From assembly GCF_900182745.1 (NCBI RefSeq), contig NZ_FXTY01000001.1:558001-622000 (forward strand): DNA of 64,000 bases. The letters are read 5' to 3'. Within the stretch, counting starts at the first letter, position 1, and every line of letters begins with the position of its first letter. The stretch comes from Shimia sagamensis. Lineage in GTDB: Bacteria > Pseudomonadota > Alphaproteobacteria > Rhodobacterales > Rhodobacteraceae. The notes beneath the pieces were generated by a model. That model had not been told where the DNA came from and did not search any database. It worked only from the letters and a program-made list of their open reading frames with translations. Positions 1-64,000 of the stretch are shown piece after piece. The position numbers and the translations under genes were made by a program.

Positions 1-327
1 ATCCATGCCAGCGCCATTGCAAATTCGCCACTCGTAAAAACGGCCATTGCTGGCGAAGACCCCAATTGGGGGCGTATTGTCATGGCCATCGGAAAATCTG
101 GTGCCGCGGCGGATCGGGACAAATTAAGTATTCGATTTGGCGAAATTTTGGTTGCAGAGAACGGGTGGGTTGCCCCCTCTTACAATGAAGATGACGGCGC
201 GACGTACATGAAAAATCAGGGCATTGTTCTGCATGTCGATCTAGGGCTTGGAGACTCGTCTGACACCATGTGGACCTGTGATCTCACCCATGGTTACATC
301 ACCATCAATGCGGATTATCGCTCGTGA
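1..327 (+). CDS. argJ: Glutamate N-acetyltransferase ArgJ, C-terminal part (5' end outside window)
   Basis: The reading frame is open from the first base and ends at TGA 325-327, giving 108 residues of C-terminus. Two stretches are typical of the end of Arg[18 protein letters not shown] near the left edge and the terminal [17 protein letters not shown]. ArgJ transfers the acetyl group from N-acetylornithine to glutamate, and in many bacteria also makes N-acetylglutamate, in arginine biosynthesis. The nucleophilic threonine and N-terminal half lie outside the window. The stop overlaps the GTG start of the next gene, so the two are probably translationally coupled. A second arginine gene, argG, lies at 27256. 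Confidence 0.93.
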
Positions 328-722
328 GAACGATACTGGTCTCCGCTGTAGCTCTCATAGACGTTGATGGTCGAATTTTGCTCGCGCAACGACCTGCGGG
401 AAAATCCATGGCTGGCCTTTGGGAGTTTCCTGGCGGTAAAGTTGAAGCTGGAGAAACTCCGGAAGTGGCCCTTGTCCGCGAACTCAAAGAAGAACTAGGC
501 ATCGACACCTGGGAAAGCTGCCTTGCGCCGCTCACATTTGCCTCACATGGCTACGATGATTTCCATTTGCTCATGCCACTTTTTGCATGCCGAAAATGGA
601 AAGGTATCCCGACTGCTCAAGAAGGCCAAAATTTGACGTGGGTTAAATCCAAAGACCTTCGAAAATTCGAAATGCCACCGGCAGACATTCCTTTGATCCC
701 TATTTTGCGGGATTGGCTTTGA
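324..722 (+). CDS. mutT: Nudix hydrolase, MutT type (8-oxo-dGTP diphosphatase)
   Basis: The 132-residue protein begins with GTG overlapping the argJ stop. It carries a full Nudix box at about residues 37-59: GG(K) followed by E, then RELKEELG, matching Gx5Ex7REUxEExGU. The preceding [19 protein letters not shown] is characteristic of MutT, which hydrolyses 8-oxo-dGTP to the monophosphate and so prevents A:T to C:G mutations. The length matches the MutT family. An argJ-mutT pair is common in Rhodobacterales. Substrate specificity is inferred from family resemblance. Confidence 0.88.
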
Positions 723-813
723 CGGCATAAATTGTGCAAACATCTGCCGACTTGGCAACATTTTGTAGCAGTTAAAGAAACGAACAGCTTCCCTCGTTGG
801 CTTTTGTATCCTA

Positions 814-828
814 ACATGAAATTCATGT
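814..828. promoter_or_regulatory. Short perfect palindrome upstream of the small gene
   Basis: ACATGAA-A-TTCATGT forms two 7-base arms around one central base. It lies about 70 bases before the small gene at 899, and a related TTCATGAA occurs again at about 866-874. This could be an operator or simply chance in an AT-rich stretch. The rest of 723-898 holds no gene that I can see. Confidence 0.25.
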
Positions 829-898
829 GACGGTGTAATACACCAAATGTTAACCAATTTACTGTTTCATGAATGTCAATCAAATGGGGATTTTTGAC

Positions 899-1024
899 AT
901 GCTTAAGACGATCACAGTTGGTAGTTGTGTTTCAATTCAAGGCCAGGTGGTGAAAAGTTTGCCAGACGGTCGTGTTTCGATCCGTGTTGGGGATACAGTG
1001 TATTCGGGTAAGCCCATTTCCTAA
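899..1024 (+). CDS. Small conserved-looking protein of 41 residues, function unknown
   Basis: An ATG with a GGGGA ribosome-binding site 7-8 bases upstream opens 41 codons ending in TAA. The product reads MLKTITVGSCVSIQGQVVKS followed by a short beta-rich tail with DGRVSIRVGDTVYSG. It resembles a small SH3- or OB-like barrel with alternating strands. The intrinsic terminator starts 19 bases after the stop, which fits a short transcript. I recall similar tiny genes in Rhodobacterales but cannot assign a function. Support is the ribosome-binding site, clean start and stop, and the terminator. Confidence 0.6.
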   Translation: MLKTITVGSCVSIQGQVVKSLPDGRVSIRVGDTVYSGKPIS

Positions 1025-1042
1025 TAGCACAACAGACAATCC

Positions 1043-1083
1043 AAAGAAAAAGGCCGCCTCTAACTGAGGCGGCCTTTTTCTTT
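1043..1083. terminator. Bidirectional rho-independent terminator
   Basis: An 18-bp perfect stem with arms at 1043-1060 and 1066-1083 (core AAAAAGGCCGCCTC) has a 5-base loop and A/T tracts on both sides. It sits between the rightward small gene and the leftward infB end at 1105, so it can serve both strands. Confidence 0.9.
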
Positions 1084-1104
1084 GTCCGGGATTAAGACGC
1101 TGGT

Positions 1105-3597
1105 TTAATCCAGCGTCCTTGTCACTTCTTCACGTTCGAAGATTTCGATCACATCGCCTGCGCGAACGTCATCGTAGTTTTCAAATGCCATGCCACATTC
1201 CTGGCCGGATTGAACTTCCGCAACTTCATCCTTGAAGCGCTTCAGCGTCTTCAGAGTGCCTTCGTGGATCACGACGTTGTCACGCAGCAGACGTACACCG
1301 GCAGAACGGCGCGCCACACCTTCGGTAACGATACAACCGGCCACCTTGCCAACTCCAGTGACCTTGAAGACTTCTTTGATCGCCGCATAGCCGATGAAGT
1401 TTTCGCGAATCTCGGCTGATAGCAAGCCAGAGGCAGCCGCCTTCACGTCATCCACCAAATCGTAGATCACCGAATAGTAGCGGATCTCCACACCTTTTTG
1501 GTTGGCAGTATTACGCGCAGAAGTATTGGCACGAACATTGAAACCCATAATCGGTGCGCCAGAAGCTTCGGCCAAACCAACGTCAGTTTCGGTAATCGCA
1601 CCTACACCAGAGTGCAGAACACGTACACGAACTTCATCGTTCCCGATTTTTTCCATCGCCTGAACAATTGCTTCAGCGGAGCCTTGTACGTCCGCCTTAA
1701 CCAGAATCGGCAGCTCGGCGACGTTTTCGTCTTCCTTCGCCTTCTGCATCAACTGTTCCAACGTGGTTGCTGCACCAGCAGCAGCCCGTTTGTCTTTGGC
1801 GGCCTGCTCACGGTATTCTGCAATCTCACGAGCTTGCGCTTCCGTTGCGGTGACGTTCAGAACGTCGCCCGCTTCCGGAGTACCATTCAGACCCAACACC
1901 TCAACCGGAACCGATGGACCAGCTTCTTTTACGCGCTCACCTTTGTCATTAATCAGCGCACGGACCTTACCGTACTGCTCACCCACAACAAAGATATCGC
2001 CCTGACGCAACGTGCCTTTCTGAACCAGAACAGTAGCAACTGGACCACGGCCTACATCAAGCTGAGCTTCGATCACCGCACCTTGCGCAGCACGATCCGG
2101 GTTGGCTTTGAGTTCCAGAATTTCTGCCTGAAGCGCGATTGCCTCAAGCAGCTGTTCGAGGCCCTGACCGGTATGCGCGGAAACTTCCACGTCTTGCACT
2201 TCACCAGACATCGCTTCCACGATCACTTCATGTTGAAGCAGCTCTGCTCGAACTTTGTTGGGATCAGCAGCTGGTCTGTCAATCTTGTTAATTGCCACAA
2301 TCATCGGCACATTAGCCGCTTTCGCGTGTGCAATAGCTTCAATAGTTTGCGGCATGACCGAGTCATCTGCTGCAACAACCAAAACCACAATGTCCGTTAC
2401 CTGAGCACCGCGGGATCGCATCGATGTAAAGGCCGCGTGACCTGGTGTATCGAGGAACGACAGTGTCACATCTTCATCGGTTTGCACCTGATAGGCACCG
2501 ATATGCTGGGTGATCCCACCAGCTTCGCCAGACACAACTTTCGCATCTCGAATAGCGTCCAACAGAGATGTTTTACCGTGGTCAACGTGACCCATAATAG
2601 TGATGACTGGAGGACGTGGCTGCATTGCGCCGTCATCGTCTTCCGCGTCGGAGATCACATCTTCGACGTCAGCATCAGAAACACGTACAACCTTGTGCCC
2701 AAATTCCTGAATGATGAGTTCTGCAGTATCCGCATCAAGTGTTTGGTTTTGCGTCACCATCATGCCCATGTTCATCAACGCCTTAACGACGTCAGCAACA
2801 CGTTCTGCCATACGATTCGCCAGTTCAGAAACCACAATGGCTTCTGGCAACTGAACGTCACGGATGACCTTTTCACGCTCGACTTGGCCGCCCATGGCTT
2901 TTTGGCGCGCGCGCTCCTGCTTACGCTTCATCGCAGCCATAGAGCGGTGACGGTTGTTCTCACCACCAGTTGCTTGGCCTAGGGTCAACTTACCGGAACG
3001 ACGCCCGTCATCGCGGCCTTTGCCGCGACCACGTTGGTCCCGTTCGCGATCAGATTTACGCGGCGTTGGTGCAGGGGCAGGTTTACCAGTTGGAGCGCCG
3101 CGACCTTGAGGTGTGGACGACGGCACTGGTGCAGACGCTTCTGCGGCTGCACGCTTAGCAGCGGCATCCGCAACCTCTTTCTTTTTGCGCTCTTCATCCT
3201 CAGCCTTTTTACGGGCCTTTTCTTCAGCTTCCCGCTGTTCCCGCTCTTTGGCTTCCACTTCCAAGCGGCGACGCTCACGCGCTTCAGCGCGGGCCTTTTC
3301 TTCGGCTTCGCGTTTGGCGGCATCTTCCGCTTCGCGGGCTTTCGCAGCCTGCAGAGCCTTCAGACGGCGTTCCATTTCCGCATCCGAAATACCGGAGGGG
3401 CGGCGAGAAGGGTCACCGCCAGCTTTTGGCGCACCGCCACCAGTTTTGGCCGCGCCTGGCTTGGGCACCACAACGCGCTTACGCTTGGTTTCCACCACAA
3501 CATTTTTCTTACGTCCGTGGCTGAAGCTCTGCGTTACATTGCCGGGGCGGTTGCCGCCGCGCAGACCCAAGGTTTTTTTACCGTCGTTATCGCTCAT
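1105..3597 (-). CDS. infB: Translation initiation factor IF-2
   Basis: The 830-residue GTPase delivers fMet-tRNA to the ribosome during initiation. The start is ATG 3597 ([15 protein letters not shown], the usual alphaproteobacterial N-terminus); the frame stays open 56 codons further up but that is ylxR-coding DNA. Domains in order: a basic N-terminus, a long Lys/Arg/Glu/Ala-rich coiled-coil stretch (about 65-250), the IF2_N region, then the G domain with GHVDHGKTS (G1), DTPGHAAF (G3) and NKID (G4), then the C-terminal beta-barrel and fMet-tRNA-binding domains. It overlaps ylxR by 4 bases and is the last gene of rimP-nusA-ylxR-infB. Confidence 0.97.
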
Positions 3598-4226
3598 CTG
3601 GATGTCTTGTCCTTCCCGGAGGCCGCTGCCGCCGTATCTTCGCGTACGCCTTTTAATCTTAGGGCTTCCTCTACAACACGTTTTGTGAGTCCACCAGACG
3701 CAAGCGCTCCATGTATCACAGTTTGTCTCCCAAATGCCAAACCCAATTCGGCAGATGTAAGCCAATCTATGTGGTGGCCTCCACTTGGAGGCCGTAGTTT
3801 CGATTTGCCGCGTTCGGAACCATCGCTGGCCTGCAGCAGAACTTTGGCTTCGTCTTTGACTAGCCAGTCCTTAACTTTTTCATACCCAGTCACAGCTGAG
3901 CCCGATTTGCGCGCCAAACTGATCAGATCCACAGTGCGGCGCCCCAACTGACGGGACACTTCTGCAAGCAGATCATCAGGCACCGTCACCTGCTGCTTGG
4001 CGGCACGCGCAAAAACACCCTTTTTGGATGCTTTCGCCAAAGTGTCTGCCGAAGCCGTTACCCACATGCCACGTCCGGGTAATTTGCCAACGACATCGGG
4101 CACAACTTGCGCATCCGGGCCGACCACAAAACGCAGCAACCCTTCTTTTGGCGCCACAGCGCCAGTGACAATGCACTTTCGCTCTGGCGTATCGCCTTTT
4201 TTGCCAGGTCGGCCACCGCGACTCAT
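3594..4226 (-). CDS. ylxR: YlxR-family RNA-binding protein (DUF448) with C-terminal L7Ae-like half
   Basis: The 210-residue protein has an N-terminal YlxR domain with RKCIVTG, LLRFV and GRGMWV. A longer alphaproteobacterial C-terminal part follows (about 95-190), resembling an L7Ae-type RNA-binding fold. YlxR genes are almost always between nusA and infB, as here. The Bacillus homologue (RnpM) has been linked to RNase P; whether that holds here is unknown. The gene follows nusA by 23 bases and overlaps infB by 4, implying coupled translation. Confidence 0.85.
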
Positions 4227-4249
4227 CTCACGCCCTCTGAGGCCTGAGA

Positions 4250-5866
4250 TCAGGCCTCAGCCTCCTCGGATGTGTTTTCTTCATTTTCTGCCGCTTCAGC
4301 TTCCAGATCGGCAGGATCAACCCATCCCAGTACGATACGAGCGGTCATGACCATGTCTTGCGCTTCTTCCAGTGTCACACCGAACGGCTCAAGAACGCCG
4401 TCATCTTTGACGCGTTCGCCGCCATCGGTGGTCCAGCCACCGGCCAACTCCCAGTCAGCACATGTTGCAAAATCTTCAAGGTTCAACACGCCATCTTTGG
4501 CCAGCGCTTCGATCATCTGAGGTGTTAAGCCTTCAAATGCAATTAGACTGTCCTGCATGCCGAGTTCGCGCGCAGCATCCAGAGCCGCTTTGTTCTTGGC
4601 GTCAATAAAATCACGCGCACGTGCTTGAAGTTCGCCAGCTGTACCTTCATCCACACCATCGATAACCAGCAGCTCGTCGAGTTCCACATAAGCAACCTCT
4701 TCGAGGTTGGTGAAGCCTTCAGATACCAGCAGCTGAGCAAAGAACTCATCCAAGTCCAGCGTTTCCATAAACAACTTGGTGCGTTCTTCAAACTCTTTCT
4801 GGCGACGCTCGGATTCATCCGATTCGGTCACGATGTCGATGTCGAGTGCGGTCAGCTGGCTGGCCAAGCGCACATTCTGCCCCCGGCGACCAATTGCAAG
4901 CGACAGCTGCTCATCCGGAACAACCACTTCGATTTTACCGGCTTCTTCATCCAGAACAACTTTCGAAACTTCAGCTGGCTGTAGAGCGTTCACAAGGAAG
5001 GTTGGCTGGTCTTCATTCCACGGGATGATGTCGATCTTCTCACCCTGCAATTCGTTGACCACTGCCTGAACACGGGAGCCGCGCATACCAACACAAGCAC
5101 CAACCGGATCAATGGACCCATCGTGGCTGATTACAGCAATTTTCGCACGGGAACCTGGATCACGTGCCACTGCCTTGATGTCGATAATGCCATCATAGAT
5201 CTCTGGCACTTCCATTTTAAATAGTTCAGCCATGAATTCCGGCGCGGTACGACTCAGGAAAATTTGGTGGCCACGCGGTTCGCGGCGCACTTCTTTGATA
5301 AAGGCTCGCACGCGGTCACCGGAACGATAACTCTCGCGACCAATCTTATCGTTGCGACGCAGAACCGCTTCGGCACCCCCCACATCGACAATCACATTGC
5401 CAAACTCTTCGCGCTTCACCGCGCCGTTAATGATTGTGCCTGCGCGATCTTTGAAGTCTTCGTACTGACGATCACGCTCGGCTTCGCGCACTTTCTGCAA
5501 AATAACCTGCTTTGCAGACTGCGCCGCGATCCGGCCCATCTCTACTGGTGGCACTTCCTCAACAAACATGGCACCCACTTCGGGGTTTTCCATATATTGC
5601 TTGGCTTGCTCTACAGTGAACTCAGCTTGGTAGTTTTCCAGCAACTCATCTTCGACAACTGTACGCACGCGTGTGAAAGTTGCTTTGCCAGTCTTGCGAT
5701 CAATGGACACACGAATGTCCATCTCCGCGCCGTAACGGCTTTTGGCCGCCCGCGCGAGCGACTCTTCCATCGCTTCAACTACAAGACCTGGATCAATCAT
5801 TTTTTCCCGAGCGACGGCTTCGGCGGTTTGCAGCAGCTCAAGCTGGTTTGCAGAGGTGATTGCCAT
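4250..5866 (-). CDS. nusA: Transcription termination/antitermination factor NusA
   Basis: The 538-residue protein binds RNA polymerase and modulates pausing, termination and antitermination. The start at ATG 5866 has TGAGGAG 8 bases upstream; the frame runs 18 codons further but into rimP. The order is the N-terminal polymerase-binding domain, S1 domain (NVIVDVGGAEAVLRRNDKIG region), two KH domains (GACVGMRGSRVQAVV and LAIGRRGQNVRLAS), and C-terminal acidic repeat-like segments ending in a Glu/Ala-rich tail. It starts 4 bases after rimP. Confidence 0.97.
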   Translation of the reverse strand: MAITSANQLELLQTAEAVAREKMIDPGLVVEAMEESLARAAKSRYGAEMDIRVSIDRKTGKATFTRVRTVVEDELLENYQAEFTVEQAKQYMENPEVGAMFVEEVPPVEMGRIAAQSAKQVILQKVREAERDRQYEDFKDRAGTIINGAVKREEFGNVIVDVGGAEAVLRRNDKIGRESYRSGDRVRAFIKEVRREPRGHQIFLSRTAPEFMAELFKMEVPEIYDGIIDIKAVARDPGSRAKIAVISHDGSIDPVGACVGMRGSRVQAVVNELQGEKIDIIPWNEDQPTFLVNALQPAEVSKVVLDEEAGKIEVVVPDEQLSLAIGRRGQNVRLASQLTALDIDIVTESDESERRQKEFEERTKLFMETLDLDEFFAQLLVSEGFTNLEEVAYVELDELLVIDGVDEGTAGELQARARDFIDAKNKAALDAARELGMQDSLIAFEGLTPQMIEALAKDGVLNLEDFATCADWELAGGWTTDGGERVKDDGVLEPFGVTLEEAQDMVMTARIVLGWVDPADLEAEAAENEENTSEEAEA

Positions 5867-5870
5867 GTTT

Positions 5871-6470
5871 TTACTCCTCAGACTCGCCGGACGCTTGTTC
5901 GCCGGTCTCAATGTCGTCAAATTCGTCTTCGTTCAGAATGCCCGCTTCTTTGCGCGCTTTCAGCATTTCCTTAATTAGGTCATCGGTCAGCATTAGCTTC
6001 GCGTCTGCCAGCCAGTCAAAATTCAAACCAACTGTGACGGTTTCGCCCTGATCTTCAATGTTGATAAGAACATCTTCGCCTTCGATGCCAGCCAAAGTGC
6101 CTCGAAATCGTTTGCGCCCATCGATAAGTTCAGAAGTTTCGATTTTGGCTTCATACCCTTCGTACGCGTCAAAGTCCTTCAGCCGTGTCAAAGGACGATC
6201 CACGCCAGGGCTACCTACTTCCAGTGTATAGGAGTCTGAAAGCGGATCCTCGACGTCCAGAACCGCGCTAACTGCGTTGGATATTTGGGCGCACTCATCC
6301 ACTTCGATACCGCCACCAGGGCGCTCGGCCATGATCTGCAGAGTGTGAGATTTCCCACCCATTAGGCGCAAACGCACCAACTCGAACCCCATGTCTTCAA
6401 CGACAGGGGCAACAATGTCTGCCAGCTTGCGGTCGATCGCCGCTTTGGCAATGAGGTCACTCATAGGCAT
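5871..6470 (-). CDS. rimP: Ribosome maturation factor RimP
   Basis: The 199-residue protein assists 30S subunit assembly. It has the RimP N-terminal fold ([21 protein letters not shown]), the [12 protein letters not shown] motif and an SH3-like C-terminal domain. The C-terminus is extended and acidic, as in many Alphaproteobacteria. Two in-frame ATGs exist (6470 and 6464); neither has a strong ribosome-binding site and I take the first. It is the promoter-proximal gene of the nusA-infB cluster. A hairpin with a U-tract lies just upstream in the leader. Confidence 0.94.
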
Positions 6471-6480
6471 ATTCCAAGCA

Positions 6481-6504
6481 CAAAAAAACGGGCCCGCGGC
6501 CCGT
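6481..6504 (-). terminator. Rho-independent terminator, possibly an attenuator in the rimP leader
   Basis: Reading the minus strand, ACGGGCC-GCG-GGCCCGT is followed directly by seven T residues. It lies 11-34 bases before the rimP ATG. It may only end the upstream binding-protein gene, but a candidate promoter at 6559-6587 would place it inside the leader of the nusA operon. Confidence 0.75.
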
Positions 6505-6558
6505 CGATCTTTCCCGGTGGAGCGTTCAGGCTAACCCGACCGCGCCGCTGTTGAGAGG

Positions 6559-6587
6559 GATATACGTCGACAAAGGTGAGTCTGCAA
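6559..6587 (-). promoter_or_regulatory. Candidate sigma-70 promoter for rimP-nusA-ylxR-infB
   Basis: On the minus strand TTGCAG and TATATC are separated by exactly 17 bases and lie between the end of the upstream gene (6607) and the hairpin at 6481-6504. The -10 matches 4/6 and the -35 3/6 of the E. coli consensus; CTTGCA-type -35 boxes are common in Alphaproteobacteria. This is a prediction by eye. Confidence 0.35.
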
Positions 6588-6606
6588 GCCCCCATAGAAA
6601 ATATGC

Positions 6607-8115
6607 TTAGGCACGCCACCAACGCTCAGCAAAACGCGCGTTGTCGAGCGCATATTGAGCGCCGATGGTTTTGGGAGTGGCAATGGTGTCCGCCACCGCT
6701 TGCAAGTGGTTGGCGAAGGCCGGAACCAGTAGGCTACCACTTTTCTGAACAACACTTTGCAAATCGCCATAAAGGCCACGGCGCTTCTCCGCATCCATTT
6801 CAGAACGCGCAACCGACAACAATTTGTTCACGCGATTGTCCCGCCACCCCGTACGATTCCAAACGCCGCCCGGCGCCAGATACGCTGACATCGCCCAATC
6901 TTCGGTAACACGGCCAGCAACAAAGTGCAGCGACGCCGTCGCCTGGCGATCGACTGTATCAACGCGTAAGCCCACTTGTGCCATTTGGTGGGTAAAATTC
7001 TCTAATGTGGCCGAGAATTCTCGTTTGGACTGAGCAGAGACACCAATACTAAGGTGTTTCACGCCCACCTCACGCAACAAAGATTTTGCCAACTCCGGAT
7101 CGTACTCCGGTTTGGTGAGTGATGACGCGAAATAGGGGTTGGCCGGACCAATTGGCGTATCCATTCCAATCTGACCGTACCCCATTAAGCTTCGGCGCAC
7201 AAATTCCGGGCGATCCATTGCGCACTTTACGGCACGTCGAACAGCCTCTGCTTGGTGCCCATCAAGATTACCGCCAACGGCAAAACTGTAATGCTGATTT
7301 CCCTGCAAGTTCTGCAGTGACACCCCACGATGCGTCGAAATCTGCGATGCATGGACGGGACAGATCTGGCCAGAGACATTTACATCACCTTCCAAAAGCG
7401 CATTTAGTCGTGCCGAAGGATTGGTCTCATTGATCAGCAACAGCTCGTCAAAGAAACCCGCTCTTGCGCCTTTGTAATGATTCTTCACTCGATGTGCGCA
7501 TAGGCGTTTCCCGGGCTTGAAGTCAGCAACTTTATATAGTCCCGTGCCAATTCCGTTTTGCATCGCCAATTCAATATAGCCTGCTGGGAAAATGACGAGG
7601 TGGTAGTCGGACAAAAGGTAGGGGAAGTCGGCATTTGGCGATATCAATGTAAACTGGACCTGATGCGCACCAATTGCCTTTATGCCAGCAACGTCACGCA
7701 GCAACGGCTCGGCAGGTGAGCCACTTTGATAGCCAATATGCAATGCAAAGGTTTCAAGAACATCTTCTGCTTCAAATGCCTTGCCATTGTGAAATTGGAC
7801 GCCCTTGCGCAGATCAAACGTCCAAACACGCGCATCAGCACTGGCAGTCCAACTCTCCGCCAGTTCTCCACGCAATCCACCATCAGCCCCAATTTCGGTC
7901 AAGCAATCAAACACGGCTCCATGACTAGCAGCCATCATAAAAAGGCTGTCGTGAGTGCGAGCATCCCATGTGTCAGAGTCTTTGCCGCCCGGCACAATTG
8001 CGCGAAGTGTGCCCCCAGCTTTTGGCGTACCCGCCGACACGCCCAACCCTGAGGCTGCCAGCACACCTGCTGCGGCACCGGTTGTCAAAAGGCTGCGACG
8101 GCTAATGCGTGACAC
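6607..8115 (-). CDS. ABC transporter substrate-binding protein, family 5 (peptide/opine/nickel type), Tat-exported
   Basis: The 502-residue protein has a twin-arginine signal (SRRSLLTTGAAAGVLAAS) followed by family 5 extracellular solute-binding sequence, such as the ESWTASADARVWTFDLRKGV stretch and FHNGKAFEAEDV. Such proteins capture oligopeptides or similar ligands in the periplasm for an ABC importer. GTG 8115 is chosen because GGAG lies 7 bases upstream; a TTG two codons earlier is too close to that site. No permease or ATPase genes flank it, so it is an orphan here or works with components elsewhere. The ligand cannot be read from the sequence. Confidence 0.85.
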   Translation of the reverse strand: MSRISRRSLLTTGAAAGVLAASGLGVSAGTPKAGGTLRAIVPGGKDSDTWDARTHDSLFMMAASHGAVFDCLTEIGADGGLRGELAESWTASADARVWTFDLRKGVQFHNGKAFEAEDVLETFALHIGYQSGSPAEPLLRDVAGIKAIGAHQVQFTLISPNADFPYLLSDYHLVIFPAGYIELAMQNGIGTGLYKVADFKPGKRLCAHRVKNHYKGARAGFFDELLLINETNPSARLNALLEGDVNVSGQICPVHASQISTHRGVSLQNLQGNQHYSFAVGGNLDGHQAEAVRRAVKCAMDRPEFVRRSLMGYGQIGMDTPIGPANPYFASSLTKPEYDPELAKSLLREVGVKHLSIGVSAQSKREFSATLENFTHQMAQVGLRVDTVDRQATASLHFVAGRVTEDWAMSAYLAPGGVWNRTGWRDNRVNKLLSVARSEMDAEKRRGLYGDLQSVVQKSGSLLVPAFANHLQAVADTIATPKTIGAQYALDNARFAERWWRA

Positions 8116-8180
8116 GGTCAAACTCCAATTGGTCGGAGCCAGATGAGAAGGCCAACAAACCCCAATGTCCAGATGTTTTG

Positions 8181-9155
8181 CTAGATCCGCGCCAAATCAT
8201 CCATGATGCGCACAAGTTCCGCGCTAATCCCCGGCTCCGACAGCGCATGCCCCGCATTTCGAATAATACGAAGATCCGCCAGTTTGCCCCATGCTGACGC
8301 CAAATCATGCGCCGCTTTAGGAGGGCAAATCATATCATATCGACCTTGGACTATATATCCGGGAATATTCTCGAGTACGTCCATATTGGCAAGGATGTGA
8401 CCATCCTGTTTCAGAAACCCTCTGTTGCGGAAGTAGTGATTCTCCAGCCGCGAGAATGCGCGCGCATATTCGGCAGGCGCTTCTCCGCCATGCCCGTTGG
8501 AATACACCGACGCCAGCGCGTTCTCCCAACTTGCCCAAGCCCGCGCAAACTTAATCTCTGTCGCACGATCTCCACAAAACAAGCGATGATGATAGGCTTC
8601 AATCAAGTCACCCCGTTCTTCCTCCGGCACTAGTTTGGCAAACCGCGCCCACGGTTCTGGCCAGAAATGGCCGGCACCGCCGCCATAGAACCAATCCAGT
8701 TCGGATTGCGTCATGAGAAACACGCCTCGCAGAACCAAACAAACCGTTTGTGCGGGATGGGATTGCGCATACAGGAGCGACAAAGTTGCCCCCCAACTGC
8801 CGCCAAAGACGATCCATTCATCAATCTCCAGCGTATCCCGAATACGTTCCATATCCGCCACAAGGTGCCAGCTGGTGTTGGCCTCCACTTCGGCATGTGG
8901 CCGAGAATGTCCGCATCCTCGTTGGTCAAAAAGGATAATGCGATACACATTGGGATCAAAATAGCGCCGCATGGCCGGGCTGCTACCACCGCCTGGCCCA
9001 CCATGCACAACAACAACCGGCAAACCGCTTGGATTGCCGGATTGTTCGACGTAGATACTGTGCCCGTCGCCAACGTCCAACATCCTCTGGTCAAATGGTT
9101 CGACCGGAGGGTAAAGGTAGTGCACTGCGCGCTTTTGGCCCGAGTTTTTGTCCAT
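8181..9155 (-). CDS. pip: Proline iminopeptidase
   Basis: The 324-residue alpha/beta hydrolase releases N-terminal proline from peptides in the cytoplasm. Family S33 marks are the oxyanion motif HGGPGGG, the DQRGCGHS segment, the nucleophile elbow GGSWGATLSL, the acidic residue in GRYDMICPP, and the C-terminal histidine in NAGHALSEPG. The length matches family members. It is divergent from ubiG and lies 65 bases upstream of the binding-protein gene; a role in peptide use with that gene is possible but not shown. Confidence 0.9.
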   Translation of the reverse strand: MDKNSGQKRAVHYLYPPVEPFDQRMLDVGDGHSIYVEQSGNPSGLPVVVVHGGPGGGSSPAMRRYFDPNVYRIILFDQRGCGHSRPHAEVEANTSWHLVADMERIRDTLEIDEWIVFGGSWGATLSLLYAQSHPAQTVCLVLRGVFLMTQSELDWFYGGGAGHFWPEPWARFAKLVPEEERGDLIEAYHHRLFCGDRATEIKFARAWASWENALASVYSNGHGGEAPAEYARAFSRLENHYFRNRGFLKQDGHILANMDVLENIPGYIVQGRYDMICPPKAAHDLASAWGKLADLRIIRNAGHALSEPGISAELVRIMDDLARI

Positions 9156-9204
9156 GTCCTACCTATAATGGTTGCGACGCCCAAATGAGCATGGAGAGTT
9201 GAAA

Positions 9205-9948
9205 ATGCAAGCCACCAATACCACGGTAGATCCTACCGAAGTGGCCAAATTCGAAGCCATGGCAGCCGAATGGTGGGATCCCAATGGCAAGTTCAAGCCG
9301 TTGCACATGCTCAACCCTTGTCGCCTTGACTACATTACGACGCAGATTGCCGCGGAGTTCAATCGCGACTTGTCAAAAGCGCGGCCTTTTGCCGGCTTGC
9401 GCCTGCTCGATATCGGCTGCGGAGGAGGACTTTTGTCCGAACCCATGGCGCGCCTTGGGGCCGACGTAGTGGGGGCGGATGCGGCGGGTGGAAACCTGCC
9501 GGTTGCGCGCATCCATGCAGAGCAATCCGGACTAAAGATTGAGTACCGTCACACAACAGCTGAATCTATGGCAGAAGCGGGCGAACAGTTTGACGTTGTA
9601 CTGAACATGGAAGTTGTCGAGCATGTGGCCGACCCTTTGAGCTACATGATCGCATGCCAGAAATTGCTCAAATCCAGCGGTTTGCATATTTGCTCGACTA
9701 TCAACCGAAACCCAAAGAGTTTTGCGGTGGCCATTCTCGGAGCTGAGTACGTCATGCGGTGGCTGCCCAAAGGCACCCATGAATGGCACAAGTTTATCAC
9801 GCCCGTTGAGTTGATTAGCTTAATTGAGAAATCCGGGTTAACGCCGGTGGACCGCAAAGGTTTTGTCTTTAACCCAATCAGTTGGCAATGGTCGATCTCC
9901 GACAAAGACCTGAGCGTCAACTACGTGACAGCCAGCACCAAGGCCTGA
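9205..9948 (+). CDS. ubiG: Ubiquinone biosynthesis O-methyltransferase UbiG
   Basis: The 247-residue SAM-dependent enzyme performs the two O-methylations of the ubiquinone pathway. Motif I is [19 protein letters not shown], and the family-typical [19 protein letters not shown] lies near the N-terminus. ATG 9205 has GGAGAG upstream; the upstream in-frame ATG at 9172 lacks this. It converges on the marR-type gene with 5 bases between the stops. Confidence 0.94.
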
Positions 9949-9953
9949 GCCAC

Positions 9954-10388
9954 CTACTCTTCCAGTTTGAGACGCAATTCCCGCAGGATCGGGAGTGCGG
10001 CGCGCACCCGGTCATCACCCAATCGACTGACCATATCGTTGATGATCGGCTCCATGCTGGCCAAGGCCGCATCGCGCGCTTGCCGACCAGCAGGGCTGAT
10101 GGCAACCATTTTGCGGCGCGCATCGTCCCAATCTGGACGGATATGCACATATCCAGCTGTTTCCAGCTTGTGCAGTGTGTTGGTCATCGCACCGCGCGTG
10201 AGATGGAACGTCTTGGCAAGCTGAGCTGGACTGCGCTCAACATTTGAGCGGTCAAGATGATTGAGTACCGAAAAATGCGACAACTCCATGCCCTTGGGTA
10301 AAACTTTTGACAAACGGGAACGGGCGAGCTGATCCACCATCAGAATTTCGCCAAACAGCGTAATCGCCAAACCGCTTTTGTCGTTCAT
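9954..10388 (-). CDS. MarR-family transcriptional regulator
   Basis: The 144-residue protein has a winged helix-turn-helix at about 50-105: SPAQLAKTFHLTRGAMTNTL as recognition region, then DWDDARRKMVAISPAGR as the wing. MarR proteins are dimeric repressors that usually respond to small aromatic ligands. The ATG immediately follows the stop of the nitrilase-like gene, so it is likely co-transcribed with grxC and that gene. Target and ligand are unknown. Confidence 0.88.
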   Translation of the reverse strand: MNDKSGLAITLFGEILMVDQLARSRLSKVLPKGMELSHFSVLNHLDRSNVERSPAQLAKTFHLTRGAMTNTLHKLETAGYVHIRPDWDDARRKMVAISPAGRQARDAALASMEPIINDMVSRLGDDRVRAALPILRELRLKLEE

Positions 10389-11219
10389 TTAGGGCCCGCT
10401 AAAGTCTCGGTCATGTTGTAAGGACGGCACTTGCCTGCGGGCCTTCTGAACCAATGTCAGATCAATTTCAACAACAGTGACACCTAGGTCAGTGCCTGCA
10501 TCAGCCAAAACCTCGCCCCAAGGCGCCACAACCATGGAATGCCCATGGGTGCGCCGAGATTGCCCGCGAGACGCCGAGTGATTGCCAGTTTGTGCAGGCG
10601 CAATGACAAAACACCCGGTTTCTATGGCACGGGACCGCAGGAGAACCTCCCAATGGGCCGCGCCTGTGACATGAGAAAAGGCTGCTGGAACTGTCAGAAT
10701 CTCCGCCCCGGCTTGCGCAAGTGAGCGATGAAGATGCCCAAAGCGGACATCGTAACAGATAGATAAACCGAGTTTGCCAAACGGTGTTTCCGCGACAACG
10801 GCTTTGTTGCCTGGGCGATACCCATCTGATTCCCGATAGGTTTCTTCCGGCGACACATCCACATCAAACATATGGATCTTATCGTATCGCGCGACAATGT
10901 CGCCTTCGGAAGAAACAACAAACGACCGATTGGCAAAACGTCCGTCCGCATCCTGCGTCTTTAGGCCTAAGCTGCCAATCAGAAGCCAAATACCAAGCTC
11001 CGCACACAAATCGACCAGAGCCGCAAGAGTTGCGTCCTCAGCCTCTGACGTTAGCACCGCTTCTTGGTGCACACGACTTGTCGATAAGCAGTTCATCACT
11101 TCGGGCAAAAAGGCAAATTCTGCACCTTGGTCTTTTGCTTCACGCAACATTGCACCGGCTGTTGCCAAGTTCTCTTCGGGCAAATCCGATGAGTTCATTT
11201 GAAGCAAGGCCACACGCAT
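10389..11219 (-). CDS. Nitrilase-superfamily carbon-nitrogen hydrolase (Nit1-like amidase)
   Basis: The 276-residue protein has the Glu-Lys-Cys catalytic triad: E in FAFLPEVMN, K in YDKIHMFDVDV, and C in LSICYDVRFGHLHR. The phe/asp-rich motif around the Lys and the HWEVLLRSRAIE segment point to the Nit1/NitFhit branch, whose members include deaminated-glutathione amidase. Its position behind a glutaredoxin gene fits a role in glutathione or thiol housekeeping, as inference. ATG 11219 gives the usual MRVALLQMNS start; GTG 11225 is an alternative. It is 6 bases from grxC. Confidence 0.87.
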   Translation of the reverse strand: MRVALLQMNSSDLPEENLATAGAMLREAKDQGAEFAFLPEVMNCLSTSRVHQEAVLTSEAEDATLAALVDLCAELGIWLLIGSLGLKTQDADGRFANRSFVVSSEGDIVARYDKIHMFDVDVSPEETYRESDGYRPGNKAVVAETPFGKLGLSICYDVRFGHLHRSLAQAGAEILTVPAAFSHVTGAAHWEVLLRSRAIETGCFVIAPAQTGNHSASRGQSRRTHGHSMVVAPWGEVLADAGTDLGVTVVEIDLTLVQKARRQVPSLQHDRDFSGP

Positions 11220-11225
11220 GGTCAC

Positions 11226-11483
11226 TTAGGCCGCCAGTAGAGGATCGAGCTTTCCTGCCTGCTCTAGCGCATACAGGTCATCGCACCCACCAACATGCAC
11301 GTCGCCAATAAATATTTGCGGCACGGTACGGCCGCCATTTGCGCGGGTAATCATTTCCGGCTTGCGGTTCGGATCCTGCAAAACATCGATCTCGACAAAC
11401 GTGACGTTTTTCTGGGTCAGGAGCCGTTTGGCGGCGTGGCAAAACCCACAAAGTGGGCTGGTATAGATCTCAACCGGCATCAT
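11226..11483 (-). CDS. grxC: Glutaredoxin 3
   Basis: The 85-residue glutathione-dependent thiol oxidoreductase has the active site CGFC in YTSPLCGFCHAAK. It also has the TVPQIF cis-proline loop and the GGCDDLYAL helix that contact glutathione. ATG 11483 is chosen because AAAGGATG lies about 7 bases upstream; an in-frame ATG at 11519 would only add an atypical 12-residue leader. It sits between comF and the amidase gene in a compact minus-strand run. Confidence 0.93.
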   Translation of the reverse strand: MMPVEIYTSPLCGFCHAAKRLLTQKNVTFVEIDVLQDPNRKPEMITRANGGRTVPQIFIGDVHVGGCDDLYALEQAGKLDPLLAA

Positions 11484-11519
11484 TGCACATCCTTTTAATT
11501 TGGGTCGTTTGTCGGACAT

Positions 11520-12248
11520 TTAGGCAGGCTTTGCAACGCGCGCCAATGTCACGATAGACACTTCTTTGGCATTTGCCGTGAGACACGCCTCCGTTGCAGC
11601 CCGCAAAGTTGCACCACTGGTCAAAACATCGTCTACCAATAACACATTGGCACCAGTCATAACTGATGCACGCTTAGGATTTGCCTCGATCGCACCTTTC
11701 AGTTTCCGGGCACGCTCCGACCGATTCAACCCCTCCAAACTTCCGAAACCCTTTGTTCTCAAGAGAAGGTCTGGGCAAAAAGCACCTCCAGCTTCACTTG
11801 CTAACCTCTCCGCCAAAAGAGAGGCCTGATTGAACCGGCGCTGCAAAAACCGAAACCGATGCAGAGGGACGGGAGCGATGACATCCACTTTACTCAAAAG
11901 TGACTGAGCCGCATTAAAGAGCCACCGCCCAGCTGGGCGCGCAATTTCTGTCCGGTCGCCATGCTTGAACGCTAGGACGATTTGACGCCCCGCTGCTTCA
12001 TAAAGGAATGCTGAGCGTCCTTGCCGCCAAGGCGGCGGGTCACACAAGCAATCATCGCACACCACACGAATCTCGCCAGTATCAGCCGTGACAGGGCGAC
12101 CACAAACGTCACATACCACCGCTCCAATAAACGCTGTCTGCGCCCAACAATCCGCACAAAGACCAAAATCACTTTCCACCATGTGGCCACAGGCCACACA
12201 TCGTGGTGGGAACAAAAGGTGTATGGTGGTTTGAAACTTCGCCTTCAC
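11520..12248 (-). CDS. comF: ComF-family phosphoribosyltransferase-like protein
   Basis: The 242-residue protein has two CxxC zinc-binding pairs near the N-terminus (RCVACG and CDVCG, with partner pairs), the VDVIAPVPLHRFRFLQRRFNQ segment and the PRPP-binding loop VLLVDDVLTSGATL. ComF proteins take part in DNA uptake in competent bacteria; elsewhere the role is unclear. GTG 12248 fits the usual family N-terminus (LLFPPRCVACG). A TTG at 12272, preceded by GAGGG, would lengthen it by 8 residues and overlap the divergent gene. Confidence 0.88.
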   Translation of the reverse strand: MKAKFQTTIHLLFPPRCVACGHMVESDFGLCADCWAQTAFIGAVVCDVCGRPVTADTGEIRVVCDDCLCDPPPWRQGRSAFLYEAAGRQIVLAFKHGDRTEIARPAGRWLFNAAQSLLSKVDVIAPVPLHRFRFLQRRFNQASLLAERLASEAGGAFCPDLLLRTKGFGSLEGLNRSERARKLKGAIEANPKRASVMTGANVLLVDDVLTSGATLRAATEACLTANAKEVSIVTLARVAKPA

Positions 12249-12266
12249 CCGCCTATTGTCCGCAAC

Positions 12267-13085
12267 ATGCAAAACAACCCTCGCCTCACTGATACAAATA
12301 CCTTGCGACGCAACCGCGCGCGCGCCGATCTAACCACTGGAATGTTTCTGCACCAAGCGGCTATCACGGAGGTTCAGGATCGCCTCAACATGGTTAACAG
12401 AGAGTTTACGGCGCCAGCCGTTGTGACTGGGTTTCCTTCGGTTTGGAGCACTTGCCTGCCGAATGCCAAGTTGGTTTCCGATAAAGACACCTTAGATCTG
12501 CAAGCCCAAGGACATGATCTTGTAATACATGGCTTGGGGCTGCATTGGGCCAATGACCCTGTGGGGCAAGTTATCCAATGTCGACGTGCTTTAAAAGATG
12601 ACGGCCTCTGCCTTGTTGTCACTTTTGGCGGAAAGACACTTCATGAGCTGCGCGCGGCATTAGCACAAGCCGAGGTGGAAATCACAGGTGGCCTCTCTCC
12701 ACGCGTTGCACCGATGGGTGAAATTCGCGATCTTGGCGCACTTTTGCAGCGCGCCGGCTTAGCACTTCCAGTTGCCGACACTGTGTCCCTTAAAGTCACT
12801 TACGAAAACCTTTGGAGCTTGATGAAAGATCTCCGGGCGATGGGGGAGAGCAATGCGCTCCAGGATCGCTTGAGGCAACCAACCCGCCGCTCGGTTTTGA
12901 TCCGAGCCAGCGAAATCTACGTAGACAACTTCATGGAGGAAGGGCGCATTCCGGCGACCTTCGAATTGATCTTTCTCACTGGCTGGGCACCGGATGCCAG
13001 CCAGCCACAGCCGCTGCGCCCTGGCTCAGCAACAAACAGACTCGCAGACGCGCTATGCACGCCTGAAATCAAATTGCCCAAGTGA
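12267..13085 (+). CDS. BioC/NDUFAF5-like SAM-dependent methyltransferase-fold protein
   Basis: The 272-residue protein resembles the group annotated as BioC- or NDUFAF5-like in Alphaproteobacteria: RLTDTNTLRRNRARA at the N-terminus, then LVIHGLGLHWANDPVG and LVVTFGGKTLHELR. The usual glycine-rich SAM motif I is degenerate (TGFPSVWST), as in the NDUFAF5-like branch, a complex I assembly factor in mitochondria. It is divergent from comF with starts almost back to back, and its stop overlaps a possible GTG of hemH. Function is inferred. Confidence 0.72.
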   Translation: MQNNPRLTDTNTLRRNRARADLTTGMFLHQAAITEVQDRLNMVNREFTAPAVVTGFPSVWSTCLPNAKLVSDKDTLDLQAQGHDLVIHGLGLHWANDPVGQVIQCRRALKDDGLCLVVTFGGKTLHELRAALAQAEVEITGGLSPRVAPMGEIRDLGALLQRAGLALPVADTVSLKVTYENLWSLMKDLRAMGESNALQDRLRQPTRRSVLIRASEIYVDNFMEEGRIPATFELIFLTGWAPDASQPQPLRPGSATNRLADALCTPEIKLPK

Positions 13086-13108
13086 CTTACCTACACGGAC
13101 CACACCCC

Positions 13109-14161
13109 ATGACCCAAGCTACATGCCCGGCCCACGCCCCCAAAGACCACCCAAATGTGGCACGCGGAAAGACCGGCATTCTCCTCGCCAACCTCGGCAC
13201 TCCAGATGACTACAGCTATTGGCCAATGCGTCGATATTTGAGCGAGTTTCTGTCAGACAAAAGGGTAATCGACTACCCGTCTTGGAAATGGCAACCACTG
13301 TTGCAACTGATCATCCTGACCAAACGGCCGTTTTCAAGCGGAGAAGCCTATGAGTCCATTTGGGACAAGGAACGAGGTGAAAGCCCGTTGATGGTGATCA
13401 CCAAGGAGCAAACAGCCAAGATTGCGTCAGCCATGAAAGAAAAACATGGTGAACAGGTTATGGTGGATTTCTGTATGCGCTATGGCAACCCTTCAACCAT
13501 CTCGAAAGTACGCAAAATGGTGGCCGCGGGTTGTGAACGGATCCTGTTTTTTCCGCTTTATCCGCAATACGCCGGAGCCACGTCCGCAACCGCTAACGAC
13601 CAATTTTTTCGGGCTTTGATGGAAGAAAAATGGCAGCCGGCCGCGCGCACTGTGCCGGCTTACTTTGATCACCCAACCTACATCGATGCCTTGGCCAAGT
13701 CGGTAGAAGATGCCTATGCCAAAGCCGAGAAACGCCCTGACCTTTTGGTTGTTTCTTACCACGGTATGCCAAAGCGATACTTGCAAGAAGGCGATCCGTA
13801 TCATTGCCAATGCCAGAAAACCACGCGCCTGCTGAAGCAACGGTTGGGTTGGGATGACACTGAGATTTGTTCAACCTTCCAATCACAGTTTGGACCTGAA
13901 GATTGGTTGCGCCCCTATACCGTTGAAGAAGTTGCCCGCCTAGCCAAAGAAGACGGCAAGACCAATATCGCGGTGATTGCACCTGCGTTCTCAGCTGATT
14001 GCATCGAAACATTGGAAGAGATCAACGAGGAAATCAAAGAGAGCTTTGAGGACGCTGGCGGCAAGGATTTTCTCTATGTTCCCTGCCTGAACTCTGACAC
14101 TTCGCACATCACAGCACTTTGCCAGATTATTGGTGAGAACCTTGGAGGTTGGGTGAAATAA
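13109..14161 (+). CDS. hemH: Ferrochelatase
   Basis: The 350-residue enzyme inserts ferrous iron into protoporphyrin IX, the last step of haem synthesis. It has LLANLGTPDDYSYWPMRRYL at the N-terminus, FPLYPQYAGATSAT, the metal-site histidine in VVSYHGMPKRY, and the acid-rich IAPAFSADCIETLEEI. A CxC motif (YHCQCQKT) lies at about 246. ATG 13109 is chosen; GTG 13082, which overlaps the preceding stop, is possible. Confidence 0.96.
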   Translation: MTQATCPAHAPKDHPNVARGKTGILLANLGTPDDYSYWPMRRYLSEFLSDKRVIDYPSWKWQPLLQLIILTKRPFSSGEAYESIWDKERGESPLMVITKEQTAKIASAMKEKHGEQVMVDFCMRYGNPSTISKVRKMVAAGCERILFFPLYPQYAGATSATANDQFFRALMEEKWQPAARTVPAYFDHPTYIDALAKSVEDAYAKAEKRPDLLVVSYHGMPKRYLQEGDPYHCQCQKTTRLLKQRLGWDDTEICSTFQSQFGPEDWLRPYTVEEVARLAKEDGKTNIAVIAPAFSADCIETLEEINEEIKESFEDAGGKDFLYVPCLNSDTSHITALCQIIGENLGGWVK

Positions 14162-14212
14162 CTCAACCACAACTCCCTGCCTCACTAAGATTCGACAGGG
14201 CATAAAAAAACA

Positions 14213-14239
14213 AAAAGGCGGAGCATTGCTCCGCCTTTT
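14213..14239. terminator. Bidirectional rho-independent terminator after hemH
   Basis: AAAAGGCGGAGC-ATT-GCTCCGCCTTTT is a 12-bp perfect stem with a 3-base loop and A/T runs on both flanks. It lies between hemH and the convergent small membrane-peptide gene and can stop both. Confidence 0.9.
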
Positions 14240-14265
14240 CGCATATCAGATCGCTTTAGAGCGAC

Positions 14266-14448
14266 TTAGGATGCAGCTGCAGCCGCGGCCACGATGACCA
14301 GCAGCAGAAGCGGAACCCAAACGTCATTGCCAGAGCTACCAGCAGCTTCTTCGATCACAACAGGTTCAACAACCGGATCGGCCATGGAGCCCGCGAACGC
14401 GGTGGAAGCAGCAGCAGTCAGAGCAGCAGCGAGAACGAGTTTCTTCAT
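14266..14448 (-). CDS. Small Ala-rich exported or membrane peptide, 60 residues
   Basis: MKKLVLAAALTAAASTAFAG is a classical signal peptide. A short acidic linker (DPVVEPVVIEEA) and a C-terminal hydrophobic segment (VWVPLLLLVIVAAAAAAS) follow. The start has GGAGGAT 5 bases upstream. A peptide of this layout convergent with hemH is something I recognise from other Rhodobacterales, always without function. Likely inner-membrane anchored with the short domain in the periplasm. Confidence 0.75.
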   Translation of the reverse strand: MKKLVLAAALTAAASTAFAGSMADPVVEPVVIEEAAGSSGNDVWVPLLLLVIVAAAAAAS

Positions 14449-14593
14449 AATATCCTCCAGAATTCGCTTGCCACCATAACAATGAGGGCGATGACAAGCA
14501 CCCAAGACTTACCTCGTGAAATGTCTAAACAGCAAAATGTCGGTTTTGCAAACCCAAGATTGCCGATAGCCACCTACCAAGGTCGAAATGTCG

Positions 14594-15190
14594 TCAAATT
14601 AGCAACACTTGCGTGCCCACTTTTGTCAACGAAAACAATTCGGAGATGTGTTCATTGTACAGTCCGATACACCCATTGGAGGAACGACGGCCAATTTTGC
14701 GAGTGTCGTGCGTCCCGTGAATTCGGTAATAGGTCCAACTCAAATAAAGCGCGTGGGTTCCCAACGGGTTATCCGGACCAGGCCCAACATAATCCGGCCA
14801 TTCCGGATTGCGCTTCTTCATCGACGGCGTTGGCCGCCAGCTTGGCCCGTCAACCTTGCGAACCACCTTGGTTCGACCCCGGCGTGTAAGATCCTCAGTC
14901 AGAGGCACTGATGTTGGGTATAGTTTGTACACCGACTCATCTTCGGACCAGTAGTGCAACGCACGTGAAGTAACGTCCACAAGAACGGCGCCATTTCTGA
15001 GGTTATCAAAGTAAGGTGCCCAATCCAAAGAGCGAAAACTCGAGATATTGCGGACCACAATGTCATCCAGATCGCGTTCGACCTCTGTGGTTCCGGTCTC
15101 GGTTTGCGCAATTGCCGGCGCGCTCAAAAAAGCCGCGCCGCTTGCCATAAAGGCACGACGACCAAGTTTCTTAGACCGATCAACAGCCAT
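14594..15190 (-). CDS. L,D-transpeptidase (YkuD domain), exported
   Basis: The 198-residue protein has a Tat-like signal (GRRAFMASGAAFLSAPAIA) and a YkuD catalytic domain: HGTHDTRKIG with the catalytic His and SSNGCIGLYN with the catalytic Cys. Such enzymes make 3-3 peptidoglycan cross-links or attach proteins to peptidoglycan. ATG 15190 has CTGGAGGA upstream; an in-frame start at 15223 would put residues before the signal. It is divergent from the CAP lipoprotein gene. Confidence 0.88.
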   Translation of the reverse strand: MAVDRSKKLGRRAFMASGAAFLSAPAIAQTETGTTEVERDLDDIVVRNISSFRSLDWAPYFDNLRNGAVLVDVTSRALHYWSEDESVYKLYPTSVPLTEDLTRRGRTKVVRKVDGPSWRPTPSMKKRNPEWPDYVGPGPDNPLGTHALYLSWTYYRIHGTHDTRKIGRRSSNGCIGLYNEHISELFSLTKVGTQVLLI

Positions 15191-15356
15191 TTGTTCCTCC
15201 AGAACCCACAAGTATAAGACCACACAATCATATGGCCGGAATGCCGCAGTCGCAAATCAATCAAGCGCGAAAGAGCAATGTCACGCCGATGTGGGTTTTC
15301 ATGGCAACGTTGGAGAGGTAGGACTCTTTCAATCAATTTTTCGGGACGGAAACACA

Positions 15357-15872
15357 ATGCGCGTAATTGTTCTTTTGCTTGTAGCAGCTTTTGGTTTGGT
15401 AGCCTGCGGTCCAGGCGGGTCCAGCACAAAGCAATACAAGATTTCCGCCAACAGCACGTCCCGAGTGCAATATCAGGTATTGGATTCCATCAACGCACTG
15501 CGGGCAGCAGGGGGCGCGCCAGCGGTCGAATTGAATGGGCAACTGAACGCGGCGGCGGCTACACACTCTCGCGATATGTCCCTCCAAAATCGACCTTGGC
15601 ACTTTGGTTCAGACGGGTCCTCACCTTTGGACCGCGTCGCACGCGTTGGCTATTCCGGTGCCCTTGTAGGAGAAACCATCAGTGAGACCTACGAATCAGA
15701 AGTGGAAACGTTGGCCGCGTGGATGCAACAAGACGACACGCGTGCGGTGATCTTGGACCCCAAAGCCCAGGACATGGGATTTGCTTGGTTCCAAGAAGGC
15801 AGTGGGAAAATCTGGTGGACGCTGGTGATGGGCAAACGCAACGTTGTGCAGATGGCCGATTTTCAGGGATAG
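15357..15872 (+). CDS. CAP/SCP-domain lipoprotein
   Basis: The 171-residue protein has a lipoprotein signal with lipobox LVAC (Cys 20). A CAP domain follows, as in YkwD-like bacterial proteins: LDSINALRAAGGAPAVELNG, THSRDMS with the first His, RVGYSGALVGETI and the C-terminal WWTLVMG. Bacterial CAP proteins are of uncertain activity, often linked to the cell envelope. Its 3' end overlaps the convergent L,D-transpeptidase gene by 10 bases. Confidence 0.85.
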   Translation: MRVIVLLLVAAFGLVACGPGGSSTKQYKISANSTSRVQYQVLDSINALRAAGGAPAVELNGQLNAAAATHSRDMSLQNRPWHFGSDGSSPLDRVARVGYSGALVGETISETYESEVETLAAWMQQDDTRAVILDPKAQDMGFAWFQEGSGKIWWTLVMGKRNVVQMADFQG

Positions 15873-16360
15873 ATTGAGATAACCGTGCCGTTATTCACCA
15901 TGGCATAGATCTCTCGAATTTCACGATCCGTGACCGCAATACAGCCCGCGGTCCAATCATTCTTGCCGTCACGATATTTCTTTGGCCGGCCATGAATAAA
16001 GATGTCGCCACCTGGAGATTTCCCCAAAGACGCGGCATGTGATCGGTCAACGTTATTGGGGTACGACACGCCAATCGAGAGGTAGAACTGGCTGTTGGGG
16101 TTGCGACGGTCGATATAATAGTCACCCTCCGGTGTTTTGCCATCGCCTTCCACTTGCTTGTGACCAACGGGTTGGAAGCCGAGGTGCATGTCATACGATT
16201 TCAAAACTTCGTTGTGGTGCATGAGGTAAATTTTGCGTTGTTCCTTAAACACAGCAACACGGGTCACTTCTGGACCGTTGTATGACATAAATTTGCTGGA
16301 ACAGCTCGCCAAGCCAAATGTCAAAACCGCAAGCAACAAAGCGGAAAACAAACGCATCAT
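15863..16360 (-). CDS. L,D-transpeptidase family lipoprotein
   Basis: The 165-residue protein has a lipobox (GLASC) after the signal peptide, then a compact YkuD domain: GDGKTPEGDYYID, the catalytic His in IFIHGRP, and the Cys in DWTAGCIAVTDREI. It probably acts on peptidoglycan from the outer face of the inner membrane or the inner face of the outer membrane. AAGGA lies upstream of the ATGATG start. It is the second L,D-transpeptidase within 2 kb, the two flanking a CAP lipoprotein. Confidence 0.88.
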   Translation of the reverse strand: MMRLFSALLLAVLTFGLASCSSKFMSYNGPEVTRVAVFKEQRKIYLMHHNEVLKSYDMHLGFQPVGHKQVEGDGKTPEGDYYIDRRNPNSQFYLSIGVSYPNNVDRSHAASLGKSPGGDIFIHGRPKKYRDGKNDWTAGCIAVTDREIREIYAMVNNGTVISIYP

Positions 16361-16446
16361 TCAGGTCCTTTTTGTACCACTGCCTCTTTTTGAGGGCTTT
16401 TAACATATTGAGGCAATTTTGACCTCTCACGGCTGCGTGATAGCAG

Positions 16447-17661
16447 CTATTTCCGAACAAACCTTGAAGCCAACTCCACATGCGAAGACCAGCGGAACTG
16501 ATCGACGGCTTGCACCCAATCGAGGTGATAACCGGCCTTGATCAAAGTTGCTGCATCACGGGCAAATGTCACTGGGTTGCAAGAGACATAGGCGATCTCA
16601 GACAAGTTGGACCTGGCCAGTTCTGCAACTTGGGCTTCAGCCCCAGCGCGTGGTGGATCGATCACCGCAAAATCATACTTAAGATCTTCAGAAACAAGGG
16701 GATTTCGGAACAAATCACGGGCTTCCACTTGAACCGGCTTGAGCCCTTGCGCCATGCGCCAACCAGCGTCCATAGCGTCAACCATCGCCTTGTCGCCTTC
16801 CACACCGCGCATGCGGTAGGTCATGGCCAACGGCAAAGTAAATGTCCCGCTCCCTGCGAATAGGTCAATTCCGGACTCGCCCTGAGTGATGGCCTCCTTG
16901 ATCGCATTCAGAAGGGCTGTCTCGCCCTCTAGGGTTGCTTGTAGAAAAGCACCAGGCGGAGGCACCACAGACGCAGAGCCAAAACTCTGCGCTGGCACAG
17001 CACGTGTTGCGACCACTTCGCCATCCCATGTCAGACGCGCCAATTTAAAGCGCTCCACTTCTTGGGCTAGTCGGGCCAACAGCGGTCCATCCAAAGGTTT
17101 TCCACCGACAACGGCCATGTCTATGCCGGCGTCAGACAACGTGACTGTGGCGCTGATTTCCCCCTTGCGAGATGAGGCGATTTGGCAGAGTTGCAAAATG
17201 ACTTCACGGGCAGGAAGCAAATCTGGGTGCAGCAGCTGACAATCCGGGATCTCGACAATCACATCCGAAGCCCGCGCATGGAACCCCACCAAAGCCGCCT
17301 TTTTCGTGCGTCGCGCAGATAAAACAGCGCGGCGACGGGACTTTGGTGGTGAGGTCAAAACAGGGCGCAAATCGGTTTCCAATCCCTGCGCCGCAAGTGC
17401 TTGCCGAACAACCTCGACCTTCCAATCCGCCAAAAAATCATCCGACGCATGTTGCAACTGGCAACCACCGCAGGATTTGAAATGACGGCACGGGGCTTTC
17501 ACGCGGTGCTCGGATGGCGTCACAACCCGCATATTGGTCAATCGGTTGCCGTCGAGATCTCCCTCCACGGTTTCTCCGGGTAGGGTCAACGGGACATAAA
17601 GGGGGCCGTCGGCGATTCCATCACCGTGCAGACCCAAACGCTGGATATCAATCTGGCTCAT
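16447..17661 (-). CDS. 23S rRNA (uracil-5-)-methyltransferase family protein (RlmD/TrmA class)
   Basis: The 404-residue protein begins with a TRAM-like RNA-binding domain (GLHGDGIADGPLYVP). An iron-sulfur cluster motif follows (PCRHFKSCGGCQLQH, about 58-72). Next come the SAM site DLFAGSGTFTLPLA, the DPPRAGA motif and the catalytic Cys in VSCNPVTFARD. These define m5U methyltransferases of the RlmC/RlmD/TrmA group; which uracil is modified cannot be told. The start codon lies at the end of a perfect hairpin (17660-17688). Confidence 0.88.
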   Translation of the reverse strand: MSQIDIQRLGLHGDGIADGPLYVPLTLPGETVEGDLDGNRLTNMRVVTPSEHRVKAPCRHFKSCGGCQLQHASDDFLADWKVEVVRQALAAQGLETDLRPVLTSPPKSRRRAVLSARRTKKAALVGFHARASDVIVEIPDCQLLHPDLLPAREVILQLCQIASSRKGEISATVTLSDAGIDMAVVGGKPLDGPLLARLAQEVERFKLARLTWDGEVVATRAVPAQSFGSASVVPPPGAFLQATLEGETALLNAIKEAITQGESGIDLFAGSGTFTLPLAMTYRMRGVEGDKAMVDAMDAGWRMAQGLKPVQVEARDLFRNPLVSEDLKYDFAVIDPPRAGAEAQVAELARSNLSEIAYVSCNPVTFARDAATLIKAGYHLDWVQAVDQFRWSSHVELASRFVRK

Positions 17662-17688
17662 GCCCGTCCCTTAGTGGGGGACGGGCAT
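17660..17688 (-). promoter_or_regulatory. Hairpin enclosing the start codon and ribosome-binding site of the methyltransferase gene
   Basis: On the minus strand ATGCCCGTCCC pairs perfectly with GGGACGGGCAT (11 bp, 7-base loop). The right arm contains the GGGA ribosome-binding site and the first two bases of the start codon. The left arm begins a five-codon ORF, ATGCCCGTCCCCCAC then TAA. There is no T-tract after it, so it is a poor terminator for the upstream ABC gene and could instead control translation. Confidence 0.55.
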
Positions 17689-17699
17689 AAGGTCAAATT

Positions 17700-19541
17700 T
17701 TACTCAGCGGCTTCATCCGCATTCAGGAAGCCACCAGATTGACGGGCCCAGAAGCCCGCATAAAGGCCGTTATGCGCCAGCAGCTCCTTATGGCTGCCTT
17801 GTTCCACAATACGTCCTTGATCCAGAACCAAAATCCGATCCATTTCGGCAATGGTGGAGAGCCGGTGCGCAATTGCGATCACAGATTTGCCCGCCATCAT
17901 GCCATACAGCGTGCGCTGAATGGCGGCTTCGACCTCACTATCCAAGGCGCTTGTGGCCTCATCCAACAGCAGTATTGGCGCATCTTTTAAGATCACACGC
18001 GCCAAGGTGATACGCTGACGCTGTCCACCGGACAATTTGACACCGCGCTCACCCACATGAGCATCATACCCCTTACGTCCTTGCGGATCTTCGAGATCGA
18101 GGATGAACTCATGCGCTTCAGCTTTCTTTGCCGCCGCGATCATCTCCGCTTCGGAAGCCTCTGGATATCCATATAGCAAGTTATCCCGAACAGATCGGTG
18201 CAGCAGCGAACTGTCCTGTTGCACCATACCGATCAGGTCGCGCAGGCTGTCTTGTGTGACCGTCGAAATATCTTGGCCGTCTATCAAGATACGCCCTTGC
18301 TCGGTGTCGTAAAACCGCAAGAGAAGCTTCACCAACGTAGACTTGCCTGCCCCAGACCGACCGATCAGGCCAACCTTTTCACCTGGCGCGATGGTGAGCG
18401 AGATGTTGTCCAACCCGCCACTATCGCGGCCATAGTGGTGCGACAGCCCCTCAAGCTCAATTTTGCCTTTGGTGAAGTCGAGCGGTTTAGCATCTTTGGA
18501 ATCAACCAAATCAATCGGTTGTGCGATGGTTTCCATACCTTCGGCCACCACACCAAGCTGGCGGAAGAAAGAGGTCAGCGCCCACATGATCCAGCCGGTC
18601 ATGGCGTTCAAGCGCAGGCTCAAGGCTGTGGCCGCAGCCACAACACCCACGCTCGCCAGACCTTGCATCCAAAGCCAGATGGCCCATCCAACAACGCTCA
18701 CGATCAACACACCATTGAGCATCACCAGCATGACATCCATCAACGTGAAAATACGCATTTCCGCCTGAAAGGTTTCGCGTGAGTATTCAATGGCTTCTTT
18801 GGCGTAATCCAACTCTCGCCTGTTGTGCGCAAAGAGCTTCACCGAATGAATGTTGGTATAGGCATCCACAACCCGTCCGGTGACTTGAGACCGGGCGTCC
18901 GAGGCTTTTTGCGAAGCAGGGCCAACGCGTTTCACAGTCCACTTCACAAGGAAGCCATAAAGCACCAACCAACCCAACATGGGTAACACTAAGCGCGGGT
19001 CAGCATCGGCCAAAAGGATCGCAGCGCCAACGACGTAAGCGATCGAAAACGTGATGGCGTCAAACACCTGAAACACTGCCTCACCAGCAGCGGGCGGGGT
19101 CTGCATAATGCGGTTGGCTATGCGACCGGCAAAGTCGTTCTCAAACCAGCCAACTGATTGACGCAAAACATGTTTATGGGCCCGCCAGCGGATCAATGTA
19201 CCAAAGTTTGGCAGCAGCGTGTTGTTGAGCAACAGCACGTCAAAGGCCTGCAACGCAGGGCGCAGGAAAAGAACAAAGAGGATGACCAGAATGAACTCGG
19301 TGCCGTGGTCAGCCCAGACTTGCGAGGGATCCCCACTCAAAAGATCGACAATGCGGCCCATGTAGGCGATCAATCCGATCTCTACCGCGGCCACAATAAC
19401 TGACATTATTGTAGCAAAAACAAAGACTTTGCGGAATGGCTGCGCATAGTCGCGCATAAACGGCCACAGCTGTGTGGGAGGCGCGTCTACTTCGTTGTAG
19501 TCGCAATAGGGGTCAACAAGGGTCTCGAAAAACTTGAACAT
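17700..19541 (-). CDS. ABC exporter, fused permease and ATPase
   Basis: The 613-residue half-transporter has a six-helix membrane domain (about 35-340). The ATPase follows, with Walker A GRSGAGKST, the Q-loop region, signature LSGGQRQR and Walker B ILLLDEATSALD, then the H-loop IAHRLSTI. It belongs to the MsbA/multidrug or lipid exporter class and presumably homodimerises. ATG 19541 (MFKFFETLVDP) is chosen with AGGA upstream; 17 further codons are open but atypical. Substrate unknown. Confidence 0.9.
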   Translation of the reverse strand: MFKFFETLVDPYCDYNEVDAPPTQLWPFMRDYAQPFRKVFVFATIMSVIVAAVEIGLIAYMGRIVDLLSGDPSQVWADHGTEFILVILFVLFLRPALQAFDVLLLNNTLLPNFGTLIRWRAHKHVLRQSVGWFENDFAGRIANRIMQTPPAAGEAVFQVFDAITFSIAYVVGAAILLADADPRLVLPMLGWLVLYGFLVKWTVKRVGPASQKASDARSQVTGRVVDAYTNIHSVKLFAHNRRELDYAKEAIEYSRETFQAEMRIFTLMDVMLVMLNGVLIVSVVGWAIWLWMQGLASVGVVAAATALSLRLNAMTGWIMWALTSFFRQLGVVAEGMETIAQPIDLVDSKDAKPLDFTKGKIELEGLSHHYGRDSGGLDNISLTIAPGEKVGLIGRSGAGKSTLVKLLLRFYDTEQGRILIDGQDISTVTQDSLRDLIGMVQQDSSLLHRSVRDNLLYGYPEASEAEMIAAAKKAEAHEFILDLEDPQGRKGYDAHVGERGVKLSGGQRQRITLARVILKDAPILLLDEATSALDSEVEAAIQRTLYGMMAGKSVIAIAHRLSTIAEMDRILVLDQGRIVEQGSHKELLAHNGLYAGFWARQSGGFLNADEAAE

Positions 19542-19869
19542 GAGAATGTCCTGAAAAAACAGTGGATTGTGCAAAATGAAGTGACTCGCCATCTCTGGCT
19601 GCCACGGCAGTCAGATTGGCTTATGAAAACCAGATCCCGCGATACATCTTGCACTCCTTCTCATGTTTGAGCTGTCGGCATGCTGGCGCAGTGTTGCTTG
19701 TGCGTCAACCTCCGATTTACCTGACCTTTGGCACGTCGGTATTGCGTCGGTAAGACGACTGTTTTGCGGTGGTGGGGGTTTTGTGCCTTGGTCGGGTGGT
19801 AAACCCAACGCGCGTTGGGTGTTGCCCAGCATTGGCCCGCATCGGACAAGGCAACGCCAGGCCTGGGGA
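19542..19869. other. Intergenic region between the ABC exporter and cca
   Basis: These 328 bases hold no convincing gene. Short open frames here have no good start context. The notable element is the palindrome at 19803-19820. The part next to 19541 should carry the exporter promoter, but I could not pick one out with confidence. Confidence 0.6.
19803..19820. repeat. Perfect 18-bp palindrome, extragenic
   Basis: ACCCAACG-CG-CGTTGGGT is self-complementary over 18 bases and sits just downstream of cca. It could be an extragenic palindromic repeat or the core of a weak terminator; no T-tract follows on the minus strand. Only one copy was noticed in this window. Confidence 0.6.
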
Positions 19870-21027
19870 TCAGGTCAGCGAGTCCCACAATTGGGATTTG
19901 CTGAGAGAAAAGTCTGACGCAATCCAGCGTGCCTCGAGGTCTTTGAGCGCCTTGCCCAATGCCGCGCCCTGAAACTGGTCGATAAGGTCGGCGGGGCGGA
20001 TTGGGAACTGTGCGTCAGCGCCTGCTTGCGCGGCCGCTAGCCCCTCCGGCATCAGCGGCATCTCAAATACTGCAGCGCGCAACAGCAAGATCGACGTTGC
20101 CGCCTCTGCGCCGTGGCGGTAGCCCAGCGCGCCGGGTGTGTCCGACGATTCAAGCCCGTTGCGCAGGACATCGCGGTGGCGTGCGGTCTTTTTGGAAAGT
20201 CTTAGGGCCTGCGCGATACCTTCCCCACCCAAAGCCGTTAAGCGGCGGACGGGATCAATCGGCACCGCAACCATCTCTTCCAAATGCACCAAAGGGGCCA
20301 AGGCGCGGTCGTCGGTGCCTGGCAGGATCGCGGTGAGCACGCCGGTTTGGCGCATGGCTGCCACGGCAGGGGCTGGATCAGACGCACCCATAAGCTTTAG
20401 GGTCTCGCTGCCTACGCGTTCGCGGGACAGGGATGCTAGGCCGTCGATGTTGGCGGCACTGGCGGCAAGCGCATCTGGGTCCATGCCTTCAGCAGGATCG
20501 CCGTAATATGCGTGAAACCGGAAGTACCGCAGGATGCGCAGGTAGTCTTCGCGGATGCGGTCTTGAGCATTGTCGATGAAGCGCAGGCGGCGGGCCTTGA
20601 GGTCTTTGAGGCCACCCAATGGGTCAACCACTGTCCCGTCGGCGGTGGCATAAAGCGCGTTCATAGTGAAATCGCGGCGGCGGGCGTCATCTTCGACATT
20701 ATCAGAAAAGGCCACAACAGCCCGGCGGCCGTCTGTTTCTACATCATGGCGGAAGGTGGTGATTTCGTGTGGGATACCATCCGCAACCACAGTAATGGTG
20801 CCGTGCTCGATGCCGGTGGGAATGGCATTTAGCCCGGCGGCTTTGGCCAGGTCCATCACCCGTTCCGGACGGGCATCCGTAGAGATGTCTATGTCATTCA
20901 CCGGCGCGCCCAAAAGGGCATTGCGCACACACCCACCCACCAGGAGAGCTTTGTGCCCATGTGTCTCTAACATGGCGCAAACCGCCTGAGTCGGGGCAGC
21001 AGTCAACCAATCACCGGAGACCTTCAT
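19870..21027 (-). CDS. cca: CCA tRNA nucleotidyltransferase
   Basis: The 385-residue class II enzyme adds or repairs the 3' CCA of tRNAs. It has the head motif LLVGGCVRN, the catalytic carboxylates in NDIDISTDA, RRDFTMNALY, and the nucleotide-binding EDYLRILRYFRFHA. The ATG overlaps the stop of the upstream Nudix gene (ATGA), so the two are coupled. Length is typical for short alphaproteobacterial CCA enzymes. Confidence 0.92.
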   Translation of the reverse strand: MKVSGDWLTAAPTQAVCAMLETHGHKALLVGGCVRNALLGAPVNDIDISTDARPERVMDLAKAAGLNAIPTGIEHGTITVVADGIPHEITTFRHDVETDGRRAVVAFSDNVEDDARRRDFTMNALYATADGTVVDPLGGLKDLKARRLRFIDNAQDRIREDYLRILRYFRFHAYYGDPAEGMDPDALAASAANIDGLASLSRERVGSETLKLMGASDPAPAVAAMRQTGVLTAILPGTDDRALAPLVHLEEMVAVPIDPVRRLTALGGEGIAQALRLSKKTARHRDVLRNGLESSDTPGALGYRHGAEAATSILLLRAAVFEMPLMPEGLAAAQAGADAQFPIRPADLIDQFQGAALGKALKDLEARWIASDFSLSKSQLWDSLT

Positions 21028-21632
21028 GAGCCTGACACCCGTTCCGCCAAACCGCGCAGAATGCGGGCGGTGGCCCCCCAGATGTAATAGGGGCCAAATG
21101 GCACCGTGAAGTAGTGACGGCGCTGACCTTGCCAGCGGCGGGATTGGATCGAGAAGAAGGCTGGATCCGTCACATGGGACAGGGGCACGGAGAAGACTTC
21201 TTCGACTTCGCCAGGCTCCGGGATCACGTCAAACACGTCTCTAATATGGCCCAAAACCGGTGTGACGAGAAAGCTGGTGACGGTTTCATGGGTGGGCAAA
21301 GTGCCTAGCACATCGACGTTGTCTGACGGCAAACCAATTTCCTCGCGCGCCTCGCGCAGGGCGGCGGCAATCACATCTGCGTCGTCGTCATCCTGCTTAC
21401 CACCGGGGAACGAAATCTGCCCCGGGTGATGCTTCAGATGGCTGGCGCGTTTGGTCAGGATGACATGGGGAATGCTCTGTTTGATCTCGATTGGGACAAG
21501 CACGCCGGCGGGGCGCAGCTTTCGGCCTTTGGGCAGGACCACATCCGGATTGAGATCAAAATCAGAGGAGGCCGCGCTGTCCCGGGACAGCGCGGCCTTG
21601 ATGTGTGTGAGTGGGTCAGGCGCCTTTGGCAT
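21024..21632 (-). CDS. Nudix hydrolase, CoA pyrophosphatase type (NudL-like)
   Basis: The 202-residue protein has the Nudix box SFPGGKQDDDD...REAREEIGL with the preceding HHPGQISFPGG. That longer UPF0035-type motif marks CoA diphosphatases. ATG 21632 (MPKAPDPLTHIK) overlaps the hslO end by 17 bases; the frame is open to 21683 but inside hslO. It is the middle gene of hslO-nudix-cca. Confidence 0.87.
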   Translation of the reverse strand: MPKAPDPLTHIKAALSRDSAASSDFDLNPDVVLPKGRKLRPAGVLVPIEIKQSIPHVILTKRASHLKHHPGQISFPGGKQDDDDADVIAAALREAREEIGLPSDNVDVLGTLPTHETVTSFLVTPVLGHIRDVFDVIPEPGEVEEVFSVPLSHVTDPAFFSIQSRRWQGQRRHYFTVPFGPYYIWGATARILRGLAERVSGS

Positions 21633-22620
21633 CTGTGTCCGAGGTTTTGGCCTCAAATCCAACCGTGGCTGGATCCAGGTCATAGTGGGTGCCGCAGAAT
21701 TGGCAGTCCGCGGTCACCCTCCCGTTTTCTTTGGTCATCGTGGCGATATCTTTGGCCGAATAAATCGACAAAGACTGACGCACGCGGTCCTCTGAGCAGG
21801 TACAGCCAAATTTGACCGACTGTGCATCGTACACACGCGGTGCTTCCTCATGGAACAAGCGCACCAACAGGTCGGTTGGCGGCACAGAGGGGCCAATCAT
21901 TTCCAACTCTTCCACGCTGTCCAATAGAATGTTCACGCGGTTCCAGTTTTCTTCGTCGTCTTCGTTCAGCACGTCTTTGGCCAACAGCATGCCACCTTCG
22001 CCGCTGCCACCCTCGCCGGAGACATGCGGGCTGGCTTTGGGCATGTGCTGCAGCATAACGCCGCCTGCCCGCCAATGCTCACCCACGCCAGGCTCAACCG
22101 ACTTGCCAAACTTCAAAGAGAAGCGTGTGGCCAGCTGTTCGGACTGCGCAAAATAGGCCTCAGCCGAGGCCTGAAGTGAGCCGCCCGTCAGACCGGAGAT
22201 GCCTTGATACGGTTTGGTGCCTTCACCCTGGTCAATCAGCACAGCAAAGTAGCCGTTGCCCAATTGATCAAATGGCGCACCATCGGTCAGGCGCTCCTCG
22301 TCAAAGCTGGCGTAGGCGCGAATGCGACCCACCTCCCCTTCTTTGGTTGGCGCGTAATAATCGGTTGCAATCATGCGCACCGGGCCGTTGGTTTGCACCT
22401 GAAGCGACAGCTTCCAGCGCAGGCTGATGGTCTGGCCGATCAACGCGGTCAGCAAGGCCATTTCAGCCACCAAAGCCTCTACCGTTTCCGGATAGGCATG
22501 TTGTTTGAGCACACCCGAGAGCACGCCATCAAGACGGGCCACGCGCCCGCGAATATCAGAGTTGTCCAGCTGGAACGGCAGCACTGTGTCGTCCCAGGCA
22601 ATGTTACTTGCAGCTTTCAT
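21616..22620 (-). CDS. hslO: Redox-regulated chaperone Hsp33
   Basis: The 334-residue cytoplasmic holdase is activated by oxidation. The C-terminal redox switch binds zinc through GCTCS and CQFCG, the CxC and CxxC pairs. The N-terminal domain includes LIGQTISLRWKLSLQVQTNG and GISGLTGGSLQASAEAYF. AGGA lies upstream of the ATG. Longer than the E. coli protein, as is usual in Alphaproteobacteria. First gene of hslO-nudix-cca. Confidence 0.94.
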   Translation of the reverse strand: MKAASNIAWDDTVLPFQLDNSDIRGRVARLDGVLSGVLKQHAYPETVEALVAEMALLTALIGQTISLRWKLSLQVQTNGPVRMIATDYYAPTKEGEVGRIRAYASFDEERLTDGAPFDQLGNGYFAVLIDQGEGTKPYQGISGLTGGSLQASAEAYFAQSEQLATRFSLKFGKSVEPGVGEHWRAGGVMLQHMPKASPHVSGEGGSGEGGMLLAKDVLNEDDEENWNRVNILLDSVEELEMIGPSVPPTDLLVRLFHEEAPRVYDAQSVKFGCTCSEDRVRQSLSIYSAKDIATMTKENGRVTADCQFCGTHYDLDPATVGFEAKTSDTDAKGA

Positions 22621-22698
22621 GGGGTTTCCTTATCGGCCTTCCCTTGCCATACCGCGACTATATAGGGCCAGCAAGGGCGACAAAAAGAGGTTTCACGC

Positions 22699-23136
22699 AT
22701 GATACCACGTTTCGGGACACCGCCACGCAAAGATGTGCGCTATACGATGCGCCCTGGGGCCTATGCGGTTTTGCTTCAGGGCGACCAAATGCTGCTCACC
22801 CATCAGGCTGACCCAACGCCAGAATTCCAACTGCCAGGTGGCGGCATTGATCCGGGAGAAAGCCCGGTTGTGGCCTTGGTGCGCGAAGTGTTTGAGGAAA
22901 CCGGGTATCGCATTGCCAAACCACGACGGTTGGGCGCGTTTCGGCGGTTTACCTATATGCCAGAGTATGACCTTTGGGCCGAGAAACTCTGTACGATCTA
23001 TCTGGCCACACCCACCCTGCGGATCGGCCCGCCAAGCGAACCGGGACATGAGGCGGTGTGGATGGGCATCGAAGAGGCGGTTGCGCAGCTTGGTAATGCC
23101 GGAGACCGGCATTTTGCTGCACGGTTTCTGCGATAG
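22699..23136 (+). CDS. Nudix hydrolase
   Basis: The 145-residue protein has the Nudix box QLPGGGIDPGES...REVFEETGY at about 44-67 and the usual beta-alpha-beta frame around it. Substrate is unknown; the sequence is unlike MutT and resembles general nucleoside-diphosphate-linked hydrolases. It is divergent from hslO (78 bases between starts) and its end lies 6 bases from the convergent response-regulator gene. Third Nudix gene in the window. Confidence 0.85.
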   Translation: MIPRFGTPPRKDVRYTMRPGAYAVLLQGDQMLLTHQADPTPEFQLPGGGIDPGESPVVALVREVFEETGYRIAKPRRLGAFRRFTYMPEYDLWAEKLCTIYLATPTLRIGPPSEPGHEAVWMGIEEAVAQLGNAGDRHFAARFLR

Positions 23137-23142
23137 AACGGC

Positions 23143-24435
23143 TTAGTCGCCGCGATATTCCAGCAGGATGCCGGAGACATCATCCGGAAAGCCTTTGCCG
23201 CCGGAGAACTCATCAAGCTTCCAAACCATGGCCTGCAAGGTGTCTTCGAGGTCATGACCAGCGAGATCGACCATCAGGGCCTCAAGACCTTCTTCGCCCA
23301 GCAAGCCATTACCGGTGTCCGGGCATTCAGTCACACCATCTGACAATAGGAACAGGCGGTCGCCCTTATTGAGGTCGATGCTGAACTGTGAGAACTCAGC
23401 CCCTGGGATCAAACCCACAGGCAATCCGCCAGGGCCTTCTTGCTCAATGGAGCCATCGGCGCGTTGGATCACGGGATGCGGGTGACCGGCTTGTGCAAGG
23501 ATGACGTGTCCGGTGGCGAGATCGACATCGGCGAGCAACATGGTGAAATAATGCTCGGTCTCCATCTCGTCGAGGATGATTTCGTTAAGACGGGCAACAA
23601 CTTCGGCGGGCGGAAGATGTGTTGTGGTGCCATCAGGTAACACGTGCATCGCCACATTATGTTCCGGAGATGTCGCGGATAAGTAGCCCGCGAGACGCGC
23701 GGTAATCAACGCAGAGCTGATTCCATGCCCCGACACATCGATTGCATACAAACCGATTCGCGTGTCGCTGATCTTGTAATGACCGACCAAATCGCCACCC
23801 ACATGGCCGGAAGATTGCAGCAGCAGAGAGACCGCCGCACGATCAAAATCTTTGAACCGTTCGGGCACAAGAGATTGCTGCAGCTTCTTGGCTGCGAGCA
23901 AGTCGTTGTCCAGCGAGTCGTAGAGACGTTGAAGCTCGTCCAGCGTTTCCGAGATCACTTTGTTCTTGTCGGTGAGTTCACGCTCCATGCGCAGGATACG
24001 CTCCGCGGCGGAAATCCGCGCGCGCAGTTCGTAGCCGTTCACAGGCTTTGTCAGAAAGTCATCCGCTCCGGCGTCAAAGCCTTGAGCAACCTCAGTTTTT
24101 TCACTCTTGGAGGTCAGAAGAATGAAGTAGCCATAGGTATCTGTGCTCAGCTCTCGGAAGGCGCGGCAGAATTCCAGACCCGACATTCCTGGCATCATCC
24201 AGTCCGACAGAATGAGATCCGGCAGCTCGTCGCGACAGATGTCGAGCGCTTCCTGGCCGGAGGCCGCCTCGATAACTTCATAGCCATCCCGCTTGAGCGA
24301 CAGGCTCAAAATACGGCGCTGCACGCGGCTGTCGTCCACCAACAACACACGCTTAATGACGCCGATATCAGGCGCCACATTACTCTCAGTAGATTGAACA
24401 GTGTTGGTCGACAAACTTCCCTGACCTTCGCTCAA
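23143..24435 (-). CDS. Response regulator with PP2C/SpoIIE-type phosphatase output (RsbU-like)
   Basis: The 430-residue protein has an N-terminal receiver domain (about 27-145): acidic DD in VLLVDDSRVQ, phospho-acceptor Asp in LILSDWMMPG, Thr/Ser in FILLTSKSE and Lys in FLTKPVNGYE. A coiled linker (about 150-190) and a SpoIIE/PP2C domain follow, with GGDLVGHYKI, DVSGHGISSAL and a final DDVSGILLEY. Such proteins dephosphorylate anti-sigma-factor antagonists in general stress or partner-switch pathways. The start used is TTG 24435; GTG 24378 is an alternative. It is divergent from an Hpt gene. Confidence 0.88.
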   Translation of the reverse strand: MSEGQGSLSTNTVQSTESNVAPDIGVIKRVLLVDDSRVQRRILSLSLKRDGYEVIEAASGQEALDICRDELPDLILSDWMMPGMSGLEFCRAFRELSTDTYGYFILLTSKSEKTEVAQGFDAGADDFLTKPVNGYELRARISAAERILRMERELTDKNKVISETLDELQRLYDSLDNDLLAAKKLQQSLVPERFKDFDRAAVSLLLQSSGHVGGDLVGHYKISDTRIGLYAIDVSGHGISSALITARLAGYLSATSPEHNVAMHVLPDGTTTHLPPAEVVARLNEIILDEMETEHYFTMLLADVDLATGHVILAQAGHPHPVIQRADGSIEQEGPGGLPVGLIPGAEFSQFSIDLNKGDRLFLLSDGVTECPDTGNGLLGEEGLEALMVDLAGHDLEDTLQAMVWKLDEFSGGKGFPDDVSGILLEYRGD

Positions 24436-24579
24436 GTTTTGACTTCTTTCGTAACATAACTATGGTCTTGCTACTTAACATGCCGTCAAAAGTAAAAATG
24501 AGATAGTTCAAATTTTATCGTGTAGGATTTGTTAACACTTTTCTGTCACTGTCTAGGGGTGAATAATGAGGAAATGCCC

Positions 24580-24903
24580 ATGATTGACTGGGAACGAGTG
24601 GAAGAACTGCGCGACGAAATCGGCGTGGAAGATTTTGGTGAAGTGGTGGAGCTCTTTCTTGACGAGGTTGAGGATGTTATTTCCCGGCTGCGTGACACTC
24701 CAGATATCGCCAATCTCGAAGCAGACCTGCATTTCCTGAAGGGCGGCGCATTGAATCTTGGATTTCGGACGTTCTCTCAGCTTTGCCAGGCTGGCGAAGC
24801 GGCCGCGGCCGCCGGAAAAGGCGACACGGTGGATGTTCCTGCAATCCTCGCATCTTTTGAAGACAGCAAAGGTGTGTTTGCGCAAAAACTCGCTGCCGCC
24901 TGA
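24580..24903 (+). CDS. Hpt-domain histidine phosphotransfer protein
   Basis: The 107-residue helical protein has the phosphorylatable histidine in ADLHFLKGGALNLGF, the HxxKG motif of Hpt domains, followed by the helix containing LCQAGEAAAA. ATG 24580 has GAGGA 8 bases upstream; ATG 24574 is too close. It relays phosphate between receiver domains. Lying divergently next to the receiver-phosphatase gene suggests they work together; partner kinases are not in the window. Confidence 0.85.
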   Translation: MIDWERVEELRDEIGVEDFGEVVELFLDEVEDVISRLRDTPDIANLEADLHFLKGGALNLGFRTFSQLCQAGEAAAAAGKGDTVDVPAILASFEDSKGVFAQKLAAA

Positions 24904-24962
24904 AAGATGCCCCCCTGAAATTGCCGAATTCGGCAGGCTCTGTTCCCAGACCCCAGTTGATC

Positions 24963-25000
24963 GACCTAAGCCTCAGCTTAGGCCGGTCTTTGATTCTTTT
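24963..25000 (+). terminator. Weak candidate terminator after the Hpt gene
   Basis: CCTAAGC-CTCA-GCTTAGG is a 7-bp stem (24965-24982) followed by a T-rich but interrupted stretch. It lies 60 bases after the Hpt stop. The stem is short, so confidence is low. The rest of 24904-25048 shows no gene. Confidence 0.35.
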
Positions 25001-25048
25001 GAGAGGGGTTGGCCACCGGTGGCATCCAAAGGGCGCGATGCGACAGTG

Positions 25049-26287
25049 CTAGAGTACAAACTGACCAAGCGTTTCATCATTGGTGATGTCAGTATAGGTC
25101 ATGCTAGCCGCCTCAATACGCTGAAACAATGCCTCGAAGTTTTCCGGTTTGGTGGTTTCGATTCCGATCAAAACCGAGCCAAAGTTACGCGCTGATTTCT
25201 TGAGATATTCAAACCGCGCGATGTCATCTTCTGGACCAAGGGTTTCGAGAAAGTCCCGCAAGGCTCCAGGACGTTGTGGCATGCGCAAAATGAAGTATTT
25301 TTTCACTCCAGAATAGCGCTGCGCCCGTTCTTTGACCTCAGGCAAACGCTCAAAATCAAAATTGCCTCCGGAGGTGACGCAGACCACGGTTTTGCCTTTG
25401 ATGTGATCCGCCACATCGACCAATGCATCGACGGCCAAGGCCCCGGCAGGTTCCAGCACGATGCCCTCGACGTTCAACATCTCCAGCATGGTGGCACAGA
25501 TGCGGTCTTCAGGTGCAGCAGAAACATTGGAGAGCGACATGTCGGCGAGACGGGAAAAGGTTTTGTCCCCAATGCGCGCCACCGCTGCGCCATCCACAAA
25601 ACTGTCAACATGCGCCAAAGTGGTTGGATGACCGGCTTCCAAAGCAGCAGCAAGGCTCATGCCGCCTTCAGGTTCGACCAAAGTGTAGCCCAGCGCAGGA
25701 CCAAAGTAGCTGTAGACCCCAGAGGAGAGCCCCCCGCCACCTACCGGCAGAATGATGTGGTCTGGAACACGCCCAAGCTGGTCTTCGATTTCCACTGCAA
25801 CCGAAGCCTGGCCTTCAATCACATCTTCGTCGTCAAACGGCGACAAAAAAGCGGCGCCCACCTCCGTGCAATAGGCCTGCGCTGCCGCCAGCGTGTCGTC
25901 AAAATAGTCCCCAACAAGGCGGATTTCGACATTGTCTCCGCCAAAGACCTGCGTCTTGAAAATCTTCTGTTGCGGGGTGGTGACGGGCATGAAGATCACA
26001 CCCATCACGTCAAAGTGCTTGCACATATAGGCAACACCTTGCGCGTGGTTGCCCGCGCTGGCGCAGACAAATATCCGCTGTTCAGGGTTTTCGGTGCGCA
26101 CCTTGCACATGGCGTTGAATGCGCCGCGCAACTTATAAGACCGCACCGGTGTGAGGTCTTCGCGCTTAAGCCAAATGTCGGCACCAAAGCGGGCAGAGAG
26201 GTGGGCATTCAGCTGCAGAGGCGTGGCGGGGAAAACGCTGCGCATGGCGGCTTCGGCAGTGCGGGCACATTTACGAAATTCGCTCAT
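25049..26287 (-). CDS. ilvA: Threonine ammonia-lyase (threonine dehydratase)
   Basis: The 412-residue PLP enzyme converts threonine to 2-oxobutanoate, the first step to isoleucine. The PLP lysine is in VRSYKLRGAFNAM. Phosphate-binding glycines are in LPVGGGGLSSG, and CASAGNHAQGVAY is the substrate loop. The C-terminal ~80 residues (FILRMPQRPGALRDFLETLG) form one ACT-like regulatory domain, so feedback control by isoleucine is plausible. ATG 26287 fits the family. Confidence 0.93.
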   Translation of the reverse strand: MSEFRKCARTAEAAMRSVFPATPLQLNAHLSARFGADIWLKREDLTPVRSYKLRGAFNAMCKVRTENPEQRIFVCASAGNHAQGVAYMCKHFDVMGVIFMPVTTPQQKIFKTQVFGGDNVEIRLVGDYFDDTLAAAQAYCTEVGAAFLSPFDDEDVIEGQASVAVEIEDQLGRVPDHIILPVGGGGLSSGVYSYFGPALGYTLVEPEGGMSLAAALEAGHPTTLAHVDSFVDGAAVARIGDKTFSRLADMSLSNVSAAPEDRICATMLEMLNVEGIVLEPAGALAVDALVDVADHIKGKTVVCVTSGGNFDFERLPEVKERAQRYSGVKKYFILRMPQRPGALRDFLETLGPEDDIARFEYLKKSARNFGSVLIGIETTKPENFEALFQRIEAASMTYTDITNDETLGQFVL

Positions 26288-26337
26288 GTGCCCTGAGTGG
26301 CCGAAGCTAAAGGTTTTGGCAAGAGGAAGGTCTCTGA

Positions 26338-27105
26338 TCAGTCGATCGAACGACCTTCGACGTAGTGGCCATAAAACGTGGTCAGAATGCTAATATTCAC
26401 CAAACCCACCAAAGCCGTGAACACAATGTCCACTGCGGTACCGACGAAGGGCGAAATGCCATAAATGGCTTGCACCAAGTATTGCCCCCCATAACTGACA
26501 GCCCATACCGTCAACATAAGAACGAGAATTGCACCTGTGGCGCCACTGGTGGCACTCCAGGCTTCGCCAAAGGTCAATGGTTTGCCAAGCGCAGCGGCCG
26601 GCAGAATGGCGACCCAACGATACATCAAAACAGACGTCAGAACAGAAATCACAAACAGAACCGCCAGTGTTCCGGCAATGGAACCGGACCCCATAACAGA
26701 TGTGCCAATCATCATCAGAGGAATAGCGCAGATTGCGCAAGCTAAGCCGAGCAGGAAGAGTCGCCCGAAATAGGCAAGTATTCGGCCCAAGTGAAATTGC
26801 GGGATCAGCCCAGATTGCTGCTCCTCGGCCAAAACAAAGCGATGCCACGCTACGATGCCCCAGCCGATTACAAAAAACATCAACAACATGAGCAGAAAAC
26901 TGAGACCAATCGATCCGCCAGACGGAGTCCCAGCAATCGTGCCAGTTTCTGAGAAGTTTTCTCCGAAGATGTTAGACATGGCTCGGATCAAACCCAAAAA
27001 GAGTAACCCCATCAGAACACAAGGCGCCCAGAAAATTCGAATGGCATCCCGCCAGTTTCCAACAACCATGCGCACCGCATGAATAAACAGTTTCCACCCC
27101 TGCAT
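26338..27105 (-). CDS. Polytopic membrane protein, function unknown
   Basis: The 255-residue protein has about six hydrophobic segments (around 28-45, 70-90, 112-132, 138-160, 190-212 and 222-245) with a short charged N-terminus. No catalytic motif is visible. A ribosome-binding AGAGG is 7 bases before the ATG. It lies 50 bases upstream of ilvA on the same strand but has no evident link to amino-acid synthesis. It resembles uncharacterised integral membrane proteins of Rhodobacterales. Confidence 0.78.
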   Translation of the reverse strand: MQGWKLFIHAVRMVVGNWRDAIRIFWAPCVLMGLLFLGLIRAMSNIFGENFSETGTIAGTPSGGSIGLSFLLMLLMFFVIGWGIVAWHRFVLAEEQQSGLIPQFHLGRILAYFGRLFLLGLACAICAIPLMMIGTSVMGSGSIAGTLAVLFVISVLTSVLMYRWVAILPAAALGKPLTFGEAWSATSGATGAILVLMLTVWAVSYGGQYLVQAIYGISPFVGTAVDIVFTALVGLVNISILTTFYGHYVEGRSID

Positions 27106-27255
27106 CGAATACCTCTTAGCGATAGTGTTTTATCCTAATTTCACCCACATCTGTCAGACATCAATCAACAAAAGCAAGCACAACACTGCGCTCTTCTTGC
27201 CCATAGGCACAAAAACCGTTATCGCGCAGGCGATATATGGACGAAGGGAAGTAAC

Positions 27256-28482
27256 ATGTCGGCTCCGAAGAAAGTTGTGTTGGCCTATTCCGGTGGCCTG
27301 GACACCTCGATCATCCTGAAATGGCTGCAAACCGAATACGGCTGTGAGGTGGTGACCTTCACCGCGGATTTGGGTCAGGGCGAAGAGCTTGAACCCGCCC
27401 GCGCAAAGGCGGAACTCTTGGGCATCAAGCCTGAAAACATCTACATCGAAGATGTGCGCGAAGAGTTTGTGCGCGACTTTGTCTTCCCGATGTTCCGCGC
27501 CAATGCGGTCTATGAGGGTCTGTACCTGCTGGGCACCTCGATTGCGCGTCCGCTGATCTCCAAACGTCTGGTTGAGATTGCCGAAGCGACTGGCGCAGAC
27601 GCCGTGGCACATGGCGCAACCGGCAAAGGCAACGATCAGGTGCGTTTTGAGCTGGCGGCTTATGCATTGAACCCGGACATCAAGGTGATTGCCCCTTGGC
27701 GTGAGTGGGATCTGTCCTCGCGCACCAAGCTGCTGGAATTTGCCGAAGAAAATCAAATCCCGGTTGCCAAAGACAAACGTGGCGAAGCGCCGTTCTCTGT
27801 GGACGCAAACCTGCTGCACACCTCGTCCGAAGGTAAGGTTCTGGAAGACCCAGCCGTTGCGGCACCGGATTATGTCTATCAGCGCACCGTGCACCCTGAG
27901 GACGCACCAAACGAGCCGGAGTTCATCGAGATTGGCTTTGAAAAAGGCGACCCGGTCAGCATCAACGGCGAGGCGATGAGCCCGGCGACCATGCTGACTC
28001 AGCTGAACGAATATGGCGGCAAGCACGGCATTGGCCGTCTGGACCTTGTTGAGGGTCGCTTTGTTGGCATGAAGTCACGCGGCATCTACGAAACGCCCGG
28101 CGGCACTGTGTTGCTTGAAGCGCACCGCGGCATCGAATCCATCACCATGGACCGTGGCGAGATGCACCTGAAAGATGAGCTGATGCCAAAGTATGCAGAG
28201 CTGATCTACAACGGCTTCTGGTATTCGCCTGAGCGCGAAATGCTGCAGGCGGCGATCGACAAGAGCCAAGAGCATGTCACCGGCACTGTACGTGTGAAAC
28301 TCTACAAAGGCAGCGCCACCACCGTGGGCCGCTGGTCTGACCACTCGCTCTATTCTGAGGAGCACGTGACCTTTGAAGACGATGCAGGCGCGTATGATCA
28401 GAAAGACGCGGCAGGCTTTATCCAACTGCAAGCACTGCGTCTGAAGTTGATTGCGATGCGCAACAAACGCACCCAAAAGTAA
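27256..28482 (+). CDS. argG: Argininosuccinate synthase
   Basis: The 408-residue enzyme joins citrulline and aspartate with ATP in arginine synthesis. The PP-loop ATP site is [36 protein letters not shown] and [14 protein letters not shown] are family hallmarks. The ATG has AAGGGAAG upstream. It is monocistronic, between a divergent membrane-protein gene and a strong terminator. Confidence 0.97.
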
Positions 28483-28500
28483 GCCAACCCAATTCCGAGA

Positions 28501-28528
28501 AAGCCCGCCCAATGTGGCGGGCTTTTTT
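28501..28528 (+). terminator. Rho-independent terminator of argG
   Basis: AAGCCCGCC-CAATGT-GGCGGGCTT is a 9-bp stem followed by TTTTT, starting 19 bases after the argG stop. Confidence 0.9.
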
Positions 28529-28638
28529 GTGTCTCCCATTTGCCGATCCGAAAAAACCCTTTGAGATGGGCAGGATGACGGCTAGCGTTTCTGAAAGGCG
28601 ATATGACAGGAACATGACTGCGCCGGGGAGGCAGTTGA

Positions 28639-30288
28639 ATGGGGACACTCACATATTTTTTGCGCATTTTTGCGGTCTTTCTGCTGAGCGTTGGATTTGC
28701 CTGGGCGCAAGAAGAAGTGGTCGAAGAGCCAGGCCCACCCGCGGTTGATGACGACGTCTTTGTTCAAGCCGTTGAAGTGGACGGCGAGCAACTGTTTGCG
28801 GTCCGAGGGTCTACTGCCCTGCCCGCGGAGGAGCGCGCGGCGCTGGTCGCCAAACGGATTGTCGATGTGGCAGAGCGCAGTGAAGCCACAACTGTGGTCA
28901 TGGGCGTTGAACGCGGAGAGCTGGGCCAGACAATCTTTGCCGATGGCGTGATGGTCAGCGTGACCACGCAGGCAGATGCAGATTACGAACAGATGGAATT
29001 GGCAGTGCTCGCCTCCCTGCATGCCGAAGCAATTGAAGCGGCCATCTTAACGTACCGCGCCAACCGGACTGATGAAGCATTTTCTCACAGCACGCTGACA
29101 GCACTGGCTTGGTCAGCGATTTTTGCCTTTTATTGCGGTATCCTTTTTTGGCTGAGAAAACGGGTTCCACGCCTGTTGGCAGGTATTGTCGAGCTTCGCA
29201 CGCGGGCTATCCAAGAAGCGACGGGCGACATCGTACAAAGCCAGGCTGTGTCCAATATCGCCAAGTTCCTGATCCGGTTGCTGGTCGACATCACATTGTT
29301 CACAGGATTTTATTACTACCTGTCGTTTGTGCTGCACTCCTTTCCCAATACACGGCCGATTGCGGAGCTGCTGATCCGGTATGTAACCGACCCGATTCTT
29401 GAATTGATGATGGGCTTTGTCAGCTACGTGCCCAATTTGGTCACCATCCTGATCATTGCTGCCATTGCACGCTGGATGATCAAAGCTGTGTATTTGTTTT
29501 TTGAAAGCGTCGACAAAGGGGTTATCGAGCTCAAGACATTTGAGGATCATTGGGTCTGGCCAACCTACAACCTGATCCGAGGCGCGATCATTCTCACCGC
29601 TGCGGTGATTTGTTTTCCCTATATTCCGGGATCGGATTCTGCTGCCTTCCAGGGGCTAACCATTCTGGTCGGTATAATGGTTTCGCTTGGCTCAAACTCT
29701 GTGATCTCCAACGTGTTGGCCGGGCTATTTGTGCTCTACAAACGATCGATGAATGTTGGCGATCGTATTCGTGTGGGGGATCATTATGGCGATGTCATGC
29801 AAATCCGGTTGATGGAGACCTATTTGCGGTCGGTGAAAAATGAGCTGATCTCAATCCCTAATGCCACATTGCTGTCTTCTGAGGTGATCAACTACTCTTC
29901 CAAGATTGATGGCAAGGGTCTGCTGCTGCACACCACCGTCGGCATTGGCTATGAAGAACCGCGCAAGAAGGTGGAGGCCATGCTAATTGAGGCGGCACGG
30001 CGTACAAAGGGGCTCAAAAAGTCGCCAGAACCTTTCGTTTTGGTGACTGGATTGCTGGACTTTGCCACCAATTACCAGATCAACGCGTTTACAACACGTG
30101 GCTCCTCTTTGCCGTTGTTGTTAAGTGAATTGCACAAGAACATCACAGACGTGTTTAATGAGAACAGCGTTCAGATTATGACACCCAACTATGAAACGGA
30201 CACACCAGAATTAAAGATATCGGAAGTCGAGTGGGACGAACCGTTAGCCCATGAAACAGCGGCAGAAGCAGCCGCTCAAAAAGCATAA
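28639..30288 (+). CDS. MscS-family mechanosensitive channel with periplasmic N-terminal domain
   Basis: The 549-residue protein has a signal peptide (cleavage near GFAWAQ), then an acidic periplasmic domain (about 25-145) and several membrane helices. The MscS pore and beta domain follow: LGSNSVISNVLAGLFVLYKR is the pore-lining TM3 and VGDRIRVGDHYGDVMQIRL the beta domain. Such channels open under hypo-osmotic stress. GGAGG precedes the ATG. The tail ends with an Ala-rich stretch. An outer-membrane lipoprotein gene follows after 31 bases. Confidence 0.88.
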   Translation: MGTLTYFLRIFAVFLLSVGFAWAQEEVVEEPGPPAVDDDVFVQAVEVDGEQLFAVRGSTALPAEERAALVAKRIVDVAERSEATTVVMGVERGELGQTIFADGVMVSVTTQADADYEQMELAVLASLHAEAIEAAILTYRANRTDEAFSHSTLTALAWSAIFAFYCGILFWLRKRVPRLLAGIVELRTRAIQEATGDIVQSQAVSNIAKFLIRLLVDITLFTGFYYYLSFVLHSFPNTRPIAELLIRYVTDPILELMMGFVSYVPNLVTILIIAAIARWMIKAVYLFFESVDKGVIELKTFEDHWVWPTYNLIRGAIILTAAVICFPYIPGSDSAAFQGLTILVGIMVSLGSNSVISNVLAGLFVLYKRSMNVGDRIRVGDHYGDVMQIRLMETYLRSVKNELISIPNATLLSSEVINYSSKIDGKGLLLHTTVGIGYEEPRKKVEAMLIEAARRTKGLKKSPEPFVLVTGLLDFATNYQINAFTTRGSSLPLLLSELHKNITDVFNENSVQIMTPNYETDTPELKISEVEWDEPLAHETAAEAAAQKA

Positions 30289-30319
30289 GGCGTCGCAACA
30301 ACGGCGCCGCAGGAACAAG

Positions 30320-31720
30320 ATGAGCAGAGCTTTTGTAAGCAGCCTGACACGACGCAGCATGATGCTTGGTTTGCTGTCCGGCTGTGCTATCGCGCCAGCC
30401 GGGCCGGAATATGCACGACCCGAGACCAAACTTGCCAAAAGCTTCCTGAAGAAACAACCGTCCGGTGGCGTGCGCAAACATGATGCCAAGTGGTGGACGT
30501 CGTTCAACGACTCCTTGCTGAACACAATCGTGGGCTACGGGCTGGAGAACAACAAAGACATTCAACGGATTGCAGCCCGTATCCAGCAGTCGCAGGGTAT
30601 TTTGGCCTCTGCAGGCTTTCCGATTGGCGGCTCCAGTCGGGTAAGTGAAGTCAGGCGAAGTGGCGGCGGCGGAGATGCCGCTGAAACCTCGGGATTTGTG
30701 CGCGCCGAAGCCAAGTGGAAGCTGGACCTGTTTGGCAAACTGCAACGGGAGAAAGAGGCGGCTTTTGCACGACTGGAAGCCAGCTATGCCGATCTGGATG
30801 TGTGGACGCTGTTGTATGTGGATGAGGTAGTCACCGCCTACACAGATATGCGCTACGCGCAGGAATTGGCACGTATCTTGCACCGTGTTTTGGACAGTCG
30901 CGAAGAAACGCTCAAAGCCACCAAGGCGTTGGCGGAAGAAGGCGGCGCAACTGAATTGGATGTAGCACAAGCCAATGCGCTGGTGTTGCGCACAAGCTCC
31001 GCGGTGCCGGATGCTCGCATTCTGTTTGTGCGTATGGTCAATCGTGTCACCGCCTTGGTTGGCAGTACCGAATTGGCAGAACGGGATGATCTGGATGTGC
31101 GTGCGCCACAGCCCAGCCCAAAAACCAGCGTTGTCTCAACCGGGGTGCCAGCGGATTTGCTGCGCAACCGGCCGGATGTGGTTTATGCCGAAAAGAAACT
31201 GGCAGAAGCCGTGGCGCTGGTTGGGGTTGCGGAAGCGGACTTGTATCCGAGCCTGGGTTTAACCGGCAATATCAACGTGTCCGGGGGCAGCTCGGGGTTT
31301 GATCCCTTGGCGGCCTTCCTGCGCATCGATTTGGACATTCCCTGGTACGACCTGCCAGTGCGGCGCGGGAAAGTGGAAACCGCCAAAGGCCTGGTGGCGG
31401 AACGCAAAGCCGCTTGGGAAAAAGAGATTGTACTGGCCGTGGAAGAGGTGCGTAGTTCGCTCTTTGCCTTGCGCGAGAACACACGCGCAGTGGAGCTGTC
31501 CAAAAAGGCGGTAGAAGCAGCGGCAGAGGTGTTGCGTTTGGCGCGCAAGGCATATGCCTCCGGACAAGCCTCTTTCCTTCAGGTTTTGGATGCGGAGCGC
31601 GCCTTTTTGGACACTGAAAATCAGGCTGCCTTGGACTTGCGAAACAGAGCAGTTGATTTTGTGGATTTGAATGTCGCGCTTGGCGGGAGTTTTAACGGTT
31701 CGTTAAGTGGCCCCACGTAA
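30320..31720 (+). CDS. NodT-type outer-membrane efflux lipoprotein
   Basis: The 466-residue TolC-like protein has a lipoprotein signal with lipobox LLSGC (Cys 22) and the NodT repeat pattern (WWTSFNDSLLNTIVGYGLENN, ADLLRNRPDVVYAEKKLAEA, ADLYPSLGLTG). It should form a trimeric outer-membrane channel for an RND pump or type I exporter. ATG 30320 has AGGAAC upstream; an earlier in-frame ATG lies inside the channel gene. No RND pump or adaptor is adjacent, which is unusual for this family. Confidence 0.88.
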   Translation: MSRAFVSSLTRRSMMLGLLSGCAIAPAGPEYARPETKLAKSFLKKQPSGGVRKHDAKWWTSFNDSLLNTIVGYGLENNKDIQRIAARIQQSQGILASAGFPIGGSSRVSEVRRSGGGGDAAETSGFVRAEAKWKLDLFGKLQREKEAAFARLEASYADLDVWTLLYVDEVVTAYTDMRYAQELARILHRVLDSREETLKATKALAEEGGATELDVAQANALVLRTSSAVPDARILFVRMVNRVTALVGSTELAERDDLDVRAPQPSPKTSVVSTGVPADLLRNRPDVVYAEKKLAEAVALVGVAEADLYPSLGLTGNINVSGGSSGFDPLAAFLRIDLDIPWYDLPVRRGKVETAKGLVAERKAAWEKEIVLAVEEVRSSLFALRENTRAVELSKKAVEAAAEVLRLARKAYASGQASFLQVLDAERAFLDTENQAALDLRNRAVDFVDLNVALGGSFNGSLSGPT

Positions 31721-31783
31721 CCCTTGCGTCACCAAGGGTTGGCTGCAACCACTTGGGTGAACTGGTTACTTAGGGAAGATCAC

Positions 31784-32065
31784 ATGTTGGCACAAATCGC
31801 GGCTCAAATGGCCGAGGGGTTAAAAGACCGGACGTTTGACGGTTCATTGAAATTTGACTGCGGCGATGCCGGGGTTGTTGTGCTGGCGGACAACACCGCC
31901 ACTCAGGAAGACCGCGAGACCGATTGCACCGTGTCGATTTCCGAGGACAACCTTGTGAAACTTCTGGCGGGTGATCTAAAACCCACAACCGCGCTGATGC
32001 TGGGCAAGTTAAAAGTCTCTGGTGACATGGGCACAGCGATGAAGCTGGGCCAGCTGCTGACCTAA
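31784..32065 (+). CDS. SCP2 sterol-carrier-family protein
   Basis: The 93-residue protein has the SCP2 fold pattern: GSLKFDCGDAGVVVL, then DCTVSISEDNLVKLLAGDL and ALMLGKLKVSGDMGTAMKLG. In bacteria this small domain probably binds acyl or other lipids. ATG 31784 has AGGGA upstream; the frame is open from 31724. It is followed by a terminator. No operon partner is obvious. Confidence 0.85.
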   Translation: MLAQIAAQMAEGLKDRTFDGSLKFDCGDAGVVVLADNTATQEDRETDCTVSISEDNLVKLLAGDLKPTTALMLGKLKVSGDMGTAMKLGQLLT

Positions 32066-32073
32066 GACAACGA

Positions 32074-32096
32074 GGCGGGGATCATCCCCGCCCTTT
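32074..32096. terminator. Rho-independent terminator between convergent genes
   Basis: GGCGGGGA-TCA-TCCCCGCC is an 8-bp stem followed by a T-rich run (CTTTCTTG). It lies 9 bases after the SCP2 gene and just beyond the end of the convergent P-loop gene. Confidence 0.8.
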
Positions 32097-32100
32097 CTTG

Positions 32101-32814
32101 TTAAAGCTTATGCGCTTTCATCTCTTCATAGAGGGGAAGCGCCGCTTGTAGGACCGGCTGCAAATTCTCCGGAACCTCTGGCAGCGGGCCTTCGGCCCCG
32201 GCAAATCCAATGGAGTTCCAAACTGCGCTGTACCAATGTGACGCCCACGCACCGTCATCTTTGTGGCCGCCTTTGGGCCATGACAACATAGCGTCATCAA
32301 ATCCCAAGCCAATGGCATCACAGAGCTTTTCCAGCATGAGGCGCGGATCATCACGGATGTCATGGCTATCGATCACAATTGGGTTTTGGCCCCAGCTTGA
32401 GACCAATTTCATCAGCTCTGCTTGCTGTGGGAAGCCAATGTCTGTGAGCGTGGGATTCTCGCGTTTGTCCGCATAAGACGCGATCACGCGGGCGGGGTGG
32501 CGCAGCAGGAACACATTGGTGACCTCGCGCATCCAATCACGCGGTACGCCAGAAATCATGTGCTGCGTCATGTGTTTTTGATAGAAATGTGGCTTTCCGG
32601 TGGGGTTAGGCCCAACAAGGTCAGCGACCACATTGGCTGGATCTTGATCTTGGGACGCCAAAATCTCTTTGCCCATTGGATGCTCCAACCCGGTCATGGC
32701 GAGGTAAGCAGCGTAAAAAGGCTCGTCCACCACGGCACAATCTGCGCGGTTGCCAAAGGCGTACATCATCGCGGTTGAGAGGTTGCGGGGGCCGCTCCAC
32801 ATGGCAATTTTCAC
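32101..32814 (-). CDS. Sulfotransferase-like P-loop protein
   Basis: The 237-residue protein begins MKIAMWSGPRNLSTAMMYAF, a sulfotransferase-type 5'-phosphosulfate loop. FLLRHPARVIASYADKR resembles the 3'-phosphate-binding motif. The start is GTG 32814 with GGAG 8-9 bases upstream. A gene of this type just downstream of a branched-chain aminotransferase-like gene recurs in Proteobacteria, so the partner may be metabolic rather than polysaccharide-related. True PAPS dependence is not established. Confidence 0.7.
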   Translation of the reverse strand: MKIAMWSGPRNLSTAMMYAFGNRADCAVVDEPFYAAYLAMTGLEHPMGKEILASQDQDPANVVADLVGPNPTGKPHFYQKHMTQHMISGVPRDWMREVTNVFLLRHPARVIASYADKRENPTLTDIGFPQQAELMKLVSSWGQNPIVIDSHDIRDDPRLMLEKLCDAIGLGFDDAMLSWPKGGHKDDGAWASHWYSAVWNSIGFAGAEGPLPEVPENLQPVLQAALPLYEEMKAHKL

Positions 32815-32879
32815 GGGGCAAACTCCTATCGGTTTTGCGTCGGTATCGCGGCTGTAACGCGACAGTGCGAATTTCGGAA

Positions 32880-33791
32880 TTACGGCTTTGCGTCTTTCAC
32901 GACGAGGTCTTTGTAGAGACTGCGGATGTGCTTTGTCATCTCGCCCATGTCGCCGTTGCCAATCGACCGCCCATCAATCTCGCTGACTGGGGTCTGTGCA
33001 CCAAAGGTGCCAGTGAGGAAAGCCTCATCCGCTCCGTAGGTGTCCACCAGGGAATAGTTGCGCTCATAAACCGGGATGCCATCCGCGCGGCAAACGTCGA
33101 TGACCTTTTGGCGGGTGATACCATTCATGCAGTAGTCGCCCGTCGAGGTCCAAACCGCCCCTTTGCGAATGATGAAGAAGTTGCAGGCGTTGGTGGTGTT
33201 CACAAAACCATTGATGTCGAGCATCAACGCCTCGTCCGCGCCCGCTTTCTCCGCCGCGATACACGCAAGGATGCAGTTGAGCTTGGAGTGGGAGTTTAAT
33301 TTGGGGTCTTGGGTCATTGGCAAGCCGCGGATGTGCGGCACAGTGGCCAAGCGAATCGGACGCGGGATCGACGGTTTGGAGTGTTCCATAATGATGGTCA
33401 CCGTCGGGCCTTGCTGACTCAGCGACGGGTGCTGAAACGGGCGGGTCTTTATGCCACGGGTGACCATGAGGCGGGCGTGGGCGTCTGTGGTCATGTCGTT
33501 GGCAACGCGGGTGGCCTCCAACGCGGCGATCATGCCAGCTTTGTCCAGTCCAATGTCCAAGTCGATGGCTTTGGCCGCCTCAAACAGGCGGTCCATGTGC
33601 TCGCCCAAGAAGGCCCAATGGCCGTTATAAAGGCGCAAACCTTCCCACACACCATCCCCCAACATAAAACCGCTGTCATACACCGACACCATCGCCTCGG
33701 CCTTGGGCACAACGCGGCCATTCAGCCAGATCTTAATCTCTTCGTTGCGGGCATCTTCGGCGGCCTGGTGGGTGGTGACGTGATCGGTCAT
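32880..33791 (-). CDS. PLP class IV aminotransferase (branched-chain amino acid aminotransferase-like)
   Basis: The 303-residue protein has the fold-type IV lysine in LNSHSKLNCILA and the family signature EALMLDINGFVNTTNACNFF. GDGVWEGLRLYNGHWAFL lies near the N-terminus. It could be IlvE or a D-amino-acid aminotransferase-type enzyme; the signature alone does not separate these. GGGAGCGCTCC precedes the ATG. It lies upstream of, and in the same direction as, the sulfotransferase-like gene. Confidence 0.83.
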   Translation of the reverse strand: MTDHVTTHQAAEDARNEEIKIWLNGRVVPKAEAMVSVYDSGFMLGDGVWEGLRLYNGHWAFLGEHMDRLFEAAKAIDLDIGLDKAGMIAALEATRVANDMTTDAHARLMVTRGIKTRPFQHPSLSQQGPTVTIIMEHSKPSIPRPIRLATVPHIRGLPMTQDPKLNSHSKLNCILACIAAEKAGADEALMLDINGFVNTTNACNFFIIRKGAVWTSTGDYCMNGITRQKVIDVCRADGIPVYERNYSLVDTYGADEAFLTGTFGAQTPVSEIDGRSIGNGDMGEMTKHIRSLYKDLVVKDAKP

Positions 33792-33941
33792 GGAGCGCTC
33801 CCTGTGGCAAAGTCACGGGACGCTATCGTTGTGCTGCGGGGTTTCCAAGCTGAATTTTACATATTGGATACGTTTCATGCGGTTGACAGCAGGTGTCGTG
33901 ACGGCACTTTAGAACAGGAAATTTATTTGGAACTTTGACTT

Positions 33942-34811
33942 TTGACTTCTGTGACAGAACCCGGGTCTGCTGACCTTTCTACAAAAAAAACTCTGTTGGT
34001 GTTGGGCAGCACCGGGAAGCTTGGGCGCTTGCTCAGGGCATGCATCGTTGCGTCGCCTGACGTGTTGGCCGGATGGCAGATAGTTTGGGGTGCGCGGCGG
34101 GCTGGCGACAGCGTTGACTGGGTTTATTCCAAAGGCCCGCCGCCCAAAGCTGACGCCGTATTGGCACTGTGGGGTGTGGTGCCGGGACAGGGCGATTTGT
34201 CTGATAACATCACACTGGCCCATCAAGCCGTGCAGATCGCCAAGGACTGCGGCGCGGCGCGGGTGCTGCATTGCTCCAGCAGCGCAGTGTATGGTCCCGT
34301 ACGGGAGGCGTCAGAGAACAGCGCTCTGGCGCCGCTCAATGCTTATGGCATTGCCAAAATTGAGATGGAACAGAGCCTTTTTCCAGACTCAAATGACAAA
34401 TCCGAAATGCCTAATTCCTGCGTGATGCGGCTTGCCAATGTTGTGGGCGCAGACAGTCTGTTTGGCGCTATCCAACACGACCAACCAATGACACTGGACG
34501 CGTTTGGTATCGGCCAAAGCCCAATCCGAAGCTATGCCACGCCGTCAGTCATCTGGCGAGCTGTGGCAGCGCTTCTGGCAACCGACTCCTTCCCTGAGAT
34601 TGTGAATGTGGCGTCCTCCAATCCGGTGGCGATGCATGAGTTGCTAGACGCTGTTGACTGCCCGTTTGTGTGGCGGACAGCGCCAGAGACCGCGGTTGCT
34701 GAAGTCTCCTTGTCGGTGGCGCGGCTTCGGCGGTTGACGGGGCAGACACTTGTGGTACCGCCCGAAGAGATGATTGCGCAGTGGCGCAAGTTAACAGAGG
34801 CAGCAGAATGA
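33942..34811 (+). CDS. NAD-dependent epimerase/dehydratase (short-chain, sugar-nucleotide type)
   Basis: The 289-residue protein has the Rossmann motif VLGSTGKLGRLL (GxxGxxG), LHCSSSAVYGP and the catalytic YxxxK in NAYGIAKIEME. It resembles C4-reductases/epimerases found next to initiating sugar-phosphate transferases. Its stop overlaps the start of just such a transferase (ATGA), supporting a role in making its sugar-nucleotide donor. The start used is TTG; GTG at 33951 is an alternative. Product sugar unknown. Confidence 0.78.
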   Translation: MTSVTEPGSADLSTKKTLLVLGSTGKLGRLLRACIVASPDVLAGWQIVWGARRAGDSVDWVYSKGPPPKADAVLALWGVVPGQGDLSDNITLAHQAVQIAKDCGAARVLHCSSSAVYGPVREASENSALAPLNAYGIAKIEMEQSLFPDSNDKSEMPNSCVMRLANVVGADSLFGAIQHDQPMTLDAFGIGQSPIRSYATPSVIWRAVAALLATDSFPEIVNVASSNPVAMHELLDAVDCPFVWRTAPETAVAEVSLSVARLRRLTGQTLVVPPEEMIAQWRKLTEAAE

Positions 34812-35464
34812 TTGGACCGGGCACCACCTTTGGGCGGCGGATGATGGACCTGGGATGGGTGCTGTTTCTGTTGCTGATTTTATGGCCGGTAATGCTGATT
34901 GTGGCGGCGATGATCTTGATCCGGGATGGGCGGCCAATCCTGTATGTGTCTGAGCGCATGAAGACGCCAACGCAGGGCTTCAAGCTCCTAAAGTTTCGAA
35001 CCATGAAAAACGTGGATCAAGACAGCGGCGTGTCCGGCGGTGATAAAACACATCGGATCACCAAAACAGGCAAAACCTTGCGGCGGTACCGCCTGGATGA
35101 GTTGCCGCAGCTGTTCAATATCCTGAAAGGTGACATCAGCTTTGTAGGCCCACGCCCGCCATTGCGCCGCTATGTGGAGCGGTTTCCTACGCTTTACGCC
35201 GAAGTTCTCAAAGACCGCCCAGGCGTGACCGGATTGGCGACGTTGATGTACCACCGGACAGAAGAACAACTGCTGGAAAACTGTGAAACTCCGGAAGAGA
35301 CCGAAGCCGTGTATGAGCGGCGCTGTGTGCCACGTAAGGCGCAGCTGGATCTGTTGTATTCCAAACGGCGTACATTGGGGTTTGATCAGCGTTTGACGGT
35401 GGCAACAGTGTTTCGCCGTGTTGCACCGATCTATCGCCCTGGGCGCAGCAAGTGGCTGCTGTAA
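34808..35464 (+). CDS. Initiating sugar-phosphate transferase (bacterial sugar transferase, monotopic)
   Basis: The 218-residue protein has one N-terminal hydrophobic re-entrant segment (about 11-37) and the PF02397-type core: FKLLKFRTMK, then RLDELPQLFNILKGDISFVGPRPPL. It lacks the five-helix N-terminus of WbaP/WcaJ, so it is of the short PglC-like kind that transfers a sugar phosphate to undecaprenyl phosphate to start a glycan. It is coupled to the preceding epimerase gene and may prime the polymer built by the locus starting about 4.5 kb downstream. Confidence 0.87.
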   Translation: MIGPGTTFGRRMMDLGWVLFLLLILWPVMLIVAAMILIRDGRPILYVSERMKTPTQGFKLLKFRTMKNVDQDSGVSGGDKTHRITKTGKTLRRYRLDELPQLFNILKGDISFVGPRPPLRRYVERFPTLYAEVLKDRPGVTGLATLMYHRTEEQLLENCETPEETEAVYERRCVPRKAQLDLLYSKRRTLGFDQRLTVATVFRRVAPIYRPGRSKWLL

Positions 35465-35564
35465 CCACTCTTCACCTTGCTTCACCAAGCTGTGACATGG
35501 GGTTTCAAGGGATTGAGCCGCGAGAAGGGTTGCGCAAAAGATGGCGGCAAGAAGGAGTGTCGCT

Positions 35565-36227
35565 ATGACAAGATTTCAGAATCTGAAGACCTTGGCTTTG
35601 ACCATTTTCATCTTGCTGGGTGGATTGGCACACGGTCACCGCGCCCAAGCAATGGGCACCGACACGCTGGTGGTGGCGGGCGGCTGCTTTTGGTGTGTGG
35701 AAAGTGACTTTGAAAGTGTTCCGGGCGTGCGCGGCGTGGTGTCCGGCTACACGGGTGGGTCCACCAAAAACCCAAGCTACAAAGATGTCACCAAAGGTGG
35801 AAGCGGGCATTACGAGGCGGTGAAAATCACCTTTGATCCAGACACGGTGACCCGTGAGACGCTGCTGAACCTGTTCTTCCGGTCCGTGGATCCAACCGAT
35901 GCCGGTGGTCAGTTTTGTGATCGTGGGGACAGCTACCGGTCGGCCATTTTTGTGGCAAACAAGGTGGAACAGGGTCTGGCAGATAGTGCCAAAGCCAAGG
36001 CGCAGGCCCAGTTGGGGCAAACCATCGTGACGCCGATCCTGAAAGAGGGAAAATTCTACAAGGCGGAAGCCTATCACCAGGATTATTACAAAGGCTCCAA
36101 AATTGTGCTGACCCGATTTGGGCCTAAAAAACAGAGCGAGGCGTATAAGCGGTATCGCAAAGCTTGTGGACGGGATGCGCGGGTGAAGGCGCTTTGGGGA
36201 TCAGACGCGCCATTTGTTGGGCACTGA
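35565..36227 (+). CDS. msrA: Peptide methionine sulfoxide reductase MsrA, exported
   Basis: The 220-residue protein has a signal peptide (TLALTIFILLGGLAHG, cleavage near AQA) and then the MsrA core with catalytic GGCFWCVESDFE, GYTGGSTKNPSY and AYHQDYY. It reduces methionine-S-sulfoxide, here most likely in the periplasm. A strong AAGGAG lies 7-8 bases before ATG 35565. A GC-rich repeat follows its stop. Confidence 0.93.
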   Translation: MTRFQNLKTLALTIFILLGGLAHGHRAQAMGTDTLVVAGGCFWCVESDFESVPGVRGVVSGYTGGSTKNPSYKDVTKGGSGHYEAVKITFDPDTVTRETLLNLFFRSVDPTDAGGQFCDRGDSYRSAIFVANKVEQGLADSAKAKAQAQLGQTIVTPILKEGKFYKAEAYHQDYYKGSKIVLTRFGPKKQSEAYKRYRKACGRDARVKALWGSDAPFVGH

Positions 36228-36230
36228 GGT

Positions 36231-36275
36231 GTGGGGCTTTGCCCCCGTCGCCAAAAGCGACTCCCCCAGGATATT
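36231..36275. repeat. Rhodobacterales-type intergenic GC-rich repeat
   Basis: After msrA comes GGGGC-TTT-GCCCC, then GTCGC-CAAAA-GCGAC, then TCCCCCAGGATATTTT: two short hairpins followed by a T-rich tail. I recognise this arrangement from many gene ends in Rhodobacteraceae, where it occurs as a dispersed element and may act as a terminator. Only this copy was noticed here. Confidence 0.6.
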
Positions 36276-36301
36276 TTGCGAATGAGAAAGACGAGGCGTG
36301 C

Positions 36302-37171
36302 CTAGAAGCGGGCCTCGTCGACGTCTTTCAGGTCCGGGATCACATCTGCGGTGCCTTGTCGCGTGACCATTAAGGCGCCGGCACGCATGGCAAGCGCAAT
36401 GCATTGCTCCATCGGCAGACCCCGATCCCGCGCAGCAAGGATGTAGCCCGTGAAAGTGTCCCCTGCCCCGGTGGTGTCCACGGGGGTGACGGGCATGGCG
36501 GGGAAATCGCGTGCGGTGCCGCTGTGGATCCAGCGGGCGCCATTGGCCCCAAGCGTGATGATGACATCGGTGACGCCCAGCGCCTCTGGCGTTTTGCCCG
36601 TGGCCTCCTCCAGCTGTGCGGCTTCGACTTCATTGAGGATCAGAAAATCGAGATACGGCAGCGCGGCGGTGACCGCAGCGGCGTCAAACGGCGCGGCAGC
36701 ATAGGCAATGTAGAGATCAAGGCTGCGGGCCATTTTGGCTGTTTCCAGCTGACTTAGGGTCTCATTTTGCATCAAGAGCGTGTCGCCCGGGGAGGCTTCA
36801 GACAGCGCGCTGGCGATGGTTTGTTTGGGGATTTGGAAGTTTGCCCCATTGAGCAGCACAATGCTGTTTTCCCCCGCATCATCCACATAGATCAGGGCTT
36901 GGCCCATGGGCGTATCCGTCAACGTGGTGATGTGGCGGGTGTCCACGCCAAACTCTGTCATTCGGTCAATGGCCCACTTGCCATCACCGCCAACGGCACC
37001 GATGTGGGCGGTATGCGCACCGGCGCGGGCGGCGGCAACGCTCATATTGGCCCCTTTGCCGCCCAAGCCTCGGGACATGCTTGTGGCAGCCAGTGTTTCG
37101 CCCGGGCCAGGAAGATGTGGCACGTGATAAAAGTAATCTGCGTTGATGCTGCCGAGGTTGTAGATCGCCAT
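36302..37171 (-). CDS. rbsK: Ribokinase-like PfkB-family sugar kinase
   Basis: The 289-residue protein has the PfkB N-terminal signature SRGLGGKGANMSVAAARAGA and the C-terminal ATP/catalytic motif PVDTTGAGDTFTG. It starts MAIYNLGSINADYFYHVP. It most resembles ribokinases, which make ribose 5-phosphate, but other sugars are possible. No ABC importer or regulator for ribose is adjacent. Confidence 0.8.
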   Translation of the reverse strand: MAIYNLGSINADYFYHVPHLPGPGETLAATSMSRGLGGKGANMSVAAARAGAHTAHIGAVGGDGKWAIDRMTEFGVDTRHITTLTDTPMGQALIYVDDAGENSIVLLNGANFQIPKQTIASALSEASPGDTLLMQNETLSQLETAKMARSLDLYIAYAAAPFDAAAVTAALPYLDFLILNEVEAAQLEEATGKTPEALGVTDVIITLGANGARWIHSGTARDFPAMPVTPVDTTGAGDTFTGYILAARDRGLPMEQCIALAMRAGALMVTRQGTADVIPDLKDVDEARF

Positions 37172-37320
37172 GGGAACCCGCTTATCTTCTCAATTTTGAC
37201 CAAGTGATCAATTCTAATGTCTCTTGTCTATACACAATCACCATAATGCACGTTTTGCGCTTTCCGATAGGGGATGGGGTTTGCTATCTGGAGGGAACCA
37301 AACCTTGGGGGGTCTGAGCA

Positions 37321-39966
37321 GTGAAAGGCGACAAGCCAAGCGTCACGCCGATGATGGCGCAATATCTGGAGCTCAAGGCACAGTATCCGGATGCGATATT
37401 GTTCTACCGAATGGGCGATTTCTACGAGATGTTCTTTGACGACGCGGTGGCGGCGGCAGAGGCGCTTGATATTGCCCTCACCAAACGCGGCAAACATGAC
37501 GGCAATGATATTCCGATGTGTGGCGTGCCACATCATGCCGCCGAGGGGTATTTCCTGACGCTCATCCGCAAGGGCTTTCGCGTCGCGGTCTGCGAGCAGC
37601 TTGAGAGCCCGGCGGAAGCCAAAAAGCGCGGCTACAAGGCGGTTGTAAAACGCGATGTGGTGCGGCTGGTGACGCCGGGCACATTAACTGAGGACAGCTT
37701 GTTGGACGCGCGGCGGCACAACTTCCTTGGCGCCTATGCTGTGGTGCGCGATGAGGCGGCACTGGCTTGGGCGGATATTTCCACCGGCGCGCTGCATGTG
37801 ATGCCGCTAAGCCCCGTGCGACTGGGGCCGGAATTGGCGCGGTTGGCGCCTAGTGAGCTGCTTGTTGCGGAAGGCACCGAAGCAGATTTAGCGAGTGTTG
37901 TAGAAGACATGGGGGTGCCGCTGACCGCTGTGTCGCGCGGCAGTTTCGACTCTGTTTCGGCAGAAAAGAGGGTGTCGGCACTGTTCAAGGCCTCCTCGCT
38001 TGAAGCCTTTGGTGCCTTTGGCCGCGCTGAGGCCGGTGCGCTGGGCGCGATCGTGGATTATCTGGAGCTGACCCAAAAGGGCAAGCTGCCGTTGCTGCAA
38101 CCGCCACTGCGGGAAGCCACCCAAGGGGTGATGCAGATTGATGCTGCCACACGCCGGAATTTAGAGTTGACGGCCAGCCTGTCCGGCGGGCGGGCTGGGT
38201 CGCTTTTGGCCACGATCGACCGGACAGTGACCGCAAGCGGCGCGCGCCTCTTGGAGCAACGACTGTCTTCGCCTTCCTTACGTCTTGCCGCCATTCGCAG
38301 GCGATTGGACAGCGTGTCTTACATGGCAGAGCATCGCAGCGAGGCCGCGGATCTGCGGGACGCTTTGCGCAAAGTGCCGGATTTGGATCGGGCGCTCTCA
38401 CGCCTTTCATTGGATCGGGGCGGGCCCCGGGATTTGGCCGCGGTGCGCAATGGGTTGGGTCAGGCAGGCGAGATTTCCGAGCGCACCTATGCCGGCGAGT
38501 TGGCAGAAGATCTCAACACCGCGCGGAACGCGCTGCGCGGGCACGACGAGCTGCTAAACCTGCTGGAAGAAGCGTTGATCGCGGAGCCGCCGTTGCTGGC
38601 CCGGGACGGTGGGTTTATTGCGCCGGGCTATGATCCAGAACTGGACGAAAGCCGGGAGCTGCGCGATGAGGGGCGCGGCGTGATTGCCAGCATGCAGGCG
38701 CAGTACGCTGAACAAACCGGGATTTCAGCACTGAAGATCAAGCACAACAATGTGTTGGGCTACTTCATCGAAACCACGGCGAAACACGCAGATGCGATGA
38801 TGTCGCCACCGCTCAATGAGACCTTTATCCATCGCCAGACCACAGCCAACCAAGTGCGCTTCACAACCGTTGAGTTGAGCGAGATGGAAACCAAGATCCT
38901 GAACGCTGGCAATCGGGCGCTGGAGATCGAAAAGCGGCTCTATGATAGCCTAAAAAACGCAATTTTGGATCAGTCGGGACCCGTCGCGGCGGCCTCAAAA
39001 GCACTGGCGGAATTTGATTTGGCGGCGGCTTTGGCTGAATTGGCGGCCAATGAAAACTGGACCCGCCCCGAAGTAAACGAAAGCCTGGATTTTGCCATCG
39101 AAGGTGGGCGGCATCCAGTGGTTGAAGCGGCGCTGCGCAAATCTGGCGACCCGTTTGTGGCGAACGATTGCGATCTGTCAGGCGGAGATGCTGCGAGCAT
39201 CTGGCTTTTGACCGGTCCCAACATGGCGGGTAAATCGACTTTTCTGCGCCAGAACGCACTCATAGCTTTACTGGCGCAGATGGGCAGTTTTGTGCCGGCT
39301 GACAGTGCCCGAATTGGTCTTGTCAGTCAGCTGTTCAGCCGTGTGGGGGCAAGCGATGATCTGGCCCGCGGGCGCTCGACCTTTATGGTCGAGATGGTGG
39401 AAACTGCTGCCATTCTCAACCAAGCGGACGATCGTGCCTTGGTCATTTTGGATGAGATTGGCCGTGGGACGGCAACTTATGACGGTTTGTCGATTGCCTG
39501 GGCCACGCTGGAACATCTGCATGATGTGAACAAGTCGCGGGCTTTGTTTGCCACCCATTACCACGAGATGACTCAGCTCTCCGGGAAAATGGCTGGCGTG
39601 GACAACGCGACCGTGGCGGTGCGGGAATGGGAAGGAGAAGTGATCTTCCTGCATGAAGTCACCCAAGGCGCAGCGGACCGCAGCTACGGCGTGCAAGTTG
39701 CACAGTTGGCAGGCTTGCCAGCGGCTGTGGTCGATCGCGCCCGTGTGGTTTTGGACGCACTGGAAAAAGGCGAGCGGGAAGGCAAGGCGCAAAAGGCGCT
39801 GATTGATGATCTGCCGTTGTTTGCCGCGGCACCTCCGCCAGTGGCCGCGGCGCCAAGTGGACCATCCCCGTTACAAGACAAGCTTGCGGATGTGTCACCG
39901 GATACGCTGAGCCCGCGCGAGGCGTTGAACTTGATATATGAGCTGAAAGATTTGGCGGAGAACTGA
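37321..39966 (+). CDS. mutS: DNA mismatch repair protein MutS
   Basis: The 881-residue ATPase recognises mismatches. The mismatch-wedging Phe-x-Glu is in RMGDFYEMFF, then connector and lever domains, then the ATPase with Walker A LTGPNMAGKST, Walker B-region VILDEIGRGTATYDGLS and the ATHYHEMTQL segment. A C-terminal tail with a Pro/Ala linker (PPPVAAAPSGPSP) precedes the tetramerisation region. The start is GTG 37321; ATG 37351 is possible. Confidence 0.97.
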   Translation: MKGDKPSVTPMMAQYLELKAQYPDAILFYRMGDFYEMFFDDAVAAAEALDIALTKRGKHDGNDIPMCGVPHHAAEGYFLTLIRKGFRVAVCEQLESPAEAKKRGYKAVVKRDVVRLVTPGTLTEDSLLDARRHNFLGAYAVVRDEAALAWADISTGALHVMPLSPVRLGPELARLAPSELLVAEGTEADLASVVEDMGVPLTAVSRGSFDSVSAEKRVSALFKASSLEAFGAFGRAEAGALGAIVDYLELTQKGKLPLLQPPLREATQGVMQIDAATRRNLELTASLSGGRAGSLLATIDRTVTASGARLLEQRLSSPSLRLAAIRRRLDSVSYMAEHRSEAADLRDALRKVPDLDRALSRLSLDRGGPRDLAAVRNGLGQAGEISERTYAGELAEDLNTARNALRGHDELLNLLEEALIAEPPLLARDGGFIAPGYDPELDESRELRDEGRGVIASMQAQYAEQTGISALKIKHNNVLGYFIETTAKHADAMMSPPLNETFIHRQTTANQVRFTTVELSEMETKILNAGNRALEIEKRLYDSLKNAILDQSGPVAAASKALAEFDLAAALAELAANENWTRPEVNESLDFAIEGGRHPVVEAALRKSGDPFVANDCDLSGGDAASIWLLTGPNMAGKSTFLRQNALIALLAQMGSFVPADSARIGLVSQLFSRVGASDDLARGRSTFMVEMVETAAILNQADDRALVILDEIGRGTATYDGLSIAWATLEHLHDVNKSRALFATHYHEMTQLSGKMAGVDNATVAVREWEGEVIFLHEVTQGAADRSYGVQVAQLAGLPAAVVDRARVVLDALEKGEREGKAQKALIDDLPLFAAAPPPVAAAPSGPSPLQDKLADVSPDTLSPREALNLIYELKDLAEN

Positions 39967-39984
39967 ATCGGGCTGAAATAGAGC

Positions 39985-40863
39985 CTAGTTCTCCGTCAAA
40001 AGCGCGGCGAGGTAAGCCCCGTATCCAGATTTGCCAAGCATCTCTGCGCGGGTGTGCAACTCGGCGTCGCTGATCCAGCCTTTGCTCCAGGCGATCTCTT
40101 CGGGGCTGCCAACTTGTTGGCCCTGACGATCCGACAGGGTGCGCACAAAATTGCCCGCATCCAGTAGGCTGGCATGGGTGCCGGTGTCGAGCCAGGCGTA
40201 ACCACGTCCCATGAGCTCAACCTGTAGCGCGCCTTCGGTGAGGTAGGTTTCCAACAATGTGGTGATTTCCAGTTCACCGCGCTCTGATGGGGTGACGGTA
40301 CGCGCTCGCTCCGGCGCTGTGCTGTCCAGGAAGTATAAACCCGTAACCGCATAAGGAGATGGCGCCTTAGGGGGCTTTTCGACAATGCGACTGGCGGCAC
40401 CGGACTCATCAAAGGCAACCACGCCGTAGCGCTCTGGATCTGCTACACGGTAGCCAAACACCGTACCGCCAGACGTGCGCGCATCCGCAGTGGCGAGCTG
40501 TTCCGGCAGGCCGTGTCCGAAGAATATATTGTCACCCAACACCATGGCGCTGGGTGCGCCGTTCAGGAAATCTTCGGCCAAGAGATACGCCTGCGCAAGA
40601 CCGTCAGGGCGGGGCTGTTCGATGTAGGTGAGGCTGAGGCCCCATTGGTGGCCATTACCCAGGGTGCGTTTGAACTGCTCTTGATCGTGCGGCGTGGTGA
40701 TGATGGCAATCTCACGGATTCCGGCCAGCATCAGCACCGACAACGGATAGTAGATCATCGGCTTATCATAGATGGGCAAAAGCTGTTTGGAGATGCCGAT
40801 GGTTATCGGGTAGAGGCGCGAACCGGTTCCGCCTGCCAGAATGATGCCTTTGCGTGCCGTCAT
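39985..40863 (-). CDS. rfbA: Glucose-1-phosphate thymidylyltransferase
   Basis: The 292-residue enzyme makes dTDP-glucose, the first step to dTDP-L-rhamnose. It has the nucleotidyltransferase motif GIILAGGTGSRLYPIT, with KPMIYYPLSVLMLAGI and the allosteric-type VLGDNIFFGHGL. ATG 40863 overlaps the rfbD stop (ATGA); the frame is open 70 codons further but inside rfbD. Last gene of rfbC-B-D-A. It converges on mutS with 18 bases between. Confidence 0.95.
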   Translation of the reverse strand: MTARKGIILAGGTGSRLYPITIGISKQLLPIYDKPMIYYPLSVLMLAGIREIAIITTPHDQEQFKRTLGNGHQWGLSLTYIEQPRPDGLAQAYLLAEDFLNGAPSAMVLGDNIFFGHGLPEQLATADARTSGGTVFGYRVADPERYGVVAFDESGAASRIVEKPPKAPSPYAVTGLYFLDSTAPERARTVTPSERGELEITTLLETYLTEGALQVELMGRGYAWLDTGTHASLLDAGNFVRTLSDRQGQQVGSPEEIAWSKGWISDAELHTRAEMLGKSGYGAYLAALLTEN

Positions 40864-41723
40864 GTGTCGCCCTGCTCCAATTGCGTGATCACGCGGGTGA
40901 GTCCCGCCTGCCAGTCGGGAGGTGTAACGCCAAAATCCGACAGAAGCGTGGCGCAATCCAGTCGGGAATTGAGCGGGCGTTTTGCCGGTGTGGGAAAGCC
41001 GCTGCTGGGGATGTTGGTCACCATGACCGATCGGTTGGAAGATTGGAAAATGGCGCGGGCAAAATCTGCCCAAGTGGTCGTGGGGGTGCCCGCGTAATGA
41101 TACGTGCCGCTCGGTTTACCCTCCAAAAGGCCCAGCGCCATGGTGAGCAACGTTGCGGCGATGTCGCCTGCAGGGGTTGGGCCGCCGTGTTGATCCGCCA
41201 CAATGGAGAGGGCATCACGGCTCTCACTCAAACGCAGCATAGATTTCACAAAGTTTGTCCCATGTGCAGAAAACACCCAGCTGGTGCGCAGGATCACATA
41301 TTTGCCACCTGCAACCCGCACAGCCTCTTCGCCCGCCAATTTGCTGCGGCCGTATACGTTGATTGGGTCCGTCGGGTCGCTGGCCTCATGAGGCGTATCC
41401 CCTGCCCCGGCAAACACATAATCGGTGGAGATATGCAGGAACGGAAGGTTTCGCACAGCGGCAGCTTTGGCCATGGCGCCGGGGGCCGTTGCGTTGATGA
41501 TTTCCGCGATATCAGGCTCTGTTTCGGCTTGATCCACGGCAGTATACGCCGCCGCATTGATCACCACATCCGCATCTGTTGCCAGAATACGCTCAGCACA
41601 TTCGGACGGATTTTGCAGATCTGCCTCAGAGCGGCTCAGCGCTTCTATCTGGACATCTGGCCCAGCCAGAGCCTGCAGCTCCTGTGCGACCTGCCCGGTT
41701 TTTCCAAACACCAGAACTTTCAT
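40860..41723 (-). CDS. rfbD: dTDP-4-dehydrorhamnose reductase
   Basis: The 287-residue NAD(P)H-dependent enzyme performs the last step to dTDP-L-rhamnose. It has the Rossmann motif VFGKTGQVAQEL, INAAAYTAVDQAE, ISTDYVFAG and catalytic YxxxK in NVYGRSKLAGE. ATG 41723 has GAGGAG 5 bases upstream; GTG 41726 is one codon earlier. It lies 33 bases after rfbB and overlaps rfbA. Confidence 0.95.
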   Translation of the reverse strand: MKVLVFGKTGQVAQELQALAGPDVQIEALSRSEADLQNPSECAERILATDADVVINAAAYTAVDQAETEPDIAEIINATAPGAMAKAAAVRNLPFLHISTDYVFAGAGDTPHEASDPTDPINVYGRSKLAGEEAVRVAGGKYVILRTSWVFSAHGTNFVKSMLRLSESRDALSIVADQHGGPTPAGDIAATLLTMALGLLEGKPSGTYHYAGTPTTTWADFARAIFQSSNRSVMVTNIPSSGFPTPAKRPLNSRLDCATLLSDFGVTPPDWQAGLTRVITQLEQGDT

Positions 41724-41756
41724 CACCGCTCCTCATTGGTGTCGCGCTGCACGCGG

Positions 41757-42803
41757 TTACGCGCCTTTTGTTGTGCCGAGCCGGTGGCCCACACCATCAC
41801 GCGCCTGCAAAGCCTGCCACCAGTCTGGATTTTCCAGATACCAGTGCACGGTTTTTTCCAAGCCCTGTTGCAGCGTCACGGAGGGGCGCCAGCCCAGCTC
41901 TTCGCGCAGTCGCGTGGGATCAATGGCATAGCGGTAATCGTGGCCCGGACGATCCTGCACATAGTTTATTTGGCTGGAGTAGGGTCGATCTGCAGGACGC
42001 ATCCGATCCAGAATGGCACAGATGCTTTCCACAAGATCGATGTTGCGGGCCTCGTTTTCACCGCCAATGTTGTAGGTCCGACCATTTTGACTTTTCTCGA
42101 GAACGGTCAAAAGCGCGTCGGCGTGATCTTCCACATATAGCCAATCGCGCACGTTCAAACCTTGGCCGTAGACAGGGATGTTTTTGCCTGCCAGGGCGTT
42201 CAAAATCACAACCGGGATCAGTTTTTCGGGGAAATGGAACGGGCCGTAATTGTTGGAGCAGTTGGTGATAACAAATGGCAGCTGATAGGTTTCACCCCAC
42301 GCGCGGACCAAGTGGTCGCTGCTGGCTTTGGACGCAGCATAGGGCGAATTGGGTGCATAAGGGCTGTCCTCGGTAAACTGCCCCTCATCCTGTAACGTAC
42401 CGTAAACCTCATCGGTGGAAATGTGGTGGAACCGAAAACTGTCGGGCTTACCGTTAGTTTGCCAATAGGTTCGGGCGGCGTCCAACAGGGTGTACGTGCC
42501 ATTCACATTGGTGTCGATAAACGCACCGGGACCATCAATGGACCGATCCACATGACTTTCCGCCGCCAGATGCATCACCGCATCTGGCTGATGATCCGCA
42601 AAAATGCGCGCCAGAGCATCCGCGTCCCGAATGTCCGCGTGTTCAAAGATGTATAGCGGATTGTCCGCCACCGAGGCGACATTGTCGAGACAGGCGGCAT
42701 AGGTCAGCGCATCCAGATTGACAACGTGATGACCCCGCGCAACGGCCAGACGCACCACCGCAGATCCGATAAAGCCAGCACCGCCCGTTACAAGGATCTT
42801 CAT
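41757..42803 (-). CDS. rfbB: dTDP-glucose 4,6-dehydratase
   Basis: The 348-residue enzyme makes dTDP-4-keto-6-deoxyglucose. It has [37 protein letters not shown] with the catalytic Asp-Glu pair, and [11 protein letters not shown] with YxxxK. Its ATG overlaps the rfbC stop (ATGA). Second gene of the rhamnose operon. Confidence 0.96.
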
Positions 42804-43369
42804 TGGCGGCCATCCCATGCAAATACAGGCTCTATATCAGCCAAAAGAGGTGCGGATGCATCTTTATCACTGAGCGTAAACGAGGCGATACTTACGCCCC
42901 AATCAATGCCCAGCACGGGATCGTTGTGGGCAATCGCACGATCACAGTCTGGTGCAAAATAGTCGGTGCACTTGTAGACAATTTCCGTGTCCGGCGCACG
43001 GGTCACAAAGCCATGGGCAAAGCCCACAGGCACCAGCAACTGGCGACCATTTTCTGCTGTCAGCTCCGCGCCAACCCATTGGCCAAACGTGGGTGACCCG
43101 ACCCGAATGTCTAAAGCCACATCAAACAGTGCTCCGCGACCGCACCGCACCAATTTTGCCTGAGCATGCGGGGGCGTTTGATAGTGCAGACCGCGTATTG
43201 TGCCCACTTTGGAGGACAGGGAATGGTTGTCTTGTACAAACTCCAAATCAATCCCGTGTTCAGCCATCCGCCGCTTGTTCCAACTTTCGCTAAAGAATCC
43301 GCGACTGTCGCCAAACCGGTCTGGTGTGAGCAAAAGGACACCGTCCAATTTTGTGGTCTCAATTTTCAT
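42800..43369 (-). CDS. rfbC: dTDP-4-dehydrorhamnose 3,5-epimerase
   Basis: The 189-residue cupin enzyme has the family signatures [34 protein letters not shown] with the catalytic His, and [13 protein letters not shown] 43369 has AGAGGCG about 8 bases upstream; 16 earlier codons are open but have no start context. First gene of rfbC-B-D-A, divergent from the GlfT1-like gene 119 bases away, so rhamnose supply and that glycosyltransferase probably share a promoter region. Confidence 0.95.
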
Positions 43370-43488
43370 GGCCCGCGCCTCTAAACCCTTCTGCAAACAA
43401 TATGTGAGTGCTATCAATCTGTTGGTCGCTTGTCACGTCCGCAGCTTAGATTGACGCAGCCGGTTTGACAGCGCGCCCGGAAATTGGG

Positions 43489-44517
43489 ATGTGTTCAGCC
43501 ATATTGAAAAAGGTATTTTCTTTGCAGACCACGCAACCTCCAAAGCGGCTATTTGCCGTTGTTGTCACATTCAATCGCTTGGAAAAACTCAAGCAGACTG
43601 TCGCCCGGTTGCTTGAGTCCCCTACTCAGGACTTAGAAGGCGTGCTGGTTGTTAACAACGCCTCCACCGATGGCACGGATGTGTGGCTTGCGCAGCAAAC
43701 CGATCCCCGGCTGATTGTGGCGCACATGACTGAAAACCGCGGTGGCGCTGGCGGGTTTGAACATGGGATGCGACTGATTACCGAAACACATGATCCCGAT
43801 TGGATTGTTGTGATGGATGACGATGGTCGACCAACCTCCGACACCTTTGCCAAATTTCAAGCGATGGACGTGTCCGCCTGGGATGGGCTGGCGGCGGCGG
43901 TCTACTATCCGCATGGCGAGATTTGTGACATGAACCGCCCTTCTCGCAATCCATTTTGGCACAGGAAGGTGTTCTTAAATACGCTGCTTGGGCGTGGCGG
44001 ACGGGATGGGTTTCATATCACGCCGGAAGATTATCAAGGACAGCCAAAACAGATCGATGTGTCATCCTTTGTAGGGCTATTTGTGTCCCGCGTGGCGGTG
44101 GCAAAGGTGGGCTATCCCGACGGGCGGCTGTTTGTTTACGGAGAAGACGGGCTTTATACGCTGGGCTTGAGCAAGGCCGGGGGCCAAATTGGGTTCATCC
44201 CAGACCTCAAATTTGAGCATGATTGCTCCACGTTTGGCGAAGACGACCTACGGTTTCGACCGCTGTGGAAAGTCTATTACTATCACCGCAACCTTTTGAT
44301 GCTGTACCGCGAGGCAGCCGGCCTGTTTTTTGTGCCCCTGCTATTTTTGGTTCTGCCCAAGTGGCTGCTTAAAACCCGGCATCACAAAGGGGAGCAGCGG
44401 GTGTTCTTGAAACTGCTGCAACATGCGGTGGTCGACGGTTTGCTGCGCCGGACCTCGGTGCCCCACAAAACAGTATTGGACTGGGCAAAGGTGGCACCTG
44501 AGCAGTCAGAAATTTAG
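43489..44517 (+). CDS. Family 2 glycosyltransferase, GlfT1/rhamnosyl-type
   Basis: The 342-residue GT-A enzyme has VVVTFNRLEKLKQT, the donor-site VVNNASTDGT, ENRGGAGGF and the metal-binding DDD in WIVVMDDDGRP. A C-terminal hydrophobic patch (LFFVPLLFLVLPKWLL) suggests membrane association. ENRGGAGGF plus DDDGRP is the pattern I associate with mycobacterial GlfT1 and related galactofuranosyl/rhamnosyl transferases. The presence of glf and rfb genes supports such a donor. ATG 43489 is chosen; a TTG at 43465 is open. It overlaps the convergent kpsM-like gene by 4 bases. Confidence 0.8.
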   Translation: MCSAILKKVFSLQTTQPPKRLFAVVVTFNRLEKLKQTVARLLESPTQDLEGVLVVNNASTDGTDVWLAQQTDPRLIVAHMTENRGGAGGFEHGMRLITETHDPDWIVVMDDDGRPTSDTFAKFQAMDVSAWDGLAAAVYYPHGEICDMNRPSRNPFWHRKVFLNTLLGRGGRDGFHITPEDYQGQPKQIDVSSFVGLFVSRVAVAKVGYPDGRLFVYGEDGLYTLGLSKAGGQIGFIPDLKFEHDCSTFGEDDLRFRPLWKVYYYHRNLLMLYREAAGLFFVPLLFLVLPKWLLKTRHHKGEQRVFLKLLQHAVVDGLLRRTSVPHKTVLDWAKVAPEQSEI

Positions 44518-45338
44518 CTGTTCAGAATTTCCCGATGATATCGGACCAACAGAACTATCCCAAAAAACAGTGCGATCAGACCAAAGAATCCTACATATGC
44601 GAGGTCCACATTCTCCGCCCGGTAGGATGGATAAAATCCCGCGCGCATGGAAGAAATGGCGTGCGCAATTGGGTTGAGCCACATGATTTCTTGAACTCTC
44701 TCCGGGAAATCGTCGATCAAGAAAAAGATCCCCGACATAATAAAAAGAGGACGGGTGAGAATACTCCAGACTTGCTGCCAAACCGGAAACAACCCGGCGA
44801 GCGCACAGTTCAACACACCGACCCCCAATCCCAAAAGACACGTCATCCAAACGGCGTGCAGAATGGCCGTGAAATCCAAAACGGCGCGTGTGTCGGAGAC
44901 CACCAGCACGCCACTGAGCAAACAAATCATAACAATCAAACCGGTCAGCCAGTTCAATAAGAACCGAGCCAAAACGGCATCCACCCAAGTCACGGCAGGA
45001 TACATCAACAAGGATCGCGAAAACCTGAACGCCTGCATTATGTTGTTGGACAACGACATGTACAATGAAAATGGCAGCATCCCGGTTGCGTAAAACAAAA
45101 GAAAGCTGCTCCCAAGGGCCGGGGTCCGCATGACCAGCGAGAAGCCCACGGTTAGAATCATGATTCCACCCAACGGCTCAAGAAACGCCCAAATGTACCC
45201 GCCTGGAGACCGGCCGTAACGCGTGCCCATTTCTCGGAGGATCAAAGCAAAAGTAGCCCGAAACGTGCCAAATCGAGCTGCTCGTATTCGCGCGGGGCGC
45301 TGTGCCGGTGGAATAGGGGCGTTGTCAGAAGCGGACAT
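44514..45338 (-). CDS. kpsM: Polysaccharide ABC transporter permease (KpsM-like)
   Basis: The 274-residue ABC-2 permease has about six membrane helices. A conserved cytoplasmic approach segment, FALILREMGTRYGRSPGGYIW, precedes helix 1. The last third carries IMSGIFFLIDDFPERVQEIM, typical of capsule exporters. With the KpsT-like ATPase at 46987 it should move an undecaprenyl- or lipid-linked polysaccharide across the inner membrane. ATG 45338 is chosen. It is divergent from the KpsE-like gene (85 bases). Confidence 0.87.
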   Translation of the reverse strand: MSASDNAPIPPAQRPARIRAARFGTFRATFALILREMGTRYGRSPGGYIWAFLEPLGGIMILTVGFSLVMRTPALGSSFLLFYATGMLPFSLYMSLSNNIMQAFRFSRSLLMYPAVTWVDAVLARFLLNWLTGLIVMICLLSGVLVVSDTRAVLDFTAILHAVWMTCLLGLGVGVLNCALAGLFPVWQQVWSILTRPLFIMSGIFFLIDDFPERVQEIMWLNPIAHAISSMRAGFYPSYRAENVDLAYVGFFGLIALFFGIVLLVRYHREILNS

Positions 45339-45423
45339 AGGTGAGATTTCCAATGCTAGCGTTTCGGAAATAAAGTATGCTAAAAAAGATCCAGATTTCA
45401 ATTATGCTTTGCAAAGGCACATA

Positions 45424-46971
45424 ATGGCAGATGCATCCCAGGGGCAAGGTGCACCGAAAGCTGAAAAAAAATCTGTTTCTAAAGGTGATATTAACACACA
45501 GAAGCAGCCGACACCCAAGGCGGCGTCCAAACCCGCTGCCGCGGGTTCAGCATCAGGTAACCCCGAAAAGTTAAAAGTTGTGACAGGTAAAGGTGCCGGC
45601 AAAAACGGCTCTGCGGCTGGCCAAAATGCGCAGAAACCAAACGCTGGGCATGCGGGTGGCGGAAAAGCGCGAAACGCAAATGCCGACGCAGCCAACAAGA
45701 AGCCCCACGCAAAGAACACTACACCAAACAAAACGCCTCAAGCCCAGAGCGCAGAGACCCCGCAGCTACCCGTTCCTGCGCCCGCCCCCGCGCCTGTACC
45801 AAAGACGCCGGACCAACCTCGCAAGGTTCAGTCAAAACCTCCCGCCAAAGCTGCCCGTATGAGCCCCCGCCACTGGGTGATTGTCGCGTCTTTCTTCCTC
45901 ATGGTAATTTTACCCATCGGCGGCGTTGTGGGCTACCTTTGGGGTGTCTCTAAAGATCAATTTGGCTCTGTGACAGGGTTTACCGTGCGCCAAGAAGAAA
46001 GCGCGGGCGCCCAAGAGATATTGGGAGGGCTTGCGCAATTGACCGGTGGCAACACCTCTGGTGATGGCGAAATTCTGTATCAGTTTATCCTTAGCCAGCG
46101 CATGGTACGCTTGGTCGAAGAGAGCGTTGGACTCCGTGCACATTACAGCCAATATTGGAAAGAAGACCCTGTTTTTTCCCTGTGGCCGGACGCAACAATT
46201 GAAGATCTAGAATGGTTTTGGACCCGGATTGTGCGTGTGTCCCTCGACAGCTCCTCCGGATTGATTGATGTGCAAGTGCGCGCCTTTGATCCGGAAACCG
46301 CAAATGCGATTTCATCTAGTATCGTGTCCTACAGTCAAGCCATGATCAACGCGCTCAACGATCAGGCGCGTGAAGACGCCATGCGCTATGCACGCGAAGA
46401 CTTGGAAACCTCGGTTGACCGTCTGAAAATAGCTCGCGAGGCGCTAACGGCGTTTCGGACACGGACACGGATTGTCGACCCCGCTTCAGACCTACAAGGC
46501 CGCATGGGGGTCATGAGCAATTTGCAGCAACAACTGGCGGAAGCCTTGATTGAATACGATCTGCTAAAAGGCACCACCTCCCCCAACGATCCCCGCATCT
46601 CGCAAACCCAGAGGCGGATCACAGCCATTCAGGACCGCATCAAACTGGAGCGGGAAGCCTTTGCCACGGAATCCATCGAAACCGGCGCCGGGCAAGAGGA
46701 CTATCCGGACCTGATTGCAGAATATGAGGGTCTGGTGGTTGACCGGGAGTTTGCCGAAGGCACCTATCGTGCAACCCTGTCCGCCGTTGACGTGGCACGG
46801 GCAAAAGCACAACGCCAAAGCCGGTATTTGGCCACTTTTGTCCCACCAACATTGGCAGAATCCAGCGAATATCCGAAACGCATAACGATGGCGGCGTTGG
46901 CAGCCCTGTGCCTGTTGCTGGTATGGTCTATTCTGACGCTGGTGTATTATTCCATTCGGGATCGCAGTTGA
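45424..46971 (+). CDS. KpsE/RkpR-like capsule export inner-membrane protein with long low-complexity N-terminus
   Basis: The 515-residue protein is a polysaccharide co-polymerase/export adaptor. Residues 1-145 are low complexity, rich in Ala, Lys, Pro, Asn and Gln and lacking structure. A membrane helix follows (about 150-173, VIVASFFLMVILPIGG), then a long periplasmic coiled-coil domain (PETANAISSSIVSYSQAMIN, then helices to about 450) and a second helix near the C-terminus (ALAALCLLLVWSILTLVYY). KpsE-class proteins link the ABC transporter to the outer-membrane channel. AAAGG precedes ATG 45424. The kpsT-like gene follows after 15 bases. The cytoplasmic tail is much longer than in E. coli KpsE. 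Confidence 0.85.
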   Translation: MADASQGQGAPKAEKKSVSKGDINTQKQPTPKAASKPAAAGSASGNPEKLKVVTGKGAGKNGSAAGQNAQKPNAGHAGGGKARNANADAANKKPHAKNTTPNKTPQAQSAETPQLPVPAPAPAPVPKTPDQPRKVQSKPPAKAARMSPRHWVIVASFFLMVILPIGGVVGYLWGVSKDQFGSVTGFTVRQEESAGAQEILGGLAQLTGGNTSGDGEILYQFILSQRMVRLVEESVGLRAHYSQYWKEDPVFSLWPDATIEDLEWFWTRIVRVSLDSSSGLIDVQVRAFDPETANAISSSIVSYSQAMINALNDQAREDAMRYAREDLETSVDRLKIAREALTAFRTRTRIVDPASDLQGRMGVMSNLQQQLAEALIEYDLLKGTTSPNDPRISQTQRRITAIQDRIKLEREAFATESIETGAGQEDYPDLIAEYEGLVVDREFAEGTYRATLSAVDVARAKAQRQSRYLATFVPPTLAESSEYPKRITMAALAALCLLLVWSILTLVYYSIRDRS

Positions 46972-46986
46972 GGCAGGGCTGGGTCA

Positions 46987-47658
46987 ATGATCCGAATTGA
47001 GAATCTCGTAAAAAGCTTTCGCGTTCGCGGACACAAAAAGATTGTGATCAACAATCTCAACATGGAGCTCCCCAGCGGACGCTCCCTGGCATTGTTGGGG
47101 CGCAATGGGGCGGGCAAGTCCACGTTGCTGCAAATCATTGCCGGAACATTACGGCCGGATACCGGCCACATCGAGAGTGATGGGTCGATCTCATGGCCTG
47201 TTGGATTTGCCGGATCCTTTCACGCCAACCTGACCGGCGTTCAAAATATTCGTTTTGTCGCGCGGGTCTATGGCGTGGACAGCGACGAGCTTTGTGAATT
47301 TGTGCGCGAGTTTGCGGAATTGGGAAATCACTTCTATATGCCTGTTCGCAGCTATTCCTCCGGTATGAAAGCGCGGCTCGCCTTTGGCGTTTCTATGGGC
47401 ATTCATTTCGACACCTATCTGGTGGACGAAGTAACCGCCGTAGGTGATGCTGTGTTTCGGGCCAAAAGTCGCGAGCTTTTCAAAGACCGCATGCAAACTT
47501 CCAGCGCCATTTTGGTCAGCCACGATATGGGGCAGGTCAAAAATTTCTGTGACTCCGGTGTGCTGCTATCGGATGGGAAGCTTCAGTACTTTGAAGATGT
47601 TCATGAAGCTGTTGAGGCCCATTTGGAGCTGATGGCCCGACAACGTGCACAAAAATGA
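46987..47658 (+). CDS. kpsT: Polysaccharide ABC transporter ATP-binding protein (KpsT-like)
   Basis: The 223-residue ATPase has Walker A GRNGAGKST, the variant signature SYSSGMKARLAFG, Walker B-region YLVDEVTAVGD and the H-loop in LVSHDMGQV. The short length and degenerate signature are those of KpsT/RfbE-type capsule exporters; there is no C-terminal carbohydrate-binding domain as in Wzt. It pairs with the permease at 44514 despite being on the opposite strand. Confidence 0.92.
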   Translation: MIRIENLVKSFRVRGHKKIVINNLNMELPSGRSLALLGRNGAGKSTLLQIIAGTLRPDTGHIESDGSISWPVGFAGSFHANLTGVQNIRFVARVYGVDSDELCEFVREFAELGNHFYMPVRSYSSGMKARLAFGVSMGIHFDTYLVDEVTAVGDAVFRAKSRELFKDRMQTSSAILVSHDMGQVKNFCDSGVLLSDGKLQYFEDVHEAVEAHLELMARQRAQK

Positions 47659-47766
47659 AACCGCCGTTTTCTCTGGCCTGGAGGCTTTCTTAGCCATTGC
47701 GTCCCAAGCCCAAACCCGTCCATGGTGTAGCACTTTCTGACACCAAATTTATATGCTGAATCGATC

Positions 47767-48876
47767 ATGACTAAGACCATCTACATCCATATCGGCCACT
47801 ACAAAACCGGCACCACGGCCCTGCAAGTCTTTATGAACAGCAACCGACAGGCCCTGAGAGACCTTGGCACCTTGTGGAACAAGGGTGTGGATTATCCAGA
47901 GCAGTTTTGCGATTTGGCAAAACACTCCAAACTGGCGTTTTCAATTTATCGGGAAGCCGGTGTGTCATCACTGATGTATGGGTTTCAAAACGATGTTCCT
48001 GCACAAACACGCTGGAACAACTTTTTTGACTATGTGCGTCAAAGCAAATGTCCTTCCGTGCTTATCAGCTCGGAAGAATTTATGCGTATGGGGGCCAACC
48101 CAGCAGCTACGCAATTGCTCAAGGACATCATTGCGCCCGTCAAAAATGAGTTTACCTTCAAGATCATCGCGTATTTGCGGCGACCAGACGCGCATTTGCG
48201 ATCGTGGTACAACCAATTGGTCAAGCTCAGGCAGCCGGTACCGGATTTTAACAGCACCGTTTGCGACGTAATGGAACCGATCCATTATGATTACAGCCTT
48301 GCTTTAAAGCCCTGGATTGAGATGTTTGGGTCAAAATCTGTCATTGTGCGCCCCTACACGGAAGCGCTGCGTGAAAACCACGAGTTGTTTAGAGACTTTC
48401 TAGGAGTTTTGGGCATTCCATTTGACGGCAAAAATGCCAAGCGTTGGAATGTGCCGGGTGACAGAATCAATCTGCGTATGGAAGATCGTTTTCTAGAGCT
48501 GACTCGCATCACGCAGAACATGGGCATGAAGGCGGGGCGGCCAAAACAGTTACAGGAGCGCTTTGCCAAACTGCTGGACGACCATCAGCTCGAAAATAGA
48601 AGTTCCCAAAGTTTTGATCATGTTGTTGAGACGTCCCAACGCGCCATGGAAACTTTGAAGGCCAGCCAAAACACGGCGCCATTGGCAGCTCTTTTTGCGG
48701 ATCACCTGCCAATTGCAGATGCGCCGGACAGAGCTGAAATGTTGAACCTCATACAATTGCTACTGCAGGAGAATGCCACGTTACGCAATCGACTGAACAA
48801 GCACACGCAAGAAGTGAACACCCGTTTGGACACAATCGAAAACCAACTTGGCACCAAAAAACCGGACTCTCAGTGA
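47767..48876 (+). CDS. Sulfotransferase-family protein
   Basis: The 369-residue protein starts MTKTIYIHIGHYKTGTTALQ, a 5'-phosphosulfate-binding loop (GHYKTGTT) of PAPS-dependent sulfotransferases. IIAYLRRPDAHLRSWYNQLV fits the 3'-phosphate-binding motif (R..D..S). The C-terminal ~45 residues are a predicted coiled coil (LIQLLLQENATLRNRLN). It probably sulfates a sugar of the surface polymer. Its stop overlaps the GTG of the next glycosyltransferase gene. Confidence 0.83.
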   Translation: MTKTIYIHIGHYKTGTTALQVFMNSNRQALRDLGTLWNKGVDYPEQFCDLAKHSKLAFSIYREAGVSSLMYGFQNDVPAQTRWNNFFDYVRQSKCPSVLISSEEFMRMGANPAATQLLKDIIAPVKNEFTFKIIAYLRRPDAHLRSWYNQLVKLRQPVPDFNSTVCDVMEPIHYDYSLALKPWIEMFGSKSVIVRPYTEALRENHELFRDFLGVLGIPFDGKNAKRWNVPGDRINLRMEDRFLELTRITQNMGMKAGRPKQLQERFAKLLDDHQLENRSSQSFDHVVETSQRAMETLKASQNTAPLAALFADHLPIADAPDRAEMLNLIQLLLQENATLRNRLNKHTQEVNTRLDTIENQLGTKKPDSQ

Positions 48877-50378
48877 AGATACTTTACTACAATTGGGTCG
48901 ATTACTTGGACTCCGAAAACCGCGGCGGCGGCGTTTCGATTTACCAACGTAACGTGATGGCGGAGCTGTCCCAGAGACCTGATGTTGAGGTCAGCTTTCT
49001 GACAGCCGGACTGTCGCATGATCTGCCTGCAAAGCAGCCTCGTTGGGAGCAGCTGGGGCATGGCAAAACCCGTGATCGACCCAACCACTATGAAATAGTC
49101 AATTCCGGTGTTTTGGCACCCGCGCACCATTGTTTTGGGGACCAAGCGCAGGTCAACCACAGTGCAACACAAGCAGCGTTTTTTGATTTCATCGAACAAA
49201 CCGGCCCTTATGACGTGATCCATTTCAACAACATTGAAGGGCTGCCGGTTTCCGCTTTGGCCCTCAAGGAGAAATGGCCAAACACCAAGGTTATTCTCTC
49301 TTTGCACAACTACTACCCCTTCTGTCCGCAGGTGAATTTTTGGTACCAAGAGAAAGAATCCTGCAGCGACTTTGCAGACGGGCGAAAATGCGCAGACTGT
49401 TTGACCGGTGGGCATGATCCACATCACATCAAACTGGCAAACGGATTGGCCTATCGTCTAAAGAAACGTGGCTTAGAACCTGGCAGCCGTGGATTTCGAT
49501 ATAGCTTTGTCTGGATCATGCGGCTTGGGCGACGCGCCGTTGGTCTGCAAAAACAGCTGAAACAGCTGATCAAGCCAAAAACAGGCACAACACCCGTGCT
49601 GAATCAAGACAGCGCCCAGGTTGCCGGAGCGTTTGCAACCCGGCGTGCAGAGATGGTGGAGAGCATCAATCAAAATTGCGATTTGGTGCTCTGTGTGTCC
49701 GATGCGGTTCGGAAAATTGCGGTTCAATACGGATTGCGGCCCGAAACGTGCACAACCAGCTACATCGGCACCCAGCAGGCGGAGGCCTTTTCCCGAACTC
49801 CCCCGCGAAAGCGGCTATTGCGTGAGGATGGCACATTCACGTTGGGTTTCTTGGGATACATGCGGCGCGACAAAGGGTTCATGTTTCTTCTCGAGGCGTT
49901 GGAGGCGCTTCCGGAAGAGTTGGCAACCCGGGTCCGTTTTACCGCCGCTGCCAGACAGGGCGACGCGGAAACCATGGCACGGTTAGGCAAGCTTGGTGAT
50001 CGACTTGCGGAGCTGACACATGTGGATGGGTATTCCCACGATGATCTGGAGGCACTTTTGGCGGGCATTGATGTTGGAGTGGTTCCAGTGCTTTGGCACG
50101 ACAACCTACCGCAGGTCGCCATTGAGTTACACAGCCGTCATATCCCGCTGCTGACCGCGGATTTGGGCGGCGCGCAGGAACTGGCAAACTGCCCCGACAT
50201 GGTGTTTCCGGCGGGAGATGTTCAGGCATTTTGCGCTCGGATCGCCGCAATTCTGAATGGCGAGATCGATATGGACGCCTACTGGCGGTCCGCGCGGGCA
50301 CCAACCACGATGGACACCCACATTCGTGAGCTGCTGACCCACTACGCTGCAAATCAAGACTCTAAACGGACACCCTAG
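48873..50378 (+). CDS. Family 4 glycosyltransferase
   Basis: The 501-residue GT-B protein has an N-terminal acceptor domain with NRGGGVSIYQRNVMAEL and LSLHNYYPFCPQVNFW. The donor domain has FTLGFLGYMRRDKGFMFLLE, DVGVVPVLWHDNLPQVAIEL and TADLGGAQELA, replacing the usual E-x7-E region. A Cys cluster (ESCSDFADGRKCADCLTGGH) in the first half is like other capsule GT4 enzymes and may bind metal. GTG 48873 overlaps the sulfotransferase stop. It converges on the giant glycosyltransferase gene with a 9-base gap. Confidence 0.85.
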   Translation: MKILYYNWVDYLDSENRGGGVSIYQRNVMAELSQRPDVEVSFLTAGLSHDLPAKQPRWEQLGHGKTRDRPNHYEIVNSGVLAPAHHCFGDQAQVNHSATQAAFFDFIEQTGPYDVIHFNNIEGLPVSALALKEKWPNTKVILSLHNYYPFCPQVNFWYQEKESCSDFADGRKCADCLTGGHDPHHIKLANGLAYRLKKRGLEPGSRGFRYSFVWIMRLGRRAVGLQKQLKQLIKPKTGTTPVLNQDSAQVAGAFATRRAEMVESINQNCDLVLCVSDAVRKIAVQYGLRPETCTTSYIGTQQAEAFSRTPPRKRLLREDGTFTLGFLGYMRRDKGFMFLLEALEALPEELATRVRFTAAARQGDAETMARLGKLGDRLAELTHVDGYSHDDLEALLAGIDVGVVPVLWHDNLPQVAIELHSRHIPLLTADLGGAQELANCPDMVFPAGDVQAFCARIAAILNGEIDMDAYWRSARAPTTMDTHIRELLTHYAANQDSKRTP

Positions 50379-50387
50379 CGACACATC

Positions 50388-53300
50388 TCACTTTGGCGTT
50401 GTCTGAGAGCCAAAAATCTTTTGCGCGAAGGGCGTGTCTGCCCAATGCGCAGACAGGTCCGGATCGTAGATCACACTGCGCCCTTCAGAGGCCAACGCCA
50501 GGTATTTCTGGTACTCCTCGGCGTCATTGAAGTGCTGACGGCGGGCGACCTCTGTTTGCGCTTTGCGCCGGAAATCCGCGTTGTATTTGAAATGCGCAAA
50601 AATCAATTCACGGTCAGCCAAACGCGCGTCTCCAACATAGTGCAAACCTGCGGACAAACGCATCCAAGGTTGGTACCGCATCAAGGCCAGTTTCTGCGCC
50701 ACAAATAGATTGGGGCGTGAGCCAGGGATTAGGCGGTGCCGCAAGGCGCTGGTCCAGGTTGGACGATCCGAAAACGGCCCAAAAACAGGCAGATTGGACA
50801 GGAAAGGCACACGGTCACAATAGCCGGCCTCGTCAAATGGATTCCCAGTAAAGCGCGCATCCTCAAGCGGGCCTTTGGGATACATATCTAACATAAACAA
50901 CCGGACAGCCTCAGCCTTCGCGAAGTCAGGCTCAGAAAGCAATTCCGGCAATGTCTGGGTCTGATTTTCTTGCCACACAAGCAGCTCATCCGCATCTGCA
51001 ACAATGCTCCACTTGTCGACCCTGTATTCCGCCAGAAGTGCCTGCTGCCAAGCGACGCCGTAGTGAGACAGCTTATAGTCGGTATCCACAGAAAAGACGG
51101 AGACGTCTGGCTGTTCAGCGAGATATTCCAACGTTCCGTCATCAGAGGCATTGTCCGCGATCAGGAACGCGCCAACACCCAACTTGCGATAGTGCTTTAG
51201 AAATTGCGGCAGCATGAACATTTCATTTCGCATGCAAGCCACCAGCGCGACCTCCGCGTGACGGGCCTCGTGCAATCGTGCTTCTGGCGACACCAACTCC
51301 AACGCATTGCTTTGGTAGCCCAGGCGCACTTTTTGATAGCTGGGCCAAATCTTTTTGGGCGTCAGCTCAAACTTGTTCAGCCTGGCAACAGCTTCCTGCT
51401 GACCATCCGTTGTATCCATGTGCACCAGATGTACGGGCGCTGATTTGCTGCTGTTAAAACCATTCTGCCATGACGGCACAGGAATGCCATCGCCATGCGC
51501 ACGGCGGCGCACGGTTACGGAATAGTCCTCATCCACCACAGAAATGCCGCTCATGGCCAACAAATCTCCCAGCAACTTGTCCTCCATAAAGGACACTTGG
51601 ATTAGCTGCTGACCGGCCGACGTTTGCGCCGCGATCAAAGCCGCCGACATGGCTTTGCGACTGAGTGCATAACCAGACCCACCGTCTGCATAAGTGGACG
51701 GTTCCGGCGATTTGTCGAGGTCCATACGGCCGCGTTGCGTCGTGGATTTTTGCTGATGCCAAATCCGATCGAGTTGGCCGACTCCCCGTGTGAGCCGACG
51801 ACCGTAGTAGTCAAATTTCCGGTAATTCAGGGATTGAAAAAACAATGGGGCGTTGAAAAAGCAATCATCATCCACTTTCACCATATGGGCAAAATCAGTG
51901 GAGTTGTGCACCCATTCAATGGCCGCGAGGGTTTTTAGTGGAAGCCCTTCGTAGTCGTCCGGCGCATCCAGATGCAGCACATCTCCGTGACGCTGGCCAT
52001 CCCCGTCACCAACAATCACGACATAGGGCACGCCCAGAGCCTGCAGAAGGCGCAACCAGCCATCACGCAGTACCGGAATGCGCGAATTCAGGTAAGGTTT
52101 GCAGGAGAACACAGTGACGATTGTGTCATAAAGCGGTGATCCGGAAAGCGCGCCCTCCTTGGCGGGAACCGGCAAGGTCTTCCCCTTGGCTCCCCCCAAC
52201 AGCAAGCGCTCCAACTCGTGGGCCACATCCTGGCTGTGCCCACTTCGAAGGAGAGCGGCTAGCGTCATCTGGACCGGAGTGCTGAACATAATAGCCTGCT
52301 GATCAGCCTGTCCCAGAGATGCAATTTGTGTGCGAACCCAATGCACCACGGTTGCCACATGAGGCTGATTTTGACGTGTCCTGCCAAAACAAGTGATCAG
52401 AATGACGCCTAATGCAATGCCCAGAAAGTGGGATCGACGGTCGCCAAGAACGCCACAACGACGCAGGAGAGACTCCAGATTTTCTGGATCGACGACCTCT
52501 TCTGGATTGGAGAGCACGCGGGCAATGTCTGCCGCAACTGTCCTCTGCTCCGTAGGAAAAGGCGCCCGGGACAAGTTTTGCAGCAATTGCGGACCCCGAT
52601 GCGCAACCAATTCCGCCAGAGAGGCCTCAGGTGTCGCTGCGCCCGGAGCCGCCATGAACCGTAAGGCTGCCAACGCAGGATCTTTATGTGCCTGCTGCAA
52701 AGTCGCCAAATCAAGGGAAGTGTTTTGGGGCAGCGGAACCCCTGCGGAACCAAACACCTCACGCCGGACTCTGGGCGCATCCGGACAGTTCACATTGTCA
52801 AAAAACATAAGCGCCACATGGGCCGCCTGTGGATCATGTGCGTGAGATTGGATTTTGTCGTATTGGGTTTTTGCCGTTTGCAACTCTGAGGCCATTGGAG
52901 CGTCATTGCGATCTGTTAAAAGCTCCCAAAACAGGCGGGACAGCCCGTAATTGCGCGCACAAAAGTGCAACACGCGGCGCCTCTGTCGTTCTGGCAACAC
53001 ATCATGTTGACCCGCCAAGTCCACAGCTGCCAAAGTCAGCTCCCGGCAATGTGCCCGCTCCCAATAGTTTGGCGTCCGCCTTGATATGAATGCCTCAAAG
53101 AGAAACAACAGATGTGCACGGTGCCTGCTGGACATTGTCTGCGAGCGAAGTGCCTGTCGAACTACCCAAGCGATGGACGTGGTGGATATCCAATCCTGCC
53201 TCGGCTTCACCAACGATCTGAATGTCGCCAGCAAGGCCTCCATGTCGCCCTGCAAAAACAAGAATGGCAAGACAACCGAATCGTGCCAAGACTGCCCAAT

Positions 53301-56300
53301 TGGCACAAACGACCGCACGCCCGCGGATTTTGCCAAGGCAAAGAACGACGCAAAATCCTGGTCGTCACGCGCAAAAAACTCGCCCAGCGTGAGATAAACA
53401 TGTTGCACAGCAAAGGCTGACACCGGCAGGTGCGCCACAATTTCCAGGGGCGGTTTTCCACTGTTGTCGGCCAGATTTGCGGCCAGCTCTGCCAAAGCAG
53501 CGTCAATTTCCCGAGTGATCGGGTCCGGCCCGGCGGCAGGGTTGATAGATGTCAGAGGTGCGCCTTGTCCTAAGCCCACACCGGTGTCAGCACCAAGCAA
53601 AAAGGCGTCCAACCCGAAATGCGAGGCGAGGGTTTGCACTGTGTTTTGTTCAGACCTGTTTAGTAAAGGATATAGACGGGCGTGAACGATGTGCTCCAAC
53701 ACGGTCAGCACCAACGTTGTGTCTGCACAAGAGAGCTCGCGGGCCAACAGCGTTTTTATATGCCCAACCAAATCGACCTGCGACAGAACCAAAGGCGCGC
53801 CAACAGGGTGCCCGTCGATGTTTTCGAGTTGAAGGTGCAAGGAAGCGTCCGTGCCTTCCGGCAAGGTGGTCCAAAGGCGGGCTGGCAGCAGAGCCCTAAC
53901 TCCAGGCTGCTGTGGCAAACTCTCCAGCGCGGTCACAGGAAGCAAGGATCCGGAAGTGAGGTCTCTAATGTGAAGCCCGTCAGAAGCGTGTGCGGCTTGC
54001 AATGTCAGCCTTGGGTCAAGAGACAGATCCGACACTGGAGGCTTGGGAAGAATTTCTAAGGGACGGATGTCCCCTTGCGGCTCGATTAAGGTGAGACCCA
54101 GCCCTTCTGCGTCAGGTTTGTGAAACTGGGTGTCCACCGTCACAGTGCAAAACTCTTGACCGTCCAAGACGAGATGCACGGTGTGGGCCTCAATTACGAT
54201 GCGTACGGTCAGGATCGATGCTGCAAAAGCAAAAGGCCATGATCGTTCCTTGCCCCAACCATCGTTGTCTTGATGGTTGAAAACAATGCAGCACTCCTCC
54301 GGGCGAAACGAAAAATGTACCGGAACGGTCAGGCCGTCAGCCGCCAGAAAGTTCAAATTGGCATACGCTTTTTGTGAAAAGTCAGCGATACAAGTGAATA
54401 CACTGTGCGATGCAGCCGGGAAAAACCATAGCGTGCTGTTTTCATCTCTGGCGCGCAGAACATCTACCCGCGCGTCCAGTTGTTTTTGCTGGGTGAGGAG
54501 CGATCGGGACCGCGGCCGGCCAAATGATCTTGCCAATCGCCCGACTGGGTCAAAGATCTTTTCCAGACTTATAACATGCGGATGGTCAAAACTGGCTTCC
54601 TTAGGAGTGTTGCCAAGCAGGCCACGGCGGGCAGCGGCCCACACCAAGCCAATATCCTTTTGCAAAGCTTTTCGCCCGCCTCTAAGTGACTGCTCCCTTT
54701 GGAAAGCGCGGCCGAATAACCGTCGCTGCCATCCTTTGGGCAGGCGATGTTTGGCAGCGTCCGGCAAGGCCCGAACCAAAGCATCATGCTCTTTTCCAAT
54801 AACGCTGACAGGCTCATTGTCTGGCGCTGGAAATGAGATCGACATTCCAGCCCAGGGTTCATACACCACACGAGGCGCCAGCACCGCCGCACCAATCTGC
54901 AAGGCCCATCCGGTCCGAGGCGACTTGGTAAGTGTCAGCTTGTGATTGATCAGAAAAGAGCGATCAAACATACGTGCGGACAGCTCGGGCAACAGCGACA
55001 GTGCCGCAACGCCATCCATTGACAACAGCCCTTTGACGAGAGGTTGGTTGCTGAAAGCCCCCAGATCAGAAAAACCGGTGCAATAACCGGGCGCTGTGTC
55101 AGAGCAATGGCTGGGTGTCGCATAAGCCGTCAATCCCACTTGGGCATCCTGGCGCAACATTAGCTCAACCATCTGAAACAGTGAGGCAGGCTTAAGTTCA
55201 ACGCCAGGTCGCAGGATGCAGACAAAGCGCCCTCTAATCTCTAGCCACAGCCGCTCGGGCAACAGCCGTCCCAGATCTAACACCCGCAGGTTTGGGTGTA
55301 GTTTCTCCAGTGTTTGCGCCACGGGCGTGGATCGGCACAGAAGAACAACCTCCAATCCCGGACCAATCAGTTGGGCAAGACTGTCCAGTGTGGTTTGAAG
55401 ATCTGCCGATGGCGTAGAGCTGCATTCGATGCACACTGACAGGGGCAAATCACCGGCCATCTCCACCCCCCAACTGAGCGCTGTGTCGCTGTCCCAGTCG
55501 GTGGCATACGTCAGGCCTTCACGTTGAAGAAACTGTGCCGACTCTGCGGCAAACCGAGCACGCCGAGCGGGGTGCCGTAGGCTCAAGCTGCGTTCAAAAA
55601 GCAAACGGCTGGCAATCTGCTCATAGGCCTCGCCCGCGCCGTCAAAGGGCCCCAGTTCCATAATGCCACGCAAACGTCGCAACACGTCCATTTGTTCAAA
55701 CACACGATCGCTATCAGATGTGGTGATTTGCCCCTCCCGTCCCTGCGTTTGCCAATAGAGCGGACGCGGGAGATGCAAAAGATGATCGGTCTGGGCGGCG
55801 GCCCGCTCAAAGAAGCTGTGATCCTCAAACCAGGTGCCTTCATCAAACCGCAAACCGTCGATCAAGCTGCGCCGATACAGCTTATTCCAGGCAGAGGGAA
55901 AATGGCGGACCACCTGTTGCCACTCTTCGAAAGGATAGCGACGTGGCACAGAGGATTCGTGAAATGCCGATGCGTCATGGATGGCAGAATGCACCGAATA
56001 GTTGCCGTCCGCATGGCAGCTCTTCACTGCACAAGCGACCCAGTCACCGTTTGTAGTCTCTAAAACGCTGTAAAGCGCTTCGAGGAATTCTGGGGCAATG
56101 CGATCGTCACTGTCGACGAACGAAATGACCTCCGCTTTTGCGAGGTCCAGACCGGTGTTTCGGGCCCCGGAGAGACCTTTGTTGGGCTGTGTAACAAAAT
56201 GAAAGCGCGCGTCGGTTTCACAAAACGCAGCCGCCAAACTGCCACTTTCGTCCGTGGAGCCATCATCCACCACGATAACCTCAAAATCTGTCCAAGACTG

Positions 56301-56414
56301 CGCTTGGATGCTGTGCAGGCAAGCAACCACATGGTCAGACACGTTAAAGACCGGGACAATGACCGAAATCGCCGGGGTCTTTTGTTGAGATTTTCTTGAT
56401 GAGAGAGCGGGCAT
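50388..56414 (-). CDS. Giant multidomain glycosyltransferase: GT2, galectin-like, GT31-like and GT2/GT92-like domains
   Basis: A single uninterrupted 2008-residue frame. Numbering here is from the TTG six codons upstream at 56432, an alternative start. Order: GT2 domain (about 20-330; SVIVPVFN, VVDDGSTDESG, FVDSDD at 105-110); a degenerate second glycosyltransferase-like stretch (330-540); galectin-like domain (about 664-790; HFSFR at 706-710, IVFNH, WGKER at 726-730, PF, GDIRPLEI); a long helical region without motifs (about 890-1430); GT31-like domain (1433-1650; HGDVLHLDAPDDYEGLPLKT, KVDDDCFFN, YADGGSGYALSRKA, MEDKLLGD); C-terminal GT2/GT92-like domain (1726-1960; ACMRNEMFMLPQFL, DNASDDGT, DADE). 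No signal peptide or membrane helix is seen, so it should act in the cytoplasm on a lipid-linked glycan. Donors and linkages are inferred only. Confidence 0.9.
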   Translation of the reverse strand: MPALSSRKSQQKTPAISVIVPVFNVSDHVVACLHSIQAQSWTDFEVIVVDDGSTDESGSLAAAFCETDARFHFVTQPNKGLSGARNTGLDLAKAEVISFVDSDDRIAPEFLEALYSVLETTNGDWVACAVKSCHADGNYSVHSAIHDASAFHESSVPRRYPFEEWQQVVRHFPSAWNKLYRRSLIDGLRFDEGTWFEDHSFFERAAAQTDHLLHLPRPLYWQTQGREGQITTSDSDRVFEQMDVLRRLRGIMELGPFDGAGEAYEQIASRLLFERSLSLRHPARRARFAAESAQFLQREGLTYATDWDSDTALSWGVEMAGDLPLSVCIECSSTPSADLQTTLDSLAQLIGPGLEVVLLCRSTPVAQTLEKLHPNLRVLDLGRLLPERLWLEIRGRFVCILRPGVELKPASLFQMVELMLRQDAQVGLTAYATPSHCSDTAPGYCTGFSDLGAFSNQPLVKGLLSMDGVAALSLLPELSARMFDRSFLINHKLTLTKSPRTGWALQIGAAVLAPRVVYEPWAGMSISFPAPDNEPVSVIGKEHDALVRALPDAAKHRLPKGWQRRLFGRAFQREQSLRGGRKALQKDIGLVWAAARRGLLGNTPKEASFDHPHVISLEKIFDPVGRLARSFGRPRSRSLLTQQKQLDARVDVLRARDENSTLWFFPAASHSVFTCIADFSQKAYANLNFLAADGLTVPVHFSFRPEECCIVFNHQDNDGWGKERSWPFAFAASILTVRIVIEAHTVHLVLDGQEFCTVTVDTQFHKPDAEGLGLTLIEPQGDIRPLEILPKPPVSDLSLDPRLTLQAAHASDGLHIRDLTSGSLLPVTALESLPQQPGVRALLPARLWTTLPEGTDASLHLQLENIDGHPVGAPLVLSQVDLVGHIKTLLARELSCADTTLVLTVLEHIVHARLYPLLNRSEQNTVQTLASHFGLDAFLLGADTGVGLGQGAPLTSINPAAGPDPITREIDAALAELAANLADNSGKPPLEIVAHLPVSAFAVQHVYLTLGEFFARDDQDFASFFALAKSAGVRSFVPIGQSWHDSVVLPFLFLQGDMEALLATFRSLVKPRQDWISTTSIAWVVRQALRSQTMSSRHRAHLLFLFEAFISRRTPNYWERAHCRELTLAAVDLAGQHDVLPERQRRRVLHFCARNYGLSRLFWELLTDRNDAPMASELQTAKTQYDKIQSHAHDPQAAHVALMFFDNVNCPDAPRVRREVFGSAGVPLPQNTSLDLATLQQAHKDPALAALRFMAAPGAATPEASLAELVAHRGPQLLQNLSRAPFPTEQRTVAADIARVLSNPEEVVDPENLESLLRRCGVLGDRRSHFLGIALGVILITCFGRTRQNQPHVATVVHWVRTQIASLGQADQQAIMFSTPVQMTLAALLRSGHSQDVAHELERLLLGGAKGKTLPVPAKEGALSGSPLYDTIVTVFSCKPYLNSRIPVLRDGWLRLLQALGVPYVVIVGDGDGQRHGDVLHLDAPDDYEGLPLKTLAAIEWVHNSTDFAHMVKVDDDCFFNAPLFFQSLNYRKFDYYGRRLTRGVGQLDRIWHQQKSTTQRGRMDLDKSPEPSTYADGGSGYALSRKAMSAALIAAQTSAGQQLIQVSFMEDKLLGDLLAMSGISVVDEDYSVTVRRRAHGDGIPVPSWQNGFNSSKSAPVHLVHMDTTDGQQEAVARLNKFELTPKKIWPSYQKVRLGYQSNALELVSPEARLHEARHAEVALVACMRNEMFMLPQFLKHYRKLGVGAFLIADNASDDGTLEYLAEQPDVSVFSVDTDYKLSHYGVAWQQALLAEYRVDKWSIVADADELLVWQENQTQTLPELLSEPDFAKAEAVRLFMLDMYPKGPLEDARFTGNPFDEAGYCDRVPFLSNLPVFGPFSDRPTWTSALRHRLIPGSRPNLFVAQKLALMRYQPWMRLSAGLHYVGDARLADRELIFAHFKYNADFRRKAQTEVARRQHFNDAEEYQKYLALASEGRSVIYDPDLSAHWADTPFAQKIFGSQTTPK
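51483..52136 (-). other. GT31-like (beta-1,3-galactosyltransferase) domain inside the giant glycosyltransferase
   Basis: Residues about 1433-1650 match Galactosyl_T (PF01762) landmarks. These are D-x-L-x-x-D then DY-x-x-L-x-LKT-x-x-x-x-x-W (DVLHLDAPDDYEGLPLKTLA), the DDD metal motif in KVDDDCFFN, Y-x-x-G-x-GY-x-LS (YADGGSGYALSRKA) and an ED motif (MEDKLLGD). Family members transfer galactose or GlcNAc in beta-1,3 linkage. Confidence 0.78.
54063..54443 (-). other. Galectin-like carbohydrate-binding domain inside the giant glycosyltransferase
   Basis: Residues about 664-790 follow the galectin (PF00337) pattern. Galectin-1 His44, Arg48, Asn61, Trp68 and Glu71 line up with H706, R710, N719, W726 and E729; Asn46 is replaced by S708. 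Next come PF in the PFAF segment, LTVRIVIEAHTVHLVLDGQE where galectins have FELSILV...VNGxxF, and a closing GDIRPLEI where galectins have GDVQLQSV. This is pattern matching by eye, not a profile search. Confidence 0.7.
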
Positions 56415-56597
56415 AAAATCTATTAGGTGCAAGAAAGGTATATGTGTTGTTCCTTACCACGAAGGCTGGGTAAAGGGGGGCTGTTCATTTTCTAGGAAAA
56501 ATTCCGGTTCACACGGGATCGATGCACGAGAATTGTGAGTGGGACTTTACCCATAACGCGACAACAAGGGGCGGATACTGCTTTTGAATGTCGAGGT

Positions 56598-56615
56598 GAC
56601 TATGTATACGTAGTC
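56598..56615. promoter_or_regulatory. Imperfect 18-bp palindrome between divergent genes
   Basis: GACTATGTATACGTAGTC differs from its reverse complement at only one symmetric pair of positions. It lies between the divergent giant glycosyltransferase and sulfotransferase genes, 67 bases before the latter, so an operator is plausible. The rest of 56415-56681 has no gene I can support. Confidence 0.4.
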
Positions 56616-56681
56616 AAACACTTTTTTGGTAATCGCAAATGGCGCCACATTGCGAACCAGTAGAGCAGAGAAAGTTGCGAC

Positions 56682-57458
56682 ATGAGTACCCCTTTTGTCA
56701 TCTGGACGATGCAACGCACCGGCGGGACAACATTGACAACTCTTTTGAAGAGTTTTTCTGAGTATCCCAGCCTGCAGCATGAGCCATTCAATGTGGAACG
56801 CAAACTTGGGTGGATCCTGCAAAACTGGGGCGCAAATCGGGACACAGCAAAGATGCAATCTGACATCTCTGCTGCGCTATCAGATCGCCCGATCATCAAG
56901 CATTGTTACGAGCTGGTACCGGAAGCGCTGAACCTAGCACTTATGAAGGCCACGTCAGAGTTGGGCTATCGACACATCATTTTGGACCGACGTGCGGAAG
57001 ACTTACGCATTCTCTCATTGGAACTGGCGAAACAGACAGGTGCCTGGGGAAAAACTGCGGCAGAAGATGTATATCGAGACATTAAATCTGGGGAGAAGAC
57101 TCTCGCACCTCTCAGCTTACAGCAGGCACTGGACCACCTAGACCGTTGCCATACAAGAAGATTATCGCTCGCCAAGCAAATGAAGGAGAGTGGTTTGTCA
57201 CCGCTCGTTGTCCATTTTGAGGATGTCTATACTGACCCGATTGCAGGGAAAAAGCGCGTCCGGGAGATCCTGAGTTTTGTGGAGCTCAACCCGCTTGATT
57301 TCCAAAATGGCCGCCAGAGAGTTGCCAAAGCACTTAGGACTCAAGGTCAAAATACGGAGAGCATCATGGACCTCCTGCCCAACTTGAGTGTGGTCAAAGA
57401 CAAGTTGCAAACTGCACAAAAAAGTCAGTCCTTCAACTTTGAGACCTGTTTCCTCTGA
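56682..57458 (+). CDS. Sulfotransferase-family P-loop protein
   Basis: The 258-residue protein opens with FVIWTMQRTGGTTLTTLL, a 5'-phosphosulfate-type loop. A helix-rich core with IILDRRAEDLRILSLELAKQ follows, in the place of the 3'-phosphate-binding motif, and SPLVVHFEDVYTDP, typical of the Stf0/sulfotransferase group. It lies between the giant glycosyltransferase and glf, so a polysaccharide acceptor is likely. The motif match is weaker than for the gene at 47767. Confidence 0.72.
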   Translation: MSTPFVIWTMQRTGGTTLTTLLKSFSEYPSLQHEPFNVERKLGWILQNWGANRDTAKMQSDISAALSDRPIIKHCYELVPEALNLALMKATSELGYRHIILDRRAEDLRILSLELAKQTGAWGKTAAEDVYRDIKSGEKTLAPLSLQQALDHLDRCHTRRLSLAKQMKESGLSPLVVHFEDVYTDPIAGKKRVREILSFVELNPLDFQNGRQRVAKALRTQGQNTESIMDLLPNLSVVKDKLQTAQKSQSFNFETCFL

Positions 57459-57554
57459 TCGATCCTAAAACGGGCTCCTGCAAGCTATTACTAACTCGTC
57501 GCGATTTCACCAGGGACCAAGTTGCTTGCTGCGGACGATACAGCATTGGTTTGA

Positions 57555-58772
<1,218 letters not shown>

Positions 58773-58867
58773 GGTGTGAGACGCATAAGGAGCGTGATCA
58801 CCCCACAGCCAGAAGGTTACACATTAAGCGTGCAAATTTCTCGGAGATGTAGACCCCCATACGCGCG

Positions 58868-59464
58868 TTAGCCTGCATAGCTGGAGAGCGTGGGCACTTT
58901 GGCGATCTCACCCTCACCGTCGGGCAACACAAACAGACGCAGGTCGTGAAGTGTCACATCAAAACTTGAAGACGGCAGCGCAACAACAAGTGTGTGGTAG
59001 CCTTCTTCCCCTGCCACGGCGTCTACATGTGACACTTTGTGAAGCACGGTTTGAATGCTGCGTTTTGCGGAGCCAACAAGCTTTTCCGTCAAAGGGGTGT
59101 CAGTAATGCTTTCCCCTCGGGACGTGCGAATAAACAATGGGAATGTCAGGCCGTCAGCGCCGGACACGTCCGCAACTACCCCAATCAAATCACCCACCGA
59201 CGTGCTGCCATGCTCAAGCGCAACATTAAATGAGTTCCACTGTGGTTTCCCACTTATTTGAGCACGCAGCTCAAACAGCTGGCCGTCTTTGGATGTGACC
59301 TGCAGGTCCAATTCCTTGACCCTATCATCCCAGCTGAAATATGCCCCTGGAACAATATGCCCTTCGTTTTCTATAGGGGTAGACAGGGAGGTATCACGCA
59401 ATTGCGCCATCACTTCGCTGGCACGCACTTCAATCGAATATGCCATAACCTCAGAAATCTCCAA
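58868..59464 (-). CDS. Uncharacterised beta-rich protein of the polysaccharide locus
   Basis: The 198-residue protein has no signal peptide or membrane helix. The sequence alternates short beta strands (LDLQVTSKDGQLFELRAQIS, FNVALEHGSTSVGDLIGVVA, HTLVVALPSSSFDVTLHDLRL) and looks like a beta-sandwich, possibly carbohydrate-binding. I recognise no family. TTG 59464 with AAGAG upstream, or ATG 59446, may be the start. It stands alone on the minus strand between glf and the coiled-coil protein gene. Confidence 0.65.
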   Translation of the reverse strand: MEISEVMAYSIEVRASEVMAQLRDTSLSTPIENEGHIVPGAYFSWDDRVKELDLQVTSKDGQLFELRAQISGKPQWNSFNVALEHGSTSVGDLIGVVADVSGADGLTFPLFIRTSRGESITDTPLTEKLVGSAKRSIQTVLHKVSHVDAVAGEEGYHTLVVALPSSSFDVTLHDLRLFVLPDGEGEIAKVPTLSSYAG

Positions 59465-59659
59465 AAAATTCTCTTACCAAATATAGCCTTTCAGGCCTAA
59501 CCCGACTATTGAACGGATAACCATACGATTGTCGAGGCTGAGGCATGAGATTCATGGATTTTCTCCCATCTCTGCTAACCACTAGACGAAAATTCATCGA
59601 TGTGGTTTCAATTTGAGAAACTGGCTGAAAAGCCTCCGCAAATATTTTAGGATAAATAG

Positions 59660-60718
59660 ATGTCCGCCAAGTCAGTTACGAACCCAAATGCGTTAAGCTC
59701 AGAGAACAAGACCGTGTCGATTATTTTTGATGCGGATATGCGCCTCTTTGGCACGGCCTACGCCAAAGCCCTCCAGGAAACATCAAACTCTTTAGACGTC
59801 CGAGCAATAGAAGGGCTCGCAACAGGGCTCCCCGAGTGCAAAGATGGTCATGTTGTGGTTTTGGTTCCACCATTTGAATACATCGTGGCGTCGTCTCTCT
59901 CAAAAGGCAATTCGCCAGAAGATGCTCTCGCGGAGTGGACCCGCTACGCCACTATGCTGGTCAAAAGACACCGATATTATCCTAGTCGCACAACTTTCTT
60001 GGATTCCCGGTTCCAAAGCCTTGCGCCAAAGAAGATCTTAAAACTGCTCCAAGACGTATTGCAGATTAAGCTATCGCTCCCCAAAACGACCGTCGCCTTT
60101 GATGCCCCGCGTATTGATCCACTGTATGAATTGGTCGCTCTTGGCATGCTACAACGCGATACTCATGCTGAAAAACTCCGTGCTCTTGTTGTGGGCGCGA
60201 GCGACCAGGACACCACGAAAACTTGGCAAGACAAAGGTGCGAACCTGATTGCCGAGCGCAATATTCTGCAAGAAGCGTTGGACATTGCGCAAACCCAAAT
60301 TGCCGCGCCAACAGGCGAACAAGGTTCGACTTCACCCCGTGAACTTCAACTGGAAGAAGAACGCAGTCTGCTTTGCGAGGATATCACACAGATGCAGCAG
60401 CGCCTGGAACGTGAAGTCGCGAACGTGAGGATGCTACAGTTGTCCAAGGATGCTGCGGAAAGGCACTTGGAAAAAATGGCAAACCAAATTCAATTGCGCG
60501 AGGTTGTTCTCGGCAAGGCTCTCTTGGCCGAGGGAAGGCGCCACGACTCCATTTTAACCTCCCTGCGGGAGGAGCAGGCAGATCTGCTTGGAAAACGCGA
60601 TCAACTCGAACACGAGGTCGCCGAGCGTCAGGAGGAGCTACAACGCGTGTATGCTTCGAAGTCTTGGCGTGTCACTGAGCCGATCCGCGCTTTGCGTCGA
60701 TCATCGTCAGACTCCTGA
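59660..60718 (+). CDS. Uncharacterised protein with C-terminal coiled coil ending in a glycosyltransferase-type tail
   Basis: The 352-residue protein has an N-terminal alpha/beta domain (about 18-180; VSIIFDADMRLFGTAYAKAL, VVVLVPPFEY). A long coiled coil follows (about 225-335), ending YASKSWRVTEPIRALRR. The SKSWR(V/L)T-x-P(I/L)R tail is common just before glycosyltransferase or sulfotransferase domains in surface-polysaccharide proteins; here the protein stops there. AGGA is 8 bases before the ATG. The next gene starts 6 bases after its stop. Function unknown; it may be a scaffold or a detached domain of a larger enzyme. Confidence 0.75.
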   Translation: MSAKSVTNPNALSSENKTVSIIFDADMRLFGTAYAKALQETSNSLDVRAIEGLATGLPECKDGHVVVLVPPFEYIVASSLSKGNSPEDALAEWTRYATMLVKRHRYYPSRTTFLDSRFQSLAPKKILKLLQDVLQIKLSLPKTTVAFDAPRIDPLYELVALGMLQRDTHAEKLRALVVGASDQDTTKTWQDKGANLIAERNILQEALDIAQTQIAAPTGEQGSTSPRELQLEEERSLLCEDITQMQQRLEREVANVRMLQLSKDAAERHLEKMANQIQLREVVLGKALLAEGRRHDSILTSLREEQADLLGKRDQLEHEVAERQEELQRVYASKSWRVTEPIRALRRSSSDS

Positions 60719-60724
60719 TCCCCT

Positions 60725-61582
60725 GTGGCTTGGGTTTTCATTGATGCACAACATGGCCTGTGCAATCGCCTTCGTGCCATGGCTTCAGCAGCGTCAATAG
60801 CGCAGAATACCGGGCGTGAGCTTGCCGTCATTTGGCGACAAGACGAGCATTGTCAATGTCGGCTACGCGACCTGATCGACTATGATGGCGTTCTGATAGA
60901 AGACGACAACGCTGACCTCATGCGGCGGTATGCAGCCGTTGAATACAACTATATGGAAGTCGAACCAAATTCCTGTTTTGCAGCGCCAATCCTTGAGGAT
61001 GCGGAACGATACGAGGGTCAAGATATCTACGTCCGATCCGCCTATTCGCTGCAAGGTCCACACGTAGATTTTAACGATGAACAGAGTTTTCTTCGCCAAT
61101 TGGAAGTCGCGTCGCCCGTGCAAGACCTGATCGCCCAAGTGCGTCACCCCAATCAGCTGGCAGCACACATCCGCGCTATGTCTGCCGTGGATTTTGAACA
61201 CCTGCCCTATGAAGCAGCCGCAAACTGGCCCACGGAGCGCCACACAGAACTCATGGAATGGCGCAGGAAAAGTCAGCCCGCACGGTTTATGGATCGAATC
61301 GATCAGATTTTCGAACAAGGCGATGCGCAGACATTTTTTGTAGCTGCGGATCATCCCGACACTTACGCAAGTTTGCACACACGGTACGGAGACCGAATGG
61401 TCTGTTTGAAACGGGACCTTTTTGACCGCTCTCCACGGCAATTGCAGTATGCTCTGGCTGACCTTATATTGTTGACGGCGGCTGACCGTTTTCTGGCCAG
61501 CACCTACAGCTCATTTTCTGATATTGCCCAGCGTCTTGCGCCTTGGGGACGACCAATTGAGAAGAGTGGAATCGACTTCTAA
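60725..61582 (+). CDS. Fucosyltransferase-like protein (GT11/O-FucT/NodZ superfamily)
   Basis: The 285-residue protein starts FIDAQHGLCNRLRAMASAAS, matching the G-x-x-NR-L motif of the fucosyltransferase superfamily. LAAHIRAMSAVDF holds the position of the donor-binding HxR, and LTAADRFLASTYSSFSDIAQ matches the conserved C-terminal S-x-S region. It likely transfers a 6-deoxy sugar or similar. Start GTG 60725, 6 bases after the preceding stop, suggests coupling. No GDP-fucose synthesis gene is in the window. Confidence 0.7.
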   Translation: MAWVFIDAQHGLCNRLRAMASAASIAQNTGRELAVIWRQDEHCQCRLRDLIDYDGVLIEDDNADLMRRYAAVEYNYMEVEPNSCFAAPILEDAERYEGQDIYVRSAYSLQGPHVDFNDEQSFLRQLEVASPVQDLIAQVRHPNQLAAHIRAMSAVDFEHLPYEAAANWPTERHTELMEWRRKSQPARFMDRIDQIFEQGDAQTFFVAADHPDTYASLHTRYGDRMVCLKRDLFDRSPRQLQYALADLILLTAADRFLASTYSSFSDIAQRLAPWGRPIEKSGIDF

Positions 61583-61749
61583 AGTACACTGCAAACCGCC
61601 CAACACCCAAACACACACCTGTAATCCGCGCACCCGTAACCCAAAACCAATAATCTGGCGCACATTTTTTTCTCCACCTTGTCGCATGCAAAATGCTAGT
61701 GTATCGACGCTTCAGATTTAAGTTTTTGTCTTTTTATGATGGTACTAAA

Positions 61750-64000
61750 ATGGATCAATTTGACCCAAGCCTGTTTTCCGTTGTCCACCGGTCACTTTTC
61801 GACCTCTACAAACGCAGTGGATTGCCGGATCAGACTCCAAGTGATGAAGAACTACGAAACGCATTAAGCAATCTGCACAAAAGTGTCTATTCTTCCAAAT
61901 GCCAGCAGTCCAAAAGCTGCTTTGAGCGTTACGTAAAGTTGCTATCAGTGTCTCGACAGGACAGTGGCTTGTCAGCTGAATACAACTTGCAGAAACCTCT
62001 CAGAGAAAAGAAACGAACGTTTGTGGAGGGCGCAAGTGATCAACCTGATCAGCGCATTCTTGTAAGCGGGATTGGTCGCTCAGGCACCACCATGATCTAC
62101 CAACAATTGGCGAAGCTTCTTCAAATTGATGGTAAGGAGCGGATCAATTTCCGTTATGAACCCTATTTGTGGAGCATCCGCAGCGGAACGACCAAAGGCA
62201 ACGCATTTGGTATGGAGCAACTTCATCAGTTTGGCCTGCATACCCACCTTGAGACTCCACTTCTCCTGAATGAAAAAAGTGCCCTGCACGACAGCTTCTT
62301 AGACAGTTTATTTGCAGGGCCAAGCGATCGTGACCCTGAACAAGGGCCGGACGCCTGCCTCACCAAAGTTATTCGCGGGTCCGGTCGACTAGGCAGCTAT
62401 ATTGATCGGTTTCCTGATCTAAAAGTGGTGGCTTGCCTCCGCAATCCGTTTGACACAATCAACTCTAGTCTTGGCATGTTCTCGTTCTTTGGCGAAGAGT
62501 TCCATGAGAATGATCGGGAACGCTTCCTTGCCGAGCTGAACGCACGAGGATTGCCCACAGAGCACCTGTCACTTGACTCGCCGCGCTCCATTGAATGGAG
62601 TGCCGCATGGTGGCAAACTTTTACGGCTGAAACTTTGGCCGTTGCCCGTCAATACCCGGACAATGTTTTTCTGTTTTGCTACGAAGACTTTAGCCGCGAC
62701 GGCGCGCGCGTCATGCAAAACCTCCAGGATTTTGTCGGCATTCAAAACGATGGTATTGCCATGGGGCTCAGCAAACCTGCGGGCCCCTCAATCAAGGCTA
62801 CCAGCTTGAATGCTTGGGATGTCGCCTACCTGCAGGATTGCCACGCTTTCTACGAAGAAGAAGTTCTCCGCCCCTTGCTGGGGGGAACCGGCGTGACCGA
62901 GCAACGCCAAGCTATTGCCAAGAAATACGCGCAAGGCAAGTTTTCATTCCCGATTGCAGGTGCCGACCTCGGCCGTCGCGCGCCTATCCAGCTGCGCGGA
63001 ATGATGTTGCATGATGGCAAAAGCCCGTTCCTGACGCTTGCCAAGAGCGCCCGGACGCCCATCGATTTGCCAGCCTTGATTAACACATACGCAAGTGAGG
63101 ATCAGCTGACGCCAACAGCACAGACACTCGAAACCGATCTGCGCGCTTTGAAAAAGGGCAAACGATTTGGCGCCGTGATCACTTGTCACAACAATTCGAC
63201 CACAATTGTTGGGGCCGTCTTATCCTGCTTGAACCAGACCGTGCCTTATGATCGCATCATTGTTGTGGATGACTGTTCGACAGACGATTCAAAAACCAAA
63301 CTGGCCGTTTTGGAAGAAATGTACAGTGCGCTCCAAGTCATTCCGCTTGAAAGCTCTCTTGGTCCGTCCGGTGCTCGCCATATTGGTATTTCGCGCCTGG
63401 ACACCGACTACTGGACTCAGTTGGATGGTGATGATCTGTTTTGGCCCACCAAAAACCAAGCAGAAATTGTTGCCATAGATGGCGACGACAACGCCATCGC
63501 ATTTAGCGATATTCTGTTGGTTAACCCGAACAATACTTCGTTGCAGCCTACAAAGACTTATGACGGAAAACACCCAAATGCGTTTGAGTGTTTGCTGTCG
63601 AGGATTGTGCAAATACCACGCGATATGACCATGTCCAAAGAATTATACTTCCGTGCCGGCGGATATAATCTCGTTGGGCATCTCTATGAGGATTGGGATT
63701 TCAAGTTGCGTCTTGCCGCCTTGACTAACAGTGAGTGGCGTCATTCAAAGAGCCAAATCGGTACGGTTTACAATCGGTTGACACCGGGCCTTTCTGGAGT
63801 GGATGCAGGCCTGCACGCCCGTGCTCTTGTTTTATACTTCTTTAAGGCACTTGGGCATCATTGCCCCGCGCCCGGGGCGGTTCTTGATCATTTTGAGAAG
63901 GCCGTTGCCCCGTTCCAGGACCGCCATATCGTGACCGAAGCCCGCAAATGGCTGAAAGCCGCAGTGGGTACCAACAGCTTTGATCCCAAGCCTTTCTCTG
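61750..64000 (+). CDS. Sulfotransferase-glycosyltransferase fusion (3' end outside window)
   Basis: ATG 61750 opens a frame running off the right edge with no stop, at least 750 residues. The N-terminal part has a P-loop (VSGIGRSGTTMIYQQL, about 105-120) and a 3'-phosphate-binding motif (VACLRNPFDTINSSLGMFSF, near 230), so is a PAPS-dependent sulfotransferase. From about 470 a GT2 domain follows (FGAVITCHNN, VVDDCSTDDS, QLDGDDLFW with DxD, then EDWDFKLRL). One protein could therefore both add and sulfate a sugar. The ribosome-binding site is weak. The gap 61583-61749 holds no other gene. Confidence 0.85.
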   Translation, partial: MDQFDPSLFSVVHRSLFDLYKRSGLPDQTPSDEELRNALSNLHKSVYSSKCQQSKSCFERYVKLLSVSRQDSGLSAEYNLQKPLREKKRTFVEGASDQPDQRILVSGIGRSGTTMIYQQLAKLLQIDGKERINFRYEPYLWSIRSGTTKGNAFGMEQLHQFGLHTHLETPLLLNEKSALHDSFLDSLFAGPSDRDPEQGPDACLTKVIRGSGRLGSYIDRFPDLKVVACLRNPFDTINSSLGMFSFFGEEFHENDRERFLAELNARGLPTEHLSLDSPRSIEWSAAWWQTFTAETLAVARQYPDNVFLFCYEDFSRDGARVMQNLQDFVGIQNDGIAMGLSKPAGPSIKATSLNAWDVAYLQDCHAFYEEEVLRPLLGGTGVTEQRQAIAKKYAQGKFSFPIAGADLGRRAPIQLRGMMLHDGKSPFLTLAKSARTPIDLPALINTYASEDQLTPTAQTLETDLRALKKGKRFGAVITCHNNSTTIVGAVLSCLNQTVPYDRIIVVDDCSTDDSKTKLAVLEEMYSALQVIPLESSLGPSGARHIGISRLDTDYWTQLDGDDLFWPTKNQAEIVAIDGDDNAIAFSDILLVNPNNTSLQPTKTYDGKHPNAFECLLSRIVQIPRDMTMSKELYFRAGGYNLVGHLYEDWDFKLRLAALTNSEWRHSKSQIGTVYNRLTPGLSGVDAGLHARALVLYFFKALGHHCPAPGAVLDHFEKAVAPFQDRHIVTEARKWLKAAVGTNSFDPKPFS

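Follow-up and report, generated by a model that had tools for sequence, protein, structure and literature searches.

Galectins are usually regarded as a eukaryotic family of lectins. Here we ask whether a galectin-like pattern within a large bacterial glycosyltransferase marks a true member of that family, and what such a domain could do in the enzyme. The window analysed is a stretch of 64,000 nucleotides from Shimia sagamensis (contig NZ_FXTY01000001.1, positions 558,001 to 622,000), and the gene in question occupies 50388..56414 on its minus strand. It encodes a multi-domain glycosyltransferase of 2008 amino acids from an ATG start; a TTG at 56432 would extend it to 2014 amino acids. The original prediction gave the length correctly as 2008 residues but numbered the ligand residues (706, 710, 719, 726 and 729) after the 2014-residue TTG frame, which shifts them by six. 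The coordinates proposed for the domain, 54063-54443, follow the same longer frame; residues 655-790, nucleotides 54045..54452 of the minus strand, describe it better. The numbering used below is that of the 2008-residue protein.

Galectin domain and architecture of the protein

The pattern consists of H700-F-S-F-R704, N713, W720-G-K-E723, P727-F728 and G781-D782, and this signature had been read correctly from the sequence. By itself the motif is weak evidence, a loose form of it arising in 90 of 10,000 shuffled versions of the sequence. Profile PF00337 scored 25.7 bits for the whole protein and 30.6 bits for the segment, the curated cut-off being 22.1; at E ≤ 10 it was the sole Pfam family listed for the segment. 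When the segment was compared with the PDB by phmmer, galectins headed the 37 matches (best 4.1e-5). A family profile was built from 65 of the 76 galectin domains of the family, 59 of these 65 being matched by PF00337 at E ≤ 0.1. This profile reached galectins of the PDB at 4.1e-21 at best; among the 60 matches listed of a total of 199, all were galectins or galectin constructs with the sole exception of a 'putative fiber protein' (2wsu), an adenovirus fibre with galectin domains. The AF2 model of the segment is all-β (pLDDT 91.7, pTM 0.86), and the best 50 of its 388 Foldseek matches (E ≤ 0.001) were all galectins or galectin-related, with a probability of 1.00 and TM-scores by query of 0.56-0.71. 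In the profile alignment, H700, R704, N713, W720 and E723 align with the corresponding residues of solved galectins. The original prediction, namely that a galectin domain lies within a bacterial glycosyltransferase and should give a significant PF00337 match and a galectin β-sandwich, was borne out by both of these and by the profile matches to the PDB. From the profiles and the predicted fold, we regard it as nearly certain that the protein holds a true galectin-family domain.

Other origins of the pattern were considered and rejected. A chance motif is ruled out by PF00337, the PDB profile matches and Foldseek, and a different concanavalin-like domain by the absence of a rival Pfam family at E ≤ 10 and by the best 50 fold matches, which are galectin or galectin-related. 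Eukaryotic contamination does not agree with a gene that lies inside a 963-kb contig, recurs in dozens of related genomes and is found on plasmids. With respect to phage origin, a search of 50,697 phage records with the segment gave no match at E ≤ 0.1.

The protein, encoded throughout on the minus strand, begins with a GT2 domain (residues 17-186, 55857..56366; PF00535, 1.2e-34), which is followed by the galectin domain. An α-solenoid, recognised in the AF2 model (residues 879-1406, 52197..53780), separates the galectin domain from a GT31 domain (Galactosyl_T; Pfam match at residues 1474-1628, 51531..51995; PF01762, 1.1e-12, 48.6 bits against a cut-off of 23) that contains the motifs DDD at 1515-1517 and E-D at 1611-1612. 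The C-terminal part carries a GT2-like domain with the sequence DADE (residues 1729-1826, 50937..51230; PF13704, 5.4e-26). The earlier identification of the protein as a glycosyltransferase was right, but it had overlooked the GT31 domain and, with it, the resemblance to plant proteins that join a galectin domain to GT31. A model of residues 655-1715, built from an alignment of the window protein with 40 relatives (pLDDT 89.0, pTM 0.87), comprises in order the galectin domain, a small β region, the long α-solenoid and GT31. Human B3GalT6 (9sp7) ranked first among its Foldseek matches (E 3.1e-6, probability 1.00, TM 0.61 by target length), and the 50 PDB matches listed consisted of B3GalT6, 47 galectins and, at lower probability, 2 ryanodine receptors. 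The sequence profile of the GT31 region also matched B3GALT6 (9sp7), at 1.9e-8 over 60 columns. The predicted fold of this domain is β-1,3-galactosyltransferase-like, and family profile, DxD-type motif, E-D motif and modelled fold together assign it to GT31 as a putative catalytic domain.

A hydropathy scan of the protein and its relatives, in itself not decisive, revealed no clear membrane anchor. The maximum of the 2008-residue protein (1.76) coincides with the opening strand of the GT2 domain (residues 15-33); in the 43 short forms of the family described below, the maximum ahead of the galectin motif is 1.51, and some of the long forms have their peak close to the N-terminus (2.09 in L048). 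The protein is probably cytoplasmic.

Ligand site and linkage to GT31 across the family

Relatives were collected by scanning the named genomes with patterns for GT31 only, and the best 80 of 127 were kept. Four of the 80 are cut by contig ends, leaving 76 assessable, and two (L036 and L092) come from one assembly and carry an identical motif. A galectin domain is present in 75 of the 76 and all five ligand residues in 72 of the 76, a ratio that leans upwards, as the 80 relatives were ranked with a query containing the galectin domain. Among the 72 with the full motif, 71 have it in one frame with GT31, the other being L095, in which the frame is broken. Broken reading frames, due to decay or assembly error, occur in L095 and also at L016:47-4271. 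The proteins of the relatives span about 1,330-2,060 amino acids from stop to stop, and of the 78 family ORFs with 1000 amino acids or more (the window and one fragment counted), 77 contain the GT31 motif DDD and 77 the motif E-D.

The linkage was also seen in genomes of the same family. Among 295 of them PF00337 gave 10 at E ≤ 0.01 and 8 over the cut-off, and PF01762 was found in 9 of 295 genomes drawn in the same way, the window's own genome being included in each case. All eight genomes over the PF00337 cut-off fall among the nine with PF01762, and in each the two profiles match one and the same locus. In the remaining genome, G099, a galectin domain with all five residues lies in the same frame; PF00337 misses divergent members such as this one. 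The galectin domain lies upstream of GT31 at 9/9 PF01762 loci, at eight in one open frame and at G216 in broken frames that are all on one contig. This is a cleaner figure than 75 of 76, because the 80 relatives were ranked with the galectin-containing query. One PF00337 candidate, L020/G279 (17.1 bits, in a frame of 12,907 amino acids), was discarded as spurious, with 8.2 bits for the family profile and 3.1 for the best domain. In a control with PF00337 on 14 well-known genomes, none was over the cut-off; six matched at E ≤ 1 and none at the stricter limits used in the genome surveys.

Pairwise distances of the galectin domain correlate with those of GT31 (Mantel r 0.56) and of the solenoid (r 0.73; p 0.001 each), which is consistent with the three having travelled together. 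The N-terminal part of the protein varies. When long forms are defined by more than 500 amino acids ahead of the motif and short forms by a motif within the first 120, the 72 full-motif ORFs (71 loci and the window) divide into 24 long, 43 short and 5 between, and the N-terminal GT2 domain is present in 24/24, 0/43 and 0/5 of them, respectively.

The ligand-site block H700-x-S702-x-R704 ... N713 ... W720-x-x-E723 (54246..54317, minus strand) is near-invariant in 76 sequences including that of the window. Over all 76 rows the tryptophan is present in 76, the histidine, S702 and N713 in 75 each, the arginine in 74 and the glutamate in 73. In 72 non-redundant rows the frequency of the top residue is 100% for W720, 98.6% for H700, S702 and N713, 97.2% for R704, 95.8% for E723 and F689, and 94.4% for N686, the median over 133 columns being 36%; the five ligand residues (96-100%) rank within the eight most conserved of the 133 columns. 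Over 41 rows, sequences are on average 29% identical pairwise in the galectin domain, 27% in the solenoid and 59% in GT31. Near-invariant residues in a drifting scaffold look like the pattern of a functional binding site, and it is likely that the galectin domain contains a functional glycan-binding site.

The ligand contacts of galectin-1 are His44, Asn46, Arg48, Asn61, Trp68, Glu71 and Arg73. Five of these seven are present here and near-invariant, in agreement with the original prediction when galectin-1 numbering is applied; Asn46 corresponds to Ser702 and Arg73 to Ser725, and position 725 is variable over the 76 rows. With serine in place of Asn46 and no conserved residue at the Arg73 position, binding of the lactose type cannot be taken for granted, and the specificity of the domain may differ from a lactose-like one. 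The best-scoring solved relative, the first domain of a Toxascaris galectin, also has H-x-S-x-R, and according to the structure title a double mutant of this galectin was deposited with bound glucose. Three members of the family, L046, L071 and L102, retain a recognisable galectin domain and have lost some ligand residues; in L105, no galectin domain was detectable. Judged from these four sequences, the ligand site can be dispensed with.

Locus context and distribution

The gene lies in what appears to be a polysaccharide locus. On the minus strand, 39985..43417 holds rmlA, rmlD, rmlB and rmlC for dTDP-rhamnose (PF00483, PF04321, PF16363/PF01370 and PF00908), which are 59-74% identical to rfbA, rfbD, rfbB and rfbC of a Tropicibacter oceani plasmid (L106). 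They are followed by a GT2 glycosyltransferase (43465..44517, plus strand; PF00535, 2.1e-16), an ABC-2 exporter permease (44514-45401, minus strand; PF01061), a sugar-transporter/PCP-like protein (45226-46968, plus strand; without a Pfam match at 0.001, but sharing 62% identity with an L106 protein named 'sugar transporter') and an exporter ATPase (46987-47658, plus strand; PF00005). Next come a sulfotransferase-like protein (47767-48876, plus strand), which has no Pfam support and shares 44% identity with an L106 protein named 'sulfotransferase family protein', and a GT4-type glycosyltransferase (48873-50378, plus strand; PF13692). On the other side of the galectin gene are a possible sulfotransferase (56682..57458, plus strand; PF13469 at 0.0018, below the cut-off, the L106 homologue being annotated as hypothetical) and a UDP-galactopyranose mutase, Glf (57645..58772, plus strand; PF03275, 4e-79). 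The sulfotransferase names of both proteins are weak. Three ORFs downstream of glf (58871-61579 of the window) gave no Pfam match at 0.001. From this gene content, the product is probably an ABC-exported, capsule-like polysaccharide, in which galactose is plausible.

The genes from rml through to the one with the galectin domain are collinear with those of L106 (NZ_CP124619.1, 49.7 kb) at 44-74% identity; that plasmid carries the export/galectin block and rfbCBDA, and its galectin gene is named 'glycosyltransferase'. In the flanks of the 80 loci, which extend to at most 8 kb and are often cut, tblastn at E ≤ 1e-8 found homologues, counted with no background rate, of GT4 at 51, ABC ATPase at 34, PCP-like protein at 34, ABC permease at 32, GT2 at 32, Glf at 28, the sulfotransferase-like proteins at 20 and 24, rmlB at 14, rmlC at 9, rmlD at 3 and rmlA at 2.

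In tallies that all count the centre genome, and with draws that overlap, the galectin domain was found in 5/101 genomes of the order draw and 2/398 of the phylum draw, in at least 3/385 of the class draw when the family profile was used (at most 10 candidates scored per genome), in 2/4 genomes of the order of G1059 and 1/388 of the phylum draw around G1059, and in 7/25 genomes of the genus. A protein of an uncultured Shimia (L026) is close to that of the window, at 90% identity, and judging from record titles the named relatives presumably belong mostly to Rhodobacterales. The gene is also present on plasmids of Tropicibacter and Sulfitobacter; three plasmid records that match the galectin segment call it just 'glycosyltransferase'. 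Its patchy spread within the genus and its occurrence on plasmids point to a mobile accessory locus. Relatives outside Rhodobacterales are L105 (Sulfurisoma), L078 (Methylobacterium sp. Leaf118) and L081 (labelled Bordetella petrii).

Possible roles and relation to known systems

We think it rather probable that the galectin domain is part of a multi-catalytic polysaccharide polymerase (GT2 - galectin - solenoid - GT31 - GT2-like), with binding of the nascent chain or acceptor as the best mechanism; processivity may be one form of this role. The domain would bind a β-galactoside-type unit of the nascent chain and hold the chain near the GT31/GT2 active sites. Sugars could thereby be added repeatedly, or to the right acceptor only, and the chain would then leave through the neighbouring ABC exporter. 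Binding of a sugar, the choice of that sugar, the holding of an acceptor and processivity are all inferred; lectin activity and the holding of a galactose-containing chain, which had been suggested together with processivity at the outset, find circumstantial support because the ligand residues are near-invariant, the domain is linked to GT31, and the locus is of capsule type with a UDP-galactopyranose mutase. Against this role stand the changes at Asn46 and Arg73 and the four relatives noted above that have lost ligand residues or the whole domain. Glf, too, points to galactofuranose, and a preference of galectins for this form of the sugar is not known; Glf is moreover absent from the examined flanks of 52/80 loci, rmlA from 78 and rmlD from 77.

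The same conservation can be read in other ways. The domain could be a lectin that acts as a terminator or gate, reading a finished or modified (e.g. sulfated) chain end and either stopping synthesis or handing the chain to the exporter, by analogy with Wzt. The ABC exporter and sulfotransferase-like genes of the locus would suit this reading, and the near-invariant serine in place of Asn46 suggests an altered specificity. We nevertheless consider it unlikely, as the galectin domain is fused to transferases and not to the exporter ATPase, while the sulfotransferase names are weakly founded and homologues of the two genes occur in the examined flanks of no more than the 20 and 24 loci given above. 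The changes at Asn46 and Arg73 would also agree with a domain that is a galectin by descent and now binds another ligand, such as a different polymer sugar, a primer attached to a lipid or a nucleotide sugar, and the Toxascaris galectin with its H-x-S-x-R sequence and glucose-bound double mutant could be cited in favour. With the five remaining contacts near-invariant and a GT31 domain of β-1,3-galactosyltransferase-like fold in the same protein, a change of ligand of this kind seems more unlikely still. Least of all do we expect a structural spacer or a protein-docking module that has no glycan ligand. Ligand residues have been lost in 3/75 domains, and a precedent exists in an animal galectin that, according to the title of PMC5772480, does not bind β-galactosides; however, the ligand residues are among the most conserved positions in a domain whose mean pairwise identity is 29%, whereas a spacer should show the reverse, and we regard this explanation as highly improbable.

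The domain resembles animal and fungal galectins (galectin-3, -7, -8, -9, LEC-6, Tl-gal and CGL2) in its profile match, predicted β-sandwich and the His/Arg/Asn/Trp/Glu set at the ligand positions. It differs from them in being bacterial and a module of a large glycosyltransferase, and in the replacement of Asn46 by serine and the variable Arg73 position. Human B3GALT6, also of GT31, gives the best fold match in the PDB to the model of residues 655-1715 and shares the 60-column profile match; it is a Golgi enzyme and is not known to have a galectin domain. Two further systems invite comparison. Wzt, too, belongs to a polysaccharide pathway that depends on an ABC exporter and has a module for glycan binding, but this carbohydrate-binding module, which serves ABC-dependent O-antigen export, belongs to another domain family and sits on the exporter ATPase, not on a polymerase. 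In ppGalNAc transferases a lectin domain steers a glycosyltransferase to its acceptor; these enzymes are eukaryotic, and the domain is ricin-type, of unrelated fold.

The closest parallel in architecture is offered by the plant GT31 β-1,3- and Hyp-O-galactosyltransferases, which combine PF00337 and PF01762 in one polypeptide with the galectin domain first (PMC5225481, PMC4431829). In a survey of 153 genomes, 52 of them bacterial, the galectin-GT31 fusion is reported from land plants only (PMC5225481). Six Arabidopsis proteins with both domains are described in PMC4431829, which also gives a predicted type II membrane topology for GALT2 and GALT5, with one N-terminal membrane segment ahead of the domains and a gap of about 47-73 amino acids between galectin and GT31. 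Unlike GALT2 and GALT5, the bacterial proteins have a solenoid of about 530 amino acids between the two domains, one or two extra glycosyltransferase domains, and no anchor apparent in the hydropathy scan, which is not decisive. Because of the long solenoid and the extra domains, we do not claim the bacterial family as the plant type. In a literature search that covered papers accessible outside subscription, we recognised no paper on a galectin encoded by a bacterium, which is not to say that none has been published.

Such a family in bacteria, its ligand site conserved, could serve as a tractable system in which to test the part that a galectin plays in a glycosyltransferase. It also bears on the origin of galectins and gives a handle on the surface polysaccharides of marine Rhodobacterales. 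It is almost as likely as not, and we put it forward tentatively, that bacteria possess their own class of galectins, which would be not secreted lectins but modules fused to glycosyltransferases that read or hold the growing chain, and that the pairing with GT31 known from plants arose twice or passed between kingdoms, in one direction or the other; the eukaryotic sequences aligned were those of the PDB matches. As part of this tentative reading, Alphaproteobacteria would contain at least three architectures, galectin-solenoid-GT31-GT2-like, galectin-GT2-GT25 and, with weaker matches, galectin-GT2. The second is represented by L111:7475-11143 and L112:4686-8531, from another alphaproteobacterial family, in which the galectin domain is N-terminal and PF00337 scores 37.1 and 31.2 bits, both above the score of the window. 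The third is found in two proteins of about 700 amino acids (L019:5001-7112 and L021:9570-11654) with an N-terminal PF00337 match and GT2. Their PF00337 scores of 16.8 and 16.3 bits are below the cut-off; the family profile matches them at 7.4e-9 and 1.2e-6, respectively, in a search restricted to a handful of proteins, and L021 departs from the W-x-x-E spacing.
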